Virus record (IMG/VR): IMGVR_UViG_3300032223_001001 | Coordinates: 17,778-81,777 of that record | DNA length: 64,000 nt | Direction: 5' to 3' (one strand) | Source: a virus | Shown here: positions 1 to 64,000 of the stretch, in pieces | Numbering within the stretch: the stretch's first letter is position 1 | Layout: each line of letters opens with the position of its first letter | The notes under the pieces: generated by a model | The model's input: the letters and a program-made list of their open reading frames with translations, nothing else | Told to the model about the DNA's origin: nothing | The model's database searches: none | Made by a program: the position numbers and the translations under genes

Positions 1-649
1 CGTATTCACCAACTTTAAGGCCATGATTCACCAAACACTTAAACGATATTTCACCAGTTAAATTCCGACGAATAATAAATGGAATACCATCCGATACCTT
101 CCAATTAATGGTGGTATTCGTAACCGAATCAACACCTTGCATAGGTTGTTCATAATCATTGTCATATGCGTAACTTAAATAAACACCCCAATTATAGGTG
201 GTAGCACTACGTTGAATAAAATCAACATGTACTTTATTTAATTCATCCGATTGTGTATACCCACTAATTTCAAAATCCGTTCGCATAAAATCAAACTCGT
301 TATTAGATGGAAACCCACTATAAACAATATTAGAACTACCACTACATAGTTTATCAAGTAAACTAGTGACATTCACAAAATAAAGTGAATTAGCAAATGG
401 GGTGTACTTAGCTTCACCAACATATGAATTCTTAAAGTATAACGCAATCTTCCCAGTTGGTCTAAATATAGTTGACGATTGTCGTTCATCATCATATACC
501 TGTGCCAAATCAATATTAATTGATCGGTTGTACTCAACATTTTCTTTATATGATTGAATAAACGGAATCTTCAAGGATGAATCAACATTTGTTGCTGACT
601 TATACCTTAAAGACCCTAAAACTATCGTACTATCTATACTATTACCCAT
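1..649 (-). CDS. Virion-associated protein, C-terminus cut by window edge
   Basis: An open minus-strand frame starts at an ATG at 649 (MGNSIDSTIVLGSLRYKS...) and runs without a stop to base 1, so about 216 residues are visible and the C-terminus is missing. The visible part is rich in Asn, Ser, Tyr and aromatic beta-type segments, with no catalytic motif I can name. Its ATG overlaps the stop of the preceding 1739-codon gene by one base (TAATG), which suggests translational coupling and a shared role in the tail or baseplate. The product is unrecognised; a structural function is inferred from position only. Confidence 0.7.
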   Translation of the reverse strand, partial: MGNSIDSTIVLGSLRYKSATNVDSSLKIPFIQSYKENVEYNRSINIDLAQVYDDERQSSTIFRPTGKIALYFKNSYVGEAKYTPFANSLYFVNVTSLLDKLCSGSSNIVYSGFPSNNEFDFMRTDFEISGYTQSDELNKVHVDFIQRSATTYNWGVYLSYAYDNDYEQPMQGVDSVTNTTINWKVSDGIPFIIRRNLTGEISFKCLVNHGLKVGEY

Positions 650-3600
650 TAATCTTCAATTTTTTCAAAATCTAACCATACTTGACCAAAACGATCAAAA
701 GCAGTTTTACCTCGTTTTAACCCAAAATAAAAATAAAACGGAGCACCTGTTAATATGGTGTTTAAATCTGGGTTATTCTTATTCCACGATAAAACATTTG
801 GATTATATTCACCCGAACTACCTATAGAATAAATATACCCCTTGAAGTCTTTTGTAACACTTGATTGATTTGTTCTAAAATATCGTGAATCCGATTTTAA
901 ACGATCCAATTGTTGATACTTATAACTGAAAAACACATTCCCATCGATTCCCTCAGTAAACCATTCATTTTCATCCTGACCAAAAATAACATTGTTACTA
1001 CTACTTTTCATTTCCCATTGATAAAATGGCACTTCTTGTGTTTTAACTGGAATTGGTGAATAACATCGATCATCAACAATATTCCCAGTTTCAGAATATA
1101 AGTTACGTCTAGGTGTTATATAATCCCTATTTTGAGTGATTGAACTAAAAAATACACCAATCACACTATCGTCATTTGGATTGCTATATATTGAAGATCC
1201 AACATATTCTTCTTCATCAAAAGGAACAATTCCAAACTCCGAATTAATCGCGTTCATTTGTGCGAAATCACCATCGATAAAATTATTGTCCCGACTAAAA
1301 TATGTACTAATATTAGAACTAGAAATATTATTCAAAAAACCTGAACTAGTTATTCTATTTAATATAAATAAATTCAATAAATCTGAAGTATCACTAAAAG
1401 TAGTTGGTTCTAATTTATTTACAATATACCCGTCAAACGTATCATCCATCGCAACTTCTTGCGTAAATACGTCCCTAGGACCCAAATCCATAATAGTTGT
1501 TGGATAGTTTAATAAATTTTTATTACCGGCATAATTTTTAGAAATTGGTTGGCCAACAAATTTACCATCATCGGTATAAGGTGCCGAACGATAATAAAAA
1601 TTATTAGTATTCGTATCCAAATAAATTAAATTAGTTGGGTATAAACTAGTAGGTTTATTATTACTATCAAACCTACGAACATTCGCAAAAGGAAACGCAA
1701 ATAATGTACCATTCACCCAATTGTTAGAAAAAACGTGGGAAAACACATTTTGACAAGCGGCAAAATTTATCAACATTCTCGTCCTCCATTCATTTATCGA
1801 CTGAAAATCCCTAACAATACTTAAAAATGGTATTGATACTAAAACATAACACCCCTTCTCCATAACTGGTTTATTCATCACAGTTTTACATTCCAAACGA
1901 TCCTTACCTTCTTTAAGCCTAAACAAATACGTACCTTTTGTTGGGTCATAAACGGATTCATAACAGCTTAATGGTAATAACTCCCCACATTGTAAGGTTT
2001 TTAACACACCAGGTAATTCACCATCACCATTAGTTCCAACACCCGAAGACACTGTAGCCTCGGTAGACCCACCAGTATCATCCAAAATAAATACCTCAAA
2101 CCCAACATTCGCATGTAAAGGTCGGTAACTATTGTAACTCGAATTTGGTTGATAATCAAAAGTGGATAATGGTAAACGATCTGAACGCATAACAATATAA
2201 TTATCATTAACACTAGTTGTTTTATTTATCGTAAAGGTATTCGTGATTTTTGGACAGGTATAATCTGTTTTTACACAAGTAGTACCAGCGCCTTTGCTAG
2301 TACATCCACCATTTCGTTGGATAAGCACCCTACTCATTCGTAAATAAGAACCACCCTCAATATGTTCACCAGTATAATAACATGCCTTATTAGGTATCGT
2401 ATTTGGATAAGTTTCTGAAGGTTGATACCCTTCACTATAACTACCACCAGAACCATATCCATTAATCCATCGGGTAACATATTCGTTCCCACTATGATTT
2501 CTAGGAATATTTGTATTTTGAAAACTAACACTATTCGTTGATGCATAATCCGACTCAACTTTACACCCATTACCATCACTTCCACCATTTATTCCAGTGT
2601 TAACATCTAAACCTGAATAATACTGGGTTAACGTAGTTGTAAAACCACTCATTTGGTTTCCAGGTAAAAAATTATAAGATTTATAATATAATCGTGAATT
2701 AGAATACGAATCAATAGTTTGATTGTCACCAGTATGTTTAACATTTAATGATGTACCTTGAATTGGAATATTTAATTTGTACTGACCACTAACTTTAACA
2801 TTCCCAAAGGTATTATACCCAAATAATTTACTTAAATCATATTCACACGTTGTTCGACTTGAGTGGGGATCAACACCTCTAACTAAAAACACCACAAATT
2901 GTTTGTTATAATCATTATATTGTTTTAATGGATTATAATCTTTATAACGCATTGTATCACAATCTAATCTAGACCCATCTGGTAATTTAAATTTAGGGTC
3001 AATACGACTAACCTTTAAGGTGTACATATTATTATCCAAATAACGGGATTTTAATGAATTTTGTAACGAAGAACCACACTTTAATTCAAAATCACCATAA
3101 GTCATTCCGGTAACAACTTGAAAATATTCAACATCCAACGGAAACTTTTGATATAACACATCTTCAGTTTTACCAGTTAAATTATACGTAGTAATATTAT
3201 TCCCAGTACCATCTGGTTTTGCCCATGTAACATCAACTGGTGTTGGTGTGGCACTAAATAAAATTGAACTTCCCGTTATTGAATTAGTTCCATAATCATT
3301 TTGAGTGTTCCCAGTTAAATTTATATCCGTCGATTTTTTACTATCTTGGAACGTTACTAAACTACCATTGGTGAAATTATTAGCGACTTCTGGAGTTATA
3401 AATAACGCAATAACATTGTCTAAATGGTATGTTGATGGGTCAGGATTTAATGTTGTGTCAAACCTAACTTTAATTTGGTTCACTCCACGACCACCTTCAG
3501 CCCCAGCGTTAAACCCACTGTTCGGTACTGTATTATCATAATATTTCGCCTTAACATTAAATAAATTAATACGTTCAGGTAAAGGTAAATCAGTTGAAAA

Positions 3601-5868
3601 AGTACCCCAATAAATTGTTTTTGGTGTAGCATCTTCATCTTTTGGATCAACCATAATCTGCATAAATTCATTTAATTGTGTCGTACCACCACCACATTCA
3701 TACGTTTTGGTTGAAAAAGGTTTTGGACCCCCATTTACTGTTGTACTAACACCAGTACCAATATCACCCGAACTAGGAATTGGTTGACCACCAAAAATAC
3801 CACCCAAAGCAGCGCCTCCAGACGCTTCTTGAGTTGTTGCCGAATAATTCATCGCAACATACAATGGTGTTAATAAAGCAGTACCATTATTATTAGTAGG
3901 AACTGAATTCGTTGACCCACCACTATTTGACGTGGTGTTTTGACTTGATTCTAACGACCCCAAATCTTGAGACCCTAATGGTTTACATTCACAAAAATCA
4001 CAATCAGGAAACGTATAGTTAGGTAGTTTGAAATTCCTGAAATATTTCTTGACTTTATTAATCAAGAAAAATAAACCAACCATTAACAAACTATATGATA
4101 AATATTGTCCAGATTTTAACCCAAAAGATATCGCTAATGGAACGTTGGGTGGTGTGGATATTAATGACGAACCCGAAGAAATACCCTCTTGTACTGACAA
4201 ATAAAGAAATAACCCACTTAATAACAAAACCCATGGACCTAATATTACCGTGACAAGAAACGATAACACGTGTAATAAAGTTACAACATTGAAAATCACC
4301 GGATACATCAAAAACATTAATATCCTAAATAACGTAAAAATAATGTTATTATTAAACTGCCCGTCATTGGAAGGGAACTTATTATTCTCCCCTTCACAAT
4401 CGGTATTCAATATATCTTTAATGGCAATATACCTACGATTATTGGAACTAACCCTAAATTGACTAATTAATTCAGACACCGTATATACCTTATTATACGT
4501 GAAATCATAAAACTTGTCTTCACAATTTATTGCCGATTCAATATGTTTCACCCCCGTAGTATAATACGTATCAAACACACTAGTACCAGTATAGCCATAG
4601 TCATTCCAATCCAATGAAAACGCATAGGATGTTTTGAAATCCAATAACGCAGCACCACTAGTTGGTTTGTTAGGACTACTAGATAACCCCCAACCATATT
4701 CACGAATATTTGGAACCAAAAAATAACCACGTTTAACCGAACCCTCCAATGTTGGAGCTTGATTCCATTTAATCTTAAATCGGTATTTAGCCCTGGTGGG
4801 AACACCAACTTGTGGATTAGTTGAAATCGTCCTATTACCAAATTCATCGGTTGTCACATAATCCAAATTCATTGGAAGATCCAATAACCATGTACCATTT
4901 TCATCAATAACCTGACCACCATTCGCTAACTCAAAAGCCTCCAATATTGGTCTACCCAAGTTATCAGTATTTATGGTTTGTCTAATTGATTTAATTTCAC
5001 CAGGACCAGCAATCAACCCACATAACTCGCCCAGTTTTTTACGTACCTTCCCAGTACGTTTAACCAATTGATCATCCGGTGAACTGAATATCGAACCCAT
5101 GAAAATAGATGTAGGTTTAATATCAATACCAGCCTCTTTTGATAAATCAAAATCCGTCCTGGTAATACCCAACGAACATATATCTGGTTGACCCCAAAAT
5201 GGCTCAACTTCAATGTTTCTATTAAAAGTTACTAATTGAGGTAACGAATCCAAATTCGTAGATGACTTGAATTTACTGTTATTCACTTGATCCTCGGTCG
5301 TTAAACCCATACGAATTAAATCTTGAGGCGTTAACGAAAATTCACCAATATCCGATAAATCAAGATCAATAAATAAGGTTTGTTGACCAACAGGAACTCC
5401 AAACAACATAAAGTCACCACTATCATTGGTGGTTGTCGTATATTTATAATACTTGTCAAAAACCTCAATTAAATAAGGTTCCAACAAAATATCACTTTTC
5501 TCAAAAAATGTTCCAGTTGGTGTATGATTGGTATGTTGTTGTGTATATGGTAATAGATTATATCTATACCCTTCATCATTAACATCCGATAACGTCTTAT
5601 AAGGATATAATTCGGAAATAATTGGGTTTAACGCATCTTCTTCCGTCAATGGAATAAATATGGATACTTTAGTATTTGGTATACCAAAACCATTGTTAAC
5701 ACTAACCCTACCAACAACAACCCCATAATCGGAACATTGTCTGGTGTATACTTCACTCTGTAATAATTTTAAGGATAAAATTTCAAGATAATCAAAATCT
5801 TGTTCTATATTTACTTTAATTGATGTATCTTTACCTACTGTGGTTCTAATTCTATACGAATTTGACAT
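649..5868 (-). CDS. Giant virion protein with central membrane segments
   Basis: This 1739-residue protein lies directly upstream of the partial gene at the left edge and downstream of the gp6/gp25 baseplate genes, so a baseplate or tail-tip role is likely. Residues about 45-75 and 150-170 look like beta-sandwich, carboxypeptidase-regulatory-like repeats (GRVSVNNGFGIPNTKVSIF; DSGDFMLFGVPVGQQ). Residues about 508-560 and 587-605 are strongly hydrophobic and predict two to three membrane helices. A cysteine cluster (C623, C626, C628) follows. The remainder is Ser/Asn/Gly-rich beta structure. A membrane-spanning centre in a virion protein is odd and could mean insertion into the host envelope at infection. 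No family is recognised with certainty. Confidence 0.8.
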   Translation of the reverse strand: MSNSYRIRTTVGKDTSIKVNIEQDFDYLEILSLKLLQSEVYTRQCSDYGVVVGRVSVNNGFGIPNTKVSIFIPLTEEDALNPIISELYPYKTLSDVNDEGYRYNLLPYTQQHTNHTPTGTFFEKSDILLEPYLIEVFDKYYKYTTTTNDSGDFMLFGVPVGQQTLFIDLDLSDIGEFSLTPQDLIRMGLTTEDQVNNSKFKSSTNLDSLPQLVTFNRNIEVEPFWGQPDICSLGITRTDFDLSKEAGIDIKPTSIFMGSIFSSPDDQLVKRTGKVRKKLGELCGLIAGPGEIKSIRQTINTDNLGRPILEAFELANGGQVIDENGTWLLDLPMNLDYVTTDEFGNRTISTNPQVGVPTRAKYRFKIKWNQAPTLEGSVKRGYFLVPNIREYGWGLSSSPNKPTSGAALLDFKTSYAFSLDWNDYGYTGTSVFDTYYTTGVKHIESAINCEDKFYDFTYNKVYTVSELISQFRVSSNNRRYIAIKDILNTDCEGENNKFPSNDGQFNNNIIFTLFRILMFLMYPVIFNVVTLLHVLSFLVTVILGPWVLLLSGLFLYLSVQEGISSGSSLISTPPNVPLAISFGLKSGQYLSYSLLMVGLFFLINKVKKYFRNFKLPNYTFPDCDFCECKPLGSQDLGSLESSQNTTSNSGGSTNSVPTNNNGTALLTPLYVAMNYSATTQEASGGAALGGIFGGQPIPSSGDIGTGVSTTVNGGPKPFSTKTYECGGGTTQLNEFMQIMVDPKDEDATPKTIYWGTFSTDLPLPERINLFNVKAKYYDNTVPNSGFNAGAEGGRGVNQIKVRFDTTLNPDPSTYHLDNVIALFITPEVANNFTNGSLVTFQDSKKSTDINLTGNTQNDYGTNSITGSSILFSATPTPVDVTWAKPDGTGNNITTYNLTGKTEDVLYQKFPLDVEYFQVVTGMTYGDFELKCGSSLQNSLKSRYLDNNMYTLKVSRIDPKFKLPDGSRLDCDTMRYKDYNPLKQYNDYNKQFVVFLVRGVDPHSSRTTCEYDLSKLFGYNTFGNVKVSGQYKLNIPIQGTSLNVKHTGDNQTIDSYSNSRLYYKSYNFLPGNQMSGFTTTLTQYYSGLDVNTGINGGSDGNGCKVESDYASTNSVSFQNTNIPRNHSGNEYVTRWINGYGSGGSYSEGYQPSETYPNTIPNKACYYTGEHIEGGSYLRMSRVLIQRNGGCTSKGAGTTCVKTDYTCPKITNTFTINKTTSVNDNYIVMRSDRLPLSTFDYQPNSSYNSYRPLHANVGFEVFILDDTGGSTEATVSSGVGTNGDGELPGVLKTLQCGELLPLSCYESVYDPTKGTYLFRLKEGKDRLECKTVMNKPVMEKGCYVLVSIPFLSIVRDFQSINEWRTRMLINFAACQNVFSHVFSNNWVNGTLFAFPFANVRRFDSNNKPTSLYPTNLIYLDTNTNNFYYRSAPYTDDGKFVGQPISKNYAGNKNLLNYPTTIMDLGPRDVFTQEVAMDDTFDGYIVNKLEPTTFSDTSDLLNLFILNRITSSGFLNNISSSNISTYFSRDNNFIDGDFAQMNAINSEFGIVPFDEEEYVGSSIYSNPNDDSVIGVFFSSITQNRDYITPRRNLYSETGNIVDDRCYSPIPVKTQEVPFYQWEMKSSSNNVIFGQDENEWFTEGIDGNVFFSYKYQQLDRLKSDSRYFRTNQSSVTKDFKGYIYSIGSSGEYNPNVLSWNKNNPDLNTILTGAPFYFYFGLKRGKTAFDRFGQVWLDFEKIED

Positions 5869-5883
5869 AATTTACCTTTTTTA

Positions 5884-5890
5884 ATAAATA
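5884..5890 (-). promoter_or_regulatory. TATTTAT element before the giant virion gene
   Basis: The sense strand reads GCTATTTATTAAAAAAGG and the ATG at 5868 follows about 15 bases later. It matches the element seen before many other genes in this window and is read as a phage promoter by recurrence. No -35 box is evident. Confidence 0.45.
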
Positions 5891-5939
5891 GCAATCTTGC
5901 TATTTTTAATAGTAAGGCATATTTCACCAAAATAAATTA

Positions 5940-7778
5940 TCAATTAAAACTAACCGTAGATAAATTCTTAACTCGAATATTAATATCCTTATTCGGAAAC
6001 TTTATCTGGTATATCTGGGTTGGTTCCGCAAAAATTGTATCATCAATTAACTCAATTTCTTTAGTTTCATTGTCAACATATCGTTGCGAAGTTTGAGAAG
6101 AAGAATATTGTCCCCCAACCTTATTAAACACCTTAATATCGGATATACTAATAACCCCATTTTGAGTTTGAATATCCCTCCTTAAGTCCGAAATAAATAC
6201 ATTTTGTCCCATCTGACGATTTGTAGAATCAAAATACGTTGATATTAAACCAATGATTTGGGATATAACAATTCCCTGGTTTTGACTATTATCCAACACA
6301 ACATCAACATTAAGACCCAAATTAATAACATTTGCCGATTCAACAGATATATAATCATTCATCATACGATAATTCGATAAATAATTGCTAATATTGTTCA
6401 TCAATGTATTGGATATGGATTCCGTTAAATTCCCGGATTCATCATATGACAATAACTTAATCTTAATTTTATTATTTTCTTCCGTTATCGAAACCTTCGC
6501 CGGAGCCCCAAATTGGGATGGCATTGTTCTTAATATCGAATCATAATCATTGATTGTAACCGCTCTATTTTGTGCGGAAAAATTAAATCCAACCAAATTC
6601 CTAACCTCCTCCATTGTAGGAGCACCAGCACCGCCAATGGCCGCCGTTACGTTATTACAACTCAATGAATTTATAACCGTATTGTTAATATTCTCCGATG
6701 GCCCATTCACAAAAAAGGATACAGTACCCACTTGCGTTATCACATTAACACCAACATTACTAGGTGTTCCACCACCAACTCTATATTGAATAAACAACGT
6801 GGAATTAGGTTTCAACACACTACCCAAGGCAAAATTATTGGAATATTTATTCAAGTCCAACTTAAACCCATTACGAGCAAACTCCCTTAATTGTTCATCG
6901 GCAGATTGACTACCACCACCAAAAGTCATCTTCATAAAACCTTGTGGGGTAAATTCAGTAATAAACTTATCATTAGTAGAAATATATTTACCAACCTTAA
7001 TACCAGGTTTATCCGATACTTTAGTAGGATCTTCAACAAACACTCTATCCTCCGCCAACGCTTTTACTTCGTACCAACGATTGTCAGCACCCAAAAACTC
7101 CTGTGCCGAAGGTACATTACTATATTGTGTACCATCCTTCAACAATACACTAGTGATACCCAAAACATTTTGTTCAGGCAAAAACATTTCAAAAAATGGG
7201 CGAACATCCGATGGATTAATAACCCGTTTAAACACCTTCGTCGAACCATTAACCACCGTTTCCCTCTTGGTAATAGTATAATTAATCAATGTACCATTAA
7301 CGTCAAAATTGGGAACTTTTAACCTATTTGGAAACCCTTCCGCGTTTAATGGTGATGAAAAATCAATATCATTAACATTCTCAAAAACTTGTCCAGCACC
7401 CAATACTTGTGATCCACGTCGCAATATACCACAATACCTTAAGTCCTCCTTATCCCCAAACGCGGGAACGGTAATAGAAAAATCAACCAACGCAACAGAT
7501 GGTCTCTGCCCCGGAATCTTAAGACCATAAGTCCTAGCAATATTATAAATGGATGATGGTTGTTGTGCATATTGTAACACCGTTTCCTGAATACTACGAT
7601 CAATATTAAATTGTAAATTATCCGCAACGGCTGCATTTAAATCCAATAAAACCGAAAATATGGACGCATCATTGAAGTTATCCAATAATTCAGGATAATA
7701 CGTCCTAGTGAAATTTATTAATTCAGCTCTAATAGATTGAAAATCCCTGGTTGTATATGATATCTTCTTGTTTGCCAT
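5940..7778 (-). CDS. gp6: Baseplate wedge protein, gp6 / baseplate J-like
   Basis: This 612-residue protein has the N-terminal signature of the baseplate J/T4 gp6 family: a conserved start ending YTTRDFQSIRAELINFTR, then a helical segment with YPELLDNFNDASIFSVLLDLNAAVADNLQFNIDRSIQET. T4 gp6 is about 660 residues, so this appears full length. In the family, gp6 dimers form the baseplate ring that holds the wedges together. The gene ends just upstream of the 1739-residue virion gene and starts 5 bases after the gp25-like stop, in the order gp25 then gp6, as in T4-type wedge operons. Function rests on family knowledge plus synteny. Confidence 0.88.
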   Translation of the reverse strand: MANKKISYTTRDFQSIRAELINFTRTYYPELLDNFNDASIFSVLLDLNAAVADNLQFNIDRSIQETVLQYAQQPSSIYNIARTYGLKIPGQRPSVALVDFSITVPAFGDKEDLRYCGILRRGSQVLGAGQVFENVNDIDFSSPLNAEGFPNRLKVPNFDVNGTLINYTITKRETVVNGSTKVFKRVINPSDVRPFFEMFLPEQNVLGITSVLLKDGTQYSNVPSAQEFLGADNRWYEVKALAEDRVFVEDPTKVSDKPGIKVGKYISTNDKFITEFTPQGFMKMTFGGGSQSADEQLREFARNGFKLDLNKYSNNFALGSVLKPNSTLFIQYRVGGGTPSNVGVNVITQVGTVSFFVNGPSENINNTVINSLSCNNVTAAIGGAGAPTMEEVRNLVGFNFSAQNRAVTINDYDSILRTMPSQFGAPAKVSITEENNKIKIKLLSYDESGNLTESISNTLMNNISNYLSNYRMMNDYISVESANVINLGLNVDVVLDNSQNQGIVISQIIGLISTYFDSTNRQMGQNVFISDLRRDIQTQNGVISISDIKVFNKVGGQYSSSQTSQRYVDNETKEIELIDDTIFAEPTQIYQIKFPNKDINIRVKNLSTVSFN

Positions 7779-7783
7779 TATAA

Positions 7784-8242
7784 TTAAATATTTAATATGA
7801 TAAAATCACTCGCGTTAAACGCCCCTTCATTAATAGTATAGTCAATACGAACCCTCGCAACATGTTCAAGTTCCCCCAAACCAGAAACATTAACCTCACG
7901 GTCTTGTTCACCATTAACATAATTCCCATCAACATCCTCAGATGCCGGTTTAATAGATATGTTCGTTATAGTTATCCCCGGAATATACTCCCCAACAGAA
8001 TCCCGAATTTCAGACTCAATATCCGAAAAGGTGGGACCATCCATAGGTTCAAACAAATATTCATATAACCTCGTACCAAAATCGGGTAAATAATACCTAC
8101 TCCCCTTCCTGGTCAAAATTAAATGAATTAAATTGGATCTTATTTCCTCGTTGTTATCCAACGATAAATCCAAATATTTCCCATCAACAGAATCCCGAAA
8201 CGGAAAATTTATTCCAATAGTATAACCATACGCCATAACCAT
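7784..8242 (-). CDS. gp25: Baseplate wedge protein, gp25-like
   Basis: The 152-residue product matches the gp25/GpW lysozyme-like baseplate family: a central LIHLILTRKGSRYYLPDFGT block, then the LYEYLFEP segment and a C-terminal beta strand set (VARVRIDYTI). In contractile tails gp25 sits in the inner wedge and helps nucleate the sheath. Two in-frame starts are possible, ATG at 8242 or ATG at 8236 (MAYGYTIG). The second gives the more typical N-terminus. The sense leader has ATATATTTATGG with TATTTAT abutting the start. It is followed closely by the gp6-like gene. Confidence 0.88.
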   Translation of the reverse strand: MVMAYGYTIGINFPFRDSVDGKYLDLSLDNNEEIRSNLIHLILTRKGSRYYLPDFGTRLYEYLFEPMDGPTFSDIESEIRDSVGEYIPGITITNISIKPASEDVDGNYVNGEQDREVNVSGLGELEHVARVRIDYTINEGAFNASDFIILNI

Positions 8243-8332
8243 AAATATATAATTATAACGTTTTTTATAAAGATTAAAAAGTCAAGTCAAGTTTTTTGAA
8301 CAATAAACTTGTCATACCAACATAAATAAAAA

Positions 8333-8357
8333 AACCCACCTTGTTTAGGGGTGGGTT
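8333..8357 (-). terminator. Intrinsic terminator after nrdA
   Basis: An 8-bp perfect stem (AACCCACC / GGTGGGTT) with an 8-base loop lies 20 bases downstream of the nrdA C-half stop, with A/T runs on both sides. It separates the replication operon from the baseplate genes. Confidence 0.75.
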
Positions 8358-8377
8358 AATTAGTTATTTATTTCATT

Positions 8378-10075
8378 TTAAGATGAACATCCAAAACACT
8401 CAAACGGAGAATCCGATGGTTTGGAAGGTGTTATATTAACCGTTGGAGTTTCAGTCTTTTTAACTGGTTGTTTGGTTTTTGAAATATCAATTGCCAAGTG
8501 TTTAGCCCCAGTTGAAATAGCTTTAGTCCTAACATAATAACATAAAGTCTTTAACCCCTTTTCCCAAGCATGGAAGTGTGATGATGTTATTTTAGATAAT
8601 GTTGGATTACCCATATAGATATTCATCGATTGTGATTGGTCAATAAATGGTGCACGATCCGCTGCCATATTAATTAAATCACGTTGAGAAATTTCCCATA
8701 TGGTTTTATACTTCTGGATTAAATGTTCAATACGTTTAACCTTTTTAGTATAATTCTTATCTTCAGTATCCAAATAGTTATTGAAATTCACATTTTGAAT
8801 CGATCCTTCATTTAAGATAATTTCATTCTTCAAGTCTTCACTCCAAATTCCCAATTTCTCAAAATCGTTAATTAAATACTTGTTAACAATTAAAATTTCA
8901 CCACCAACAACACGTCTGTTAAATAACGCAGAGTGTGCTGGCTCGGTCATTTCAAAAGAACCAGTAATTTTTGCCGAACTATTGTGACTAACACAACCAT
9001 TTTCAGTGATATAATGATGCACTTCATCAACCTCAATATCCCACACTGGTTGAACCCCTTGAACGATAACTAATACCACCTTCATTATTCTTTTTTCAAG
9101 ATTAACAATTCTATCTGAAACTTCAATATCTTTAACTTTAATCCAGATTTGTTGACCTTCGCGTTCAACTAAAAATTTATGTTCCGAACTACACTTAAAG
9201 ATTACCCCATCTTCCATTTCAATGTTGTATATTTCAGTATGACCATTGTAATAGATTTTGTTTGATAAATGATACCCATCCATTGTTTTAACTCTTAATG
9301 GTTTTTCAAAATTAAACCAAACACCACCCGTTTTTTCAGATTCCACTTCATCAACATTGATATTATTCATTTCACAAATTTCTCTAAATGATAACACACC
9401 TTCTTCAGTGATAATTTTAGTATCTGAAGTTTGACAAGCTACAGGCATCTGAGCGGTAAATAATGAATTACAAACACCATGTTGTTTCACTTCATTCTTT
9501 AGTTCACTCCAGTCCCACATACCAGTTAAATTATCTTCAGTTAAACCCCACATATCATACTGGAAGATACCTTCACTCATTGGACTTCCGTTGAAGAATT
9601 TATAAGGTTCATATTTACCATATTTACACAAATCTTTACTTTCAGTGATCGCCGCGAAGTAGATTGTTTCAAAAATTTGTTTGTTCAATTTTTTAGCCTC
9701 TTCTGAAGTAAATACGTAGTCCATAATATAAAACACATCCGCCAAACCTTGTACACCAATAGCAATTGCTCGTTGTTCAAGACCACCTTTTTTACCTTGA
9801 TCTGTAGAATAACTATTAATATCAATAACCTTATTTAATGATCTAACAACTTTACGAACTTCATTATATAATAACGTAAAATCAAACTTCCCATCAATGA
9901 TAAAATTCTTTAATACCAATGACGATAACGTACATATAGCCGTTTCTGTCTCCGTTGTTGCTTGAAAAATTTCACAGTTGTGAACTAAAATGTTCGTCGC
10001 GTAAAAATTTTGAGTTTCCGGAACTTGAATATCGTAAACGTCTTGTTTTTCTTCTAGTTTTTTAATCTTAATCAT
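8378..10075 (-). CDS. nrdA: Ribonucleotide reductase large subunit, C-half with split-intein C fragment and a mini-intein
   Basis: The 565-codon product is the C-terminal half of class Ia NrdA. Residues 1-33 are the C fragment of a split intein ending in VHN. The extein then begins CEIFQAT and contains AICTLSSLVL (second active-site Cys) and, near the end, LCYYVRTKA with the Tyr pair of the radical path. The last residues, ECFGCSS, hold the C-terminal redox Cys pair. A second, contiguous intein occupies residues 214-365 between PVA and SSAKITGSFEMTEP. After splicing, about 380 extein residues remain, which join the 426-residue N-half to give about 806 residues (E. coli NrdA is 761). It starts 14 bases after the N-half stop. 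Confidence 0.93.
   Translation of the reverse strand: MIKIKKLEEKQDVYDIQVPETQNFYATNILVHNCEIFQATTETETAICTLSSLVLKNFIIDGKFDFTLLYNEVRKVVRSLNKVIDINSYSTDQGKKGGLEQRAIAIGVQGLADVFYIMDYVFTSEEAKKLNKQIFETIYFAAITESKDLCKYGKYEPYKFFNGSPMSEGIFQYDMWGLTEDNLTGMWDWSELKNEVKQHGVCNSLFTAQMPVACQTSDTKIITEEGVLSFREICEMNNINVDEVESEKTGGVWFNFEKPLRVKTMDGYHLSNKIYYNGHTEIYNIEMEDGVIFKCSSEHKFLVEREGQQIWIKVKDIEVSDRIVNLEKRIMKVVLVIVQGVQPVWDIEVDEVHHYITENGCVSHNSSAKITGSFEMTEPAHSALFNRRVVGGEILIVNKYLINDFEKLGIWSEDLKNEIILNEGSIQNVNFNNYLDTEDKNYTKKVKRIEHLIQKYKTIWEISQRDLINMAADRAPFIDQSQSMNIYMGNPTLSKITSSHFHAWEKGLKTLCYYVRTKAISTGAKHLAIDISKTKQPVKKTETPTVNITPSKPSDSPFECFGCSS
8981..9436 (-). other. Mini-intein in NrdA C-half (152 aa)
   Basis: It starts at Cys214 (CQTSDTKIITEEGVLSF) and ends with CVSHN before Ser. 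Block B-like SSEHKFLV and block F-like VWDIEVDEVHHYI are visible. There is no LAGLIDADG or HNH motif, so it is a splicing-only mini-intein. The flanking extein reads TAQMPVA / SSAKITG, matching the conserved NrdA region near the substrate site. Confidence 0.85.
9977..10075 (-). other. Split NrdA intein, C fragment (33 aa)
   Basis: Residues 1-33 (MIKIKKLEEKQDVYDIQVPE then TQNFYATNILVHN) have block F (VYDIQV...NFYATN) and block G (ILVHN). The next residue is Cys, the C-extein nucleophile. It pairs with the N fragment at 10093-10416. Confidence 0.88.
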
Positions 10076-10089
10076 ATTTTTTTTAGTTT

Positions 10090-11694
10090 TTAATCAATTA
10101 TAACCATTTCATAATTAATATCCAATACATCATCTTCAACTAATTCATCTGCACGAACAAAACCTCTATTTTTAGTGAAAATTAAGTGATCTGGTGTACA
10201 TTTAATCTTATATCCACTATCAACATCTTCAACTTCCATTAATTCACTATTTTCACGAGTCATTTTACCAGTTAAGATATCAACAAATTTACCACCTTCA
10301 CTTTTAACTTTTAATCGTTCACTACAATTAATTAAGTCTATCACTTCGATCATGGTTAATGTTTCAACATTACCATTTTCACGTTGGACGATTAATTCAA
10401 CGTCCCCAGTTAAACAACATAAGTTAGATTGTTTAATAACTCCGATATTCTGGTGATTCGTTTTTCTATTTGCGTTATCTTTAGCCGCCAAATAAGGAAC
10501 CCCCGTTTCAATTTGTGATTCAACGATACGATTCCACACATCCAACGCTTTTACTTTTTTACCAAGACCAAGATTTACCGCTTTAGTATAATTTTGTTCA
10601 TACTCGTCCCCATAACATTCTTGTAGAGGTTTAATACCCGCTTTAATAACATCATTTGGACAAAATAAATACCAATCATGATTTTCTTTTACAGCGTTCA
10701 TGAAGTTATCCGGAATCCATAGTGCCGTAAATAAATCCCTAGCTCGCAATTCATCTTTACCGGTATTCTTTTTAATATCCAATAAGTCAAAAATATCTTT
10801 ATGCCAAGGTTCAATATAAATCGCCGCACTACCTGGTCGTCTACCTTGTTGGTTAAAGAATCTTAATGATTCGTTTACAATTTTAAGATATTTTAATAAT
10901 CCCCCAGCGTAACCACCAGATGTTGTGATTCGACTTTCTTTAGATCGAATGTTTGACATACACAATCCGATTCCTGCTGCGTCAGATGAAAATGTTGATA
11001 TATCATTCAAGGTAGCCAATAAACCTTCTCTAGAATCCCCATCGTTATAATGTAACACACATGATGCAAGTTGTGGAACCAATGTTCCAGAGTTGATCAT
11101 AATTGGTGTTGCTTTAGATACCAGTTGTTTAGTTAAGGAGTGATAATAATCAATTGCTTCTTCATATGTATTCGTCACCCATAAGGCAATACGCATATAC
11201 ATATGTTGAGGCCGTTCGATTGGTGTACCTTTAGAGTTTTTCAACAAATACATTTCTTGTAGGGCAACCCATCCAAAATAATCAAAATTATAATCATTAT
11301 CATGAAGGATTTCATTATCCAATTTTTCTGGACCATAGTTATCAATTGACGTGATAAGACGTTCATTGATGATACCTTCCTTGAATAACACCTTCATTGT
11401 TTGACTAAAACTTGGATTTGTCTCCTTATGGTATGAAGATATCGCAACGTTTGCAGCCAATTTGGAATAATCATGATGACTACCCGTATATGACGCAGCT
11501 ATTTCATATACCAACCTATCCAATTCTTTTGTTGTTATAACCCCCTCGGTTGGTACGGAAGTGATCACCTTAATGAAAATTTCATCCGAGTTTACGTTCA
11601 ACCCTTTAGCTGAACGTTTAACTCGTTGATAAATTTTTTGTGGGTTGAATGACACTTCTTCACCCCCCCTTTTTCTAATTCTTAATGACATCAT
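10090..11694 (-). CDS. nrdA: Ribonucleotide reductase large subunit, N-half with split-intein N fragment
   Basis: The 534-codon product is the N-terminal half of NrdA. It begins with an ATP-cone-like region (LRIRKRGGEEVSFNPQKIYQRV), contains LASCVLHYNDGD (first redox Cys) and GRRPGSAAIYIEPWH, and reaches the radical motif QSNLC at residue 426. There the coding sequence enters a 108-residue intein N fragment and stops. In E. coli numbering the extein ends at the thiyl Cys439, and the C-half resumes C-E-I with Glu441 one residue later. The enzyme therefore cannot form its active site without trans-splicing. Intein and C-half are encoded directly downstream. Confidence 0.93.
   Translation of the reverse strand: MMSLRIRKRGGEEVSFNPQKIYQRVKRSAKGLNVNSDEIFIKVITSVPTEGVITTKELDRLVYEIAASYTGSHHDYSKLAANVAISSYHKETNPSFSQTMKVLFKEGIINERLITSIDNYGPEKLDNEILHDNDYNFDYFGWVALQEMYLLKNSKGTPIERPQHMYMRIALWVTNTYEEAIDYYHSLTKQLVSKATPIMINSGTLVPQLASCVLHYNDGDSREGLLATLNDISTFSSDAAGIGLCMSNIRSKESRITTSGGYAGGLLKYLKIVNESLRFFNQQGRRPGSAAIYIEPWHKDIFDLLDIKKNTGKDELRARDLFTALWIPDNFMNAVKENHDWYLFCPNDVIKAGIKPLQECYGDEYEQNYTKAVNLGLGKKVKALDVWNRIVESQIETGVPYLAAKDNANRKTNHQNIGVIKQSNLCCLTGDVELIVQRENGNVETLTMIEVIDLINCSERLKVKSEGGKFVDILTGKMTRENSELMEVEDVDSGYKIKCTPDHLIFTKNRGFVRADELVEDDVLDINYEMVIID
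10093..10416 (-). other. Split NrdA intein, N fragment (108 aa)
   Basis: It starts CLTGDVELIV (block A) at 10416 and has the block B-like IKCTPDHLIFTKN, then ends in VDDVL-type residues before the stop. It is natively split from its partner by a stop, 14 bases and a new ATG, with no endonuclease gene in between. Confidence 0.88.
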
Positions 11695-11719
11695 TTTTTT
11701 CTTAATTTTTATGTAAATC

Positions 11720-12667
11720 CTAAAAATCGTCCGTGAATGTTATTGACTCGTTCATTTTTGCCTTTTGATATTCAATGGTTCTTGACTCAAAAAAGTTCCC
11801 TTTTGTTTCAACGGCAATTTGTTCCATGAACTTAAACGGTTGTTCCACGTTAAATTCTTTTGAACACCCAAGTTTAACCAATAAACCATCAACAACGAAC
11901 TCCAAATATTGTTTCATTAAATTCTGGTTCATACCGATCATTGACACTGGTAATGACTCGGTGATAAACTCTTTTTCAATTTCCAATGCGGACAACAATA
12001 TTTCTTTAATTCGTTTTTCACTCGGTTTATTCACAATATGGTTATTCAATAAATGAATCGCAAAATCACAGTGAAGATTCTCGTCCTTAAATATTAAGGC
12101 ATTTGCATCACAAAGTCCACGCATTACACCTCTTGATTTTAACCAAAATATCGAACAAAACGACCCGGAGAAAAATATCCCCTCCACAGCCGCGAACGCA
12201 ACAAGACGTTCCTGGAATGTTGAATCATTAATCCAATTCAACGCCCAATTAGCCTTCTTCTGTACCGCTGGTAGTCGTTCAATCGCGTTAAAACATTCGT
12301 CCTTCTCGTTCGGATTACTTATATAAGTATCAATCAATAGAGAATACATCAACGAGTGGATATTTTCCATTGCTAACTGAAAACCATAGAAAAACTTCGC
12401 CTCAGGGTATTGTACCTCCTTTAAGAAATTTTCAGCTAAGTTTTCATTAACAATACCATCCGATGCCGCGAAAAATGATAATATATTCTTAATGAAATAT
12501 TGTTCATTCTCCGACAAATTTGGCCAATCACGAATATCATCCGTTAAATCAATTTCTTCTGCCGTCCAGAATGCCGCCTGGTGTTGTTGGTAATACTCCC
12601 AAATATCATTATATTGAATTGGAAATATTACAAAACGATTTGGATTTTCTGTTAAAATTTTTTCCAT
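11720..12667 (-). CDS. nrdB: Ribonucleotide reductase small subunit
   Basis: The 315-residue protein provides the diferric-tyrosyl radical for NrdA. The ligands are visible: Asp70 (AASDG), Glu101 and His104 ([10 protein letters not shown]), radical Tyr108, Glu162 (AVEG), and Glu196 with His199 (KDENLHCD). The C-terminus, ITFTDDF, matches the peptide that docks to NrdA. Length is slightly short but normal for phage NrdB. It lies 3 bases after the gp41 C-half stop and 25 bases before the nrdA start, so all are probably one transcript. No intein is present. Confidence 0.95.
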
Positions 12668-12670
12668 AAT

Positions 12671-13141
12671 TTATTCTGTTTTTTGTTTTTCTTTTCGTTT
12701 ATCCATTAATTCTCTAATGCGATCCTTATTTCGTTGTTCCTGTTTTTCTTCATGGCCCAAAAACGTCGTTGAGGTATCTGTATCAATGTCCAGCATTCCG
12801 TTGTCAAATTTACAATTTTCAAACACAATACCATCATCACCAATCCTGGATTTTGTTATTGCCATTGTCGCCAACTTCATTTCCTTTTGGGGTAAAGTCC
12901 TTGCGATTGTTAAGATAACGTGTCCAACTTGTGCCTTCTTAATCGATCCCCCCATTTGGTCGGTAGTTACCACTTCAGCGGAAATTGAAGAATTGTGTGT
13001 ATATACCCCATTCGCATAAAACATATGGGTACCTTCCACCGAAATATCTATAGTATCTTCCTCACCTACTAACTCAATTGATTCTATTTCATCTAAAATA
13101 AAATCGTCATCTGTTAAAATATGAAATTCATTTTCCATCAT
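12671..13141 (-). CDS. gp41: Replicative helicase gp41, C-half with split-intein C fragment
   Basis: This 156-codon gene encodes the last part of a DnaB/gp41-type helicase in trans. Residues 1-50 form the intein C fragment (DTIDISVEGTHMFYANGVYTHN). The extein then begins SSISAEVVTTDQMGGSIKKAQVGHVILTIART and carries the final RecA-core strands. The tail is charged (NKDRIRELMDKRKEKQKTE). Splicing to the N-half would give about 459 residues; T4 gp41 is 475. Start may be either of two adjacent ATGs. It overlaps the upstream small endonuclease gene by 14 bases. The intein resembles the published gp41-1 split intein (MFYAN...THN|SS). Confidence 0.92.
   Translation of the reverse strand: MMENEFHILTDDDFILDEIESIELVGEEDTIDISVEGTHMFYANGVYTHNSSISAEVVTTDQMGGSIKKAQVGHVILTIARTLPQKEMKLATMAITKSRIGDDGIVFENCKFDNGMLDIDTDTSTTFLGHEEKQEQRNKDRIRELMDKRKEKQKTE
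12992..13141 (-). other. Split gp41 intein, C fragment (50 aa)
   Basis: Block F (DTIDISVEGTHMFYANG) and block G (VYTHN) are followed by Ser, the extein nucleophile. The partner N fragment is at 13398-13670, with an endonuclease gene between them. Confidence 0.88.
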
Positions 13142-13388
13142 TCAAAAATTTAATACATTGTTCAACTACTTTTTCTTTATCATTGTAATAATCACGTTCC
13201 TTAACCCTTAATAAATTATAACCTTTTTTTATTAAATATTCATCACGTTTCTTATCTTTTTTTATTTGTTCCGGTCTGGAATGCCAATATTCCCCATCGA
13301 ACTCAATTATATTATTACCAAGTTTGAAGTCAACCTTGATAATTGTCATATTGTTTTCCCAAATATAAAAAGTTGGACTACAAGACAA
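13128..13388 (-). CDS. Small Vsr/DUF559-like endonuclease between the gp41 halves
   Basis: The frame encodes up to 86 residues from a TTG at 13388, or 73 from an ATG at 13349. Visible motifs are VDFKLGNNIIEFDGEYWH, then KKDKKRDEYLIKKGYNLLRVKERD. This is the core of a Vsr/MTH1-like PD-(D/E)xK fold (Asp, then Glu-x-Asp-Gly, then the Arg-rich helix and a strand ending LRV). It is much shorter than typical free-standing Vsr-like homing enzymes, so it may be trimmed. Location inside a fractured intein gene matches the arrangement described by Dassa and colleagues for phage split inteins. A homing role is inferred from that precedent. Confidence 0.72.
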   Translation of the reverse strand: MSCSPTFYIWENNMTIIKVDFKLGNNIIEFDGEYWHSRPEQIKKDKKRDEYLIKKGYNLLRVKERDYYNDKEKVVEQCIKFLNDGK

Positions 13389-13394
13389 AAATAT

Positions 13395-15509
13395 TTAATC
13401 TTTTTTCAAAAATAATTTACTCCCAACAGTTAAACCACTTTGAATCGATAAAAACTCGTTATTATCCGTTGGAAATCTATGTTTTGCAGAAACTTTAATT
13501 TCTTTACCAGATTTTGTTTTTATCTTATAAACTGGTTGTTTTTCAATTGGAAATACATAATTAACTTCTTTATATCCTTCGTGGGTCATAATTTTATCCC
13601 CCAGAATAACATCCTTAATCATAATATCCCCTTTATTTTGAATATTAACAATAGTGTCAAGACTAACACAACGACCACCTTGAGTTCCACACCACCCAAC
13701 TAAATCTAATTCATGGCACATTGATTCAAACCCACGCATTACAGCACCTTCAGCCTTCCATTCGTTTTCAATTTGACGATCCGATATAACACAATCAATA
13801 TAATCCAAAACAACCATATCAATCTTGACACCGTCCGCGATCATTTTACGAATCTTATTCTTAATTTGTGAAACTGTCACGTTGTCCGATGGCATCTTAC
13901 ACAAGATCAACTTATTGTCCATGGTTGATTCAATTTCTCTAACACGTGCTAGAACTTCTTCCTTCCTACTCGTTAATTCGTCCGGATGAATTTTTGTCCA
14001 TAACGTATAATGTTTACGTTGAATAATCTTTTTGTTGTCCTCAAAAAAGATTTGTAGTACATTATACCCATGATTAAACGCACTATTAGCGATTTTGGTT
14101 AACATTGTGGTGTTGTGTGTTAAAACGTAGTCCCTGGATACATATAATTCATCCGGATTGGACACCTTAATACATACAGCTTCTTCATCGTGGGAATAAG
14201 TGATTGACTTAACATATTTTTGTTGTACTGGTTTATTAGCCTCAAGATATTTGTTAACCTTATTTAACACACCAAATGGAATTAAACCAGTTGTAAATGT
14301 TATTCTAAAAGTACCCCCCATATCTTCAATTATACCCCCTAAAGATAACACTAATTCTCTAATAACTGTTTTATTACCATCATTTTTTTTACAAATAATA
14401 TATCCCTCACCATCCATGGTTGCTAATGAATCAAACAAACCCCTTAAGAAGTTCAAACGAACATTAACCGTGTTATAGATATATTTTGAACATTGTGTTA
14501 TTGTTATTTCTTCAGTGATCACCTCCCCATCATATAAGGACAATCCAAATTCATATGAATCATCAACATCTTGGGATTGAAATTCAACTGGTTTAACCAT
14601 TGGTAGTTGATATACATTTCCCTGGTTTAAACCATCCATGATATTGTTTGCAGTTAATACAACAAATTCTTTTGAATTATTTTCCTTCACCGTCCATAAA
14701 TGTTCAAGTCCACAATTCACAAACGTATTATCCATAAATTCAACCTTATAAATCGGTTTTACTCCTTGTGGATATTTTCCCAATACATACTGTTCCTTAC
14801 CGTCACTACCGATAACCTTTTCACCAATATTGATTTCCCCCATTGTTGTCCAACCAGATGGTGTTAATAATGGTTCAGACACACCATGTTCCTTCCCAAC
14901 ACCGGTCGGCGCAAGGACAACCCCAATTTCACCCTTGGCCAAACCCCCCTTTAATAAACGATCAATACCAGGTATCCCCATCGGGATTGGGTGACGATAA
15001 TCTTCCTCCAATACATCATCAAGATTGGAGAAAACATCCATCATATCGTTATCATGTTGTCCCACCTGGAGGGCGTCACGAACCAGTTGTTCCACCTTAT
15101 CATAATTCTCGAATTCACCCCCATCGATAATCTTTTGGGCTTTAACCATCACCTTTTGCAATTCTTGTTGTTTACAGAATTTCAAGGCTTTTTCTTGAAC
15201 AAATTCTTGTCCATCGACTGGTGATTCTTGAATTTTCTTGATGGTATCAATAATCAACTTGGAAGCACTTTCTTGCGTGATTTCCGATAACGTGATTTGT
15301 TTTAATGTATCATAATTCGGTACATTTTCGTATTTGGAATGATATTCCTTGATCATCTGAAGAATCAACTTGAAATACTTGTTTTCAAAATAATTCACGT
15401 CAATAACATCAATTATCGTTCTAGCGAAATCCTTATCAACTACCAATTGATTCAATAGTTGTAGCTGAAATCCACTACCCAAATATTCAAAATTTTTATT
15501 CTTACTCAT
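13395..15509 (-). CDS. gp41: Replicative helicase gp41, N-half carrying a class-3-like intein and a split-intein N fragment
   Basis: This 704-codon gene encodes the N-terminal helical domain and RecA core of a T4 gp41/DnaB-type helicase. The Walker A residues PTGVGK (201-206) are interrupted at once by an intein (207-466), after which TTMLTKIA completes the P-loop. Walker B (VVLDYIDCV) lies near residue 567. At residue 614, after GTQGGR, a second, split intein begins (91 residues) and the gene stops. Both inteins must be removed, one in cis and one in trans, to make the helicase. The start has AAAGGAG 15 bases upstream, one of the few clear Shine-Dalgarno sites here. Confidence 0.93.
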   Translation of the reverse strand: MSKNKNFEYLGSGFQLQLLNQLVVDKDFARTIIDVIDVNYFENKYFKLILQMIKEYHSKYENVPNYDTLKQITLSEITQESASKLIIDTIKKIQESPVDGQEFVQEKALKFCKQQELQKVMVKAQKIIDGGEFENYDKVEQLVRDALQVGQHDNDMMDVFSNLDDVLEEDYRHPIPMGIPGIDRLLKGGLAKGEIGVVLAPTGVGKEHGVSEPLLTPSGWTTMGEINIGEKVIGSDGKEQYVLGKYPQGVKPIYKVEFMDNTFVNCGLEHLWTVKENNSKEFVVLTANNIMDGLNQGNVYQLPMVKPVEFQSQDVDDSYEFGLSLYDGEVITEEITITQCSKYIYNTVNVRLNFLRGLFDSLATMDGEGYIICKKNDGNKTVIRELVLSLGGIIEDMGGTFRITFTTGLIPFGVLNKVNKYLEANKPVQQKYVKSITYSHDEEAVCIKVSNPDELYVSRDYVLTHNTTMLTKIANSAFNHGYNVLQIFFEDNKKIIQRKHYTLWTKIHPDELTSRKEEVLARVREIESTMDNKLILCKMPSDNVTVSQIKNKIRKMIADGVKIDMVVLDYIDCVISDRQIENEWKAEGAVMRGFESMCHELDLVGWCGTQGGRCVSLDTIVNIQNKGDIMIKDVILGDKIMTHEGYKEVNYVFPIEKQPVYKIKTKSGKEIKVSAKHRFPTDNNEFLSIQSGLTVGSKLFLKKD
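13398..13670 (-). other. Split gp41 intein, N fragment (91 aa)
   Basis: It begins CVSLDTIVNIQNKGDIMIKD, contains GDKIMTHEGYKEVNYVFP and block B-like KVSAKHRFPT, and ends KLFLKKD. Length and pattern match the gp41-1 type N fragment (about 88 residues). Confidence 0.88.
14112..14891 (-). other. Class-3-like intein in gp41 Walker A (260 aa)
   Basis: The intein starts with Glu207, not Cys or Ser, and ends LTHN before Thr. Trp272 (EHLW), Cys446 (VCIKV) and Thr464 (THN) match the W-C-T signature of class 3 inteins. The middle has only degenerate endonuclease traces (FGLSLYDGE; LRGLFDSLATMDGEGY), so the LAGLIDADG nuclease is probably dead or shrunken. Confidence 0.82.
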
Positions 15510-15533
15510 CGTTCAATCTACTCCTTTATTTTA

Positions 15534-15540
15534 ATAAATA
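15534..15540 (-). promoter_or_regulatory. TATTTAT element before gp41
   Basis: The sense strand has AATATTTATTAAAATAAAGGAG, 25 bases before the gp41 ATG. It abuts the stop of the upstream gene and could add an internal promoter to the replication operon. Confidence 0.4.
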
Positions 15541-15993
15541 TTACTTAACCAATACTTTATCCAGGTAATCCACAGTTAATTCTTCGGAAGAAAAAACATC
15601 CGTTAAATTTAACAATAAATCCTTTAAGTGTGGTCTAACATCAACTGTATATCTAACCTTCGGAGGATATACTTTTGCATCAATTTCTCTAACAAATAAA
15701 ACGTTTTCATTCATTTTAATTGTGATTCTAATATGTTCCGGACCATCGGTCTTTGATGTATCCATAATCGTTGGGTCATTGTTAATTTCATATTGGTGAT
15801 CCAACATATATGTTACTGTCTTAATTCTCAATTGACGTTCCAAATCACTTTTGAAGTAACTAATCAATTCATATAAGTCCATTGAATTTTTTGCTTTAGG
15901 ATTATAATCCCTAACATTAAAAAAACGTTGTACGATAATGTTTTCGTTGATGTTCATCAAAAACTCCAATTTTGTTATTTCTTGCTCTTTCAT
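15541..15993 (-). CDS. Unknown protein between gp41 and RNase H
   Basis: The 150-residue product begins MKEQEITKLEFLMNINENII and has a mixed alpha/beta composition with one strongly charged central part and a C-terminal LLLNLTDVFSSEELTVDYLDKVL helix. No motif, signal peptide or membrane segment is seen. It starts 6 bases after the RNase H stop and is followed by gp41, so it probably belongs to the replication operon. Function is not recognised; by position it could be a replisome accessory or late-transcription factor, but nothing in the sequence shows this. Confidence 0.75.
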   Translation of the reverse strand: MKEQEITKLEFLMNINENIIVQRFFNVRDYNPKAKNSMDLYELISYFKSDLERQLRIKTVTYMLDHQYEINNDPTIMDTSKTDGPEHIRITIKMNENVLFVREIDAKVYPPKVRYTVDVRPHLKDLLLNLTDVFSSEELTVDYLDKVLVK

Positions 15994-15999
15994 AAATTT

Positions 16000-17016
16000 T
16001 TAATTATTAAATTTTCTTTTTTCTTTACGGGTTAACTTTAAGAATGGTTTTAGAAATTCAACCCACGCGTTATCTCTTTTGGGTAGGTACTTAAATAATC
16101 CATCTTCCATCATCATTTTCATGGCGTTCTTGTATCCCCTACCATCTGGATCCAAGAACTCTTTATAATACATTTCTACAACATTTTTTCCATCTTCTGA
16201 AATTAAAGGGTTAAACAAATCAATTATCTTATTACTCGTCTTAAAGAATTCTTCACCAAATATACCACTTTTTGTTTTACCTGACAACAAATTCTTCAAT
16301 GAATTATTTTTTTCATCTTCCAATATTAACTTATTGGCCTTATCCAAAATATCGTTAATTGTTATTCTTGTATCAAGTATTTCGGGAAATAACTTAAGAA
16401 TATTCTTTTCCCCCAAATAATAGATACCATCAATGTTATCCGACTTATCACCAGACAATATCTTATAGGTTAATATGTTATAGTGGGGAATATATATCTT
16501 ATCAATCTTTACCTTATCACCAACCTTATACATCGTCTTTAAGATCGGACTATATAACGACACATCTTCCGAAATAAGTTGGGTTAAATCAACATCACCA
16601 GAATAAATAATCTTTTCTTCATTCGTTGAAATTTTACAATAATAAGCAACCAAATCATCCGCTTCATTACCATCAATTTCCACCTGACGGACAAACAACT
16701 CCTCCATATACTGTTTAATACGTTGACGTTGATAATCATACGACTCCTGGTCATATGTTCGAACACGTTCACGACGATTTAACTTATATTGGGGGTATAT
16801 TAGTCTTCTGGATGATCGATTCTCGTCACCATCCCAAAATACCATAACCTTATCCAAATTATGTTCTTCAATAAATTTTTGTATTGTATTTAAGAAATGC
16901 CATATGGCACCAACATGTTTTTCATTGTGATAATAATCCTTAACACCAAATAATCCGATCTTAAATAGATTTTCACCATCAATCAATAAAGTTTTTACTT
17001 TTGAGTTTCTACCCAT
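16000..17016 (-). CDS. rnh: RNase H / 5'-3' exonuclease of the FEN family
   Basis: The 338-residue protein removes RNA primers and 5' flaps at the lagging strand, as T4 Rnh does. Acidic metal-binding residues are in the family order: Asp13 (LLIDGENL), Asp62 and Asp64 (FWDGDENRSSRRL), Glu118, Asp120 and Asp121 (DGNEADDLVAYY), Asp141 and Asp143 (YSGDVDLTQLI). The helix-hairpin-helix region follows as LSGDKSDNIDGIYYLGEKNI. Length is close to T4 Rnh (305). A hairpin terminator lies just upstream, so it probably starts the replication transcript that runs through gp41 and nrdA. Confidence 0.92.
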   Translation of the reverse strand: MGRNSKVKTLLIDGENLFKIGLFGVKDYYHNEKHVGAIWHFLNTIQKFIEEHNLDKVMVFWDGDENRSSRRLIYPQYKLNRRERVRTYDQESYDYQRQRIKQYMEELFVRQVEIDGNEADDLVAYYCKISTNEEKIIYSGDVDLTQLISEDVSLYSPILKTMYKVGDKVKIDKIYIPHYNILTYKILSGDKSDNIDGIYYLGEKNILKLFPEILDTRITINDILDKANKLILEDEKNNSLKNLLSGKTKSGIFGEEFFKTSNKIIDLFNPLISEDGKNVVEMYYKEFLDPDGRGYKNAMKMMMEDGLFKYLPKRDNAWVEFLKPFLKLTRKEKRKFNN

Positions 17017-17060
17017 TTAATTTTTATTACTTGGTCCAACAATAGTACAAATATAAGAAT

Positions 17061-17094
17061 ATCCCCTTAAAAAATCAAACGTTTTTAAGGGGAT
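17061..17094. terminator. Strong bidirectional terminator
   Basis: A 13-bp perfect stem (ATCCCCTTAAAAA / TTTTTAAGGGGAT) with an 8-base loop separates the accessory zone from RNase H. The A/T arms make it work in both directions. Confidence 0.8.
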
Positions 17095-17108
17095 AGTGTT
17101 AATTATTT

Positions 17109-17303
17109 TTATTGAGTCGGATTGTTATCGGATGGATTGTTAGGGGTGGGGTTGATTTTATTACTTTTAAGTAAATTTTCTTCCGCCCATAATGGTTGAA
17201 GATTAGTATAATGAAATAACTTAAGTAGTTCTTCCTCGGTTTCAGCCGAAGCTAATGGAATTATATGATCAATATGCCAACCATAAATACCATAATTCTG
17301 CTC
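17109..17303 (-). pseudogene. HNH endonuclease C-terminal remnant
   Basis: This open stretch has no start codon and an in-frame stop just upstream. It encodes [20 protein letters not shown], continuing to [17 protein letters not shown]. The block [11 protein letters not shown] and the NLQPLWxEENL tail are nearly the same as the end of the intact HNH gene at 58628-59314. It abuts the right side of the first IS607-type element. It is therefore the 3' end of an HNH homing gene whose front part is missing or displaced to about 19.2-19.55 kb. Confidence 0.82.
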
Positions 17304-17304
17304 T

Positions 17305-17395
17305 TAAACTAGTACTTAAATGTAAGTATTTCGTAAATATCCGTTATTTAGACGGACAAGTTGTTTGAATTAACAACTGCCTAAGCCAGGCAACT
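17305..17395 (-). ncRNA. Candidate omega/guide RNA end of IS607 element 1
   Basis: The end of tnpB and the 65 bases after it form several short hairpins: TGCCT/AGGCA across the stop, GTTGTT/AACAAC, and CCGT/ACGG. TnpB families use an RNA from this end, with the guide read from the flanking DNA. Secondary structure is seen by eye only. Confidence 0.4.
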
Positions 17396-18533
17396 TTTTA
17401 TTTTTTTCGTCTTTTAGTTTAATACCGATCGGTTTGAATGTTCCGTTATAAACACGTTTAATGTTTATTGAACCATTTTCATCTCTAGGTAAACTAACAC
17501 CACACCAAACACAATTAAACACACGATCTTTAACTGTTAGATTGTGTTTAACGTGTTGACAACAACTACATGTTTTACTGGTATAACTTTCATTGACTTT
17601 TTCAAAAATCTTCCCACATTGTTTTGCTTTATATTCTAATAAAAACGTGAAAATACTTATTGCTGCGTTTGAATATGATCTACTAAAGTTTTTTTGTTTT
17701 TTAGTGTTATCACTTTCCATTAATTTCTTAACGTCAAACTTTCCAACAACAATGATATCTTCTTTAACTTGTTTTATATATTTTGTACTTTCTTTTTGCA
17801 CATAATCATACCTAGTATTTTTTAAACGTAAATGGGTTTTATTTAATTGTTTTTTAACTTTTTTACGTCTTTTACTAGTTAACTGTTTACTTGATAATGA
17901 TTTATTTAATTCAGCAATTCTAGCTTCATATTTTTTAATTAATTTGGTTGAAAATCTTTTAACTTCGTATCCATTAGAATCAACCATTAAACTTTTTAAC
18001 CCCAAATCACAACCAACAACATCGTTATTATATCTCACTAATAAATTTGGTATTGCATCACATGTAAATACCAAAAAATAATCGTCATTTTCTTTTTTAA
18101 GTTTTACCCCAGTGAAATCATTTGGGAATGTTTCAACTCCTTTAATACCATTTTTAATTTTCGGTAAATACACTAAACCATTCTTAATTCTAACATCTGT
18201 TTTAGCAAAAAAAATGGAACTAAAGTTATCATTGGTTTTATGTTTTGGAAATCCAGAACCATTAAAGAAATTCTTAAACGAAGCTGCCACTCTAAAAACA
18301 ATTTCTTGTAAAGACTTATTTGGAATGTCATTCCAACTAGTGTCTTCTTTTTTTAATAAAGTTAATTCTTGTTTCTGAACGTATTTATTTAATGTTTTTC
18401 CGGTACCTTGGTAATAATAAATGTATTGGTCAATACAAACATTATACAATGTTTTACATCGTCTTAACCAAAATTCAAACGTATTGAAATTTGTTTTGTT
18501 AATTATTAACTTTATTTTTTTAGCTTTTTTCAT
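17370..18533 (-). CDS. tnpB: TnpB RNA-guided nuclease, rearranged RuvC site
   Basis: The 387-residue TnpB has RuvC-I Asp176 (GCDLGLKSL), a zinc ribbon (Cys322, Cys325, Cys341, Cys344) and RuvC-III Asp351 (RDENGSINI). The usual RuvC-II Glu is replaced by Gly264 (IVVGKFDVKKL). A Glu at 315 (VNESYTSKTC) lies about 50 residues on, the position of the alternative catalytic Glu reported for Fanzor-related TnpBs. It overlaps tnpA by 14 bases. The activity is plausible but must use the alternative Glu. The DNA is more AT-rich than the tail genes. Confidence 0.9.
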   Translation of the reverse strand: MKKAKKIKLIINKTNFNTFEFWLRRCKTLYNVCIDQYIYYYQGTGKTLNKYVQKQELTLLKKEDTSWNDIPNKSLQEIVFRVAASFKNFFNGSGFPKHKTNDNFSSIFFAKTDVRIKNGLVYLPKIKNGIKGVETFPNDFTGVKLKKENDDYFLVFTCDAIPNLLVRYNNDVVGCDLGLKSLMVDSNGYEVKRFSTKLIKKYEARIAELNKSLSSKQLTSKRRKKVKKQLNKTHLRLKNTRYDYVQKESTKYIKQVKEDIIVVGKFDVKKLMESDNTKKQKNFSRSYSNAAISIFTFLLEYKAKQCGKIFEKVNESYTSKTCSCCQHVKHNLTVKDRVFNCVWCGVSLPRDENGSINIKRVYNGTFKPIGIKLKDEKNKKLPGLGSC

Positions 18534-19128
18534 CTTTAATAAAGTCTTTAATTTTATTTTTATACGTTCTTAAACCATATAATCTAGATGAAAAAACATG
18601 AATGATACTCATTAAATCATTAACCATTTCTTCTTGCGGTGATACCTTTTCATCATTAATAACAATTAATTCAACATTGTTTTCAATACATAATTCCTCG
18701 ATTAATTCAAAACCAAAACGAACTAATCTATCTTTGTGAGCTATAATTAGTTTTTTAATTTTATTTTTGGTTATTTCATTAACCAATTTAATAAAATTTT
18801 TTCTTTTATAATTTAATCCAGAACCAATATCACTATAAACTTCATCAATATGGATTTGGTTATTCAAACAATATTCTTCAATAAAACTTATTTGTGATTT
18901 AAGATCATCTTTTTGATTAAATGACGATACACGACAATATATAATTGTTTGTTTTTCATCAACAATTGAACTTTGGTTATTGATAAATTCCAAATATTGT
19001 TCGTGTGAATATTGTTTACGACCTTTTGGTGTGTACATGACTGGTTTGTAAATACCTTCGTTATCCCAACGCTGTAGAGTACGAACGTGTTTATTAATTA
19101 ATTTAGCAAATTTACCAATAGAATACAT
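18520..19128 (-). CDS. tnpA: IS607 serine recombinase TnpA
   Basis: The 202-residue protein has a MerR-type helix-turn-helix (YSIGKFAKLINKHVRTLQRW, residues 2-21) followed by a resolvase-type catalytic domain: YCRVSSFNQKDDLKSQ with the catalytic Ser, DIGSGLNYKR, and HKDRLVRFGFELIEELC. The MerR-resolvase fusion is the hallmark of IS607. It catalyses integration and excision. Sense TATTTATATATAAAG lies 20 bases upstream. The short TnpA here looks intact. Confidence 0.92.
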   Translation of the reverse strand: MYSIGKFAKLINKHVRTLQRWDNEGIYKPVMYTPKGRKQYSHEQYLEFINNQSSIVDEKQTIIYCRVSSFNQKDDLKSQISFIEEYCLNNQIHIDEVYSDIGSGLNYKRKNFIKLVNEITKNKIKKLIIAHKDRLVRFGFELIEELCIENNVELIVINDEKVSPQEEMVNDLMSIIHVFSSRLYGLRTYKNKIKDFIKDEKS

Positions 19129-19224
19129 AAATAATAGTTCTTTATATATAAATATACGTTAATTACAAAAAGTCATCAAAAGATTATAAAAAGTTATAAA
19201 AAATTATGTTTTAGTTAACTATTG

Positions 19225-19548
19225 TTAACTCCTTACTAATTGACACCCCTTACATGTAGTATTACCAACGTAAAATGAATCAATGGGTTTTACTACTTCA
19301 CACACCCTACACGTTCTTTCAGTTAACCCTTCCAATGGACTTTTATATTCTCTACCAAATAAGGGGTTTAGTTCACCTTTTCTATTACAAGACGAACATA
19401 ACCCAAACCTTTCACCTCCTTTTTTTTCAGCCCTATCATGCGTTCTTCTTATACCATAAGTGATTACTTTATTACACTCAGTGCAATTAATATAACAAGG
19501 GGTGTCAGATCGTTTAGCTTCTTTACAATGGCATCTGTTTTCCTCCAT
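19225..19548 (-). CDS. Zinc-finger/NUMOD3-type front fragment of an HNH homing protein
   Basis: About 107 residues from ATG 19548 (a TTG lies two codons upstream). Two Cys pairs (CTEC...CSSC) are followed by GELNPLFGREYKSPL, a NUMOD3-like DNA-binding motif, and then RTCRVCEVVKPIDSFYVGN with a CxxC-x-CxxC knuckle like that opening the HNH protein at 59314. It stops soon after, next to IS607 element 1, and has no HNH core. The HNH core remnant lies at the other side of the element, but about 100 residues are missing between them. It could be the broken front of that gene or a separate protein. Confidence 0.6.
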   Translation of the reverse strand: MEENRCHCKEAKRSDTPCYINCTECNKVITYGIRRTHDRAEKKGGERFGLCSSCNRKGELNPLFGREYKSPLEGLTERTCRVCEVVKPIDSFYVGNTTCKGCQLVRS

Positions 19549-19690
19549 TTTCAATATAATCTTTTAACAGTTTATTAACTAGGGAAGAAATGTTGATTGC
19601 TCTATCCTTAAAATAACCAGGTAGTTCGGGATCAATTGAAATCCCAATTTTAACCTTTTTTTTCTCGTCGTCAATTTTTTTTCTTCCCAT
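19523..19690 (-). CDS. Ribbon-helix-helix regulator paired with an HNH gene
   Basis: A 55-residue ORF (MGRKKIDDEKKKVKIGISID... then LVNKLLKDYIENGG) has the RHH pattern: a short beta strand (KVKIGISID) followed by two helices. It overlaps the start of the HNH-related frame by about 26 bases. A close counterpart (MGRPKKEEQDKKIKIGICLD) occupies the same place before the intact HNH gene at 59.3 kb. An autoregulatory DNA-binding role is inferred. TATTTAT-type sequence lies 7 bases upstream. Confidence 0.75.
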   Translation of the reverse strand: MGRKKIDDEKKKVKIGISIDPELPGYFKDRAINISSLVNKLLKDYIENGGKQMPL

Positions 19691-19696
19691 ATATTA

Positions 19697-19703
19697 ATAA
19701 ATA
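19697..19703 (-). promoter_or_regulatory. TATTTAT element before RHH gene 1
   Basis: Sense strand GACTATTTATTAATATATGGG. The ATG is 7 bases after the box, so a transcript would have almost no leader. This is one of the strongest examples of the pattern. Confidence 0.5.
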
Positions 19704-19742
19704 GTCTAAAGTTTAGTAAAAGTATAAAAATTATGATTTTTT

Positions 19743-20732
19743 TTAATCTTCGTCAGAATCCATTGAAGGTGATTCGGTTAATGTAAAATCTAATCCACCC
19801 ATTTTTTCAACCCAGTAGCTAGCATATTCTTCTTTATACTTATCCAACGCTTCTTTTGTATCTGGAATATAACCATTATGAACCGCAATTAGTTTAGAGT
19901 CCTTGAAACCTAGACCATTTACGTGATTTTTAAGTATAGATACTTTTGTCCTAATAGCAAATGATATTTTTCTTTTATTTTTAGTCGCATCAATATGATT
20001 AATACCCGCCTTTTTTTGGTTTCCAAATAAAAATACTAACGACGCAGCTAACCATATCGCATTACCACCTTTACTTTTTATTTCAGGTTGCCCCATAGGT
20101 GAATCTGGGAGTTCTACCCACGGTTGAGCTATTACAACAAATGTATTATAGTATGGGAAGTCTTCTTTTTTAGACTTTGTAATACGTGAATGTATCCCCA
20201 TCCCTATTTTATCAGCTAAAACCTTAGCATTGTGCATTCCCCCACCTTTACCATCAAAAGTCATCTGGCAGGGGATGGATCCGATTGAGTCCCATAGGAA
20301 TAGTAGGTTATAAGGTATATCCCCTTTTTCTTGAGCGTCAAGGATATCATTTATAAAATCTGTTGCTTGTTCAATATAATCAAACGAGTCATTAAAAATA
20401 AACTGACCATCCCATTCCCCATTTTCATTCTGTTGAGCTTGTAAACCTAACTCAACAGCATGCCGCCAGGACCATTTCTTTTCGGTTATTATAAACACCG
20501 GTAAATGACCTTTTCTTTGAGCATCAGCCGCAGCTAAAACCATCGCAGTCGATTTTCCTGCGTTGCTGTGCCCTAACATCATTGATATCCCCCCCATTAC
20601 AGGACCGGGTATTCCACACGCTTCATGGAATGCTTCACCGCAGTAATAATAGTCTTCCGCTTTATATTTTGTTTTTGTAGAATATTTGGATTTTATCGCA
20701 TCCAATGATATTTCTTTTTTCTTTAATGCCAT
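19743..20732 (-). CDS. uvsX: RecA/UvsX-type recombinase
   Basis: The 329-residue protein has Walker A at residues 54-61 (GHSNAGKS), a strand ending ITEKKWSWR and Walker B at 143-148 (LLFLWD), then IAQPWVELPDSPMGQPEIKSKGGNAIW, which corresponds to loop L2. It ends in an acidic tail (SMDSDED). T4 UvsX is about 390 residues; this is shorter at the N-terminus. The family catalyses strand exchange and recombination-dependent replication. It sits alone between two mobile elements, which is unusual for a core gene. Confidence 0.9.
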   Translation of the reverse strand: MALKKKEISLDAIKSKYSTKTKYKAEDYYYCGEAFHEACGIPGPVMGGISMMLGHSNAGKSTAMVLAAADAQRKGHLPVFIITEKKWSWRHAVELGLQAQQNENGEWDGQFIFNDSFDYIEQATDFINDILDAQEKGDIPYNLLFLWDSIGSIPCQMTFDGKGGGMHNAKVLADKIGMGIHSRITKSKKEDFPYYNTFVVIAQPWVELPDSPMGQPEIKSKGGNAIWLAASLVFLFGNQKKAGINHIDATKNKRKISFAIRTKVSILKNHVNGLGFKDSKLIAVHNGYIPDTKEALDKYKEEYASYWVEKMGGLDFTLTESPSMDSDED

Positions 20733-20737
20733 ATAAA

Positions 20738-21059
20738 TTAAATTAATTGTTTATAGTAATTATCGTTAAATTTGGGTGATAAATCAATGATTCCTTGGTT
20801 TTTCTCAACAAGTTTATTGTTGTTTAATAAGGAAGTCCGCGGTAGACACATTTTTTCCGTGAATATACCAAATAACATTTTCAGTATTATCCACTTCACC
20901 AATTTTACAATTATCACACCAAACATCCCTCCACATATTATCTTCAAAACCATAAGTTGTATTAAGGTCTTTTATTAATTTCAATGCTTTTAGATTGAAC
21001 GCAAAAGTACTCGGCATCTTAAAATCACAATTTTCTGGGTTAGCCCCGATAAAATAAAC
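20738..21059 (-). pseudogene. Glycosyltransferase C-terminal fragment
   Basis: In frame with the ATG at 21017, the open stretch upstream reads VYFIGANPENCDFKMPSTFA, then NLKALKLIKDLNTTYGFEDNMWRDVWCDNCKIGE. It has no start of its own and an in-frame stop upstream. It continues the glycosyltransferase begun at 23726, the two parts being separated by IS607 element 2. A +1-type frame change near 20812 joins the stop (LIKQQ) to a second good-looking segment, LVEKNQGIIDLSPKFNDNYY, ending at 20738. That suggests further decay. Confidence 0.72.
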
Positions 21060-21060
21060 T

Positions 21061-21170
21061 TATTCAAAATTAAACATTTTGTTTTAATTTACTTCTACCC
21101 ACAAAAATGGGCTTCGCTCCTGTCACCAGGTCTTGGCCGTTTCGGTTTGAATCTTTTGAATTCACATTAT
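21061..21170 (-). ncRNA. Candidate omega/guide RNA end of IS607 element 2
   Basis: The last codons of tnpB carry hairpin-forming DNA (CCTGGTGACAGG; GCCCATTTTTGTGGGT), typical of RNA-overlapping TnpB ends. The guide would be read from the interrupted gene. By-eye folding only. Confidence 0.4.
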
Positions 21171-22617
21171 CCAACTGCCGTTTTTCAATTATTGCTCTAA
21201 CTTTTTTAGGATTCATTTTCAAGATAATTTCGTTATCATGACCACGACCCAAAATCATTTTAGCCGCATTATAACCGGATGGTACACCCTTGTTTGAACA
21301 ATGTTCATTTAAACAATAAAATAGATCATTCTTGCGTTCACCGAAGTGGTCACACGAACAACATACTTGTGATGTATATGCCGGATTTATTTCTTTTTTC
21401 TCAATAGAGTTTACGTTAAATTTGTAGTCCATACGTTCTCGAACCAAACCTTTTGTCCAAGTAGTTAACAATAATTTAACTTTTTTATTATATTTCTTAC
21501 CACCTTTAGATTGAAATGTTAAGTCCTCAATAAAAACCAATGTTGGTTTTTCTTCATCAATAAATTTATTGATTGCTGAATTTGTTATTTTCCTAACTTC
21601 TTCCTTAAGTGAATTTTGTTTTTTATTATATTTCTTTTTTCCTAAATTAAATTTATTTATATTATTAATTTTTTGTTGACAAGTTTTAATTTCTTCAGGA
21701 TTGTTTGAATTTTTTATTGTATTTTTTAATTCTTTAATTAAAACATGGTATGGTTGTCTTTTTTTGTTTTTTTCGGAAAAATGATTAGTATATGTTGTTA
21801 ATATTTTATTTAATCCTTCACCATATGAATTTTCAGATGAAGTGTCCAAGACATTTATAAAGTTTTTATCAACACCAATTTCATTTACATTAAATGTATT
21901 TTCTTTAACTTTAGGTTCAATTGTTTTATGTATTGAAAAAATATTTCTATCTGGATTATATTTAATTATTAAATTTCCTGTAAATCTATCTTTAGTGTTA
22001 ATCTTAATCGGAATTCGTTGACCTTTAACCAGACCCATAATTAAAAGATAATCACCTTTATAACTATACATTTCGTTATCAATCATCATTGACATACTTT
22101 TTTGTCTAGGTATTTCAGATTTTTTATTCCGTATAATTCTAGATAAAAACTTGTTTAGTTTTATTTTATCTAGATCGTCAAACTTCTTATCCAGTCCATT
22201 AACTGGTAAACAATTTAATACTTGATACAATAACGTATCACTTTTTAATATTGTGAATAAATAATGTTTTTCAACATCATTAAAATTTTCATTTTTAGAA
22301 ATTAATGGTCTTATTTTATTTTTAAGATTAGACCAATTAGATTTTATGTTCGGTATAGCACTTTCAATACTATTACGTACAAATCTTCTGTTTATTGACC
22401 AATCATCAATGAAACCCGAATTAGTCCATTCATTTCGAATATATTTTCTTGAATTTTTAATCAATAAAATTGACCCTACACCAGAATATCTAGAAAAGAT
22501 ATAATTCTTAACATTCACACATTTACCCATAATGAACAATAGTTCGTCAAGAAGATTTTTATCCTCAATAACACCATATTGTTTAACGGTTTTTTGATAT
22601 GTTGAATTATTTATCAT
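21070..22617 (-). CDS. tnpB: Long TnpB-family protein lacking the last RuvC Asp
   Basis: The 515-residue TnpB relative is longer than most. RuvC-I Asp250 (GVDKNF) and RuvC-II Glu364 (VFIEDL) are present, and the zinc ribbon is visible (Cys419, Cys422, Cys435, Cys440). The third motif reads PSGYNAAKMI: the expected Asp two residues before Asn is Gly448. Loss of this residue should abolish cleavage by a standard RuvC site. It may therefore be a nuclease-dead derivative, or use another residue. The C-terminal tail probably overlaps its own guide RNA. It is only distantly similar to the first TnpB, so the two elements arrived separately. Confidence 0.86.
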   Translation of the reverse strand: MINNSTYQKTVKQYGVIEDKNLLDELLFIMGKCVNVKNYIFSRYSGVGSILLIKNSRKYIRNEWTNSGFIDDWSINRRFVRNSIESAIPNIKSNWSNLKNKIRPLISKNENFNDVEKHYLFTILKSDTLLYQVLNCLPVNGLDKKFDDLDKIKLNKFLSRIIRNKKSEIPRQKSMSMMIDNEMYSYKGDYLLIMGLVKGQRIPIKINTKDRFTGNLIIKYNPDRNIFSIHKTIEPKVKENTFNVNEIGVDKNFINVLDTSSENSYGEGLNKILTTYTNHFSEKNKKRQPYHVLIKELKNTIKNSNNPEEIKTCQQKINNINKFNLGKKKYNKKQNSLKEEVRKITNSAINKFIDEEKPTLVFIEDLTFQSKGGKKYNKKVKLLLTTWTKGLVRERMDYKFNVNSIEKKEINPAYTSQVCCSCDHFGERKNDLFYCLNEHCSNKGVPSGYNAAKMILGRGHDNEIILKMNPKKVRAIIEKRQLDNVNSKDSNRNGQDLVTGAKPIFVGRSKLKQNV

Positions 22618-23209
22618 CTAATATCTGTTTAATTTTATCAATTGAATTTTTATTTTGATGACTTCTACTACCATATAATTTTGATGAAAACACAGTGATA
22701 ATTTCAACAACATCATTCACAAATTCAGATTGACTATCTAAATGATGGTTATCGTTAATTATTTCAATTTCAACATTCTTCAATTCACACAAAAAATAAA
22801 TTAATTCATAACCAAAACGAATTAAACGATCTCTATTAGTTAACACAATTCGTTCAACTTCATTATTATCAATCATTTTGATTAATTCTAACAAACCTTT
22901 TTTCTTGTAGTTAATGCCAGATCCAAAATCTTGGATTAATGTGAAATTATATCCTTTAGACGAACAATAAAGACTTAACATTTCAACTTGTCGTTCCAAG
23001 TCTTTATTCTGTCCTCGAGTACTAACTCTAGCGTACGCTATTGTTTTTCTTGTGTTGGTTTGATTTAAGTTTTTTATGAATTGATTTTCATCATATCGTC
23101 TATGACCACCTTCGGTTCTAAAAGAAGTTATTTTTCCTTCACGTTCCCATCTACGCAGTGTACCTGCGGCAATATTTAATTTTTTTGATAATTGTGAAAT
23201 CGTTAACAT
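22607..23209 (-). CDS. tnpA: IS607 serine recombinase TnpA, second copy
   Basis: The 200-residue protein has a MerR-type N-terminus (LTISQLSKKLNIAAGTLRRWE) and a resolvase domain: YARVSTRGQNKDLERQ with the catalytic Ser, DFGSGINYKKKG, and NRDRLIRFGYELIYFLC. It is the same family as the copy at 19128 but clearly divergent. Overlap with tnpB gives a coupled two-gene element. The recombinase looks intact, so the element may still move. Confidence 0.92.
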   Translation of the reverse strand: MLTISQLSKKLNIAAGTLRRWEREGKITSFRTEGGHRRYDENQFIKNLNQTNTRKTIAYARVSTRGQNKDLERQVEMLSLYCSSKGYNFTLIQDFGSGINYKKKGLLELIKMIDNNEVERIVLTNRDRLIRFGYELIYFLCELKNVEIEIINDNHHLDSQSEFVNDVVEIITVFSSKLYGSRSHQNKNSIDKIKQILDDK

Positions 23210-23273
23210 ATTATAACTTCTTTATTATAAATATAACTAAAGTTTAGAAAAGTTCAAGTTTATCTAAAAAAAA

Positions 23274-23726
23274 TTAATTTTTTATTGACTGTTTAAACCC
23301 CAAATTATTATAATCACCGGTTCTAAATAAATTACCATTAAGTTGATATTTCATTTTTGATGAAATCACATCAACATCATTTTCTTCAAAATATTTAACG
23401 ATGGTCATTATATAATCCTTTTTATATATTTCATCATCATCAATCTTGACAAAAATGTCATATTCATCATAATTATTAACCGCAAAAATAGCGTTCATAT
23501 GATTATTATGTTGGTGTTGGTTAGGTGTAAATATTACTGAATTCTTATCACTTTTTAAGTCATCAAAAATTTTAACCATATCAATTTCTCTATTCACAAC
23601 TTGATTAATTGTTATATTAACCGAATGAAATATATTTTGGTATGTTTGATTTGTTATATCTTGTATACAACTTCTTAACATTTTTAATCTACCCAAGCTT
23701 GGTGTAAAACATAATATTTTTTTCAT
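23274..23726 (-). pseudogene. Glycosyltransferase N-terminal fragment
   Basis: The ATG at 23726 opens MKKILCFTPSLGRLKMLRSC, and FVKIDDDEIYKKDYI carries the Asp-x-Asp motif for nucleotide-sugar binding in GT-A glycosyltransferases. The frame ends in sequence of the IS607 element (GFKQSIKN), and the rest lies at 20738-21059. Such phage enzymes usually modify DNA bases or virion surfaces. Here the gene is interrupted, so it is probably inactive unless the element excises. Confidence 0.82.
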
Positions 23727-23747
23727 TTTCTATTAAAAATAAAAAAA

Positions 23748-23775
23748 GGGTAGTGATTGTAAATAACCACTACCC
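23748..23775. terminator. Terminator between gp32 and the glycosyltransferase
   Basis: An 8-bp stem (GGGTAGTG / CACTACCC) with a 12-base loop, preceded by an A run and followed by AT-rich sequence. It lies about 25 bases downstream of the gp32 stop. Confidence 0.75.
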
Positions 23776-23800
23776 TCTATAAGGGTCTTTTTTTTAATTG

Positions 23801-24664
23801 TTAGAATGGAAGATCTTCATCTACCTCAGCGTTTGCTTGAGGGTCTTCGTATGTAGTTGTAGTTTGAGTTTTTGTTCCACCTATTACCACTTCACCTTCT
23901 GTTGAGTCACCATATACCATTTTACCTAATGCTGAATCCCATCTTGGAGTTTCACCTCTAGCGATAGCTTCAAGGTATTCAACTGGTTTTTTGGAGTATA
24001 CGTCTCTCCACGTTGTGGTATCTGTTGCCCAGGTTGTTGCTTGTTCTTTATCATCATGTAAAGGTGCTGGGTCTTCGTACATTACTGTTTGAATAATTGT
24101 ATATTCACTTCCTTTTGGTGATTTCGCCATTGCTAGTTCAAGGATAATATCTCTACCATTGTCTGGGTTTGTGATATCACCTTTAGATCTAAATAAAGGA
24201 ATGATTTTATCCAATACACCTTCATTTTTGTAGTTGTGTTTGAATCTCCAGAATTTTGGACCATCTTGTTCATTATCTCTATCGATAACTTTAACAACAT
24301 AAAATTTTCTTGTTCTATATTGGTCCGCTAATTTCTTGTCAGATTCTTTACCAGTTGATCTTAAGTCATCATATACTTCTGTTAATGGTGAACGTTCTCC
24401 ATCATTTTTGTCTGGGTCATAGAATTTTGTTGTTTTTCCATCGATATATATTTCGTGGAACCACGCTTCTTTGAATGGTGAAGATCCGTCATCTGTTGGA
24501 AGGATTCTCAATCTTCGTTGTCCTTGTTTTTCACCTTTTGGTAATACTGCCGCGAAATATCGCTTTAGTCTGTCCTCCTGACTAATTTTAGGAGTTGATG
24601 AATTTTTTTGTTGTGCTTGCTCGTATTGGTTTAATACTGCATCTAATACATTGTTCGTCGCCAT
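23801..24664 (-). CDS. gp32: gp32-type ssDNA-binding protein with an SSB-like acidic tip
   Basis: The 287-residue protein has the OB-type core seen in phage gp32 relatives: RLRILPTDDGSSPFKEAWFHEIY, DGPKFWRFKHNYKN, and ILELAMAKSPKGSEYTIIQTVMYEDPAPL. Unlike T4 gp32 it has no zinc Cys cluster. The tail ends NAEVDEDLPF, which resembles the acidic C-terminal tip of bacterial SSB (DDDIPF) used to recruit partners. T4 gp32 is 301 residues. It coats single strands at the fork and works with UvsX and the polymerase. It is bracketed by terminators, so it is probably its own unit. Confidence 0.85.
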   Translation of the reverse strand: MATNNVLDAVLNQYEQAQQKNSSTPKISQEDRLKRYFAAVLPKGEKQGQRRLRILPTDDGSSPFKEAWFHEIYIDGKTTKFYDPDKNDGERSPLTEVYDDLRSTGKESDKKLADQYRTRKFYVVKVIDRDNEQDGPKFWRFKHNYKNEGVLDKIIPLFRSKGDITNPDNGRDIILELAMAKSPKGSEYTIIQTVMYEDPAPLHDDKEQATTWATDTTTWRDVYSKKPVEYLEAIARGETPRWDSALGKMVYGDSTEGEVVIGGTKTQTTTTYEDPQANAEVDEDLPF

Positions 24665-24740
24665 TTTGTGTATAAATTAAATTGTTATAAGTTAAGTATA
24701 GGTTCAAAATATTTAATTGTCAAATAAAATCTTAAAATAA

Positions 24741-24766
24741 AAATGGGATCATTTCTAATCCCATTT
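24741..24766 (-). terminator. Terminator after the coiled-coil gene
   Basis: A 9-bp stem (AAATGGGAT / ATCCCATTT) with an 8-base loop, 26 bases after the stop at 24793. It lies upstream of gp32. Confidence 0.65.
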
Positions 24767-24792
24767 CGTGAAATTTCATTTCCACCTTTTCC

Positions 24793-25437
24793 TTATATTT
24801 TTGTAAAACCAGATTTGTCTTTATTTTCGTCGTCGTAGTTTCTGAATGATTTTTTAATTTCGTGTGGTGAAAAATCTTCCACTTCATCTTTTGTTAAAAT
24901 ATATTCATCTTTTCCTTGTTGTTCAAACTTATCTTGATTGTCACTAAAGAAGTCGGATAGTTTTTGACTATATGGTCCTGAATCCAATGATCTTAATTGA
25001 AGTTTTTCTTCTGGTGATTTTTCTCTATATTTTTCAAGTTTTGCTTCAAGATCGTTTAATTTATTAACGATTGTATCCATATCACCCAATCTGTTTTCAA
25101 GATCTGTTAAATGACTAAATAATTGTTGGAAATATTCTTCTTGTTTTTCTTCAACATTCTTTTGTGATTTCACTAAGTCCGTTATTTCCAATTCTTCTTT
25201 TTTTGATTCTTCTTCACCAACTTTTTCAACTTCCGGATCTTGTGCTACATCCACTGGTTGTGGTGCTGGTGGAGTTGTTGGTGCAACTTCTGGTTGTGGC
25301 ATTGCATCCATTGGTGGTAGCTCCGCCATTGGGTCTTCCGCTGGTGGTGGTGGTAATTGAGCTTCTTGTTCCATAACATATTGATTAATGGAGTTGAATC
25401 TCGCAACTTCTTCTAATATTTTTCTATCGATTCCCAT
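24793..25437 (-). CDS. Pro-rich, coiled-coil protein of unknown function
   Basis: The 214-residue product begins MGIDRKILEEVARFNSINQY, then a low-complexity stretch (LPPPPAEDPMAELPPMDAMP) with many Pro and Asp/Glu. Residues about 85-145 form a strongly charged coiled coil (KNVEEKQEEYFQQLFSHLTD, then LNDLEAKLEKYREKSPEEK), and a charged tail follows. It is acidic and soluble, with no membrane segment. Composition fits a scaffold or core-type protein, but no family is recognised. It starts 1 base after the stop of the small gene at 25439. Confidence 0.75.
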   Translation of the reverse strand: MGIDRKILEEVARFNSINQYVMEQEAQLPPPPAEDPMAELPPMDAMPQPEVAPTTPPAPQPVDVAQDPEVEKVGEEESKKEELEITDLVKSQKNVEEKQEEYFQQLFSHLTDLENRLGDMDTIVNKLNDLEAKLEKYREKSPEEKLQLRSLDSGPYSQKLSDFFSDNQDKFEQQGKDEYILTKDEVEDFSPHEIKKSFRNYDDENKDKSGFTKI

Positions 25438-25438
25438 A

Positions 25439-25663
25439 TTATCCGTTTAATAATTGTTTAACTCCTGTATTTGTTTCAACCTGAATTCGTTTATTTGTGT
25501 TGATTGTATTATCAACTCGTTCAATTAATCCGTCTCGCATTCTTATTGTATAACAACTTCCTGTGTCTAGATCACAAACTTCCTTGAGTCCATTTCCTGC
25601 GTCTTTTTCTGAGTATCTTGTTGGTTTTCCAAGATAATTCTCTAATATCGTTTTTGTATTCAT
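25439..25663 (-). CDS. Small unknown protein (74 aa)
   Basis: The product begins MNTKTILENYLGKPTRYSEK and contains KEVCDLDTGSCYTIRMRDGLIE, a compact beta-type segment with two Cys. No known motif. It is cotranscribed with the coiled-coil gene. The leader has TATATTTATATATAAAGGG with a weak Shine-Dalgarno (AAAGGG) ten bases before ATG. Confidence 0.7.
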   Translation of the reverse strand: MNTKTILENYLGKPTRYSEKDAGNGLKEVCDLDTGSCYTIRMRDGLIERVDNTINTNKRIQVETNTGVKQLLNG

Positions 25664-25724
25664 AATAATCCCTTTATATATATATAAATATATGATATAA
25701 TGAAAAAAATCAATGTAAAATAAA

Positions 25725-25750
25725 AACCCCCCATTTTATTATGGAGGGTT
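25725..25750. terminator. Terminator, same stem as at 62.4 kb
   Basis: The stem AACCCCCCAT / ATGGAGGGTT (one mismatch) closes a TTTATT loop and separates two small genes. The stem-loop with AT flanks is nearly identical to the one at 62.41 kb. Confidence 0.75.
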
Positions 25751-25769
25751 TGAATTGTTTTTTTAATTT

Positions 25770-25988
25770 TTATAGTGGTAATTCACTTACAACTGGGTTG
25801 TAAGGTATAAGTGGTAATTCGTGGATCCACTCAACCATACCTTGGTGTGTGCATCCGTTTACTTCCTCTACGGAAATAAACCAGCTTCCGTCAGCGTCTT
25901 GAGTTGGGTTGAAATATTGAACTCCGTCCCATGTTTGACCTACCAATAGGTCTTTTTGTTCGATTGTTAATTTGTATACGTTTTCCAT
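25770..25988 (-). CDS. Small unknown protein next to the adhesin (72 aa)
   Basis: The 72-residue protein (MENVYKLTIEQKDLLVGQTW, then YFNPTQDADGSWFISVEEVNGC) lies 21 bases downstream of the LamG-like adhesin gene and 20 bases before a terminator. It has a beta-rich pattern with no motif. Position suggests a tail-fibre accessory protein (chaperone or tip), which is inference. Confidence 0.68.
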   Translation of the reverse strand: MENVYKLTIEQKDLLVGQTWDGVQYFNPTQDADGSWFISVEEVNGCTHQGMVEWIHELPLIPYNPVVSELPL

Positions 25989-26009
25989 GTGTTGTTTAAT
26001 GAGTTAAGG

Positions 26010-26837
26010 TTATACGTTACGACCTAATGCAACTTGATATTTTTGTACTGCTGTGTAGAAGTTAGCTGCTTCAGTGTCTGTTAAACCGTCTCCAATTGAA
26101 GCGAATGCTGATTCATTACCTGAGTTAGATCCAGCACTATATCCTAATAATGTAACAGGAGCAAGGGGGAGGGAATTAGTATCCAGTGTAGTATTAGTAG
26201 CAATGGAACTGCCGTTTCGATACAATTTTCTTAATGTGGATGATGTTTCACTACCAATAAAGAAACCTGAAAGTGTGTTTGATGCTAATGCATTAACTGC
26301 ATCACTTCCCGCAGAGAAATATGTTGATCCGCCACCAGTTTTATTATTTGTTCTTAATGCTAACCATGATGTTCCAGAACCATATGAATAATCAACTAAT
26401 ATTTCGGCTGAATATGCAATTAGTGGGGAAGCAGTTCTTGAATAGAACGATACGTGGAGGTTTGAATTAGTTAAATTGGTTTGAGCATATAAATTAGTAT
26501 TTGCCCAGGCATTACTTGCATTACCAGCATATCCAGTTGGTGAATGAACACCACCACCATTATATGACAATCTGAATGCTTCATTCAAATCGCGTGGGTC
26601 TTTAAGGTTGAATTTGTGTTGTGCCGCAGTTCCACCCACGAATGGATATAGAGCTTTCATTTTAGTCCATATACCGTAACCTTTAAGGTCGGTTACCAGG
26701 GTATTGATTGCGTTTTGTTGGGTTGTGTTGGTGATTGCCGCAGCAGTGATGAACGCTTGAGCATCCGCATCAACACCCCCACCACTTGGGGTTTTAAAGC
26801 CAACTCTTCCTTGGCCTAGATTGTTAAAATAAGTCAT
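26010..26837 (-). CDS. Adhesin or tail-fibre protein with LamG-like beta sandwich
   Basis: The 275-residue protein starts MTYFNNLGQGRVGFKTPSGG and then has DAQAFITAAAITNTTQQNAI, NTLVTDLKGYGIWTKMKALYPF and NLKDPRDLNEAFRL, a layout known in phage tail-fibre and adhesin proteins. The rest is Ser/Asn/Gly beta strands of a concanavalin/LamG-like sandwich (YSYGSGTSWLALRTNN; NGSSIATNTTLDTNSLPLAP). It may bind a host surface glycan. It is transcribed with the small gene downstream and begins after a TATTTATATATAAAA element. Confidence 0.78.
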   Translation of the reverse strand: MTYFNNLGQGRVGFKTPSGGGVDADAQAFITAAAITNTTQQNAINTLVTDLKGYGIWTKMKALYPFVGGTAAQHKFNLKDPRDLNEAFRLSYNGGGVHSPTGYAGNASNAWANTNLYAQTNLTNSNLHVSFYSRTASPLIAYSAEILVDYSYGSGTSWLALRTNNKTGGGSTYFSAGSDAVNALASNTLSGFFIGSETSSTLRKLYRNGSSIATNTTLDTNSLPLAPVTLLGYSAGSNSGNESAFASIGDGLTDTEAANFYTAVQKYQVALGRNV

Positions 26838-26876
26838 AAATTATTTTTTATATATAAATATTTGGATAAACAAAAA

Positions 26877-26897
26877 AATCCACCATTTGGGTGGATT
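26877..26897 (-). terminator. Terminator after the giant hub gene
   Basis: An 8-bp stem (AATCCACC / GGTGGATT) with a 5-base loop and A/T arms, 8 bases past the 2077-codon gene's stop. Confidence 0.75.
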
Positions 26898-26904
26898 ATT
26901 TTTA

Positions 26905-29900
26905 TTAATTAAATGAATTAAATACAGTTATTGCGTTCTTAACCTTTTTCTCCATATTTTCCAGGGATGTTTTATCTAACGAAGAATAAACATTTGGATT
27001 TTGTTGTTGTGATGAAATATTTTGAATTAGGAATTGTGTTATTGATTTTTCATCTACTGTAATACCCCCCATTCTACTTTTCCATCTATTAATTAAAAAA
27101 CGAACATGACTTGATAGGTCTTTAAACTCGGCGTATGGTAGTGTTATTTTGTTTGAGGATAGACAGAAGAATTGTTCATATATTAGTGTTTGTATTGACG
27201 CACCCCAATATCCGTTTAGATCTATTCCCGCGAAATTATTTTCATATGCTTTAAGTCTTGTTCCGTCGTTTGATTCGGCGAACATGGCCGCAAATAGCAC
27301 ATATTTTAATTTCCCATCATCTGTTGGTAGGTTTTCCAGTATGGCAGTTTTGACTTGTTTATATGTCACAAAATATTCCGTTGGTGTTGTATTGATTGGA
27401 TATTTTTCATATGCCTTGTTTGGTGTACAATTTGTGGATATTGTTTTTTGTCCATCAATTTTATCCGTTGTTTTGTCTTTTTGGGATATTAGATTTCCTT
27501 GTTCGTCTTTTGTTTGTTTTTCTTCTTCAATTTTGTCTTGTTTATTTTTATCAATAATATGTTGCAATAAATTTGTTTTTATTACGGCCAAGAAATCATC
27601 TTGTTTTGAAATTTGTGCTGTTGGTTGTCTAACCCCCTCGAATATTGTTTCGAATGTTCCTGGTTTAATGGAGTGTGTTACTTTTGTTATCATGTATGGT
27701 CCATTATACATTGGAACGTGTCTTAAGTTGAAGTACATGGCCGGTTGTATCATGGCGTTCCCCATCATGGATACGGTACATGTATAACTTCTAACTTTAT
27801 ATAAATTATATAGGGATACGCTTTGACTAACCCCTTTTACGTTGTGGTAGTTATTTGCTAGTTCGGTTAATAATTGTAATGATTCCGCTGTTGGTGTATG
27901 ATTATCTTGACTAACCATGAAACTTGTGAACATGGATTGATTTTGTGGTCCAATATCGATATTAAACCCCGCAACCTTGTTTGACTTATCATGATCCTTT
28001 TTATTTGTTTGATCTTCGGATAATACATTCCCACATTTTAGTTCAAACGAATCATCATTTCGTTGTGTTAGGTCGGTATCCATGGCAAGTTGTTCACTGG
28101 ATTTTCCGGCATACATACACACCATTTTTGTGGATGATTCCCTGGTATCCACATTTAAGAATGTTCCGAACATGTTGTTGGCAAAATCCCCGCTGGCTTC
28201 AGGTTTTGGTATTGCATTTTTCATGACCGTTTGTACATTATAAAAATTAACATATGCCGGAACATACATCACCTTAAAGTGGTTGGATGTTATTATTCCA
28301 TGAACAAGGTCAATCATCGATCTTTTTGCGTTAACTTCATTGGTGATTAACATCGCTTCCTTAAGTTTGTATATATCAACAATCACTTTATTTCCAATAT
28401 CCCTGCTCGCTCTATCAATAAACATAACGTCTTCAAACAGTGTTCTGGTTTTAAGATCCGCTCCGGCAATCCATTTATCATTTATTGCCTTAAAAGATGA
28501 CCATAAATCCCTTTTTATAAAACCACCTGAAGCTAGTTCGGTGGATATTGTTATCGGTGTATCATTAACATCGGGTAACTCCTTTTGAAGTTTTATCATC
28601 AAACTATTGATGATTTTATCTTGAAATAAATCGTTTTTGGTTAAATAATCTTCCATTAATTGAATGAACTTAAGATTATTCAACGTATTATCTTTTAATT
28701 TTTGTGTTGCGTAAATTTTAATTAATGGTGTGAATGTTTTAATATTTGGTACATTAAACTCAACATTATTATCAATAAAGAAATCGGTAATATATGAACC
28801 ATTATCCGCATATTTCAACCCATCAATTTCCGAAAACCCAACATATGTTTTAAGTGTTGACCATTCTAAAGGATAGTTTGTTTGTGATGTTACTAATGTT
28901 ATTGACCCCCCATTATATGGTAGGGCGTTTGGTGACGCTGCGGTATATGGTGTCCATTGATAACCATCTATTATTTCATGTTGTGAAAAAGTGTAAAACA
29001 ATTTTTTATTAAAACTGGAAGGATTTCCATACTTAAAGTATACGTCTTTATATATAAAATCGTTTAAAACCGCATTTAATGTTTGTAGTTGTCGTTGTTG
29101 AATTAAGGTTATTAATTCATTTGTTGTCGCCCCCGTTGTTTTTTGAATTTTCATTATATCCAACATAAGCATTTGGAAGTTAACAAAACTTTTTTCATTT
29201 TCTTTTGGGGTAAACACCGCTCCGGTATCATAATCATAAATTGATTTTGAGAAGTTAAGGAATTCATTCTCAAACATATCCAAAATTTCTTTATTGAATA
29301 CCGTCAATATTTCGGAAATATCCGAATACGTATTTGTCCCATTAAAGGAGAAATTTTCTTGATTGGAAGATTTCGGATTAATGGTTTTTATATATTGTTG
29401 AGGTGTTGGTCTTGTGATTCTTGTATTATCAAAATATCCATAATTTGGTGCTGACCAAAACATCCTAACCGATCCATTATATATGGAATCATTGTTTAAC
29501 ACCTCCGTTGTTAAATTATTTGCTGAATTAAAACATTCATATTCCGTTTGATTGATAAATGATCCTTCGGATGGAAATATATATGTATTTAAGTCGTCTT
29601 GAGAATTGACACTAATAGTCCAGGGGATAATTCTAATATCCCTATTCCCATTATTTGGATCAACTCCTTTACCTTTATTAATTATTGCTTCAGAAATATA
29701 GTTCATCGTCAAACCTGACGCGAACCCCTTGTTTATTTCCGTTGAAGTATAATTTTGGAATAGTTCATATCCTTGATAGAATACATTAAAATCATTTATT
29801 AATTTTGGGTAAAATCCGGTGTTAATTAATGTTGAAGTATCCGTACCTATTGTAGTATTTTTTTCAAGTACAATATCTACATTACCCCCATTTATATTAA

Positions 29901-32900
29901 GGTTATAGTTTGTTGTTTTTGCCGAAGTTACCGGATCATAATTTTTAACATAATCAAAATCATCCCAGATGTTATCCAATATATCAACGTTGTCATTAAC
30001 ATATTTTTTGTATCGATACCATATTGACCCATATTTTAATATCCAAGCATAAGGTACTTTATGTATTCCTCCGAATTTTTTTAATGATGCGAAGATATAA
30101 TCCAATTCCGTATCGTTTGTTGGATTATATGATATATATTTTTCTTTTAATGTCGATAATGGTAATGAATTCAAAAATAAGTATGCTGCCGAGGTAAATG
30201 GATGATTATCATATTCTCTAAACTTCTTAACCCCATCTTGAATGGCGTTAATAAAGTATGGTGTGTTTAACATGGATACCGTTTGGTTGCTTGACACGTC
30301 CCCAGAATAATTAGTATATCTTAAATTCCCTTCGGTGATTAATTGGGTTCTATTTGTTATATTACCATAATAATTTTTTAACGATAACCTATTGTTAATA
30401 TTCGGTTGCGTTGGATTTAAGGTTAAAAAATTGGTGAATAACTTTTTGGTTTGTTTATCATCCGTCGGTAAAAAATTGGTTATTACTTTATTTGTTGCAT
30501 TAAAAACCAATGTTTTGGTTGTATTAAATGTTTGTGTGTTAACGGTTATTTTATCCCCATTGGAAGTATTAACATTAACCCATTTAATTTCCGTAAAAGG
30601 ATATAAGTCCACCAATGAAAAATCATTGTTGTTTGTGGTTAAATAATTTGTTAAATCCCCCTCGTTTTTTAAGGTTAATAACGGTTTTGCAGATGGTGAA
30701 TCAATGGTTGTTTCATCAACAAATGTAAATTCCGCGTTTGTTGTAATATTTTTAATATGGGATGTATTATATATCCCACGAATGAAATTTTGCCAGCTCT
30801 CACCAACACCACCATTGGAAATATGACGTAATAATGGGGTGAAATTTGTGGCATTAACACCATATTGTTTTAATTTCTTAATTAAAAATGGATTGTCATT
30901 AGATAAACTATTAAGTAGGTTGTTGCTTTCCATGTCGGCCAACAAATCAACTATCTTATCCGTTTGGTTGATAACATCACCAACCCTCGATAATAAGGGG
31001 TAGTTCGCATGTAAAAACAAACGTTCATATATTTCATAAAAGAATTTAACTTCCTCCTTATTCGAAAATACACTATTACTTATCGGAAATTCAATCGCAT
31101 CAACCGATATTCTATTTATCCCAGTTAACTGGTTTTGTCCTTCAGTTGGTGTTTGTGGTGGTTCAGTACGTTGCATAAACCCCTTTAGAAATTCTTCAAG
31201 AAATTCAACTTCAGGCCAAGCACTATAATCATATGCTTTAGTACTTGTAATATACCTACTATCCCCAGGATATTCAATTTGGTATTTTTCACGACCCTCC
31301 TTCCCATCGGTTTGTATAATATATTCCGGCCAAGGATAAACTGGTATCGTACCATTCCCATTCGCAATATTATCTTGTCCCGACGTTGCCGATTGTGGTG
31401 TCAATATCGCGTTTTTTCTGGAAACATCATCCCTAACGTCCCATGCTTTAGTGTGAACATCATCCATTAAACGTAAAAAAGCTTCACCATTGGCAAATAT
31501 AACTGCCAATATATTACGTATTGTTGGTACAAACCCAAATCCGTTATTTTTTGTTTGAATCAACGCCATCAACGACTCCGTTAAATCATTGTCAATTTTT
31601 GTCGAATAATCGTTAAATAACTTAAACATTTCGTCAATATACTTGTTAAACGAATTGTCACCCTCGAAAACAAAATAATCAACTTTACTCAATACTTGAC
31701 CATTACCCAATGTAACATTCGTAAAGTTCAATAATTTACGATCTTTTAATTCATTTTTGAATAACCCCAATTCTTCATTCGAAGGAATTTTTCCAGTTTT
31801 TTTAACTTGTTGGTAGGTTAAAACATAATCAATTTCATTTTCACTAATAGATCTTGTAAAAATCTGGGACGTGATTGAATTTGGAATCGATGAAGTTTTT
31901 GATTTACCATATTTTCCATCTTTACCAAACGTATTATTTTTAAGTAGTTTTTCACTATATTCTGTAACAATACCCTCCAATTCCTTTTTAGCATTAGACT
32001 TCTTTTGTTCAGATTCTAAAATTTCTTTTTTATAAATGTACACTTTAGTTTTGGAATTCTTCAACACCAAATAGGTATCAACATCCAGGTTATTTCGAAA
32101 CCAAGATGGTGTACCAGTATAAATTAATTTACGATAATTGGTTAAATCGTAACTATATGTTTCTTTATCATTTAATGGATTAACATTTTGTTTGGTGTAT
32201 GTATCCATAATCACCTTAACAAAATTATCAATCTTATCTTTTAATTGTATTAACGTTAATTCAGGAAAATCCTCTTCAATTAACCCTTTTGACTTATATT
32301 CATTATATAATTCCTTAACTTTTTCATACCCTAATTCAACATACCCTTCCTCAACATTCGAAAATTGACTAGGACCACCCTTTTTTGTGGTTATCTTAAG
32401 TCTCGATTTATACATATGGGGAACCGCCATCATATGTCCAATATTGACTTCACTTAACATGGTATATTTATAGGTGAAAAATTTCAATGATATCTTAAAA
32501 TTCCCATCCCCAGTATCATACCTGGATGAAAAATTCTGTAATAATAATGGCAATTTAATCGCTTTACCATAATACCCTTTAATCGTTAAATAAAATAACG
32601 GATATGGTAAATTAAAGAACGCAGCGTATGGGGACGAATTCCCTAGTTCAAACATGGACCTTCCTTGAATATCAACAAGTTCCATTGAAATGACCGGCAT
32701 AAAATCTAACCCTTCGGAAAATTCAATACTGGTTATACCTAATAAACCATTATCAACTATTTTACCTTTAACCCCTTCTGAACTAACATATTTTTCACCA
32801 CCATTATTTTTTTCTTGGTTTGTCGCACGACCTTGAACGGATTCTTTACCAGTGATTTCATCGGTATACGCATTATCCATTTTTTCTTTACCACCAGGTT

Positions 32901-33138
32901 TAAGAAAATTAACACTTGCAACCGATATTACCTCCCCTTGATTTTGACCAGTAGCACCAATAATAAGTTTAGTCCTCGGTATCAATTGACACTCAAGGTT
33001 AGCATACATGACCAAATTTTCTTGTTTTACATATCGTTCCTTAACTTTACCTTGACTATCAACCACTTTATTTGGGTCAATCAAGGTAATATTATCACAA
33101 TCAAAATCAACATATATATTTTCATTGTTATCTGCCAT
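26905..33138 (-). CDS. Giant tail hub protein with a C-terminal glucosaminidase-like domain
   Basis: At 2077 residues this is the largest protein in the window. The first 250 residues are beta-rich hub-type sequence (MADNNENIYVDFDCDNITLI; SIEFSEGLDFMPVISMELVD). Around residues 1700-1830 VPAYVNFYNVQTVMKNA and MYNGPYMITKVTHSIKPGTFE look like tail-hub strands. Near the C-terminus KYVLFAAMFAESNDGTRLKA and NNFAGIDLNGYWGASIQTLI resemble a glucosaminidase/lysozyme-type fold, with the Glu in FAES a likely catalytic candidate. A hub with a cell-wall hydrolase domain is logical for piercing peptidoglycan. It overlaps gp53 by 11 bases. Confidence 0.8.
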   Translation of the reverse strand: MADNNENIYVDFDCDNITLIDPNKVVDSQGKVKERYVKQENLVMYANLECQLIPRTKLIIGATGQNQGEVISVASVNFLKPGGKEKMDNAYTDEITGKESVQGRATNQEKNNGGEKYVSSEGVKGKIVDNGLLGITSIEFSEGLDFMPVISMELVDIQGRSMFELGNSSPYAAFFNLPYPLFYLTIKGYYGKAIKLPLLLQNFSSRYDTGDGNFKISLKFFTYKYTMLSEVNIGHMMAVPHMYKSRLKITTKKGGPSQFSNVEEGYVELGYEKVKELYNEYKSKGLIEEDFPELTLIQLKDKIDNFVKVIMDTYTKQNVNPLNDKETYSYDLTNYRKLIYTGTPSWFRNNLDVDTYLVLKNSKTKVYIYKKEILESEQKKSNAKKELEGIVTEYSEKLLKNNTFGKDGKYGKSKTSSIPNSITSQIFTRSISENEIDYVLTYQQVKKTGKIPSNEELGLFKNELKDRKLLNFTNVTLGNGQVLSKVDYFVFEGDNSFNKYIDEMFKLFNDYSTKIDNDLTESLMALIQTKNNGFGFVPTIRNILAVIFANGEAFLRLMDDVHTKAWDVRDDVSRKNAILTPQSATSGQDNIANGNGTIPVYPWPEYIIQTDGKEGREKYQIEYPGDSRYITSTKAYDYSAWPEVEFLEEFLKGFMQRTEPPQTPTEGQNQLTGINRISVDAIEFPISNSVFSNKEEVKFFYEIYERLFLHANYPLLSRVGDVINQTDKIVDLLADMESNNLLNSLSNDNPFLIKKLKQYGVNATNFTPLLRHISNGGVGESWQNFIRGIYNTSHIKNITTNAEFTFVDETTIDSPSAKPLLTLKNEGDLTNYLTTNNNDFSLVDLYPFTEIKWVNVNTSNGDKITVNTQTFNTTKTLVFNATNKVITNFLPTDDKQTKKLFTNFLTLNPTQPNINNRLSLKNYYGNITNRTQLITEGNLRYTNYSGDVSSNQTVSMLNTPYFINAIQDGVKKFREYDNHPFTSAAYLFLNSLPLSTLKEKYISYNPTNDTELDYIFASLKKFGGIHKVPYAWILKYGSIWYRYKKYVNDNVDILDNIWDDFDYVKNYDPVTSAKTTNYNLNINGGNVDIVLEKNTTIGTDTSTLINTGFYPKLINDFNVFYQGYELFQNYTSTEINKGFASGLTMNYISEAIINKGKGVDPNNGNRDIRIIPWTISVNSQDDLNTYIFPSEGSFINQTEYECFNSANNLTTEVLNNDSIYNGSVRMFWSAPNYGYFDNTRITRPTPQQYIKTINPKSSNQENFSFNGTNTYSDISEILTVFNKEILDMFENEFLNFSKSIYDYDTGAVFTPKENEKSFVNFQMLMLDIMKIQKTTGATTNELITLIQQRQLQTLNAVLNDFIYKDVYFKYGNPSSFNKKLFYTFSQHEIIDGYQWTPYTAASPNALPYNGGSITLVTSQTNYPLEWSTLKTYVGFSEIDGLKYADNGSYITDFFIDNNVEFNVPNIKTFTPLIKIYATQKLKDNTLNNLKFIQLMEDYLTKNDLFQDKIINSLMIKLQKELPDVNDTPITISTELASGGFIKRDLWSSFKAINDKWIAGADLKTRTLFEDVMFIDRASRDIGNKVIVDIYKLKEAMLITNEVNAKRSMIDLVHGIITSNHFKVMYVPAYVNFYNVQTVMKNAIPKPEASGDFANNMFGTFLNVDTRESSTKMVCMYAGKSSEQLAMDTDLTQRNDDSFELKCGNVLSEDQTNKKDHDKSNKVAGFNIDIGPQNQSMFTSFMVSQDNHTPTAESLQLLTELANNYHNVKGVSQSVSLYNLYKVRSYTCTVSMMGNAMIQPAMYFNLRHVPMYNGPYMITKVTHSIKPGTFETIFEGVRQPTAQISKQDDFLAVIKTNLLQHIIDKNKQDKIEEEKQTKDEQGNLISQKDKTTDKIDGQKTISTNCTPNKAYEKYPINTTPTEYFVTYKQVKTAILENLPTDDGKLKYVLFAAMFAESNDGTRLKAYENNFAGIDLNGYWGASIQTLIYEQFFCLSSNKITLPYAEFKDLSSHVRFLINRWKSRMGGITVDEKSITQFLIQNISSQQQNPNVYSSLDKTSLENMEKKVKNAITVFNSFN

Positions 33139-33451
33139 AATAGAAGAAGTGGGTGTTTAACGCGTTTTTATAGTCCTGTAAAGAAGCTACTAAAGGAAAT
33201 GGAATTGTCAAGACTGTACCGTCAGAAATATTCCATTCTTGTCCTCCAGCGATCGGATTCGCCAATAATATTAACCAACCAAAATAAGGTGTTCCATAAT
33301 ATTGCTGGGAAACCTTATCCAATCGTGATCTACCAACCTTGTATATATAATTCTTGTCACTTGTTTTTGATGGTAACGTAATATACGGAACAACTGTTTG
33401 ATCACCATTAATATTAAATTCACTATATCTATTGTAATATTGCCTTCCCAT
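33128..33451 (-). CDS. gp53: Baseplate wedge protein, gp53-like
   Basis: The 107-residue protein has the gp53/LysM-like core: VGRSRLDKVSQQYYGTPYFG then LILLANPIAGGQEWNISDG and VLTIPFPLVASLQDYK. T4 gp53 joins wedges in the baseplate. It overlaps the hub start by 11 bases and begins 5 bases after the 1721-codon gene, so baseplate genes are coupled. Length is half of T4 gp53, as in many distant relatives. Confidence 0.82.
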   Translation of the reverse strand: MGRQYYNRYSEFNINGDQTVVPYITLPSKTSDKNYIYKVGRSRLDKVSQQYYGTPYFGWLILLANPIAGGQEWNISDGTVLTIPFPLVASLQDYKNALNTHFFYYGR

Positions 33452-33456
33452 AATGT

Positions 33457-36400
33457 TTAATTTAATTTGGTTTTATCATTGAACGTATTTTTTGGTACAG
33501 TTATAGGAGTTGTTGAATATAATAAACGTAACCCAATTTCAGTTAAAGATCTAATAGTATCATCTGTTGATACAGTTGTAAAATCAAAAATACGTGTTTT
33601 ACCTTTAGGGTATAATTTTAATTCGATTCCGTCGGTATAATCTTTATACGTTTTAGATTGTCTATAAGTAGTAAACACTTTTTGTTCAGCGTCATATTCT
33701 TTTTGATAATCTTTAACCAAATCGTTACAGATATCATCGAATACCTTTTTAATTTTTGTTTGATTGTTAATCGTTTTTAATGGTCCTGAAATAATTTCAT
33801 TCTTAAACCCTTCAAGTTTTGATTTATCTAAAAATATTGATGAAAATAACATATAGAAACGGATTGATGCATATTCCTTATTATCAAAACTACCAATCTT
33901 ATCCGTCAATGGTTTAAAAGCCGCGTTCGCTTCATCAAAATTCAATGGACTACTAATTAAATTATTATCCGTTAACACCTTATCAAAATCTTTTAAGGTT
34001 ACCGCCATTTTACTTAAGTCATTTAATAACTCCTCACTCGTATTTAACGGGATTGGGGGTGTATTACTTAATGGACTAACTTGTGTTGTTCCAGACGTAA
34101 AATAGGCTTTAGGCGTTAACCCATCAATAATTTTACCATCAAAACCATTACTAATAAAATTTAATTTATTGATGTTTTGTATCAAGTTTTGTTCCTCTAA
34201 AACTATTGTTTGAATAATATTCGTATATTCATTAGAAAAACTTGATTTCATATTTTTAATATACGATACAAGATTTTGACTAATCATTTCAATAACATTA
34301 TCAACATTAGGTTTGAATCCTTTTTTAATAAAATAATTCAATATTGGATTTTGTGAATTCCCACCACTAATAACACAATCTGAAATAGTGTTATCAAACA
34401 ATTTATCCATTAACCCATTCGTTAATTGATTTGGTTTACCATAAATAACCGATGATACCCCACCAATATTACCATCAACATAATCACGGGTTTTATACGA
34501 TACCAATTGTAAAATACCATAATTATATATCTTATTCATCTTCTCTAATTGATCCGATATCGTTGTAATATAACCTTTAACATTATCCAGTTGTTTGTCC
34601 ATAATGGTTTGATAACTAATTTGTCCTTGTTCACCACCTTCAACCGGAATTGTTGTTTTAATTTCACCAATTGTATTACCACCATTATTCACCACTTGTG
34701 AAGTATTAACCGGTGTTGTATTGTTTGATTGTGCTAAAATATTATCCACCATCATCTTATCCAATTTACTAGTATCTTCAGTAGGTGTTGCTCGTTCATC
34801 ATACATTTCAGTGTTAGCGTAATAATTAAACGATAACGCATTTTGTAGTTCATCAATTGGCCCTTGTAACCCCATACCCCCAATAATCTTAAAGTTCATC
34901 TGAACATTCACAAACATTGGTTGAACCCCAATACCTTCAGGATTTAAGTCATAATTCATTGGATCGTAACTAAACGATACCGAATCTGGAACAATTTTAG
35001 TATGGAAATAATCACCAATTCTTAAAACCAAAATCGGTGGTGCACCAAAAGATGTATTAATCGCGTCTTTTTTAATTATATTACCCTTTTCATCCACGGT
35101 TGGGATTGTCTCACCAGGTCTTAAACATTGATTCAAAAAGGTTACCCTAGCATTTAAACCTTCTGGTGTCATGGAATGGAACGCTGGATTGAAATATTTT
35201 ATCTTTTGTGATATCGAATTATAAATCATCGGATCCGTACTTTTAATCATTTCAAAATAATCACACTCCGATAACATTTTACGAATAATCTTTTTACTAA
35301 TACCATCCTTAATCTTTTTCTGAACATCAATTGTTGGTTGAGGTTTTGGATTAATGGTGGTCGTTAATTGTTCAATTGGTTCAGGTTCTTGAACTTGTTG
35401 AACCACTGGTGCTTTAGCCTCAACGTCTAATCTAACTCGTCTACACGCCATAGCATCCACGGAATATACATCCGCAATATTTAATAACGAACGTACCGCG
35501 TTATTTGGGCTGGTTTTTCTTGAATATTTTTTACCTTGATAATAAATTTCAATATCTTTAGTACAACTAATCGCAATATTGTCACCAGTATTATCATCAC
35601 TAACAATTGTTGGTAAATCTTCACCCTCCGCTTTTTCAATAATGGTTATTTTTTTGTTGTCAATATATTCTTTTAATGTTTTCCCCCCAACTTGATAATT
35701 GTTCAAGAATTTTTTAACCGAATCAATTCTTCTAGTAGATAAGTTAACATTATAATTGTTTTTAGCAATAGCCGATGCTGAACCAGTTAAGGTAATAATC
35801 ACCGTGTTATTTTGTTCCATCGCCTTAAATAATTGTGAAACTAAATTAACTTCACCTTTAATTAATGAATCGTATGATGGAATTATCGTATTTTCAAAAA
35901 ATGATTTTACATTTTTATTCGATTCATCCACAAAACTAACACTACTCGCTTGATTAACATATTTGGTTCGATTTCCATCCGAAATATAACTACTAATTAA
36001 ATTCTCAAAAGATGTTGTCGATGTTTTAGATAATGTTTTTGGATCTGGATAATCATTCTCAAAATAAAAATATTTCTTATTAAACATACTGAAATCCACC
36101 GGAGTAGCGGGTGTACCTGTCTGTTTATTAGTCCCATTATCCGATGATGATTGACCCGTATTATCTTTAGGGATATTCTGTAACACACCAACTCGTTCCT
36201 GACTAGTCAATCTAGGATTGTTTAATATTTCTTGTATATCGTATAATTCATTAACCGAAAAATTAGTATATTTCTTCGCCAATTCATATATATCAAACTT
36301 CGTACAACCAGCAAAAAATGAATTCAAAATCGAATCCTTCTTCTTATCATCAATACCCTTTAATTGTTCATCCACAATTCGGTTCATAACAGATGGTGAA

Positions 36401-38622
36401 TCAACAATAATAGTCCAACTCAATGTACCAGTTCTAGTAGTATTCTTATATGTATATATCGGTTCAGGTCGACCAATAAATGGTGTTCCATTAAAATCCG
36501 CACTACTAGAATCCGAAAATTTAAGATTATATGGTGGAAACCACATAACCCTACCACCATTTGGTCCTTTTTCACAAACAGGCAATTCATCATAAGTATA
36601 ACCAGGTCTTGAAGAAGTCCTCCATGCCAAATTCTCAATGGAGAACATATACTTTTTAGCATAAAAATCACCATTCTTATTTTGAGTAATATTTGTCGAT
36701 CCAGGGTTTTTTAATGGTGCAATATTCAAGTTATAGGTATTATCTAATACCGAATTCGTAAATCTTCTACCAGAAGTAGTTATACCATCACCCTTCTGAA
36801 GATCATTATATGTATAGTATGGTGTGTCTTTTGTAAAAACACGACAATATTCAATACCAGCTTCAGTACCATTAGTATTATCTTGATATGATACCACCCT
36901 TGAACCTTTTGTTAATTCACGATAACCATCGTTAAAAACTTTACTAACTTGGTTAATTGCCGTACCTACGTGTTTTAATTTCTTTTCCCCAGCAACATTA
37001 TCCGCCGACTCAACAATACGTTGTGTATTGTCCAATATCGAATTTTGTTTGAACTCAATATTGGTAGATTGGTTTTGGTTAATGACACTTTGAATTTGGT
37101 TAAAATCACCATCCAAACTTCCTTTATCCCCACCAGGTTTCGCTTTATACCCCGATCCGTCTTTACCCTTCGTTGAAGTCCAACTAAATTCACCATCAAT
37201 TCCACCACCTTGACCCATTGGGTTTGCACCAAAACCAAACTTAATTTTATCGATGTTACCCTCAAACAATTTACCCATTTCGGATGGTCCATACATATCC
37301 ATCGGAACTTGTTGACCATAAGAATTGGTTGGTATTTCATTTGCCGGTGAAGTTAACGTTGAGGGTTCAGTATTTGAATTCCCAACGTAATAACCCCCAC
37401 TTAACGTGCCATTATTTGGATTAATAGCATTTGCCACCGTTTCAATAACAGATTGAATAATCCCCTTATTGTACGCCGGTTGATATCTATTATAATTTAT
37501 ATTGTTAAATAAAGCAGACTTTTGTCCATTTCCAGTATTACCTAAAAATAATTGTGACGGGTTTCTTGTCTTATTCAAGATTGAACCCAAAAATCCACCC
37601 GTTAAATTATTAGCAACATCCAATGCTTTAGATGTTTGTGAAGTCTGAACCCCATTATTAGTATTTTCATCAAAATAATCCCCAGGAATAAAAGATACCG
37701 GCCAATACGCCCCAGAAATACGTGTTGCAAAATCACCTAGTGCAGCAATTGGGTTTTCAGGTACTGTTATTCTCCAGTTTCTAGCAATCAATGGTTGTTT
37801 ACCAGATAATATTAAACTTATATCAAAAGGATCTTGTAATGACGCTAATGATAATTTCCCAACTGTATTTTTAGCAATTTCACCATCAATACGATTCTTA
37901 AAAGTTTGATGCAATGTTTGAGCCCCAATCTTAGCCAAATAAGAATCCGTACTAACACCTGTTGGTGTCGGTGAAAAAAATATTTGGTAAGGGGTATACA
38001 TACCAACGATAAATTGATCGTGGTATGGTACATGATATAATGGGTTCATTAGTTTAACATCAACACTGTACAAATAAGTGTACCCATCATATGGATTAAA
38101 ACTATTAATTGTTTGATATTGAGTTAAATATTGAGAAGCTATATTTGGTAGTTTAGCATCGGTAGCACCATATTCACCTTGATTAGGTGTTAATGTATTT
38201 GGTACACCATTATAAGTAATACCAAATGTATAACCACCAGCTGGACCAAAACCATTTAATGGATATAAAGAATTCAAGTATTTGTGATACACAACATCAT
38301 CAAAAGAAATTGAGTCTTTAATACTATAATTGCTCAATATCGTTGGATAATTAATTGGACCACCAGGAGGTGTGTAAGCACCTGGAACACTATATGGTGG
38401 TAGATTTTTACCGTTTAACTTATTCCTATATTCTTGTGATGGGATAAAAGATATCTTGTCTTGTGAATCAATGACACTATATTCATTAATAGGTACTTCA
38501 TACACCGTTGGACCATTAGGTGGTGTATACGACCCAGGTACAACATATTTAGGCAAATTCTTACCCATTAACTTATTTCTAAAATCACTTGACGATGTAA
38601 AGGATAAGGTACTATTTGGCAT
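33457..38622 (-). CDS. Giant baseplate protein with an OmpA-like domain
   Basis: The 1721-residue protein begins with two similar segments (FTSSSDFRNKLMGKNLPKYV and FIPSQEYRNKLNGKNLPPYS, each followed by PGxYTPPxGP), an internal duplication. Residues about 930-1060 resemble an OmpA/peptidoglycan-binding fold (TVIITLTGSASAIAKNNY; STRRIDSVKKFLN). Later LRPGETIPTVDEKGN and FGAPPILVLRIGDYFHTKIV are hub-like strands. The C-terminal third has coiled-coil stretches. It lies between the tape measure and gp53, in the usual place of hub and wedge proteins. Exact T4 equivalent unknown. Confidence 0.75.
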   Translation of the reverse strand: MPNSTLSFTSSSDFRNKLMGKNLPKYVVPGSYTPPNGPTVYEVPINEYSVIDSQDKISFIPSQEYRNKLNGKNLPPYSVPGAYTPPGGPINYPTILSNYSIKDSISFDDVVYHKYLNSLYPLNGFGPAGGYTFGITYNGVPNTLTPNQGEYGATDAKLPNIASQYLTQYQTINSFNPYDGYTYLYSVDVKLMNPLYHVPYHDQFIVGMYTPYQIFFSPTPTGVSTDSYLAKIGAQTLHQTFKNRIDGEIAKNTVGKLSLASLQDPFDISLILSGKQPLIARNWRITVPENPIAALGDFATRISGAYWPVSFIPGDYFDENTNNGVQTSQTSKALDVANNLTGGFLGSILNKTRNPSQLFLGNTGNGQKSALFNNINYNRYQPAYNKGIIQSVIETVANAINPNNGTLSGGYYVGNSNTEPSTLTSPANEIPTNSYGQQVPMDMYGPSEMGKLFEGNIDKIKFGFGANPMGQGGGIDGEFSWTSTKGKDGSGYKAKPGGDKGSLDGDFNQIQSVINQNQSTNIEFKQNSILDNTQRIVESADNVAGEKKLKHVGTAINQVSKVFNDGYRELTKGSRVVSYQDNTNGTEAGIEYCRVFTKDTPYYTYNDLQKGDGITTSGRRFTNSVLDNTYNLNIAPLKNPGSTNITQNKNGDFYAKKYMFSIENLAWRTSSRPGYTYDELPVCEKGPNGGRVMWFPPYNLKFSDSSSADFNGTPFIGRPEPIYTYKNTTRTGTLSWTIIVDSPSVMNRIVDEQLKGIDDKKKDSILNSFFAGCTKFDIYELAKKYTNFSVNELYDIQEILNNPRLTSQERVGVLQNIPKDNTGQSSSDNGTNKQTGTPATPVDFSMFNKKYFYFENDYPDPKTLSKTSTTSFENLISSYISDGNRTKYVNQASSVSFVDESNKNVKSFFENTIIPSYDSLIKGEVNLVSQLFKAMEQNNTVIITLTGSASAIAKNNYNVNLSTRRIDSVKKFLNNYQVGGKTLKEYIDNKKITIIEKAEGEDLPTIVSDDNTGDNIAISCTKDIEIYYQGKKYSRKTSPNNAVRSLLNIADVYSVDAMACRRVRLDVEAKAPVVQQVQEPEPIEQLTTTINPKPQPTIDVQKKIKDGISKKIIRKMLSECDYFEMIKSTDPMIYNSISQKIKYFNPAFHSMTPEGLNARVTFLNQCLRPGETIPTVDEKGNIIKKDAINTSFGAPPILVLRIGDYFHTKIVPDSVSFSYDPMNYDLNPEGIGVQPMFVNVQMNFKIIGGMGLQGPIDELQNALSFNYYANTEMYDERATPTEDTSKLDKMMVDNILAQSNNTTPVNTSQVVNNGGNTIGEIKTTIPVEGGEQGQISYQTIMDKQLDNVKGYITTISDQLEKMNKIYNYGILQLVSYKTRDYVDGNIGGVSSVIYGKPNQLTNGLMDKLFDNTISDCVISGGNSQNPILNYFIKKGFKPNVDNVIEMISQNLVSYIKNMKSSFSNEYTNIIQTIVLEEQNLIQNINKLNFISNGFDGKIIDGLTPKAYFTSGTTQVSPLSNTPPIPLNTSEELLNDLSKMAVTLKDFDKVLTDNNLISSPLNFDEANAAFKPLTDKIGSFDNKEYASIRFYMLFSSIFLDKSKLEGFKNEIISGPLKTINNQTKIKKVFDDICNDLVKDYQKEYDAEQKVFTTYRQSKTYKDYTDGIELKLYPKGKTRIFDFTTVSTDDTIRSLTEIGLRLLYSTTPITVPKNTFNDKTKLN

Positions 38623-38638
38623 TCTATTACTTTATTTA

Positions 38639-38645
38639 ATAAATA
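38639..38645 (-). promoter_or_regulatory. TATTTAT element before the OmpA-domain baseplate gene
   Basis: Sense strand AGCTATTTATTAAATAAAG, 16 bases before the ATG. It lies in the 38-bp gap after the tape-measure stop. Confidence 0.45.
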
Positions 38646-38660
38646 GCTAATTTATGTTTT

Positions 38661-40508
38661 TCAAGTGGTTAAATTATAATTTGTTTTAACTTGACCCATT
38701 GTTTTACTTAATTCTTGAACCACTCCAGTATTACGTAACGATTCTTTAACCGCCGACAGGATATTGTCTCTATCCGTCCCTTGAGGTGCGGAAATATTAA
38801 TGTTTAAGTTAATATCCGATGTATTTCTATTTTCGTTAATTGTTGTATTTTTATTTTCAGTTAAACTAGTCCCACCGGCCATAACAATTGAGTCTTCAGG
38901 TAAAGTTTTTATCATAAAATCTTTAACATCAAGAGTTTTGTCATTATTCTGAACTTTAATATTACCAGTACCTAGATTTTTATCACTATATTCAACAACT
39001 TTTTGAATAACATTCCCAGTTGGTGTACCCTTAAATTGTTTTCTACCTTCCTCCTCAACAGCCAACATTGCTTTATTCATATATTTTGTTAATCCATCAA
39101 CACCTTTACCAAATTGTTCCAACGAACCACTGGTATCCCCTTTATATAATTTTTTAAGACCTTCACCTATTAAACCAAAATCGGTAGTTAATTCCTTCCT
39201 AACATCTTTAACAGATAATTCTTTAACATTAAACACATTAGTTAATCTAGCACTAACCCCCCTTAATTCACCAATGAACTTATCAACACCACCCATACCA
39301 GCAACAGCATAACCAGTTCTACTAGCGGGAGCTTTTGACGCAGCTTCGATTGCTTTTAAGGTTGTTAATTGTTCACGAGCCAATTCTTCCATCGTTTTTG
39401 GGGCTTGAGGGTTTGCTAAACGTTGAATATCGTTTTCACTTAATTGTGTTATTGATTTTTCAACTTTTTCACCCTTTTCGTCCGTCATTGAAATTTTATA
39501 TTCACCACCCTTCATTTCCGCCATACTAGCGATCATCTTCTGTTGTTCCTCGGATAAATTGAATTTGGTTGGGAACGCAATTTTACCCATCTTATCTTGA
39601 ATTTCCGCAGTAGACTTAGCCATTTTAACTAATTGTTCATAATTAACCCCTGTTGCTTTTTCATACTCACGCATAACACGACGACCATAATCACTAATCT
39701 TAAATTGACCATCTTCAGCTTGTTGTACATATCGTTGAACATCATCCGCCAATACCTTCAACATTTCTTCAGGATTATTTTGACTTAAATCCATCAATCT
39801 TAATGGGTTTAATAAATCCGCTTGTTGCGCACCCAATCGTTGTAGAGTTGCGGCCATTGTGATAGCACCTTCAGGTTCAAACGCCTTTTCTAACATACCA
39901 CTAATTGATGATACATTAACTCGCATTAAAGCAGCGTTCGCGGCCATTTTAGCTAACCCTTGTACACCGTTTTCAAACCCATATTTATCCAATAACCCAA
40001 TATTATTAGATACCTGTCTACTAACCTCCTCAACGTTGACCCCCATACTTCTGGCGATATCAACCACCTTTTGCAGTTGATCCCCAGCTTGATAAACTGA
40101 ATAACCAGCATCCTTAAATGTTTCAACAATTGTCCCAACACTTAAACTAGTTACTTCACCAGCAGCATAAAGTTGTTGATACGAATCTGACATTAAAACC
40201 AAATTTCGGTTCAACGTTTCAGATATATCTAATTGAATTTGTTTTACATTACCAAAATTCCCACCTAGTGCCTCAACCTCCTTTACAGCATCGGATAAAC
40301 CTTGTTTGATCGCCAAAACATTATCACGACCCGTACCAAATTTTTTAATAACTTCGGTTGCTGCATCGTCAACTTCACCAATTTTACCGATAACATCACT
40401 AATATCAATATTGGTATAAATGTTTTTCGCAAAACTATTAAAAATTTCTTTTAATTGGTTTTTAGCGTCATTAAGACTATTTTGAAATATATTTCCCTCG
40501 TCAGCCAT
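38661..40508 (-). CDS. Tail tape-measure-like protein
   Basis: The 615-residue protein is mostly alpha-helical with long amphipathic heptads (NSLNDAKNQLKEIFNSFAKN; VQGLAKMAANAALMRVNVSS). It lies between the gp26-like gene and the baseplate genes, the place of the tape measure in contractile-tail phages. Near the C-terminus FMIKTLPEDSIVMAGGTSLT is a beta segment seen in such proteins. It lacks obvious membrane segments. At this length the tail would be shorter than usual, or a second length determinant exists, since the giant hub proteins could add to it. Identity rests on composition and position. Confidence 0.68.
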   Translation of the reverse strand: MADEGNIFQNSLNDAKNQLKEIFNSFAKNIYTNIDISDVIGKIGEVDDAATEVIKKFGTGRDNVLAIKQGLSDAVKEVEALGGNFGNVKQIQLDISETLNRNLVLMSDSYQQLYAAGEVTSLSVGTIVETFKDAGYSVYQAGDQLQKVVDIARSMGVNVEEVSRQVSNNIGLLDKYGFENGVQGLAKMAANAALMRVNVSSISGMLEKAFEPEGAITMAATLQRLGAQQADLLNPLRLMDLSQNNPEEMLKVLADDVQRYVQQAEDGQFKISDYGRRVMREYEKATGVNYEQLVKMAKSTAEIQDKMGKIAFPTKFNLSEEQQKMIASMAEMKGGEYKISMTDEKGEKVEKSITQLSENDIQRLANPQAPKTMEELAREQLTTLKAIEAASKAPASRTGYAVAGMGGVDKFIGELRGVSARLTNVFNVKELSVKDVRKELTTDFGLIGEGLKKLYKGDTSGSLEQFGKGVDGLTKYMNKAMLAVEEEGRKQFKGTPTGNVIQKVVEYSDKNLGTGNIKVQNNDKTLDVKDFMIKTLPEDSIVMAGGTSLTENKNTTINENRNTSDINLNINISAPQGTDRDNILSAVKESLRNTGVVQELSKTMGQVKTNYNLTT

Positions 40509-40529
40509 ATTTAGTTTTTCTTATATAAA

Positions 40530-40536
40530 ATAAATA
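40530..40536 (-). promoter_or_regulatory. TATTTAT element before the tape-measure gene
   Basis: Sense strand GCATATTTATTTTATATAAG, overlapping the arm of a terminator hairpin. The ATG is 21 bases downstream. Confidence 0.4.
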
Positions 40537-40537
40537 T

Positions 40538-40562
40538 GCCGAAGGGTTGTTATTCCTTCGGC
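40538..40562 (-). terminator. Strong terminator after the chaperone-like gene
   Basis: A GC-rich 8-bp stem (GCCGAAGG / CCTTCGGC) with a 9-base loop. It overlaps the last codons of the small gene 40550-40678. Confidence 0.8.
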
Positions 40563-40678
40563 GTATTACTATCAATGATTTTATTAATTAAGTATTTCCG
40601 GATATATGTTGGTAATGTTAGAAATTCTTTATACGAAGTCCTTAAAAACTTCGCCATTATATAATATTCATCCAACAA
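40550..40678 (-). CDS. Small tail-chaperone-like ORF overlapping the gp26-like frame
   Basis: An open frame reads LDEYYIMAKFLRTSYKEFLT then LPTYIRKYLINKIIDSNTPK. Starts available are TTG at 40678 or 40675 and ATG at 40657. The same frame stays open about 40 bases into the end of the gp26-like gene, upstream of that gene's stop at 40692, in the +1 frame, across a TTTTTTC run. It resembles the short helical C-terminal part of tail-assembly chaperones. It could be a separate gene or the product of a programmed frameshift. Confidence 0.55.
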   Translation of the reverse strand: MLDEYYIMAKFLRTSYKEFLTLPTYIRKYLINKIIDSNTPKE

Positions 40679-40691
40679 ATAAGTTCCATAA

Positions 40692-41450
40692 TTAGAAGAA
40701 AGGGCGAAAAAACTCAACCCCAAAAGTAATATTGAATACTACTCTTTCTCCTGACGGGGCGATTGCTGTTCTCGTTAAATCTAACGATGGTTGGTTTTTA
40801 TTTAAGAATTCACGAATATATTTTGAATCCATAATTGGCATTGACTCAATAAATTTAGATATCATCATCTTATCTTCATTACCATCAACTGAAACTATTT
40901 GTTTATTTAACTTCCACGTGATCGTTGGAACAATTCTTCCTTGAGGATAAGTTTCCGCTAATCTATCCAACTCAACTGTCTCACCATAAGTTAATAATCT
41001 TAATTTAACCGTTGAACCACATTTAGGTAATGTAGTTGTAAAAATCCCATTTTCATCTGGTTGAACTTCAGTTTTTTTGAAATCAATTTCATCTAGAATT
41101 TCAACATGATCAAACGGTTTTCCAGTTTGAGGATCCTTGAGAACTAAATTATATTCAGGACCAAATGAAGTGTTTCGTAAATACAATAAAATTGTTTGAA
41201 TATCACCCTCGATCATATCTTCAGGTCTTAAGTCATGTTCATACAACTTATTTCTAACCAACGTTAAAACAACATTGTCAGAATTCCCCCTAACTGAATT
41301 TAATAATAAATTTTCGTCTGTTGCCGTTAAAAATCCAATTTTAACAGATTTCTTTTTTGATTTGTAAAATTTCCCATTGGAAGGTAAAGTGACAACATCG
41401 TGAGGTAGTGAAAAACTCTCAGTCGCAGCTTGTAATAATTGATCATCCAT
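40692..41450 (-). CDS. Baseplate/tail assembly protein, T4 gp26-like family
   Basis: The 252-residue protein starts MDDQLLQAATESFSLPHDVV and carries VTLPSNGKFY, VKIGFLTATDENLLLN, and CGSTVKLRLLTYGETVELDR, a pattern of the T4 base-plate gp26 family (PF12322), which acts in hub assembly. The position just before the tape measure agrees. The length is slightly above T4 gp26 (208). Its C-terminal end overlaps the small helical ORF. It starts after TATTAATTTATGG, and the 304-bp AT-rich region lies upstream. Confidence 0.72.
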   Translation of the reverse strand: MDDQLLQAATESFSLPHDVVTLPSNGKFYKSKKKSVKIGFLTATDENLLLNSVRGNSDNVVLTLVRNKLYEHDLRPEDMIEGDIQTILLYLRNTSFGPEYNLVLKDPQTGKPFDHVEILDEIDFKKTEVQPDENGIFTTTLPKCGSTVKLRLLTYGETVELDRLAETYPQGRIVPTITWKLNKQIVSVDGNEDKMMISKFIESMPIMDSKYIREFLNKNQPSLDLTRTAIAPSGERVVFNITFGVEFFRPFF

Positions 41451-41754
41451 AAATTAATATTTTACAAAAAACATAATTAAAAAAATCAATAAATAAAGAA
41501 AAATTTATTAAAATCGTTGAAGAAATATTTTATGAAAAATATTGTTAAAGCTATTGACTTAATTAAAAATTTTAACTACTTAATAATATATTATTATATA
41601 TATTATATAATAATATTAATATATACTAGTATATATTAATATAACCCATTCAATAACCCATTCTATTAATTTATTAATATTTTATTTATTATATAAATTA
41701 TTTTTATTATTATTTATATAAGTTATTATTATAATAGATGAAATTCCTACTAGA
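41451..41754. other. Extremely AT-rich intergenic region
   Basis: No supported gene lies here. Over 290 bases are almost pure A/T, with TATAT runs and a perfect 30-bp palindrome. It lies between the gp26-like gene and the HAD gene. It may be a promoter region, a DNA-unwinding element or a cruciform site. Confidence 0.6.
41613..41642. repeat. Perfect 30-bp palindrome
   Basis: The centre is ACTAGT and arms extend 15 bases each way with no mismatch (arm: ATATTAATATATACT). It could extrude as a cruciform or bind a symmetric protein. Confidence 0.7.
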
Positions 41755-42576
41755 TTAATAGTCTTTTTTAACTCCTCCAGCTGTTGAATACATTTTCAAA
41801 ATATTTTCTGGATCATCCTTGAAATGTCCTTTAACTTTTTCCAAATTTCTTAAATCGTCATCTGAAAAACCTATCTGGGGTATCGCAAATTTATTACTAA
41901 CTTTATTTTTCAAAAACGCTTTTTTATGGATAAAGTTCGATACTTCACGAATGTACGAAATAAATTCATTCAGTGCCTTAATTTTCCCGTCTTCTGGATT
42001 AGTCGCTGACCCTTCACCATAGGTAACGGGGTAAAAGCGACACAGATTCAAGTATTCACGTATTAAATCACGTTTTGGAAGTTCCTCCTCGTCCGCAATA
42101 TCACGGTATTTTATTAAATTCTTAGCTAACTCGTCTGAATTAATCCCTTGATGATTGGAAATGATTAAATTATAAACAGCTTCCTTCATGATTGATGGTG
42201 TATGACCTCTTGCTGTAACAATCGAAAAAATTGAACCATTATTTATCGCTTCAACAAAATCTGGCCAAGCTGGACCTAAATTAGCCGTCATAGAATCAAC
42301 TACGAAATTCTTATCACCAGTGGTTGTAAAATATCTAAATGGCAATTCCGCAAATCCAACAATTTTATGTCCTTTATACTCAAAAGGTTCTTTACCTACC
42401 TTAACACGATATTCCGCAAAATCTTCCGTTCCCATCGGAACTTCTTCCCCTTTATCATCCATTAATATAATTTTGGTTGGCATATACATGATATTATCAT
42501 CCCAATCAAACGCATAATATTTCATATCTGGAGTTCCTTGTTCAGTTATTCCCTCCTTAATTCTTCTTTTTTCCAT
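41755..42576 (-). CDS. HAD-superfamily phosphatase-like protein
   Basis: With a start at ATG 42576 (MEKRRIKEGITEQGTPDMKY) the protein is 273 residues. HAD motifs: YYAFDWDDNIMY (motif I, DxD), SIVTARGH (motif II) and IGFSDDDLRN (motif IV). Such phage proteins may dephosphorylate nucleotides or DNA ends. The open frame extends upstream to 42660, but that part crosses the sheath terminator and overlaps sheath codons. The TATTTAT box ends 5 bases before ATG 42576 in the same spacing as other genes, so the shorter start is chosen. Confidence 0.82.
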   Translation of the reverse strand: MEKRRIKEGITEQGTPDMKYYAFDWDDNIMYMPTKIILMDDKGEEVPMGTEDFAEYRVKVGKEPFEYKGHKIVGFAELPFRYFTTTGDKNFVVDSMTANLGPAWPDFVEAINNGSIFSIVTARGHTPSIMKEAVYNLIISNHQGINSDELAKNLIKYRDIADEEELPKRDLIREYLNLCRFYPVTYGEGSATNPEDGKIKALNEFISYIREVSNFIHKKAFLKNKVSNKFAIPQIGFSDDDLRNLEKVKGHFKDDPENILKMYSTAGGVKKDY

Positions 42577-42580
42577 ATTC

Positions 42581-42587
42581 ATAAATA
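42581..42587 (-). promoter_or_regulatory. TATTTAT element deciding the HAD start
   Basis: Sense strand AACTATTTATGAATATGG: box, then G, AAT and ATG. The spacing copies that at 59.45 kb and 51.67 kb. A transcript starting here would be nearly leaderless. Confidence 0.55.
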
Positions 42588-42600
42588 GTTTATTAAATAA

Positions 42601-42628
42601 AAAATGGGGATTAACTAACCCCCATTTT
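42601..42628 (-). terminator. Terminator after the tail sheath gene
   Basis: A 9-bp stem (AAAATGGGG / CCCCATTTT) with a 10-base loop, followed on the sense strand by an A/T-rich tail. It is 19 bases past the sheath stop. Confidence 0.75.
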
Positions 42629-42646
42629 TTTATGTTTTTTTTATTT

Positions 42647-45600
42647 TTAGATGTTGTCAAAAGACGCCCCAGATGGTGTGATATAGAATGTAATATCGAT
42701 AAATTCTAGTGCGGCGGTTGGTTTGATCCAAATCTTCCCCGTCATTTGCTTACGATCCAAGTCAGCAGCATCTGAAGATACCTCAACTCTAAAGTCGTAT
42801 AATCCACGATCACGTCTAATTGAGTCTAAAATTGGATTTACCGCGTTTAAGAAGTCTTGTCTAACCTTGTCATCATTTTGTTCGAATAAAAGTCTTACAG
42901 ACACCGCAGAAATCAATTTACGAGCTTGTAATAACAATCTTCTAACGTTCATTCTGTTTAGAGCAGAATCTTTAACTTGAAGTGTTTTGTTACCCCAAAT
43001 CACAGTACCCACGTCTGAGAATGTAGCGATAGGATTTAATCTACCATTGTACAATACATCACGATCTTCTTGTGTTAACTTTTTACGAGCTTTAATTGAA
43101 TTAACAATACCTCTAGTATAACCAGCTGCCGCAAACCATGGGAATGCAATGTTATCTGTTAAAGCGATGTTTTTAACAACTTCACCAGTTGGCGGTAAAT
43201 AGATTTGTGTATTATTATCCGTATCTTTTGTTAATACCCAAGGATAATATGTTGCAGTATAGTTAGAATCAATTCCAACGTTATCTAAATTATCTACCGC
43301 TTCTTGTGGATAAATTAATTCAGTTGTTCCTGCGTTAGGTGTTAACATGTTATAATCTGGTGTTGTTGTAACATAAATTGAATCCGCACGATCATTTTCA
43401 ATCATATCAACAACTTCTTCAACTAAATCTGAATTGTTAACATAATCAATACCTGGTGATACGAATACGTTGATATTCACAGCTTCAGGGTTAGCAAATG
43501 TTCTATAACCTAATAAATAAGCATAATAATCCGAGTTACCCCAATCTTGTGTATTATCACCAACAGTGATTTGTTTGAATGCTCCCCATCCAGTCGCATT
43601 AGGGTATTTCACTGAACATGTTGGATTAAATCCTTTTAAGAAACCAGTTCTACCGATTTTATATTTATCCTCGTTAGTTCTACGTTCTCTATATATATCC
43701 CATCCGTCAAAACCTCCAGCTACAAGTAAAGTAAATTTACGAGCGTAAAGTCTGTAATAAGGGTTTGATTCATTTGTAGGATCTGAAGTAAATTCAGCAT
43801 TACCAACATAATAAGCAGATTCTCCACTAGTTGTATAACCATTTGGAATTGTTATTGACGCAGCATTAACATCCATATGGAATCCTTTTGTTTTATAAAC
43901 CCAAGAGTCACCAGTTGAATCACATGGGGATAGAGGAGCTTGCTTACCTTTATAACCAAACATACTAATATCCACACCCATTTTATCGGAAATACCTAAA
44001 TAAGTACGTCTAACATTGTCACCATTACTAATAGTTTTGTTATCACCACCAGTTGTATAACCAAAAGGAGGATTGAAGATTTCTTCACCTGGATAATCGT
44101 ATTTAGTTTTATAGATTGGGAATGATGGTTTAGATTCAGCATATTGTCTATTTTCATACCCCTCGAATCCACAAGGTAAAGCCTCGATTGGTGCGTTTTC
44201 ATTAACCTCAACCATAATAAGTTTAGAGTTTAATTGATATTCACCATCACTAGTACCTATTTTTTTAGCGATATAACCATTGTCGCTAGGATTCATATTA
44301 CAATTTGTAAATTTCTCCAAAACAACCGGACTTTCATCTGTATCGAAGAAATCACGAACCAATACATCGAAGGTACCATTATTAAATGATATGTTAGCAA
44401 TTGAAATTTTAACTTCAGTATTAGCACCAACACCATCTGAAATAGTTGTGAATCTAAATAATTCATATACTTTACTACCACGTAGTTCAGAAACTACCCA
44501 TGGTGAGCTAGGCGTTTGATATTGTTCCAAATACCAACCAATTGAAGATGAATCCAAATTTCTCGATTCAGGCAATGCTGTTAGATCACAATTTAATCCA
44601 CGGATATATCCTTTTTTATATGCGTAGTTTAATAACACAGGATAATTTTCTTCAACGAATACTGGTACAGATTTTTTATCTTTACCGAAGTTGGATGTTC
44701 CAAATACTTTTGATAAGTATTGTGTATCCGAATTCATAAATGATGTTTCAAACGTAAAATTAGAACCATCAATATTTTTAACATTCAACGCAAATTTAGC
44801 GAATGGGTTTTTATTTACCCCAGAATATTGTCCTGAACATACCATTGATACATCCGTTAATCCTGAAACTTCATAAACCGCACCAGCACCATCTGCATTG
44901 TTACCACGTGAACGTAAAGTTGCTATAACTAAATCATCATATTGTGTATAAGCAACACCTGAATAAATGAAGATTGTACCAATTAAATTACCAGTATAAC
45001 AATCTGTTGGTTTTAATGTTGTCGTAGTTGTAGTAGTTGTTGTTCCAGTTGGAGCACAAGGATTTGTAGTTGTCGTTGTAGTCGTTGGAGGTATTGTTGT
45101 AGTCGTTGTCGTTGAAGCTGAAATTAATGTTAATCCGTCAACCACCGAGAAAAATGAAAAACCAGAATAACTAGCGTTCCCATTATTATCAAACAATGAA
45201 TAATACCATGGATCATTTTTAGGTGACGTGAAATCGATCACTGAAGCGTCAACTGAATCAACACCATAAGTGTTTGTTGATGCGGTAAACCCTAAATTCG
45301 TCATTGCCGAATAAATTGTACCAGGGACTGCACCATAATAACTAATTGAATTTCCTTCCGTACTTGGAGCGTTAATAACGTCGAATACTTGACTTTTTAA
45401 GTCATATGATAAACTAGATGTTGAACCATTAAATTGTTCATATTGACTAGTTAATTTCATTAATATTTCATCTGGGATTGCTGTTTGGTCTAAAATAATT
45501 GAATTAATATCATTATTACAACCAGTAAACGGAATTAAGAAATCAACAGTTTGATATTCAACACATTCGTCAACACAATCAATAGTTGTTGCACTAACAC

Positions 45601-45979
45601 AATTAAAATCAATCGTATTAGGATTAACATTTGCTTTAGTTGTAATAGTCCAAGATGGTCCAGCGTCATATCCAGACAACCCTAAAACTCTAGTTACAAA
45701 TAATTGGTTTGATTGTTGTAAATATGATTTCGCAATATAAGATGCTTCATATTTAGGAATTTGTGTATTTACAAATTTTTCAGGTGACGTTCCTCCAAAA
45801 TAAGTTCTGAATTCATCGTAGTTGCGAATAAATATTGGTTCAAAAGCAGGTCCCTTCAAGGTCTCACCTACCATTCCCAACGTTGTCACACCAACGCTCT
45901 GAGCTACATAACTTAAATCAACCTCTGAAGTATAAACACCTGGCGATACAAATACTTTACTGTTTGTTGATGTTGCCAT
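42647..45979 (-). CDS. gp18: Tail sheath protein with a Thr-rich insertion
   Basis: The 1110-residue protein is the contractile sheath. It begins MATSTNSKVFVSPGVYTSEV, the sheath N-terminal signature, and its C-terminal part (VGTVIWGNKTLQVKDSALNR, VRRLLLQARKLISAVSVRLL) carries the conserved sheath core; QMTGKIWIKPTAALEFIDIT lies near the end. T4 gp18 is 659 residues, so this one has over 400 extra. Much is an inserted surface region around residues 280-450 with runs of Thr (TTTTTTIPPTTTTTTT) that link domains and could carry variable outer domains. A weak A/T leader precedes the ATG. Confidence 0.93.
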   Translation of the reverse strand: MATSTNSKVFVSPGVYTSEVDLSYVAQSVGVTTLGMVGETLKGPAFEPIFIRNYDEFRTYFGGTSPEKFVNTQIPKYEASYIAKSYLQQSNQLFVTRVLGLSGYDAGPSWTITTKANVNPNTIDFNCVSATTIDCVDECVEYQTVDFLIPFTGCNNDINSIILDQTAIPDEILMKLTSQYEQFNGSTSSLSYDLKSQVFDVINAPSTEGNSISYYGAVPGTIYSAMTNLGFTASTNTYGVDSVDASVIDFTSPKNDPWYYSLFDNNGNASYSGFSFFSVVDGLTLISASTTTTTTIPPTTTTTTTNPCAPTGTTTTTTTTTLKPTDCYTGNLIGTIFIYSGVAYTQYDDLVIATLRSRGNNADGAGAVYEVSGLTDVSMVCSGQYSGVNKNPFAKFALNVKNIDGSNFTFETSFMNSDTQYLSKVFGTSNFGKDKKSVPVFVEENYPVLLNYAYKKGYIRGLNCDLTALPESRNLDSSSIGWYLEQYQTPSSPWVVSELRGSKVYELFRFTTISDGVGANTEVKISIANISFNNGTFDVLVRDFFDTDESPVVLEKFTNCNMNPSDNGYIAKKIGTSDGEYQLNSKLIMVEVNENAPIEALPCGFEGYENRQYAESKPSFPIYKTKYDYPGEEIFNPPFGYTTGGDNKTISNGDNVRRTYLGISDKMGVDISMFGYKGKQAPLSPCDSTGDSWVYKTKGFHMDVNAASITIPNGYTTSGESAYYVGNAEFTSDPTNESNPYYRLYARKFTLLVAGGFDGWDIYRERRTNEDKYKIGRTGFLKGFNPTCSVKYPNATGWGAFKQITVGDNTQDWGNSDYYAYLLGYRTFANPEAVNINVFVSPGIDYVNNSDLVEEVVDMIENDRADSIYVTTTPDYNMLTPNAGTTELIYPQEAVDNLDNVGIDSNYTATYYPWVLTKDTDNNTQIYLPPTGEVVKNIALTDNIAFPWFAAAGYTRGIVNSIKARKKLTQEDRDVLYNGRLNPIATFSDVGTVIWGNKTLQVKDSALNRMNVRRLLLQARKLISAVSVRLLFEQNDDKVRQDFLNAVNPILDSIRRDRGLYDFRVEVSSDAADLDRKQMTGKIWIKPTAALEFIDITFYITPSGASFDNI
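45018..45113 (-). repeat. Thr-codon repeat tract in the sheath gene
   Basis: The sense strand is nearly all ACN codons with short Pro/Cys breaks (TTTTTTIPP, TTTTTTTNPCAPTG, TTTTTTTTTLKP). Codon third bases vary, so it is maintained at protein level rather than as a plain slippage repeat. Confidence 0.7.
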
Positions 45980-46016
45980 TATCTTTTTAGGTTTTTAGTT
46001 TTTATTTATTTTTTAT

Positions 46017-46023
46017 ATAAATA
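46017..46023 (-). promoter_or_regulatory. TATTTAT element upstream of the sheath gene
   Basis: Sense strand GATATTTATATAAAAAATAA, about 38 bases before the sheath ATG. A plus-strand copy of the box lies 38 bases away, so the gap fires in both directions. Confidence 0.42.
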
Positions 46024-46060
46024 TCAAGGAAAATCCTAAAGTGCTTTTTTAATTATCAAC

Positions 46061-46067
46061 TATTTAT
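46061..46067 (+). promoter_or_regulatory. Plus-strand TATTTAT element before a small gene
   Basis: The plus strand reads CAACTATTTATAAAAAAAG, about 24 bases before the ATG at 46092. It supports the reality of the small plus-strand ORF. Confidence 0.42.
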
Positions 46068-46091
46068 AAAAAAAGAAGAAAAAAATATATT

Positions 46092-46256
46092 ATGGAAAAT
46101 AAAGATAAAGAAATCAAAAACTTGAAAATTTCTAAAGAAACACACGAAGTGCTAAAAAAGTATTGTGAAAAAAGGGGGATTAAAATCTACTGGTTTTTAG
46201 AAAAACTTATTCTTGAAAAATGTTCGGAGAATAAAGATATCTACGGTGAAGATTAA
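46092..46256 (+). CDS. Small helical, RHH-like protein on the opposite strand
   Basis: The 54-residue product reads MENKDKEIKNLKISKETHEV, then LKKYCEKRGIKIYWFLEKLI. A short strand (KNLKISKE) and two helices fit the ribbon-helix-helix pattern loosely. It is convergent with the 346-codon gene, overlapping its stop by four bases, and has a TATTTAT box. It is the only plus-strand gene in the tail module. Small DNA-binding regulator is inferred. Confidence 0.55.
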   Translation: MENKDKEIKNLKISKETHEVLKKYCEKRGIKIYWFLEKLILEKCSENKDIYGED

Positions 46257-47293
46257 ACTAAATTAATTTGTAGTTTAATTGTCGATGTTAAATTATCATC
46301 CACTTTTTCAACATCAATTCTTAATACATCATTTGTATTAACTTGAATTGTATTAATATCATTTCCGTAATAATCATCGTTAATGTAAACATCATAACTA
46401 GTAACATTAATTGATTCAGTAACGATTAAATTTGTTGTATAATTGATTATTTGTTGTTTAGTAAATTCATCTTCACCATAACCAAAAGTGATTTCATTGG
46501 TTTGTTCAATAATATCAACCTTTTTTCTTGAACGTTTTTTAGGTTCATCATCTATTTCATGTATTGTCAAAACTCTACTTATTGCCGGTGACACCTCGAA
46601 TTCATTCTCGTCAATTAAAAATCCCAACATCGTGAATTCATAACTCTGGATATAATATTTTCTTTTTTCAATATCCATAACGGATTCATCCGAAATATTT
46701 CCTTGAATAATTGGAATGTAATGTCCCTTGATATTTCTATATGCTTGTCTTGATGCGAACTTTTCCAATACAATCTTATTGAATTCATTTAATTCACGCA
46801 TCCTATTACAAACAATCTTAACTTGATATGATATATCCACCGGTACTGGTTGGGGAATCTTATAGATATCCATACCATTACGTTGTCCATCCCAAGTTGG
46901 AACTTGTGCATAAAAATATTGTCTTCTATTCGGTATATTATATAATAACGCGGGATTTGTTCCATACTTAACTTCCGGAATTCTAACCACTGAAATAAAG
47001 GGGGGTTCAACATTTTTATCCAAATTTTGAATATCCCACGTTTCGGTGAATTGTGACCAGTTTTGGGTGGTAACCAATATATCTATCATTGGAATAACTT
47101 TACCATCAACGACAACTTTTAGATCTTCCTTAACAAAATCTAAAAATCCTTTATCCAAATCCGCATGTAATATTGATTTAGGTAGATAAGTACCATCTTT
47201 ATTAATCATATCAACCAAATCTTGTCTACGTTGTAGTAAAGTGTTTGGTTGGGTTAGTGGTATGTTTTTCTTAATTTTTTTTGGTAGTCCCAT
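46253..47293 (-). CDS. Tail-completion/neck-type virion protein
   Basis: The 346-residue protein begins MGLPKKIKKNIPLTQPNTLL. It contains VDMINKDGTYLPKSILHADL, VPTWDGQRNGMDIYKIPQPV and VKIVCNRMRELNEFNKIVL, no named motif. The C-terminus has a highly basic KKRSRKK patch, then a beta segment. It lies between the sheath and another virion gene, which in T4-like phages is the place of tail terminator and completion proteins (gp15/gp3 types). That is inference from order. Confidence 0.65.
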   Translation of the reverse strand: MGLPKKIKKNIPLTQPNTLLQRRQDLVDMINKDGTYLPKSILHADLDKGFLDFVKEDLKVVVDGKVIPMIDILVTTQNWSQFTETWDIQNLDKNVEPPFISVVRIPEVKYGTNPALLYNIPNRRQYFYAQVPTWDGQRNGMDIYKIPQPVPVDISYQVKIVCNRMRELNEFNKIVLEKFASRQAYRNIKGHYIPIIQGNISDESVMDIEKRKYYIQSYEFTMLGFLIDENEFEVSPAISRVLTIHEIDDEPKKRSRKKVDIIEQTNEITFGYGEDEFTKQQIINYTTNLIVTESINVTSYDVYINDDYYGNDINTIQVNTNDVLRIDVEKVDDNLTSTIKLQINLV

Positions 47294-47300
47294 GATATTG

Positions 47301-47307
47301 ATAAATA
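47301..47307 (-). promoter_or_regulatory. TATTTAT element before the tail-completion gene
   Basis: Sense strand AGATATTTATCAATATCATGGG. The box ends 7 bases before ATG. Confidence 0.5.
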
Positions 47308-47338
47308 TCTAATGAAGTAAAAAATAGTTGATATTGAA

Positions 47339-47437
47339 TTAATTGATTAAATTATAGGTCGACTCCAACTTTTCAACCGCAAACCTAATTTTACGATTCA
47401 GTTGTTCGTTTTGTTGTTCAGTTATAATGATTTTCAT
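47339..47437 (-). CDS. 32-residue truncated copy of an MKIIITEQQ protein
   Basis: An ATG overlaps the stop of the upstream gene (ATGA). The peptide is MKIIITEQQNEQLNRKIRFA then VEKLESTYNLIN. The first 24 residues match the protein at 51228-51671 (MKIIITEQQNEQLNNKIRLA then VEKL), and STYNLI matches TTYNLS near the end of that protein. It looks like an internally deleted copy in which the middle is lost. It may be a relic, or a minimal leader peptide. Confidence 0.55.
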   Translation of the reverse strand: MKIIITEQQNEQLNRKIRFAVEKLESTYNLIN

Positions 47438-47946
47438 AATCCCCTAAATTCGTTATCACCCACCGCGGATGCCGTTATTGTTCTATAGAATGGTTTTGTA
47501 CCAGCATAAGTGTGTCTATTATCCGAGTTAACCCTTCCGTCATTATTAACAACATAATAACGAACCCTATTTTCATTTTCGTAATATCCAATATAATCAC
47601 CAAAACTAATATCAATATCCAAATCATCCAAATGTTGTTGATAAACACTAACTTTAAGATTCCCTGGTTCAAACTGGTTGATTTTGGAATTCCCGACATT
47701 TTTATTTTCAGGTTGAAGGATTTGTACATACCCATTAAACTCAACTGGTGGTAAATATTTTATACCATCTGAAGGAGTTTCACCATAAACATCATCGGTT
47801 TTTGTTTTTAATCGGTCAATCCTATATAATACTAGGGTGAAGTTCATATCACCATGAAGCCATTCCATACCCAACATTTCATCTATCCGCTGATCGGCTC
47901 CTGAAAAGAATTTATTTAACCTAGTTATTGGTACTCTACTATTCAT
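47434..47946 (-). CDS. Neck or head-completion-type virion protein
   Basis: The 170-residue protein starts MNSRVPITRLNKFFSGADQR and has EWLHGDMNFTLVLYRIDRLK, YLPPVEFNGYVQILQPENKN and FGDYIGYYENENRVRYYVVN. It is beta-rich, without a motif I can name. It is the gene before the tail-completion protein; the accessory island begins on its other side. Synteny suggests a neck or connector role. A TATTTAT box (sense AATATATTTATATTAAAATC) is upstream. Confidence 0.6.
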   Translation of the reverse strand: MNSRVPITRLNKFFSGADQRIDEMLGMEWLHGDMNFTLVLYRIDRLKTKTDDVYGETPSDGIKYLPPVEFNGYVQILQPENKNVGNSKINQFEPGNLKVSVYQQHLDDLDIDISFGDYIGYYENENRVRYYVVNNDGRVNSDNRHTYAGTKPFYRTITASAVGDNEFRGL

Positions 47947-47983
47947 TTAGTCGATTTTAATATAAATATATTGGTTATAGGTT

Positions 47984-48757
47984 TTAAACATAAATATCAC
48001 CTTCGACGTTTCCTCCTTTATCTTGAATCATTTTACGGATTTCGTCTTTTGAGTATTGTTTGGATAATGGGGTTTTGGATAAAATAAGATCACCCCCAAC
48101 TATTAAATTGTCAGGAAGAGTTGTGATTGAAGTGTTGGATAAAAAAATACCACCCTCAACCGTTAAATTATCAGGAAGAGTTGTGATTGAAGTTTTGGAT
48201 AAATAAAGATCCCCCCCAAGCGTTAAACTATCTGGAAGGGTGGTGATTGGGGTGTTGAATAAATTAAGACCACCCCCAACCGTTAAATTATCTGGAAGGG
48301 TGGTGATTGAAGTTTTGGATAAATCAAGATAACCCCCAACCGTTAAATTATCTGGAAGGGTTGTGATTGAAGTATTGGTTAAATCAAGATTACCCCCAAC
48401 CGTTAAATTGTCAGGAAGGGTGGTGATTGAAGTTTTGGATAAATTAAGACCACCTCCAACTATTAAATTATCAGGAATGGAGGTGATTGGGACACCACGT
48501 AAATCAAGACTACGTCCAATCGTTAAATTGTTAGGAAGAGTTGTGATTGAAGTTTTGGATAGATCAAGATCCCCCCCAACCGTTAAACCATTAGGAAGAG
48601 TTGTGATTGAAGTTTTGGATAAATAAAGATCACCTTTAACATTTAAATCATCCTTGGTTATTGATCCTGGATCATATAATAGTTTGACTTTAATAGGTGT
48701 CTTATATTCTGGTCTATTGGATTCGATAAAATTAAATAAATTGGATATGTTAGTCAT
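47984..48757 (-). CDS. Leucine-rich-repeat protein A
   Basis: The 257-residue protein begins MTNISNLFNFIESNRPEYKT and then has about ten 20-residue repeats of the form LDLSKTSITTLPDNLTVGGx. Each repeat has beta-strand Leu/Ile positions and an Asn/Leu-Pro core, like a leucine-rich solenoid with short repeats. The C-terminus is LSKQYSKDEIRKMIQDKGG. The sister gene at 48780 has the same ends but a different repeat number. Such solenoids often bind proteins, but no target is indicated. Confidence 0.85.
   Translation of the reverse strand: MTNISNLFNFIESNRPEYKTPIKVKLLYDPGSITKDDLNVKGDLYLSKTSITTLPNGLTVGGDLDLSKTSITTLPNNLTIGRSLDLRGVPITSIPDNLIVGGGLNLSKTSITTLPDNLTVGGNLDLTNTSITTLPDNLTVGGYLDLSKTSITTLPDNLTVGGGLNLFNTPITTLPDSLTLGGDLYLSKTSITTLPDNLTVEGGIFLSNTSITTLPDNLIVGGDLILSKTPLSKQYSKDEIRKMIQDKGGNVEGDIYV
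48045..48644 (-). repeat. 60-bp tandem repeats in LRR gene A
   Basis: About ten copies of a 60-bp unit, in exact register. Differences concentrate in the codons of the variable strand (LSKTSIT, LTNTSIT, LFNTPIT, LRGVPIT). Confidence 0.85.
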
Positions 48758-48779
48758 GTTAAATTATTGGATTAAAGTT

Positions 48780-49673
48780 TTAAACATAAAAACCACGTTC
48801 GACGTTTCCTCCTTTATCTTGAATCATTTTACGAATTTCATCTTCCGAGTATTGTTTGGATAATGGGGTATGGGATAAACTAAGACCACCCCCGACCCTT
48901 AAATTATCTGGAAGGGTGGTGATTGATGATCTATCTAAAAAAAGAAAACCCCCGACCGTTAAATTGTCAGGAAGGGAAGTGATTGAAGTATTGGTTAAAT
49001 TAAGATCACCCCCAACCGTTAAATTATCTGGAATGGAGGTGATTGAAGTTTTGGATAAATCAAGATAACCCCCAACCGTTAAATTGTCAGGAATGGAGGT
49101 GATTGGGGTACCACGTAAATCAAGACTACGTCCAATCGTTAAATTGTTAGGAAGAGTGGTGATTGATGATCTATCTAAATAAAGATTACCCCCAACCGTT
49201 AAATTATCTGGAAGAGTTGTGATTGGGACACCACGTAAATCAAGATTACCCCCAACCGTTAAATTATCTGGAAGAGTTGTGATTGGGACACCACGTAAAT
49301 CAAGATTACCCCCAACCGTTAAATTATCTGGAAGGGTTGTGATTGAAGTTTTGGATAAATAAAGACCACCTCCAACCGTTAAATTATCTGGAAGGGTGGT
49401 GATTGGGGTGTAAAGTAAATCAAGATCACCCCCAACCGTTAAATTGTCAGGAAGAGTTGTGATTGGGGTATTGGATAAATAAAGATAACCCCCAACCGTT
49501 AAATTATCAGGAAGAGTTGTGATTGGGACACCACGTAAATCAAGATTACCTTTAATATTTAAGTCATCCTCGGTTATTGATCTTGGATCATGTAATAGTT
49601 TGAATTTAAGAGGTACCTTATATTCTGGTCTATTGGATTCGATAAAATTAAATAAATTGGATATGTTAGTCAT
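48780..49673 (-). CDS. Leucine-rich-repeat protein B
   Basis: The real start is ATG 49673 (MTNISNLFNFIESNRPEYKV), 1 base after the stop of the upstream gene. It has about 11 repeats of 20 residues (NLDLRGVPITTLPDNLTVGG) and the same C-terminal LSKQYSEDEIRKMIQDKGG. The open frame extends further upstream to 49841, but that part is out-of-frame coding of the upstream gene. Its start motif is coupled to the WCTA-type gene, so the two proteins probably work together. 297 residues. Confidence 0.85.
   Translation of the reverse strand: MTNISNLFNFIESNRPEYKVPLKFKLLHDPRSITEDDLNIKGNLDLRGVPITTLPDNLTVGGYLYLSNTPITTLPDNLTVGGDLDLLYTPITTLPDNLTVGGGLYLSKTSITTLPDNLTVGGNLDLRGVPITTLPDNLTVGGNLDLRGVPITTLPDNLTVGGNLYLDRSSITTLPNNLTIGRSLDLRGTPITSIPDNLTVGGYLDLSKTSITSIPDNLTVGGDLNLTNTSITSLPDNLTVGGFLFLDRSSITTLPDNLRVGGGLSLSHTPLSKQYSEDEIRKMIQDKGGNVERGFYV
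48900..49559 (-). repeat. 60-bp tandem repeats in LRR gene B
   Basis: Eleven 60-bp units in register. The two at 49201-49260 and 49261-49320 are identical over all 60 bases. This points to recent duplication or gene conversion. Confidence 0.88.
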
Positions 49674-49674
49674 G

Positions 49675-50403
49675 TTAAATAATTGGATTGTCATCTTTAT
49701 CCATGAATTGGTTAGTTTCATATGAAAATTGGTATTTTTCATTAGAACCAGGTTTGATAAATATGAATAACGGACCTTGTGAAATATGACGATCAAAATG
49801 ACCTCTAGTTTTCCCGGTTGCGGTACACCACTGAGTTCCACTTCCTAATTCACAGGAAGTACCATACAAATCATTTCTTCCTTGTGGTAATTCATAGACA
49901 TCAAAACCATCAACTGACCCCATATAAAATTCTTTATATTTATCTGAACGTGACACTCCTTTTTGTTGGGACGGATCGTTCTTTTCTTCGTCAGCAAGTT
50001 CAATTGATTTTTTAATAAACGTTATCACGTCTTTAGCTGACTTATACGAATTAATATTAGATGAAGGATACCTTTTCTTTTGCCTAGAGAAAATAGAAAA
50101 ATAGTTCTTAAATTTGTATATATCTTCCCCTTTTATTATTTTGTCAGCAACTTTTTTAGCTAACCATGTCGCATATGCGGATTTATTCCCCACAGCATTT
50201 ATTATTTCTTCAAAATCATCTTGAGATATTTTGTCTGTATCAACAAAATGTGATTTAAGATCTTCTAACGATACTTCTAATAATAATGTTGTCAATAATT
50301 GTTGATCCGATGTTGATTTTTGTTCAGATATAACTTTTCCTGGTTCATATCCGAACATAAAACGTATTCTTTGAATGTCTTCGACTATTAATTTCTTATT
50401 CAT
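49675..50403 (-). CDS. WCTA-domain protein with a capsid-targeting-like leader
   Basis: The 242-residue protein begins MNKKLIVEDIQRIRFMFGYE and reaches KVISEQ (Ile25-Ser-Glu27). After a helical middle (WLAKKVADKIIKGEDIYKFK), the last 60 residues contain GTSCELGSGTQWCTATGKTRGHF, a motif found in phage proteins linked to repeat proteins. The C-terminal stop lies 1 base from LRR protein B. Enzyme activity is not shown; the conserved Trp-Cys-Thr-Ala block could be a binding or catalytic site. The leader suggests packaging (see findings). Confidence 0.75.
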   Translation of the reverse strand: MNKKLIVEDIQRIRFMFGYEPGKVISEQKSTSDQQLLTTLLLEVSLEDLKSHFVDTDKISQDDFEEIINAVGNKSAYATWLAKKVADKIIKGEDIYKFKNYFSIFSRQKKRYPSSNINSYKSAKDVITFIKKSIELADEEKNDPSQQKGVSRSDKYKEFYMGSVDGFDVYELPQGRNDLYGTSCELGSGTQWCTATGKTRGHFDRHISQGPLFIFIKPGSNEKYQFSYETNQFMDKDDNPII

Positions 50404-50421
50404 ACTAAATTATATTAAAAA

Positions 50422-50721
50422 TTAATCCCATTTTTTCACTTTGTAAATTTTACGACTTCTTAATTCATCTATACCTGTATTTCTGAAGAAATTGTTCATT
50501 AACGAAGATAATTCAGTTCTAATTTGATTTATTGTTTGTGAATCAATCTCACCATTATAATAACTTTCCTCAATAACTTGTTCAAAAAAAAGAAGATCTC
50601 GTAATATTGTTCCAACATTTTCTAACTCAGGATATTCGTTATCCTCACCTTCTTGTTCACTAATAACACGTTTAACTAATCTAGTTAAATCACGTTCCGT
50701 TAATCTTATTGTTTTTTTCAT
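50422..50721 (-). CDS. Small leader-type protein 1
   Basis: The 99-residue protein begins MKKTIRLTERDLTRLVKRVI and then SEQ at 21-23. The next 70 residues are acidic and helical (VGTILRDLLFFEQVIEESYY) with a basic end. It shares its first 22 residues and its 50-bp upstream region with the next gene upstream, while the bodies are unrelated. The leader may direct packaging; the body's role is unknown. Confidence 0.75.
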   Translation of the reverse strand: MKKTIRLTERDLTRLVKRVISEQEGEDNEYPELENVGTILRDLLFFEQVIEESYYNGEIDSQTINQIRTELSSLMNNFFRNTGIDELRSRKIYKVKKWD

Positions 50722-50738
50722 AATTTTTAATTTTATTT

Positions 50739-50745
50739 ATAAATA
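50739..50745 (-). promoter_or_regulatory. Duplicated TATTTAT promoter region, copy 1
   Basis: Sense strand AATATATTTATAAATAAAAT, about 17 bases before the ATG. The surrounding 45 bases are repeated almost exactly before the gene at 50765. Confidence 0.5.
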
Positions 50746-50764
50746 TATTGTAAATAGAAAAGAA

Positions 50765-51169
50765 TTAATCATTCCCTTCCCCATATGTATCATTCATTTC
50801 ATAAATCCAATCGACCGGATTGTATTTACCATCAATAATCCAATCAACAATTGCCAAAATATAATCTTCTCTATCATGTATATCCTCCATCATATATGGT
50901 TCTTCGATAAAAATATCCGATACAAGATTATGTAATGTTTCTTCATCCCAATTAAAACTATCAATGATAGATTCAACTAAATCAAACGTAATTTCTTCAT
51001 CTTGAAATATTTCTTTAACTATATCTAACCCAAATATTCTAATACCCTCTTTAGCACCTAAAGCATTAACAACCTTAATAATGTTTTCAGTATTATTTTT
51101 TTGTTCACTAACAACACGTTTAACTAACCTAACCAAATCACGTTCTGTTAATCTTATTGTTTTTTTCAT
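50765..51169 (-). CDS. Small leader-type protein 2
   Basis: The 134-residue protein begins MKKTIRLTERDLVRLVKRVV then SEQ at 21-23. The body is acidic and helical (TFDLVESIIDSFNWDEETLH; YILAIVDWIIDGKYNPVDWI), with a strongly negative charge. It differs from the neighbour after the leader, so leader and promoter were copied and the body swapped. No known family. Confidence 0.75.
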   Translation of the reverse strand: MKKTIRLTERDLVRLVKRVVSEQKNNTENIIKVVNALGAKEGIRIFGLDIVKEIFQDEEITFDLVESIIDSFNWDEETLHNLVSDIFIEEPYMMEDIHDREDYILAIVDWIIDGKYNPVDWIYEMNDTYGEGND

Positions 51170-51186
51170 AATTTTTAATTTTATTT

Positions 51187-51193
51187 ATAAATA
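51187..51193 (-). promoter_or_regulatory. Duplicated TATTTAT promoter region, copy 2
   Basis: Nearly the same 45 bases as the region before 50721, including AATATATTTATAAATA. Part of the duplicated cassette. Confidence 0.5.
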
Positions 51194-51227
51194 TATTGTA
51201 AATAGAAAAGATTTAATTCAAATCTAT

Positions 51228-51671
51228 TCAAATTATAGGTTGTTCCCAAATTGAAGACATTGAATATATATACAAAAAGGGTGTTAGTTCACTCAAATTA
51301 TAGGTTGTTGTCAACCACTCCTTTATAATTTCTTCAATTTTAGAGTATTTATAATTCATAACACCACCAAAAAATGACCAGATTCGGTTTTTATTGATGT
51401 GACAATGACCATTTATTGAGCACTGACCTTTTGTACAATAAAAAAATAAAGGAAGATTATCATTATCAACATAATATATTTTATCATCTTTCTCAACCGG
51501 TTTTAAGTTATTGAATTGATCTAGAAATGACAATGGATTATCAATATATGCTTGTTTAATAATTTCATCGCCAAACAGTTCTCTAGCTTGAGGTAAACCC
51601 AGTTTTTCAACTGCTAATCTAATCTTATTATTCAGTTGTTCGTTTTGTTGTTCCGTTATAATGATTTTCAT
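51228..51671 (-). CDS. MKIIITEQQ leader-type protein with a Cys cluster
   Basis: The 147-residue protein begins MKIIITEQQNEQLNNKIRLA. The body has a Cys-rich patch (FYCTKGQCSINGHCHINKNR: five Cys/His in 20 residues), which could bind zinc. The C-terminus is EEIIKEWLTTTYNLSELTPF. It is the full-length form of the deleted copy at 47339. Its start is divergent from the SNF2 gene, with a 50-bp shared promoter gap. Confidence 0.75.
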   Translation of the reverse strand: MKIIITEQQNEQLNNKIRLAVEKLGLPQARELFGDEIIKQAYIDNPLSFLDQFNNLKPVEKDDKIYYVDNDNLPLFFYCTKGQCSINGHCHINKNRIWSFFGGVMNYKYSKIEEIIKEWLTTTYNLSELTPFLYIYSMSSIWEQPII

Positions 51672-51675
51672 ATTG

Positions 51676-51682
51676 ATAAATA
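51676..51682 (-). promoter_or_regulatory. TATTTAT element before the MKIIITEQQ gene
   Basis: Sense strand AATATTTATCAATATGAAAATC, with the ATG 5 bases after the box. Exactly the spacing used at 59.45 and 42.58 kb. Confidence 0.55.
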
Positions 51683-51721
51683 TTATATTAGTTATTATAT
51701 TTTATTTATAATCACAATATT

Positions 51722-54613
51722 TTGGATAATAAAGAAGTCGAAGTTATTGAATCAAAAGCCTTATCCCTCCTTGAAAAATATGAAGGGGCGAATAACTACA
51801 TCATAAAGTTAAAACAAAAAAAGGAATCCAACAAACATTTTATTCCAACTCGATCACAATGTGACTATATTATCAATTATTCCAACACGACCCCAAAAAT
51901 AGCAAAAAAATGGGTTGAGTTAGATACATACTTCGCACAAAAATTCTCGGAAGATAAGTTATTACCAAAAGTTCCAGAAAATATATGGATTGAAAAATTA
52001 TTGGTCGAGAAGGATAAGTCTTACCATATTTGGGGTAAATTCTTTTCCGGTGACACCAATCATGATTTATGGTTACCAAAAACTGCGTTAATAAAAACTC
52101 ATACCACCGAGAAGGTTGAAATTGATTATTCCAAATATTCTAATCGACCCCCACTGGAACATCAAAAGGTTGCGATTGAGAAATTGGTGGGGACAAAAAA
52201 GTTTATTTTAGCGGATTCGATGGGGGTGGGTAAAGCACTTAAAATTGATACACTAATATTTACACCGACCGGAACCAAGAGATTTGGTGACTTAAAGGTG
52301 GGTGATAAGGTAATCGGTTCGAATGGAAAATCATGTAACGTTATTGGAGTGTACCCCCAAGGAATTAAAGATATTTATAAAATCACGTTTAACGATGGGT
52401 TTAGTATTGAATGTTGTAAAGAACATTTATGGACTGTCTCATCATGTAGTTCTAGTCAAAACGCTAAAAATAGGGAAAATAGATATATTACATTAAGTGT
52501 TGAGCAAATGCTTGACGAAAATTTAGTTTTGGAACAAAAGGGTACCGGATGGAATGAAAAGAGACCATATAAATTCAAAACTTATTATAAAGTTAAAAAT
52601 GGTGATTCAAAATGGCAGATTCCAATTGTAAAACCTATTGAGTTCGAAAATAACGATGTATTACCTATTGACCCTTATTTATTGGGACTTCTTTTGGGGG
52701 ATGGTGGTATTAGTACAAAATCAATTAATTTCACAACAATTGATGATGAATTGTTGGATCGTATGAAAATGGTATTACCTGAAAATATAAAAATAGTTAA
52801 TAATGGGAAATTAAATTATCGTTTAAGTAAAATTGAAGGTGTAAAAAATCCCCTAATTCAAGACTTAAAAAAATTAAATTTAATGGGGACAAAATCCCAT
52901 ACCAAATTAATTCCCGATGTTTACAAATATTCAAGTATTGAAAATAGATTGTCAATTTTACAAGGGTTGATGGATACTGACGGATGTTGTTTAATTAGTA
53001 AAAAAAATAAAGATACCGATTTTAAAGGTACACAATATTCCACATCATCCAAACAATTATGTGATGATGTTGTTGAAATCGTTCATTCGTTAGGCGGTAT
53101 CGCTCGAGTTAGTTCTAAAATCCCATCTTATACTCATAAAGGGGTTAAATTAAAAGGTAAATTATCTTATAGGGTGAATATTAAGTTACCCGAAGGTTTT
53201 AACCCATTTAGATTGAAAAGAAAGGCGGAGTTATATAATGAACCAAAAAAATATAGGGTTGGTAGATATATTAAAAATATTGAACCTTGTGGTCAATCTG
53301 AAACTCTTTGTATCGCTGTTGATTCCCCCGATAAATTATATGTTGTTGAACATGGGATTGTAACTCATAATACAACCTCAGCGGCGATTGCGGCATTAGA
53401 GACCGGTGTTAAAAAGATTTTAATTATTTGCCCATCGTCATTAAAACTGAACTGGAAGAAGGAGTTAGAACATTATACCAATAGATCGATATATATTGCC
53501 GAAGGTAAAAAATTTTCATTGGAACATGATATAGTTATTGTAAATTATGATATTCTTAAGAATTTTTACGACTTAAATGACAAGGAAAATTCATTAATAA
53601 CAAAAGCGGGATTTGATTTAATCATAATAGATGAGTCGCATTTTTTATCTAACCCCCAAGCTACCAGAACCAAGATTGTTAATAGTTTCGCCAAAAATGT
53701 TAAATATCTTTGGTTATTAACGGGAACACCAATGACCTCAAGACCGATGAATTATTTCAATTTATTATCATTGATTGAAAGTCCTGTTGCCGCAAACTGG
53801 ATGGCATACGCAATTCGTTATTGTGAAGGTTATCAATTTTCGGTTGGTAAAAAGAAAATATGGAATACATCTGGAGCGTCCAATTTGGATGAATTAAGGG
53901 AACGAACATCAAAACAATTTTTAAGAAGATTAAAAGAAGATGTATTGGATTTGCCCGAGAAGATTATTACACCCGTTTATCTTGAATTGAAATCAAAAGA
54001 ATATGAAGAGTTGGTTGGGGAATATTATGATTGGTATAATAAGTCAGAAGAATCAAAATCATTAACCATTCAGTTTACCAAATTAATGAAGGTTAGACAA
54101 GTGATTGCAAATGAAAAGATTAAACATACCATTGAACTTGCCGAAAATATAATTGTACAAGAAAAGAAGGTGATTATTTTCACCAACTTTACAAATACGT
54201 TACAACAAATTTACCAACACTTCGGTAAAAAGGCTGTTTTTATTGATGGTTCATGTTCAACGGTTCAACGACAATATGCGGTTGACCAATTTCAAGAAAA
54301 TGATAACGTGGTTGTCTTTGTTGGAAATCTTAAGGCAGCTGGTGCCGGTATCACATTAACTGCGGCTGAAGCGTGTATCATGAATGATTTGTCTTTTGTA
54401 CCTTCTGATCACCAACAAGCGGAAGATCGTGCCTATAGATACGGTCAAAAGAATTGCGTTTCCATTTATTATCCATTGTTCCACAACACAATTGATGGTG
54501 TTATATATGATATGTTAATCAATAAAAAGAATATCATTGATACTGTTATGGGGGATAATATCAACACGGGTGATGTTGTTGAAGAAATCATGCGTAGAAT
54601 TAATAATATTTAA
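51722..54613 (+). CDS. SNF2-family ATPase with a class-3-like LAGLIDADG intein
   Basis: The 963-codon product contains a SMARCAL1-like SNF2 ATPase. Walker A (SMGVGK, 166-171) is interrupted by a 379-residue intein (172-550), after which TTSAAIAALE completes it. Other helicase motifs follow: IIIDESHFL (motif II), LLTGTPM (III), and near the C-terminus GAGITLTAAEACIMNDLSFV and QQAEDRAYRYGQ (VI). Spliced length is about 584 residues. The start is a TTG at 51722; no ATG lies upstream in frame before the divergent gene. In phages such proteins may remodel forks, as UvsW-type helicases do. Confidence 0.92.
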   Translation: MDNKEVEVIESKALSLLEKYEGANNYIIKLKQKKESNKHFIPTRSQCDYIINYSNTTPKIAKKWVELDTYFAQKFSEDKLLPKVPENIWIEKLLVEKDKSYHIWGKFFSGDTNHDLWLPKTALIKTHTTEKVEIDYSKYSNRPPLEHQKVAIEKLVGTKKFILADSMGVGKALKIDTLIFTPTGTKRFGDLKVGDKVIGSNGKSCNVIGVYPQGIKDIYKITFNDGFSIECCKEHLWTVSSCSSSQNAKNRENRYITLSVEQMLDENLVLEQKGTGWNEKRPYKFKTYYKVKNGDSKWQIPIVKPIEFENNDVLPIDPYLLGLLLGDGGISTKSINFTTIDDELLDRMKMVLPENIKIVNNGKLNYRLSKIEGVKNPLIQDLKKLNLMGTKSHTKLIPDVYKYSSIENRLSILQGLMDTDGCCLISKKNKDTDFKGTQYSTSSKQLCDDVVEIVHSLGGIARVSSKIPSYTHKGVKLKGKLSYRVNIKLPEGFNPFRLKRKAELYNEPKKYRVGRYIKNIEPCGQSETLCIAVDSPDKLYVVEHGIVTHNTTSAAIAALETGVKKILIICPSSLKLNWKKELEHYTNRSIYIAEGKKFSLEHDIVIVNYDILKNFYDLNDKENSLITKAGFDLIIIDESHFLSNPQATRTKIVNSFAKNVKYLWLLTGTPMTSRPMNYFNLLSLIESPVAANWMAYAIRYCEGYQFSVGKKKIWNTSGASNLDELRERTSKQFLRRLKEDVLDLPEKIITPVYLELKSKEYEELVGEYYDWYNKSEESKSLTIQFTKLMKVRQVIANEKIKHTIELAENIIVQEKKVIIFTNFTNTLQQIYQHFGKKAVFIDGSCSTVQRQYAVDQFQENDNVVVFVGNLKAAGAGITLTAAEACIMNDLSFVPSDHQQAEDRAYRYGQKNCVSIYYPLFHNTIDGVIYDMLINKKNIIDTVMGDNINTGDVVEEIMRRINNI
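52235..53371 (+). other. Class-3-like intein in the SNF2 Walker A (379 aa)
   Basis: Starts at Ala172 (ALKIDTLIFTPTGTKRFGD) and ends VTHN before Thr. Trp237 (EHLW), Cys530 (LCIAV) and Thr548 (THN) match the class 3 W-C-T pattern, with no N-terminal nucleophile. Two intact LAGLIDADG blocks (YLLGLLLGDGGIS; LQGLMDTDGCC) imply an active homing endonuclease. Confidence 0.88.
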
Positions 54614-54624
54614 TATATTTACGA

Positions 54625-54631
54625 TATTTAT
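54625..54631 (+). promoter_or_regulatory. TATTTAT element before nuclease-like gene 1
   Basis: Plus strand GATATTTATATAAAAATACT, 19 bases before ATG 54650. The same words, followed by ACTATATCCAATGGG, precede the second paralogue. Confidence 0.5.
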
Positions 54632-54649
54632 ATAAAAATACTATATCCA

Positions 54650-55834
54650 ATGGGCAAATTTATAATAGAAGAATCGGAAAAAAAAAGAATATTATCATTA
54701 TATAAGAATTTCATTAATGAAGATTTAAACAATGATAAGGAAGGTGAAACTCCAATTATAACCTACTCAAACGCATCACATAAACCAGAATATCATTATG
54801 TTTATTTTAATGATGTTAAGGGTAATTTACCATCTAAAGGTCAGATTAAATTAGTTAATATCCGTAGACCGAAATCAACACGTAAACGTGAAGATGATAT
54901 TATAATTGACGTTAATAAGTTTACCAACGCCACTAATCCTAGTAGTTATAAAATTAGTGATCGTGAACCCGAAGTTAAAAATATAAAATCTTTTGGTGAC
55001 ACTAAAGAAAAAGTTGTAAACACAATAGGTCCAAATATTATTAATAATAAATATAAAGAAACCATATTTAGATCATTAAAAGATATTTATGGTGGTAATT
55101 CTAAAACTTGGTCAAATGAACCAGGTAGAGGCCCTAGAGGTCAAGGAGGTGTTATAAATATTTACACTCTTAACGATTATTTATTGGATAAAGGGCTGGA
55201 ACCAACTGAAGGTGGTGAATGGTCGGTACTTAATTATTTTGACACCAACCTTCAGCTTAAAGAAGCGATTTTAAAGAAGTTTAAAGAATTTAATGGTAAT
55301 AAACCAATAAGTACCATGGAAGAGTTGGATAAATGGTGTAGTTGGATTTATGAACATAAAGACAATCTATTTTTCAAAGACAAAAATGTATTAAAAAAAT
55401 TATCCGATATAAATTTTGGAAGTATATATCATGGGGTTTTTCTAAACGAAAAAAAAGCGTATGATTATATTTCTGATCTAATTTCAGGAAATGAAAATTT
55501 ATCTATTGTGACATATAAACCAGGTTCAGAAATAGACCGAAAAGGGGTAGATTTTACAGTAATTAATAAAACAAAAGACCCTGAAATGGGTATAAACCAT
55601 TTTCAAGCAAAACCTTTCCACGGATTATCTAAACGGGGTGACGTTTATACCGTATATTCTCACAACGTTAGATATGTTATAAAAAAAGATGTGAAATATT
55701 ATATATTTACATCACATCAACAAGAACAAATAGTAATATTCGAAGATAAAACAGATGGGATTAAACCTTTTGATAATTATGTTGAGTTTAATTACCCCCC
55801 AATAAGTCCTCAAGATTTATTAAAACAACTTTAA
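54650..55834 (+). CDS. Leader-type PD-(D/E)xK nuclease-like protein 1
   Basis: The 394-residue protein begins MGKFIIEESEKKRILSLYKN then FINED at 21-25. The C-terminal half carries Glu267 (LNEKKAYDY), Asp301 (RKGVDF) and Gln319-x-Lys321 (HFQAKPF). This order matches the PD-(D/E)xK nuclease fold with a Gln in place of the second acid, as in several known families. The middle contains GGEWSVLNYFDTN. It is one of two paralogues; identity between them is spread over the full length. A role as packaged nuclease is inferred from the leader, not shown. Confidence 0.78.
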   Translation: MGKFIIEESEKKRILSLYKNFINEDLNNDKEGETPIITYSNASHKPEYHYVYFNDVKGNLPSKGQIKLVNIRRPKSTRKREDDIIIDVNKFTNATNPSSYKISDREPEVKNIKSFGDTKEKVVNTIGPNIINNKYKETIFRSLKDIYGGNSKTWSNEPGRGPRGQGGVINIYTLNDYLLDKGLEPTEGGEWSVLNYFDTNLQLKEAILKKFKEFNGNKPISTMEELDKWCSWIYEHKDNLFFKDKNVLKKLSDINFGSIYHGVFLNEKKAYDYISDLISGNENLSIVTYKPGSEIDRKGVDFTVINKTKDPEMGINHFQAKPFHGLSKRGDVYTVYSHNVRYVIKKDVKYYIFTSHQQEQIVIFEDKTDGIKPFDNYVEFNYPPISPQDLLKQL

Positions 55835-55871
55835 CCCTAATTATTAAACGATAATTAACGACCAATGAAGA

Positions 55872-55878
55872 TATTTAT
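55872..55878 (+). promoter_or_regulatory. TATTTAT element before nuclease-like gene 2
   Basis: Plus strand AGATATTTATATTAAAATAC, 18 bases before the ATG. It copies the region before gene 1, so the promoter was duplicated with the gene. Confidence 0.5.
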
Positions 55879-55896
55879 ATTAAAATACTATATCCA

Positions 55897-57108
55897 ATGG
55901 GTAAATTTATAATAACTGAATCGGAAAAAACAAGAATATTATCATTACATAAAAAATTGATTAGTGAAAATCTAGAAAATGATGCTGTTATATTAACATA
56001 CACTAAATTAAACCTAGGTAAATACGACCATAATCAAGTTTATTTTAATAACGTTAAAATGGGTAATGTTGCCGATTATAATGAAATTATGGATATTCTT
56101 AAACAATTAAAGGAATCCGGTGAATTAGACGGAATAACCCTTAAATTGAAATCAACATTAGGTGAAGACCCAGGATATAAAATAGAGTACGAACAACTAC
56201 CAACAAACCCAGATAATTTTGGGAAATTATCAATACCAGTTAAAATTGACGACGATATTAAAACGCTACCAGCGTACAAATTATTCATTAATGACGAAAA
56301 ACAACAAACACCAGTTAAATTTTTAACAAAAGAAAAAATTGATGGATTTTATAAAAAAGTTGTTCGTGATTGTCTAAAATCAATTTATGGTGATACCGAA
56401 CATTGGGTTGAACGAGGATACGGAAATAAAAAACGTTTTGGTGTGGTTAACGTTAAATCAATAAATGATTTAATGCCAGAAGATTTAAGAAATCGTAGTA
56501 AAAGTGAGGGAAGTGATTGGTCAATCATCAATTATTTTGACACCAACCCAGGAATTCGTAAAATGATATTGGACTTATTTCAAAAAGAATCAAAACTTAA
56601 AGTCGAAGAATCCGAAGAAAACTTAAAAAAATGGGGTGAATGGATTGAAAATAATAAAGAAAAATTATTTAAGGATGGAACAATTTTTGAACAATTAGTT
56701 GATCGCAATTTTAATAGTTATTTAACCGGTCTTAAAAATGAAGAAAAAGCATTCAAGTATGTTGAAGATAAATTAACAGGTGATTTTATTATGGGGGGGA
56801 TTAACCTACCAGGTTCACCAGAAGATATACGAGGAATTGACTTCTCAACGATTAACAAACAAACGAATAAAGAATTTTATTTCCAAGCAAAACCATTAAA
56901 AACTGTAATAAAAGATAAAGGTGAATATATCGTTCAATCTTATAAGATATACTATTTAACATCCACACCAGTTGATTATTTTATATTTACGTCACACTCA
57001 AGTCCAGGAATAATTTGTTTTAAGAAATTAGATGGTCAATTTAGAGTGCTTGATGACTTAACAATTGTATTCAACTACCCCCCAGTATTTTGGGATCCAA
57101 ATTATTAA
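55897..57108 (+). CDS. Leader-type PD-(D/E)xK nuclease-like protein 2
   Basis: The 403-residue protein begins MGKFIITESEKTRILSLHKK then LISEN at 21-25. Candidate catalytic residues are Glu282 or Glu283 (KNEEKAFKY), Asp315 (IRGIDF) and Gln330-x-Lys332 (YFQAKPL). The central segment GSDWSIINYFDTNPGI matches the first paralogue. N-terminal third is diverged, so the two copies may act on different targets. It is followed at 14 bases by the neck-protein gene. Confidence 0.78.
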   Translation: MGKFIITESEKTRILSLHKKLISENLENDAVILTYTKLNLGKYDHNQVYFNNVKMGNVADYNEIMDILKQLKESGELDGITLKLKSTLGEDPGYKIEYEQLPTNPDNFGKLSIPVKIDDDIKTLPAYKLFINDEKQQTPVKFLTKEKIDGFYKKVVRDCLKSIYGDTEHWVERGYGNKKRFGVVNVKSINDLMPEDLRNRSKSEGSDWSIINYFDTNPGIRKMILDLFQKESKLKVEESEENLKKWGEWIENNKEKLFKDGTIFEQLVDRNFNSYLTGLKNEEKAFKYVEDKLTGDFIMGGINLPGSPEDIRGIDFSTINKQTNKEFYFQAKPLKTVIKDKGEYIVQSYKIYYLTSTPVDYFIFTSHSSPGIICFKKLDGQFRVLDDLTIVFNYPPVFWDPNY

Positions 57109-57121
57109 ATAAATAAACAAT

Positions 57122-58243
57122 ATGGCGATAATATCTGAAATTGAAAAAACAAAACTCTATAAACGAGTTTTACACCTTCTAGGTGCACCACTACGTTCAG
57201 TTGAACTAGAGGATGAACAAATGGATTCGTTATTGGAATTGTCCATCGGTGATTATTCACAATATGTGCAAGATTGGTTAATGGAAGCCCAATGGACTTC
57301 ATTATATAACTTAAATTTAGATACCGAATCTTTATCACGAGCATTCATCACAAAAAGTCTTAACTACGAGGAACGTTATACATACGCATATTCAAAAATT
57401 GTTGGACTTCAAGCTGGTGGCGATTGGGAACTTAAAAAAGATTATGTTCAATTAGCACCAAACCAACAAATATATGAAGTACCAGCAGGTAGAGAAATTA
57501 ATGAAGTATTATGGTTCACACCTTCAGAATTAAATAACCTATTATTCGACCCTTGGACATTCGGTTCTCTAGGAGGAATGGGACTAGGAGGACCGGCAGG
57601 TTATTCCCAAATGGGTATGAGCGGATCATATTTTATGATGCCAGCCTTCGATATGTTATTGAGAATGCAAGAAATTAACATACAACGAAGAATAATCGTT
57701 GGTGAACTAACATATAGAATCACTGCACTTCCAGAAGGGAAAAAAGCACTACACCTAATGAACACCCCTGGTGGTAAATTCGACTTCGGAGACGCCAACC
57801 TAATGAAGGGTAAAGTATGGTACTGGTATTACGATACCCACGGTAAAGATAAAGATAAGTGTCTTAAAGATAACCCAGATATTATTAAACTACCTTCAGA
57901 TGTACCTTTTGAAGAAATGAATTGGGATGACTTAAACAATCCAGCCCGTCAATGGGTTAGAAGATGGTTCGTTGCTTATTGTAAAGAAACCTTAAGCCGC
58001 GTTAGAGGTAAATATGGGGGTAACCTTAAAACGCCAGATTCCGAATTAACAATGGATTATCAATCATTGGCAACAGAAGCTGCAAATGAAAAATCAAAAT
58101 TAATTGAAGAATTAGTAGGTACCGACGGAAGATTAACACGTCTTAAACCAGAAAAAGTAATGGAGCGTGAAGCACTAATCGCCGAAAACTTAAATAAACA
58201 AAAGAAATTTACCGCGTTCCCAAGACAAATATACGTAATATAA
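57122..58243 (+). CDS. Neck protein, gp13-like
   Basis: The 373-residue protein opens MAIISEIEKTKLYKRVLHLL then GAPLRSVELEDEQMDSLLEL and GDYSQYVQDWL, the pattern of phage neck gp13 relatives. A Gly/Met-rich loop (GSLGGMGLGGPAGYSQMGMS) sits near residue 150, followed by NIQRRIIVGELTYRITALPE and ARQWVRRWFVAYCKETLSRV. T4 gp13 is 309 residues. In T4 gp13 and gp14 close the head-tail connector. It is the only clear plus-strand virion gene here, coupled to the small gene downstream (ATG overlaps TAA by one base). Confidence 0.72.
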   Translation: MAIISEIEKTKLYKRVLHLLGAPLRSVELEDEQMDSLLELSIGDYSQYVQDWLMEAQWTSLYNLNLDTESLSRAFITKSLNYEERYTYAYSKIVGLQAGGDWELKKDYVQLAPNQQIYEVPAGREINEVLWFTPSELNNLLFDPWTFGSLGGMGLGGPAGYSQMGMSGSYFMMPAFDMLLRMQEINIQRRIIVGELTYRITALPEGKKALHLMNTPGGKFDFGDANLMKGKVWYWYYDTHGKDKDKCLKDNPDIIKLPSDVPFEEMNWDDLNNPARQWVRRWFVAYCKETLSRVRGKYGGNLKTPDSELTMDYQSLATEAANEKSKLIEELVGTDGRLTRLKPEKVMEREALIAENLNKQKKFTAFPRQIYVI

Positions 58244-58572
58244 TGAATAATAAATCTAACATAATCCGCAAACAAATTGGTGATAAACATTATACAAGTA
58301 ATGTGTACATTGTTCGTACCTCAGAATATAGAACTAAAGGTGAAGAAGTCATCCTAGTTAAAGATGTTCCAAGTTGTAAAATAATCCTGGACTCAACAAC
58401 AACAACCAATATCAAAATAAAAGCCTTCACCAAGGTAACCATCAAACCAATCATCAATAAAATTGATGAAGAATATGATGAACTATTTATCGATAAAGGT
58501 GCATGTGTTGAATTATATAACGTGGAAAATGGGTGGATAATAACAAGTTCCGATGGGTTAAAATTAGGATGA
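58243..58572 (+). CDS. Small beta-rich protein coupled to the neck gene
   Basis: The 109-residue protein (MNNKSNIIRKQIGDKHYTSN; VILVKDVPSCKIILDSTTTT) has a beta-rich composition with many Thr, Ile and Val. It starts inside the neck-gene stop (TAATG), so it is translationally coupled. A connector or decoration role is a guess from position; no family is recognised. Confidence 0.65.
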   Translation: MNNKSNIIRKQIGDKHYTSNVYIVRTSEYRTKGEEVILVKDVPSCKIILDSTTTTNIKIKAFTKVTIKPIINKIDEEYDELFIDKGACVELYNVENGWIITSSDGLKLG

Positions 58573-58600
58573 AAATAAATGAATCTTGTATAAATTTATT

Positions 58601-58622
58601 GGGGGGTTAATTAATAACCCCC
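58601..58622. terminator. Bidirectional terminator between convergent genes
   Basis: Stem GGGGGTTA / TAACCCCC with a short loop of AT bases, followed by a T run on the plus strand and A/T sequence on the other side. Confidence 0.75.
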
Positions 58623-58627
58623 TTTTT

Positions 58628-59314
58628 TTATTCCAATACTTTAGCCCCCTTACTTAAATTCTCCTCGACCCACAATGGTTGAAGATTAAGATAATGACAC
58701 AACTTATATAATTCTTCCTCAGTAGTCGCCGAAGATAACGGAATGATATGATCAATGTGCCAACCATATTTACCATGATTCACCCACGTCATTCCTTCCC
58801 TAAATTGATTCTCTAAATGTTCTTTTAAAAATTGGGGGGAACAACCTACTAGGTCAAAGGTCTTGTTTTTTTTGGTGATGTTATTTTTTTTTAGAAAATT
58901 ATTAATTCTATTTCTAACAGTTGCAGATAATTTATAAATGGGGTCAGTCTGTCGTTTATTTTTTTCCCATTCATTTAATTTAGGTCTATTTTCTTTGCGA
59001 TAATTTTTTTTTCGTTGAATATTACTTTCTTTATCTTTATTCTTGTGATAAGATTTAAGTTTTTTCTCCCTCGTTTTTTCAACATCATCGTAATATCGTA
59101 TTTTACCTTTAACCGCGATAACTTCCTTATTTTTATCGTAATAATCCTTAAGGGTTTTAGTCCTCCGTTCTTTATTGTTTTCCCGATATTTTTTGGACTC
59201 AATTTTTCTACAATCATTGCAAGCGGATCTATAACCACTTTTACTATTTTTATCTTTACCAAAAAATTCTACACTTTGTTCAATTTTACATCTTCCGCAA
59301 ATTTTCGTTTCCAT
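58628..59314 (-). CDS. Free-standing HNH homing endonuclease
   Basis: The 228-residue protein begins METKICGRCKIEQSVEFFGK, with a CxxC...CNDC zinc knuckle, and has a long basic helical middle (KSYHKNKDKESNIQRKKNYR). The catalytic HNH core is [20 protein letters not shown], followed by LYKLCHYLNLQPLWVEENLS. The His-Ile-Asp-His block is the nuclease site. It overlaps the RHH gene upstream by 29 bases. It is a complete counterpart of the broken HNH gene at about 17-19.5 kb. Confidence 0.9.
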   Translation of the reverse strand: METKICGRCKIEQSVEFFGKDKNSKSGYRSACNDCRKIESKKYRENNKERRTKTLKDYYDKNKEVIAVKGKIRYYDDVEKTREKKLKSYHKNKDKESNIQRKKNYRKENRPKLNEWEKNKRQTDPIYKLSATVRNRINNFLKKNNITKKNKTFDLVGCSPQFLKEHLENQFREGMTWVNHGKYGWHIDHIIPLSSATTEEELYKLCHYLNLQPLWVEENLSKGAKVLE

Positions 59315-59450
59315 AATACTCCCTAACTATTTTCTCGATTATACGGGACACTTTACCCCCATTTTTCATAAGTTCGGTGTAAAGTTTTCTATCCAAACAG
59401 ATTCCAATTTTAATCTTCTTGTCCTGTTCTTCTTTTTTAGGTCGTCCCAT
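59286..59450 (-). CDS. Ribbon-helix-helix regulator paired with the HNH gene
   Basis: A 54-residue ORF (MGRPKKEEQDKKIKIGICLD; KNGGKVSRIIEKIVREYY) with the RHH pattern: strand KIKIGICLD, then two helices. It overlaps the HNH start by 29 bases. The same arrangement and start (MGR-K-K) occur at 19690, so the pair is a conserved module. It probably represses or tunes its own operon. Confidence 0.78.
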   Translation of the reverse strand: MGRPKKEEQDKKIKIGICLDRKLYTELMKNGGKVSRIIEKIVREYYGNENLRKM

Positions 59451-59454
59451 ATTG

Positions 59455-59461
59455 ATAAATA
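59455..59461 (-). promoter_or_regulatory. TATTTAT element before the RHH-HNH pair
   Basis: Sense strand AGATATTTATCAATATGGGACG: box, C, AAT, ATG. A leaderless start is implied, as at 42.58 and 51.68 kb. Confidence 0.55.
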
Positions 59462-59502
59462 TCTAGTAGTTTAGTAAAATTCAAACTTTTATTAAATTTT
59501 TT

Positions 59503-62301
59503 TTATATAAATTCTTCCCACCCTTCTTCAGCTAGGTCGTAGATATAATTTGGGTCAATACCAACCCTGTCCCAAAAATCTAATTCTTGTTTTGTAATAG
59601 TCAATAAATCCTCAACAGTGTCTTGATCTTCAGGTTTGAATGGGATACCATTAATCAATTTACATTGTTCAGTAGTGAAAAATGAACGTTCCTCCGGATC
59701 CGTTGTTAACAAATTATCACGTACTTCTTGACCAAACACAATCAACAACGGTCCAATACGTTTATTGAAGGTAGCAACCGCTCTAGGTACATTATATACA
59801 CCGGTCATATCTGGATTATTCTCAAACTCCGAGTTATCCAACATATAACAATTAAGTTGAACAATTGAAGTTAAATTTTCAGGTATCGACCCACCATACG
59901 CAGTTATATGTTCATCCTTCCACCCCGCTTTTGGTTTGTTCACCTTTTGAACATCACCATGGGAGGCTTTTACTCCATTGTTAACGTAATATATAACATC
60001 ACCTAAACTAGTATTTAATTTATTCTTAATCACCAATTCCATATGTGCCATCCTGGACATCGCACCGCCCGATTTAGTTGTCTGTGTGGCCCTTATTTTA
60101 TAATCCTTAATGGATAACTTAACCTTAGCTCGTTGTGCAATTTTCATTAATGGAATTTCTTGATTAAATATTTTTGTTAAATATTCATAATACCATTCCA
60201 CAAACGCTTTACCATCACCCTCCAATAACTGTTTAACTCCCTTATCCAAAAACTCCTCGATATAGATGGGGAGTTTTTTTGACTTGATTGTATTACCAGT
60301 TAATTTAACTTTTCCATCATGTTCCATGGTGGCATAATTTTTTCTGGCTAAGTTAATACATGACTTCCAGGTCCCATCATTGTCCAGGCCTTGAGTTTTT
60401 TTCATGAAAATATCATTAAATTGTGCAACATCTGCGTCGTATCCAGTGTATTCTTTACCTTCTTTAACTAACCAATTCAAACCTTTACCAACATATTTAA
60501 CATGGTCAACACCCCCCTCTGGTAGTGCAAAGTTCACGCCGTCTGTGTCCATTACGTTTGGGTCATACTTTTTCTTCATAAAAAATTTCACCATTTGTCT
60601 TAAATATTGACGTCCTGTTGCAGTTATTTGTTCACCCTTATCCATATCGGCCCAATTGAATACTTGAGGAGCGGATAACGCACCAAATAACGAATTGATA
60701 AAGATCTTCAGGGGTAACTGAAACCTATCATATTTTAATGAAATTTTCTTATCTTTTGACTTCCATTCAGATGCTAAATTTTTATTTTTAATACGTTCAT
60801 TTCTAAAGTAGGTTAACATCCCCTTCATTACACCCGTTACATCACAATCTGGGAATACATCGTGTGTTAATTGAATTGATGGGTATAGTGATGAATAATC
60901 CAGTTTTAATATATCTTCTGAATACCCCACCTTTAACAATCTAGATAGTCCCCCCACGAAATCCCTTTTTTCTTGTTTTTTAGGTATTGCGAGTTTGTGT
61001 TTGAATGAATAAGCTAGTAATATGATTTTCCATAGACTGGCAGTACCCATCGTTGAAATGCGTTCATATGTTGTTGGTACGAGTGTTGCGAGTAGGAATG
61101 TTCCCTGGTTAAATTCTTCATCCACCAGTAGGGTTTCTTCCAAGTCATCGTCAAGATAACGTTCCACTAGGTTATCCCCAGTTGTTTTAATATATTTATC
61201 TGGGTGTTTTTGACAAGCGTTATCAATTTTTTGATCAACACCAACTTTTCTATAATTCCCATTTTCGATGTTTAACCAGTATTCTTCTTTTTTTGCGTAG
61301 AATGGTCCAATATCTAGGTGATCGATGTATACACGGTCTTTTGCTTCGGCATCAATATATTTTGTTATATATTTTAGTCCCGCGGATTTAATTCCGGAGT
61401 TAATTGCTTGTGCGCGACGAACGGAGTGTATGATATCAATAACGTTATAACCCCACATTCCGACTTGGTTATATCGTTCAACTTCGTTTGCTAGTTTTAA
61501 TAGATTTTCCCTTTGCTTGATTGTTTCTTTTGAATGTAGTGTTTTACATATTCTTTTGATATCTATGTTTAACATTTTGCAACGTTCAAAAATCCAGTAC
61601 CAGTCGAAGTTTGCGGAGTTATAACCACCAATGATTGTTGGTTTTAGTTCATCAATAATTCTAAAGAATTCGACAATACCTTTGCGTTCCTCGTCAGGTG
61701 TTGCACATTCTATCACATGTTTGTATCCTTTATTTGTTTTGATTCCAATCATGAATATACGACCGTCTTTTGGTTCAAGTGCGGTCGTCTCAAGGTCGAA
61801 TACAAGTCTGGTGATATCATTATATTCTTCAAAACCCTTGAATAGTCTTTTTTCTTTTGAAATAAGATATTGTTCAACTGGTGATAGGATGATTATTTTA
61901 TCCTTGATTGCTTCACCCCATGGATCAAGACCACCATCCCTAAAGAATTGAACTAAAGATCTATACCCTTTTAATGAACGGACAAGGTATTTTAATCCGG
62001 TTTCAAGACGTTCATTTGTTGAACCATCTTCATTTGTTGTTCTTAATTTTTCAATGATTATTTTATGTTTGGACATCCCTTCCTTTTGTTGTCCTTTTGA
62101 ATCATTATAGAAGTTTAAACCTCGTAGATCACCTACCCAACAGAATGCTGCGAATGAATCTTTAATGATTTGTTTTCCCTTGATTGGGTCTTCTTTTATT
62201 TTATATATGGAATCTGAAATATAATCGTATTCTACTGCTACGATATATTGTTCTGGATCATTTCCTTCTAGGAATGATTTAATATCTTGTTCACTTATCA
62301 T
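59503..62301 (-). CDS. gp43: DNA polymerase, family B (T4 gp43 type)
   Basis: The 932-residue polymerase has an intact exonuclease domain: FDLETT (Asp169, Glu171) and GGYNSANFDW (Asp233). Polymerase motifs are DYSSLYPS (Asp468), LKIFINSLFGALSAP (motif B, 531-545) and MDTDG (Asp585, Asp587). T4 gp43 is 898 residues, so it is complete. No intein or split is seen, in contrast to the helicase and the reductase. It synthesises leading and lagging strands with gp41, RNase H and gp32. A short AT gap and then a terminator separate it from the glycosyltransferase gene upstream. Confidence 0.95.
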   Translation of the reverse strand: MISEQDIKSFLEGNDPEQYIVAVEYDYISDSIYKIKEDPIKGKQIIKDSFAAFCWVGDLRGLNFYNDSKGQQKEGMSKHKIIIEKLRTTNEDGSTNERLETGLKYLVRSLKGYRSLVQFFRDGGLDPWGEAIKDKIIILSPVEQYLISKEKRLFKGFEEYNDITRLVFDLETTALEPKDGRIFMIGIKTNKGYKHVIECATPDEERKGIVEFFRIIDELKPTIIGGYNSANFDWYWIFERCKMLNIDIKRICKTLHSKETIKQRENLLKLANEVERYNQVGMWGYNVIDIIHSVRRAQAINSGIKSAGLKYITKYIDAEAKDRVYIDHLDIGPFYAKKEEYWLNIENGNYRKVGVDQKIDNACQKHPDKYIKTTGDNLVERYLDDDLEETLLVDEEFNQGTFLLATLVPTTYERISTMGTASLWKIILLAYSFKHKLAIPKKQEKRDFVGGLSRLLKVGYSEDILKLDYSSLYPSIQLTHDVFPDCDVTGVMKGMLTYFRNERIKNKNLASEWKSKDKKISLKYDRFQLPLKIFINSLFGALSAPQVFNWADMDKGEQITATGRQYLRQMVKFFMKKKYDPNVMDTDGVNFALPEGGVDHVKYVGKGLNWLVKEGKEYTGYDADVAQFNDIFMKKTQGLDNDGTWKSCINLARKNYATMEHDGKVKLTGNTIKSKKLPIYIEEFLDKGVKQLLEGDGKAFVEWYYEYLTKIFNQEIPLMKIAQRAKVKLSIKDYKIRATQTTKSGGAMSRMAHMELVIKNKLNTSLGDVIYYVNNGVKASHGDVQKVNKPKAGWKDEHITAYGGSIPENLTSIVQLNCYMLDNSEFENNPDMTGVYNVPRAVATFNKRIGPLLIVFGQEVRDNLLTTDPEERSFFTTEQCKLINGIPFKPEDQDTVEDLLTITKQELDFWDRVGIDPNYIYDLAEEGWEEFI

Positions 62302-62408
62302 CTTGTTACTATTTTAATTGTTAGCGTATTAGCTCCAAAAGTTAATTTTTGGGTTTGCCTTATTAAAACAAATATAGTGTTTTAATGGTGATAAGTCAAT
62401 TAAAATGA

Positions 62409-62437
62409 AAAACCCCCCCATTTTATTATGGAGGGTT
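62409..62437. terminator. Terminator, repeat of the one at 25.7 kb
   Basis: The stem ACCCCCC/GGAGGGT with a TTTATT-type loop and T run is nearly identical to the terminator at 25725-25750. It follows the DUF2827-type gene. Confidence 0.75.
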
Positions 62438-62447
62438 TTTTTATTAA

Positions 62448-63668
62448 TTATTTTTTTGATTTTCTATTTTTGATATTCTTTTTGGTGTACAAGTTTGTTT
62501 TTTCATCATAAACAAGACCTTTATTCCCCCCATTGAATAAATTAAATATTAGGTCGTCGTATGTTTTAACCACATCTGCGTTACTGGATAAGTATCTAAA
62601 CATTGCTTTAGCATTACGTTCAGAATATTCTTTAAGATTCTTATCATGGTTCTCTAACACCCAGTTTAATAATTCACCTGCTTTTGCGGTATCTGAACCT
62701 TCATAGTAATATCCGATATCTTTACACATCGGTGCGTTATGGATAACTGGGTAACCCATAAATGCAGCATCCAAATAAATATAATTTAATGGGTTTAATA
62801 ATTGGTGACAAATTAATACATCCGCATGTTGAGACAACATAAATGCCGTTTGATATCTTTTTTCCGCAAAAATTTTATTATCTTGGTATAGATCAAAAGT
62901 TTGAATTAAAGATAAAAACCCTTTATGTTTTGCAATATCATCTGAATTGGTGATTAATAATTTTTCAATTTTGTTTTTTCCAGTTTCAGTTCTATATGAT
63001 TCTTCCGCAATCATTGTCGGTATTAAACAAAACTTAACAACATTTAAGTTTGGTTCCATAACGGCTAATACCTTTTTTTCTTTTGTTGAGTCGTATTTAT
63101 AAGATTTTTTGAATCTTCCAGCTAGGAAGTTTTTCTCGATTTCAACTAAACTTCCCAATAAAAACTTATGATCCCAAATAAAAGGTACGATAACAGGTTC
63201 TGCTCTATATAATGTTTTATAAAACCCAACATTTGTTTCATGTTGTTGTGGTACATACCAAACTTCGTCGAATTCTTTTTCAAACTCAAAATAAGTATTA
63301 CCCTCCTTGAACAACATTTCCTCAACGGCTAATACATAATTATTACCACATCTATACCCGATAACTTTTTTATCTGGGTGATTTTGGAAATACTCCATGT
63401 ACTTTTGTTCAACTTGTGAACCCATACAAATTAATAAGTCAATTTCTTCGTGTTTGTCCTTTAATGACGCAATATTAACATCTTTAAACGCATGTGGTTT
63501 TTCGGTTAAGTCTAAATTCGTTGTGTTTAATATCCAAACATCATAATTCTTAACAGAATGTGATAAAAGTTTATATAAAAATAAAACATTTTGTTTCATT
63601 CCATTTGTCCAGATTGATTCATCCGTTGATTTTAATCCGATCGTAATTCCAATTTTTAACTTCTTCAT
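62448..63668 (-). CDS. DUF2827-type glycosyltransferase
   Basis: The 406-residue protein begins MKKLKIGITIGLKSTDESIW then TNGMKQNVLFLYKLL, the opening of the DUF2827 family of GT-B-like glycosyltransferases. Later blocks are GSQVEQKYMEYFQNHPDKKV, VWYVPQQHETN, LAVMEPNLNVVKFCLIP, and NPLNYIYLDAAFMGYPVIHNA, where a nucleotide-sugar would bind. It may glycosylate DNA or a virion surface. Unlike the other glycosyltransferase it is intact. It shares a palindromic TATTTAT region with the divergent gene on the right. Confidence 0.82.
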   Translation of the reverse strand: MKKLKIGITIGLKSTDESIWTNGMKQNVLFLYKLLSHSVKNYDVWILNTTNLDLTEKPHAFKDVNIASLKDKHEEIDLLICMGSQVEQKYMEYFQNHPDKKVIGYRCGNNYVLAVEEMLFKEGNTYFEFEKEFDEVWYVPQQHETNVGFYKTLYRAEPVIVPFIWDHKFLLGSLVEIEKNFLAGRFKKSYKYDSTKEKKVLAVMEPNLNVVKFCLIPTMIAEESYRTETGKNKIEKLLITNSDDIAKHKGFLSLIQTFDLYQDNKIFAEKRYQTAFMLSQHADVLICHQLLNPLNYIYLDAAFMGYPVIHNAPMCKDIGYYYEGSDTAKAGELLNWVLENHDKNLKEYSERNAKAMFRYLSSNADVVKTYDDLIFNLFNGGNKGLVYDEKTNLYTKKNIKNRKSKK

Positions 63669-63697
63669 GATATAATAATAATTTTATTTTGTTATAG

Positions 63698-63704
63698 ATA
63701 AATA
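63698..63704 (-). promoter_or_regulatory. Minus-strand TATTTAT element of a bidirectional promoter
   Basis: Sense strand AATATTTATCTATAACAAAA, 30 bases before the DUF2827 ATG. It overlaps a plus-strand copy, forming a palindromic AAATATTT core. Confidence 0.45.
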
Positions 63705-63709
63705 TTTAT
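63703..63709 (+). promoter_or_regulatory. Plus-strand TATTTAT element of a bidirectional promoter
   Basis: Plus strand AAATATTTATAAATTAAAAAGG, 12 bases before the GTG start at 63721. Together with the overlapping minus-strand copy it would drive both genes. Confidence 0.45.
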
Positions 63710-63720
63710 AAATTAAAAAG

Positions 63721-64000
63721 GTGGAAGAAAAAATACATGAACTTCATATAAATAAGATAATTCAAGAATATTCTTATCTTAAATCGGATGAAGAATTCAA
63801 AAAAGAAGTTATTTCAACAAAACAATCCGAATTCTTAAAAATCATAAATCAAACACTACAAACATTTTCCCCCGATCAAATAAGGAAACATGATGATACC
63901 CAACCACCACCGGTGATAAATAAAAAAAAGGGTATTGATATTGATGAAATCCCACACAATACAAAAATTAAGGCTAAAAATGTATATCGTGATATTGTAA
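63721..64000 (+). CDS. Unknown protein, cut by the right window edge
   Basis: An open frame with GTG start at 63721 (MEEKIHELHINKIIQEYSYL; STKQSEFLKIINQTLQTFSP) runs to base 1000s edge of the window with no stop, 93 residues visible. The sequence is helical and charged, with a Pro patch (TQPPPVINKKKG). AAAAAGG lies just before the start as a weak ribosome site. No family is recognised. Confidence 0.6.
   Translation, partial: MEEKIHELHINKIIQEYSYLKSDEEFKKEVISTKQSEFLKIINQTLQTFSPDQIRKHDDTQPPPVINKKKGIDIDEIPHNTKIKAKNVYRDIV

What the first reader, a model, noticed from the sequence alone, without database searches (positions are those of the whole stretch)
49675..57108. A set of unrelated proteins share a capsid-targeting-like leader with an (I/V)-x-E site
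Seen: five genes (50422, 50765, 49675, 54650, 55897) start with a short basic/amphipathic leader and then an (I/V)-x-E tripeptide at residues 20-27: VISEQ, VVSEQ, KVISEQ, FINED and LISEN. The bodies after the leader are unrelated in most pairs; two neighbours share leader and promoter exactly while the bodies differ. Known: T4 internal proteins carry a short N-terminal targeting leader that the prohead protease gp21 cuts at (L/I)-x-E. Inference: this is a leader cassette for loading proteins into the head and ejecting them at infection, and the region is a store of injected effectors. The protease gene is outside the window.
Basis: partly seen in the sequence, partly recalled or inferred. Interest (0 to 1): 0.87.

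Follow-up and report, generated by a model that had tools for sequence, protein, structure and literature searches.

The report
Capsid-loading leader tags on phage proteins
Large viruses of Bacteroidetes bacteria put one of a few short, detachable N-terminal tags on dozens of otherwise unrelated proteins, most likely to load them into the virus head (where a viral protease would cut the tag off) so that they enter the bacterium with the DNA; this gives a sequence label for finding injected proteins in uncultured giant phages.

Summary
The five genes carry three different N-terminal leader families, each ending in [IV]-x-E. Leader 1 (50422, 50765) occurs in at least 119 uncultured-virus stretches. 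In 119 of 119 distinct proteins residue 22 is Glu and residue 20 is I/L/V/M, both outside the search pattern. Conservation then stops and the bodies fall into 85 unrelated clusters. Leader 3 (49675): [IV]SE|Q in 27/27. Leader 2 (54650, 55897): site in 48/51. Related bodies carry different leaders, switched at the Glu. Relatives (tail sheath 64-68% identical) are T4-like, bS21-encoding myoviruses with a T4-type prohead protease; their capsid protein has L-I-N-E|A at the matching propeptide end. Leader 1 was found in 13/17 records chosen by capsid gene, 0/7 other T4-like or huge phages, and in no bacterial gene. Best reading: removable capsid-targeting sequences, functionally like T4 internal-protein leaders but not detectably homologous, with up to 17 leader-1 cargo genes per record. 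Cleavage, head location and injection are inferred. The protease is missing from this 82-kb fragment, and leader-1 genes are not concentrated beside the capsid gene. 54650 and 55897 are paralogues, probably PD-(D/E)XK nucleases.

The parts
50656..50721 (-). Leader 1 of gene 50422-50721: MKKTIRLTERDLTRLVKRVISE|Q
   Evidence: HMM E 1.2e-15 in own record; residue 22 Glu in 119/119 distinct relatives
50422..50721 (-). Leader-1 gene, 99 aa; body of unknown function
   Evidence: ORF; no family above cut-off
51104..51169 (-). Leader 1 of gene 50765-51169: MKKTIRLTERDLVRLVKRVVSE|Q
   Evidence: HMM E 3.6e-14; 94% DNA identity to its neighbour from -48 to +69
50765..51169 (-). Leader-1 gene, 134 aa; body unrelated to its neighbour
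   Evidence: DNA identity 39% over the 51 bases after +69
50323..50403 (-). Leader 3 of gene 49675-50403: MNKKLIVEDIQRIRFMFGYEPGKVISE|Q
   Evidence: relatives EEL..MKYL..Y..G.[VI]ISE|Q, site in 27/27
49675..50403 (-). Leader-3 gene, 242 aa; C-terminal 'GSGTQWCTA' domain also found behind leader 1 (L074) and leader 2 (L232)
   Evidence: alignment A7, ORF scan
54650..54721 (+). Leader 2 of gene 54650-55834: MGKFIIEESEKKRILSLYKNFINE|D
   Evidence: leader-2 family: I-x-E within 16 aa of the [LM][HY] in 48/51, background 10.8%
54650..55834 (+). Leader-2 gene, 394 aa; PD-(D/E)XK-like body
   Evidence: paralogue of 55897; invariant D...QxKP
55897..55968 (+). Leader 2 of gene 55897-57108: MGKFIITESEKTRILSLHKKLISE|N
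   Evidence: as for 54650
55897..57108 (+). Leader-2 gene, 403 aa; PD-(D/E)XK-like body whose homologues lie between protease and scaffold genes in two relatives
   Evidence: AlphaFold2 model, best PDB match I-Ssp6803I, E 0.012, prob 1.0; homologues L151:7105-8061 and L164:6850-7851
50739..50745 (-). TATTTAT promoter-like box, 24 bases before the start of 50422-50721
51187..51193 (-). TATTTAT promoter-like box, 24 bases before the start of 50765-51169
54625..54631 (+). TATTTAT promoter-like box, 25 bases before the start of 54650-55834
55872..55878 (+). TATTTAT promoter-like box, 25 bases before the start of 55897-57108

Best explanation
The leaders are removable capsid-targeting sequences. 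The basic amphipathic N-terminal segment binds the assembling prohead core, so the protein is enclosed in the head. The T4-type (S77) prohead protease then cuts after the Glu of [ILV]-x-E, freeing the mature body, which stays with the packaged DNA and enters the host at infection. Leader plus promoter is a portable cassette that has been joined to many unrelated bodies, giving each phage a stock of cargo proteins. Shown by sequence: the leader modules, their exact end at the Glu, leader exchange, the clade, and the protease and its I-x-E sites in relatives. Inferred: core binding, cleavage, head location, ejection, and effector roles.
For: Glu22 in 119/119 distinct leader-1 proteins and site at 20-22 in 226/232 in a wider HMM set, with bodies in 85 clusters. 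Two further leader families end in the same kind of site: 27/27 and 48/51. Related bodies carry different leaders, switched at the Glu: VIQE|QSEHVKNLYKSW against LLIE|ASEHTENLYKSW (L074/L232), and the RYMFFSNLEQ family. 30 of 45 leader-bearing records have an S77 protease and 27 have gp23. MCP propeptides end L-I-N-E|A (61/63 I-N-E) and the scaffold has L-I-E|S (67/70). Own sheath is 64-68% identical to that of such records. Leader 1 is present in 13/17 records chosen by MCP, 0/7 other T4-like or huge phages, and no real gene in 257 Gb of bacterial/archaeal genomes. Promoter-like TATTTAT sits at -25 to -20 in most leader-1 genes and is found upstream of 89% of those with intergenic upstream, against 45.5% of controls, and before the scaffold and tail genes. 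In T4, a 10-residue CTS is sufficient for packaging and processing, and diverse internal proteins share only the CTS (PMC9026906, PMC3012670).
Against: No virion proteomics. The protease is not in this record (a fragment without the head block). Leader-1 genes are not enriched within 6 kb of the MCP (4 of 84 against 6.1 expected), although T4 internal-protein genes are also partly remote from the head genes (own knowledge). The residue after the cut is mostly Q/E/S/N/D in leaders but A/S/T in MCP. Several bodies are peptidoglycan-active and could be lysis proteins. No detectable homology to T4.
Confidence: 0.74

Rival explanations
1. The leaders target proteins to the prohead core, but the bodies act during head assembly (core or scaffold helpers, as gp67/gp68 in T4) and are not injected effectors.
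For: Two leader-1 genes and PD-(D/E)XK-like homologues lie between protease and scaffold in some relatives. The leader-1 helix resembles a scaffold segment, EIxxLVKESLxEQ (median shuffle P 0.007, top 2% of 1,836 proteins).
Against: 85 unrelated body clusters, patchy presence, and bodies with lysozyme, L,D-transpeptidase and nuclease-like folds look like accessory cargo rather than conserved assembly parts; most genes are remote from the head block.
Confidence: 0.1
2. The leader is a cleavable or docking signal for another place (tail, membrane or a replication compartment) and is cut by another protease or not at all.
For: Leader genes are clustered with each other and often remote from head genes; several bodies bind peptidoglycan; P1' preference differs from MCP.
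Against: The site is the same as in MCP, scaffold and protease of the clade; three leader families all end in it; records without head genes are mostly fragments.
Confidence: 0.1
3. The conserved 5' end is a translation or expression element (for example for phage bS21-modified ribosomes) and the peptide is incidental.
For: Promoter and leader are conserved together in 50422/50765; these phages encode bS21 (PMC9723584); codon choice is narrow at a few positions (R6, V16).
Against: Synonymous codon entropy in most of the leader matches the bodies (T8 1.69 against 1.72, V19 1.41 against 1.49, I20 1.24 against 1.26, R18 1.78 against 1.55 bits), so selection acts on the peptide; three unlike peptides share the same end.
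Confidence: 0.03
4. The leader is only a recombination hot-spot: promoter plus first codons spread by duplication with no role of the peptide.
For: DNA-level duplication of promoter and leader in 50422/50765 and 54650/55897.
Against: Across relatives the DNA has diverged at synonymous sites while the peptide and the Glu stay fixed.
Confidence: 0.03

Closest known systems
T4 capsid-targeting sequence of internal proteins IPI, IPII, IPIII and Alt, cut by gp21 (PMC9026906, PMC9958956, PMC3012670)
   Same: Short N-terminal leader on unrelated bodies; ends in (L/I)-x-E; S77-type prohead protease and gp23-type capsid in the same phage clade; leader genes often away from the head block
   Different: Leader of 22-27 residues with no detectable homology to T4; at least three leader families in one genome; up to 17 leader-1 genes per record against a handful of internal proteins in T4; none tested in the laboratory
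phiKZ/SPN3US ejection proteins with propeptides (PMC5694885)
   Same: Head proteins with an N-terminal propeptide removed at x-x-E; paralogues gp53 and gp54 share an identical 15-residue N-terminus
   Different: Motif there is A-X-E (S/A/G/T-X-E in relatives); propeptides mostly longer than 100 residues; no common leader shared by many unrelated proteins reported in the passages read
P1 DarB N-terminal capsid signal (PMC9024508)
   Same: N-terminal 30 residues suffice to send a foreign protein into the capsid
   Different: No shared leader among Dar proteins by BLAST; different protease and capsid system
bS21-encoding Bacteroidetes myoviruses (PMC9723584)
   Same: Same head block with reverse-strand bS21 between portal and protease; predicted Bacteroidetes hosts; this is most likely the clade of the window
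   Different: The abstract, outline and passages read mention no leader; supplements were not read

Membership tests
T4-type capsid-targeting sequence / internal proteins | One short N-terminal leader shared by otherwise unrelated proteins | tested here: met
   119 distinct leader-1 proteins; 85 body clusters among 115
T4-type capsid-targeting sequence / internal proteins | Leader ends in the prohead-protease motif (L/I)-x-E | tested here: met
   119/119, 226/232, 27/27 and 48/51, with the site outside the search patterns for leaders 1 and 3
T4-type capsid-targeting sequence / internal proteins | Phage encodes an S77 prohead protease and gp23 capsid protein | tested here: met
   Met in relatives: 30/45 and 27/45 records; own 82-kb fragment lacks the head block; sheath 64-68% identical to such records
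T4-type capsid-targeting sequence / internal proteins | Same motif at the processing sites of capsid protein, scaffold and protease | tested here: met
   MCP L-I-N-E|A, 61/63 I-N-E; scaffold L-I-E|S 67/70; protease I-x-E|S/N in most rows by eye
T4-type capsid-targeting sequence / internal proteins | Sequence homology to the T4 CTS | tested here: not met
   Leader-1 HMM gives 0 matches in T4
T4-type capsid-targeting sequence / internal proteins | Made late, with the head proteins | tested here: inconclusive
   Promoter-like TATTTAT shared with scaffold and tail genes; no expression data
T4-type capsid-targeting sequence / internal proteins | Cleaved mature protein present in virions and ejected | not testable with these tools
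   Needs virion proteomics
T4-type capsid-targeting sequence / internal proteins | Leader sufficient to package a foreign protein | not testable with these tools
   Needs fusion experiments
PD-(D/E)XK nucleases (bodies of 54650 and 55897) | Core fold and catalytic D...(E/Q)xK | tested here: inconclusive
   Invariant D315...Q330-x-K332 in 7 homologues; best fold match I-Ssp6803I, E 0.012, prob 1.0, TM to target 0.48; no Pfam hit

The most novel reading that the evidence does not exclude
These giant Bacteroidetes phages use an open loading code: several interchangeable leader families, the commonest imitating a segment of the scaffold protein (EIxxLVKESLxEQ) that itself ends in a protease-type site, so that any body joined to a leader co-assembles with the core, is cut free and is injected. 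The clade would then carry a large, fast-changing injected proteome, readable directly from metagenomes.
Probability: 0.35. Interest if true: 0.87.

Novelty: new variant of a known kind. Interest (0 to 1): 0.74.

Why it matters
Injected phage proteins are hard to predict because their bodies are unlike anything known. Here a 22-27-residue tag with a fixed end marks them in sequence alone, for a lake-dwelling clade with few or no cultured members. Each tagged body becomes a candidate early effector against host defence or for takeover, as shown for T4 IPI and IPIII. It also offers new leaders for packaging chosen proteins into phage heads, and a test of whether core binding by scaffold mimicry is how such leaders work.

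Tried and rejected
tblastn of the bare leaders against GenBank phages gave nothing. Pfam and PHROGs give only weak, sub-threshold hits for the five bodies and no function. PF03420 in the own record: no match, explained by the missing head block. Head-gene proximity as supporting evidence: rejected, leader-1 genes are not enriched near the MCP. Nucleotide-level conservation: rejected by codon entropy. Two hits of the leader pattern in bacterial genomes: chance, out of frame and with a stop inside. Homing-nuclease matches among leader proteins: the one followed up is an ORF with a homing-nuclease domain upstream of an internal leader (L093). A 13-residue log-odds scan did not put scaffolds at the very top (ranks 35-1231 of 2516), so the scaffold resemblance is only suggestive. 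A first run of that test timed out. PADLOC gave only isolated weak hits. No held paper contains the leader strings.
Full report
What is there. The window is 64 kb of an 81,777-base uncultured virus record. Their N-termini are MKKTIRLTERDLTRLVKRVISE|Q (50422), MKKTIRLTERDLVRLVKRVVSE|Q (50765), MNKKLIVEDIQRIRFMFGYEPGKVISE|Q (49675), MGKFIIEESEKKRILSLYKNFINE|D (54650) and MGKFIITESEKTRILSLHKKLISE|N (55897).

Is it more than chance? I back-translated RLTExDLxRxVKxV, which stops at residue 19, and scanned IMG/VR. Of 139 matches, 115 have a single ATG exactly five codons before the R. Among 119 distinct proteins, residue 22 is Glu in all and residue 20 is I/L/V/M in all, although neither is in the pattern; conservation collapses at residues 23-24. 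The background of [ILVM]xE in the bodies is 1.4%. The bodies of 115 distinct proteins fall into 85 BLAST clusters. A leader-1 HMM over all held loci finds 232 proteins, 226 with the site exactly at 20-22; the next residue is Q 90, E 33, S 28, N 26, D 18. The same pattern in 257 Gb of bacterial and archaeal genomes gives only two hits, both in the wrong frame of a bacterial gene and with a stop inside the match. The leader is therefore viral.

Three leader families. Gene 49675 does not carry leader 1. A scan for EELxxMKYLxxYxxG, stopping before the site, gave 36 stretches and 27 distinct proteins, all with [IV]SE|Q at the same place and different bodies. Genes 54650 and 55897 carry leader 2 (ITExEKxRILxLH plus a variable linker): 48 of 51 distinct proteins have [ILVM]xE within 16 residues, background 10.8%, p about 6e-43. 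Unlike leader sequences end in the same kind of site.

Exact module boundary. The neighbours 50422 and 50765 are 94% identical in DNA from -48 to +69 and 39% over the next 51 bases. The same body family carries leader 1 in L074 (VIQE|QSEHVKNLYKSWANKRSGNPE) and leader 2 in L232 (LLIE|ASEHTENLYKSWSNKKSGNPE); window gene 49675 has a related 'GSGTQWCTA' domain behind leader 3. The RYMFFSNLEQ family has at least four different N-termini up to the Glu. A few ORFs contain an internal leader copy, as if two units had fused (L106:4346-5194, L158:12172-13467).

Which viruses. Of 45 leader-bearing records of 66 kb or more, 30 contain a T4-type prohead protease (PF03420) and 27 a gp23 capsid protein. A small reverse-strand gene between portal and protease is ribosomal protein S21, the hallmark of the bS21-encoding Bacteroidetes myoviruses (PMC9723584). 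The window's own tail sheath is 64-68% identical to the sheaths of such records, so the window belongs to this group and its head block lies outside the fragment. Selecting records by capsid protein instead of leader, 13 of 17 fragments contain leader 1, against 0 of 7 other T4-like or huge phages including T4 and the cultured Flavobacterium phage immuto. Records carry 1 to 17 leader-1 genes.

The protease link. In these phages the capsid propeptide ends LYENQAS[FH]LINE|A (I-N-E in 61 of 63), the scaffold has a conserved L-I-E|S site near its C-terminus (67 of 70), and the protease N-terminus carries I-x-E|S/N in most rows. This is the T4 rule (PMC9026906) and the same as the leader ends. N and K are the commonest residues at position 21 of leader 1 (37 each), so I-N-E is also a common leader tripeptide.

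Expression. A TATTTAT box stands mostly 20-25 bases before the start of leader-1 genes; it is found in the 70 bases upstream of 89% of those with intergenic upstream, against 45.5% of control genes, p 6e-26. In the own genome it precedes the tail sheath and other tail genes and four of the five leader genes at -24/-25, not 49675; in relatives it precedes the scaffold gene. It is probably a late promoter, but it is not exclusive to structural genes. Codon entropy in the leader is close to that in the bodies at most positions, so selection acts on the peptide.

What the cargo is. Most bodies match nothing. Recognised ones are peptidoglycan-active (lysozyme L119:11942-12700, LysM, PG_binding_1, L,D-transpeptidase/Tlde1 L219:7327-8142), a zincin-like HExxH sequence noted by eye (L081), and one ParB C-terminal-domain match. 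The bodies of 54650 and 55897 are paralogues with an invariant D...QxKP; the AlphaFold2 model of 55897 has a confident C-terminal part, and its best PDB match is the PD-(D/E)XK homing enzyme I-Ssp6803I (E 0.012, prob 1.0), with R.SwaI also among the top hits. Their homologues sit between protease and scaffold in two relatives.

Mechanism. Step 1, inferred: the basic amphipathic leader binds the prohead core. A conserved scaffold segment, EIxxLVKESLxEQ, resembles the leader-1 helix more than nearly all other proteins do (top 2% of 1,836, median shuffle P 0.007), which hints at mimicry but is not decisive. Step 2, inferred from the site: the S77 protease cuts after the Glu. Step 3, inferred from T4: the mature body stays with the DNA and is ejected. 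In T4 the CTS alone packages foreign proteins (PMC9026906), internal proteins are diverse with only the CTS conserved (PMC3012670), and IPI and IPIII act on behalf of the phage in the host (PMC3012670, PMC9391042).

Limits. No proteomics exist for this clade in what I could read. Leader-1 genes are not concentrated near the capsid gene (4 of 84 within 6 kb, 6.1 expected), though they cluster with each other (53% within 3 kb of another, random 10.5%). The residue after the cut differs from that in the capsid protein. The leaders are not detectably homologous to T4's.

Verdict. A real, widespread leader system that works like the T4 capsid-targeting sequence on present evidence, in a new clade, with several leader families and far more cargo: a new variant of a known kind. 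I did not find it described, but I could not read supplements or subscription papers.

Noticed in passing
window 51228-51671 (-): MKIIITEQQ... start: a further recurrent N-terminus (MK[IYF][IL]I[TS]ExQ) seen on many unrelated ORFs of relatives, usually without a distal I-x-E; T4 Alt has MELITE at its start (own knowledge), so the early ITE might itself be a site.
   Followed up: partly
L102:8133-8501, 8501-8821, 8821-9297 (-); L090; L107: Another short N-terminus, MNLQETIRRVLREE, on neighbouring different bodies: possibly a minimal leader consisting of the helix and the site only.
   Followed up: no
window 51722-54613: SNF2-type helicase interrupted by an intein-like stretch (Hint and LAGLIDADG matches).
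   Followed up: no
window 8378-13388: Ribonucleotide-reductase-like genes appear split by intein-like ends (VHNC, THNS) and a small nuclease-like ORF.
   Followed up: no
window 17370-19128 and 21070-23209: Two pairs that look like IS607-type elements (MerR-like serine recombinase next to a TnpB-like ORF).
   Followed up: no
window 47984-49841: Two genes of tandem 'LTVGGDLDLxxTxITTLPDN' repeats (DUF5649-like).
   Followed up: no
L165:1310-1987 (-), residue 212: Leader-like helix QLTDIIRRVIREN near the C-terminus of a protein encoded close to the capsid gene.
   Followed up: no
L106:4346-5194, L158:12172-13467, L093:9865-11316: ORFs with an internal leader copy ending in I-x-E, as if two leader-tagged units were fused.
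   Followed up: no
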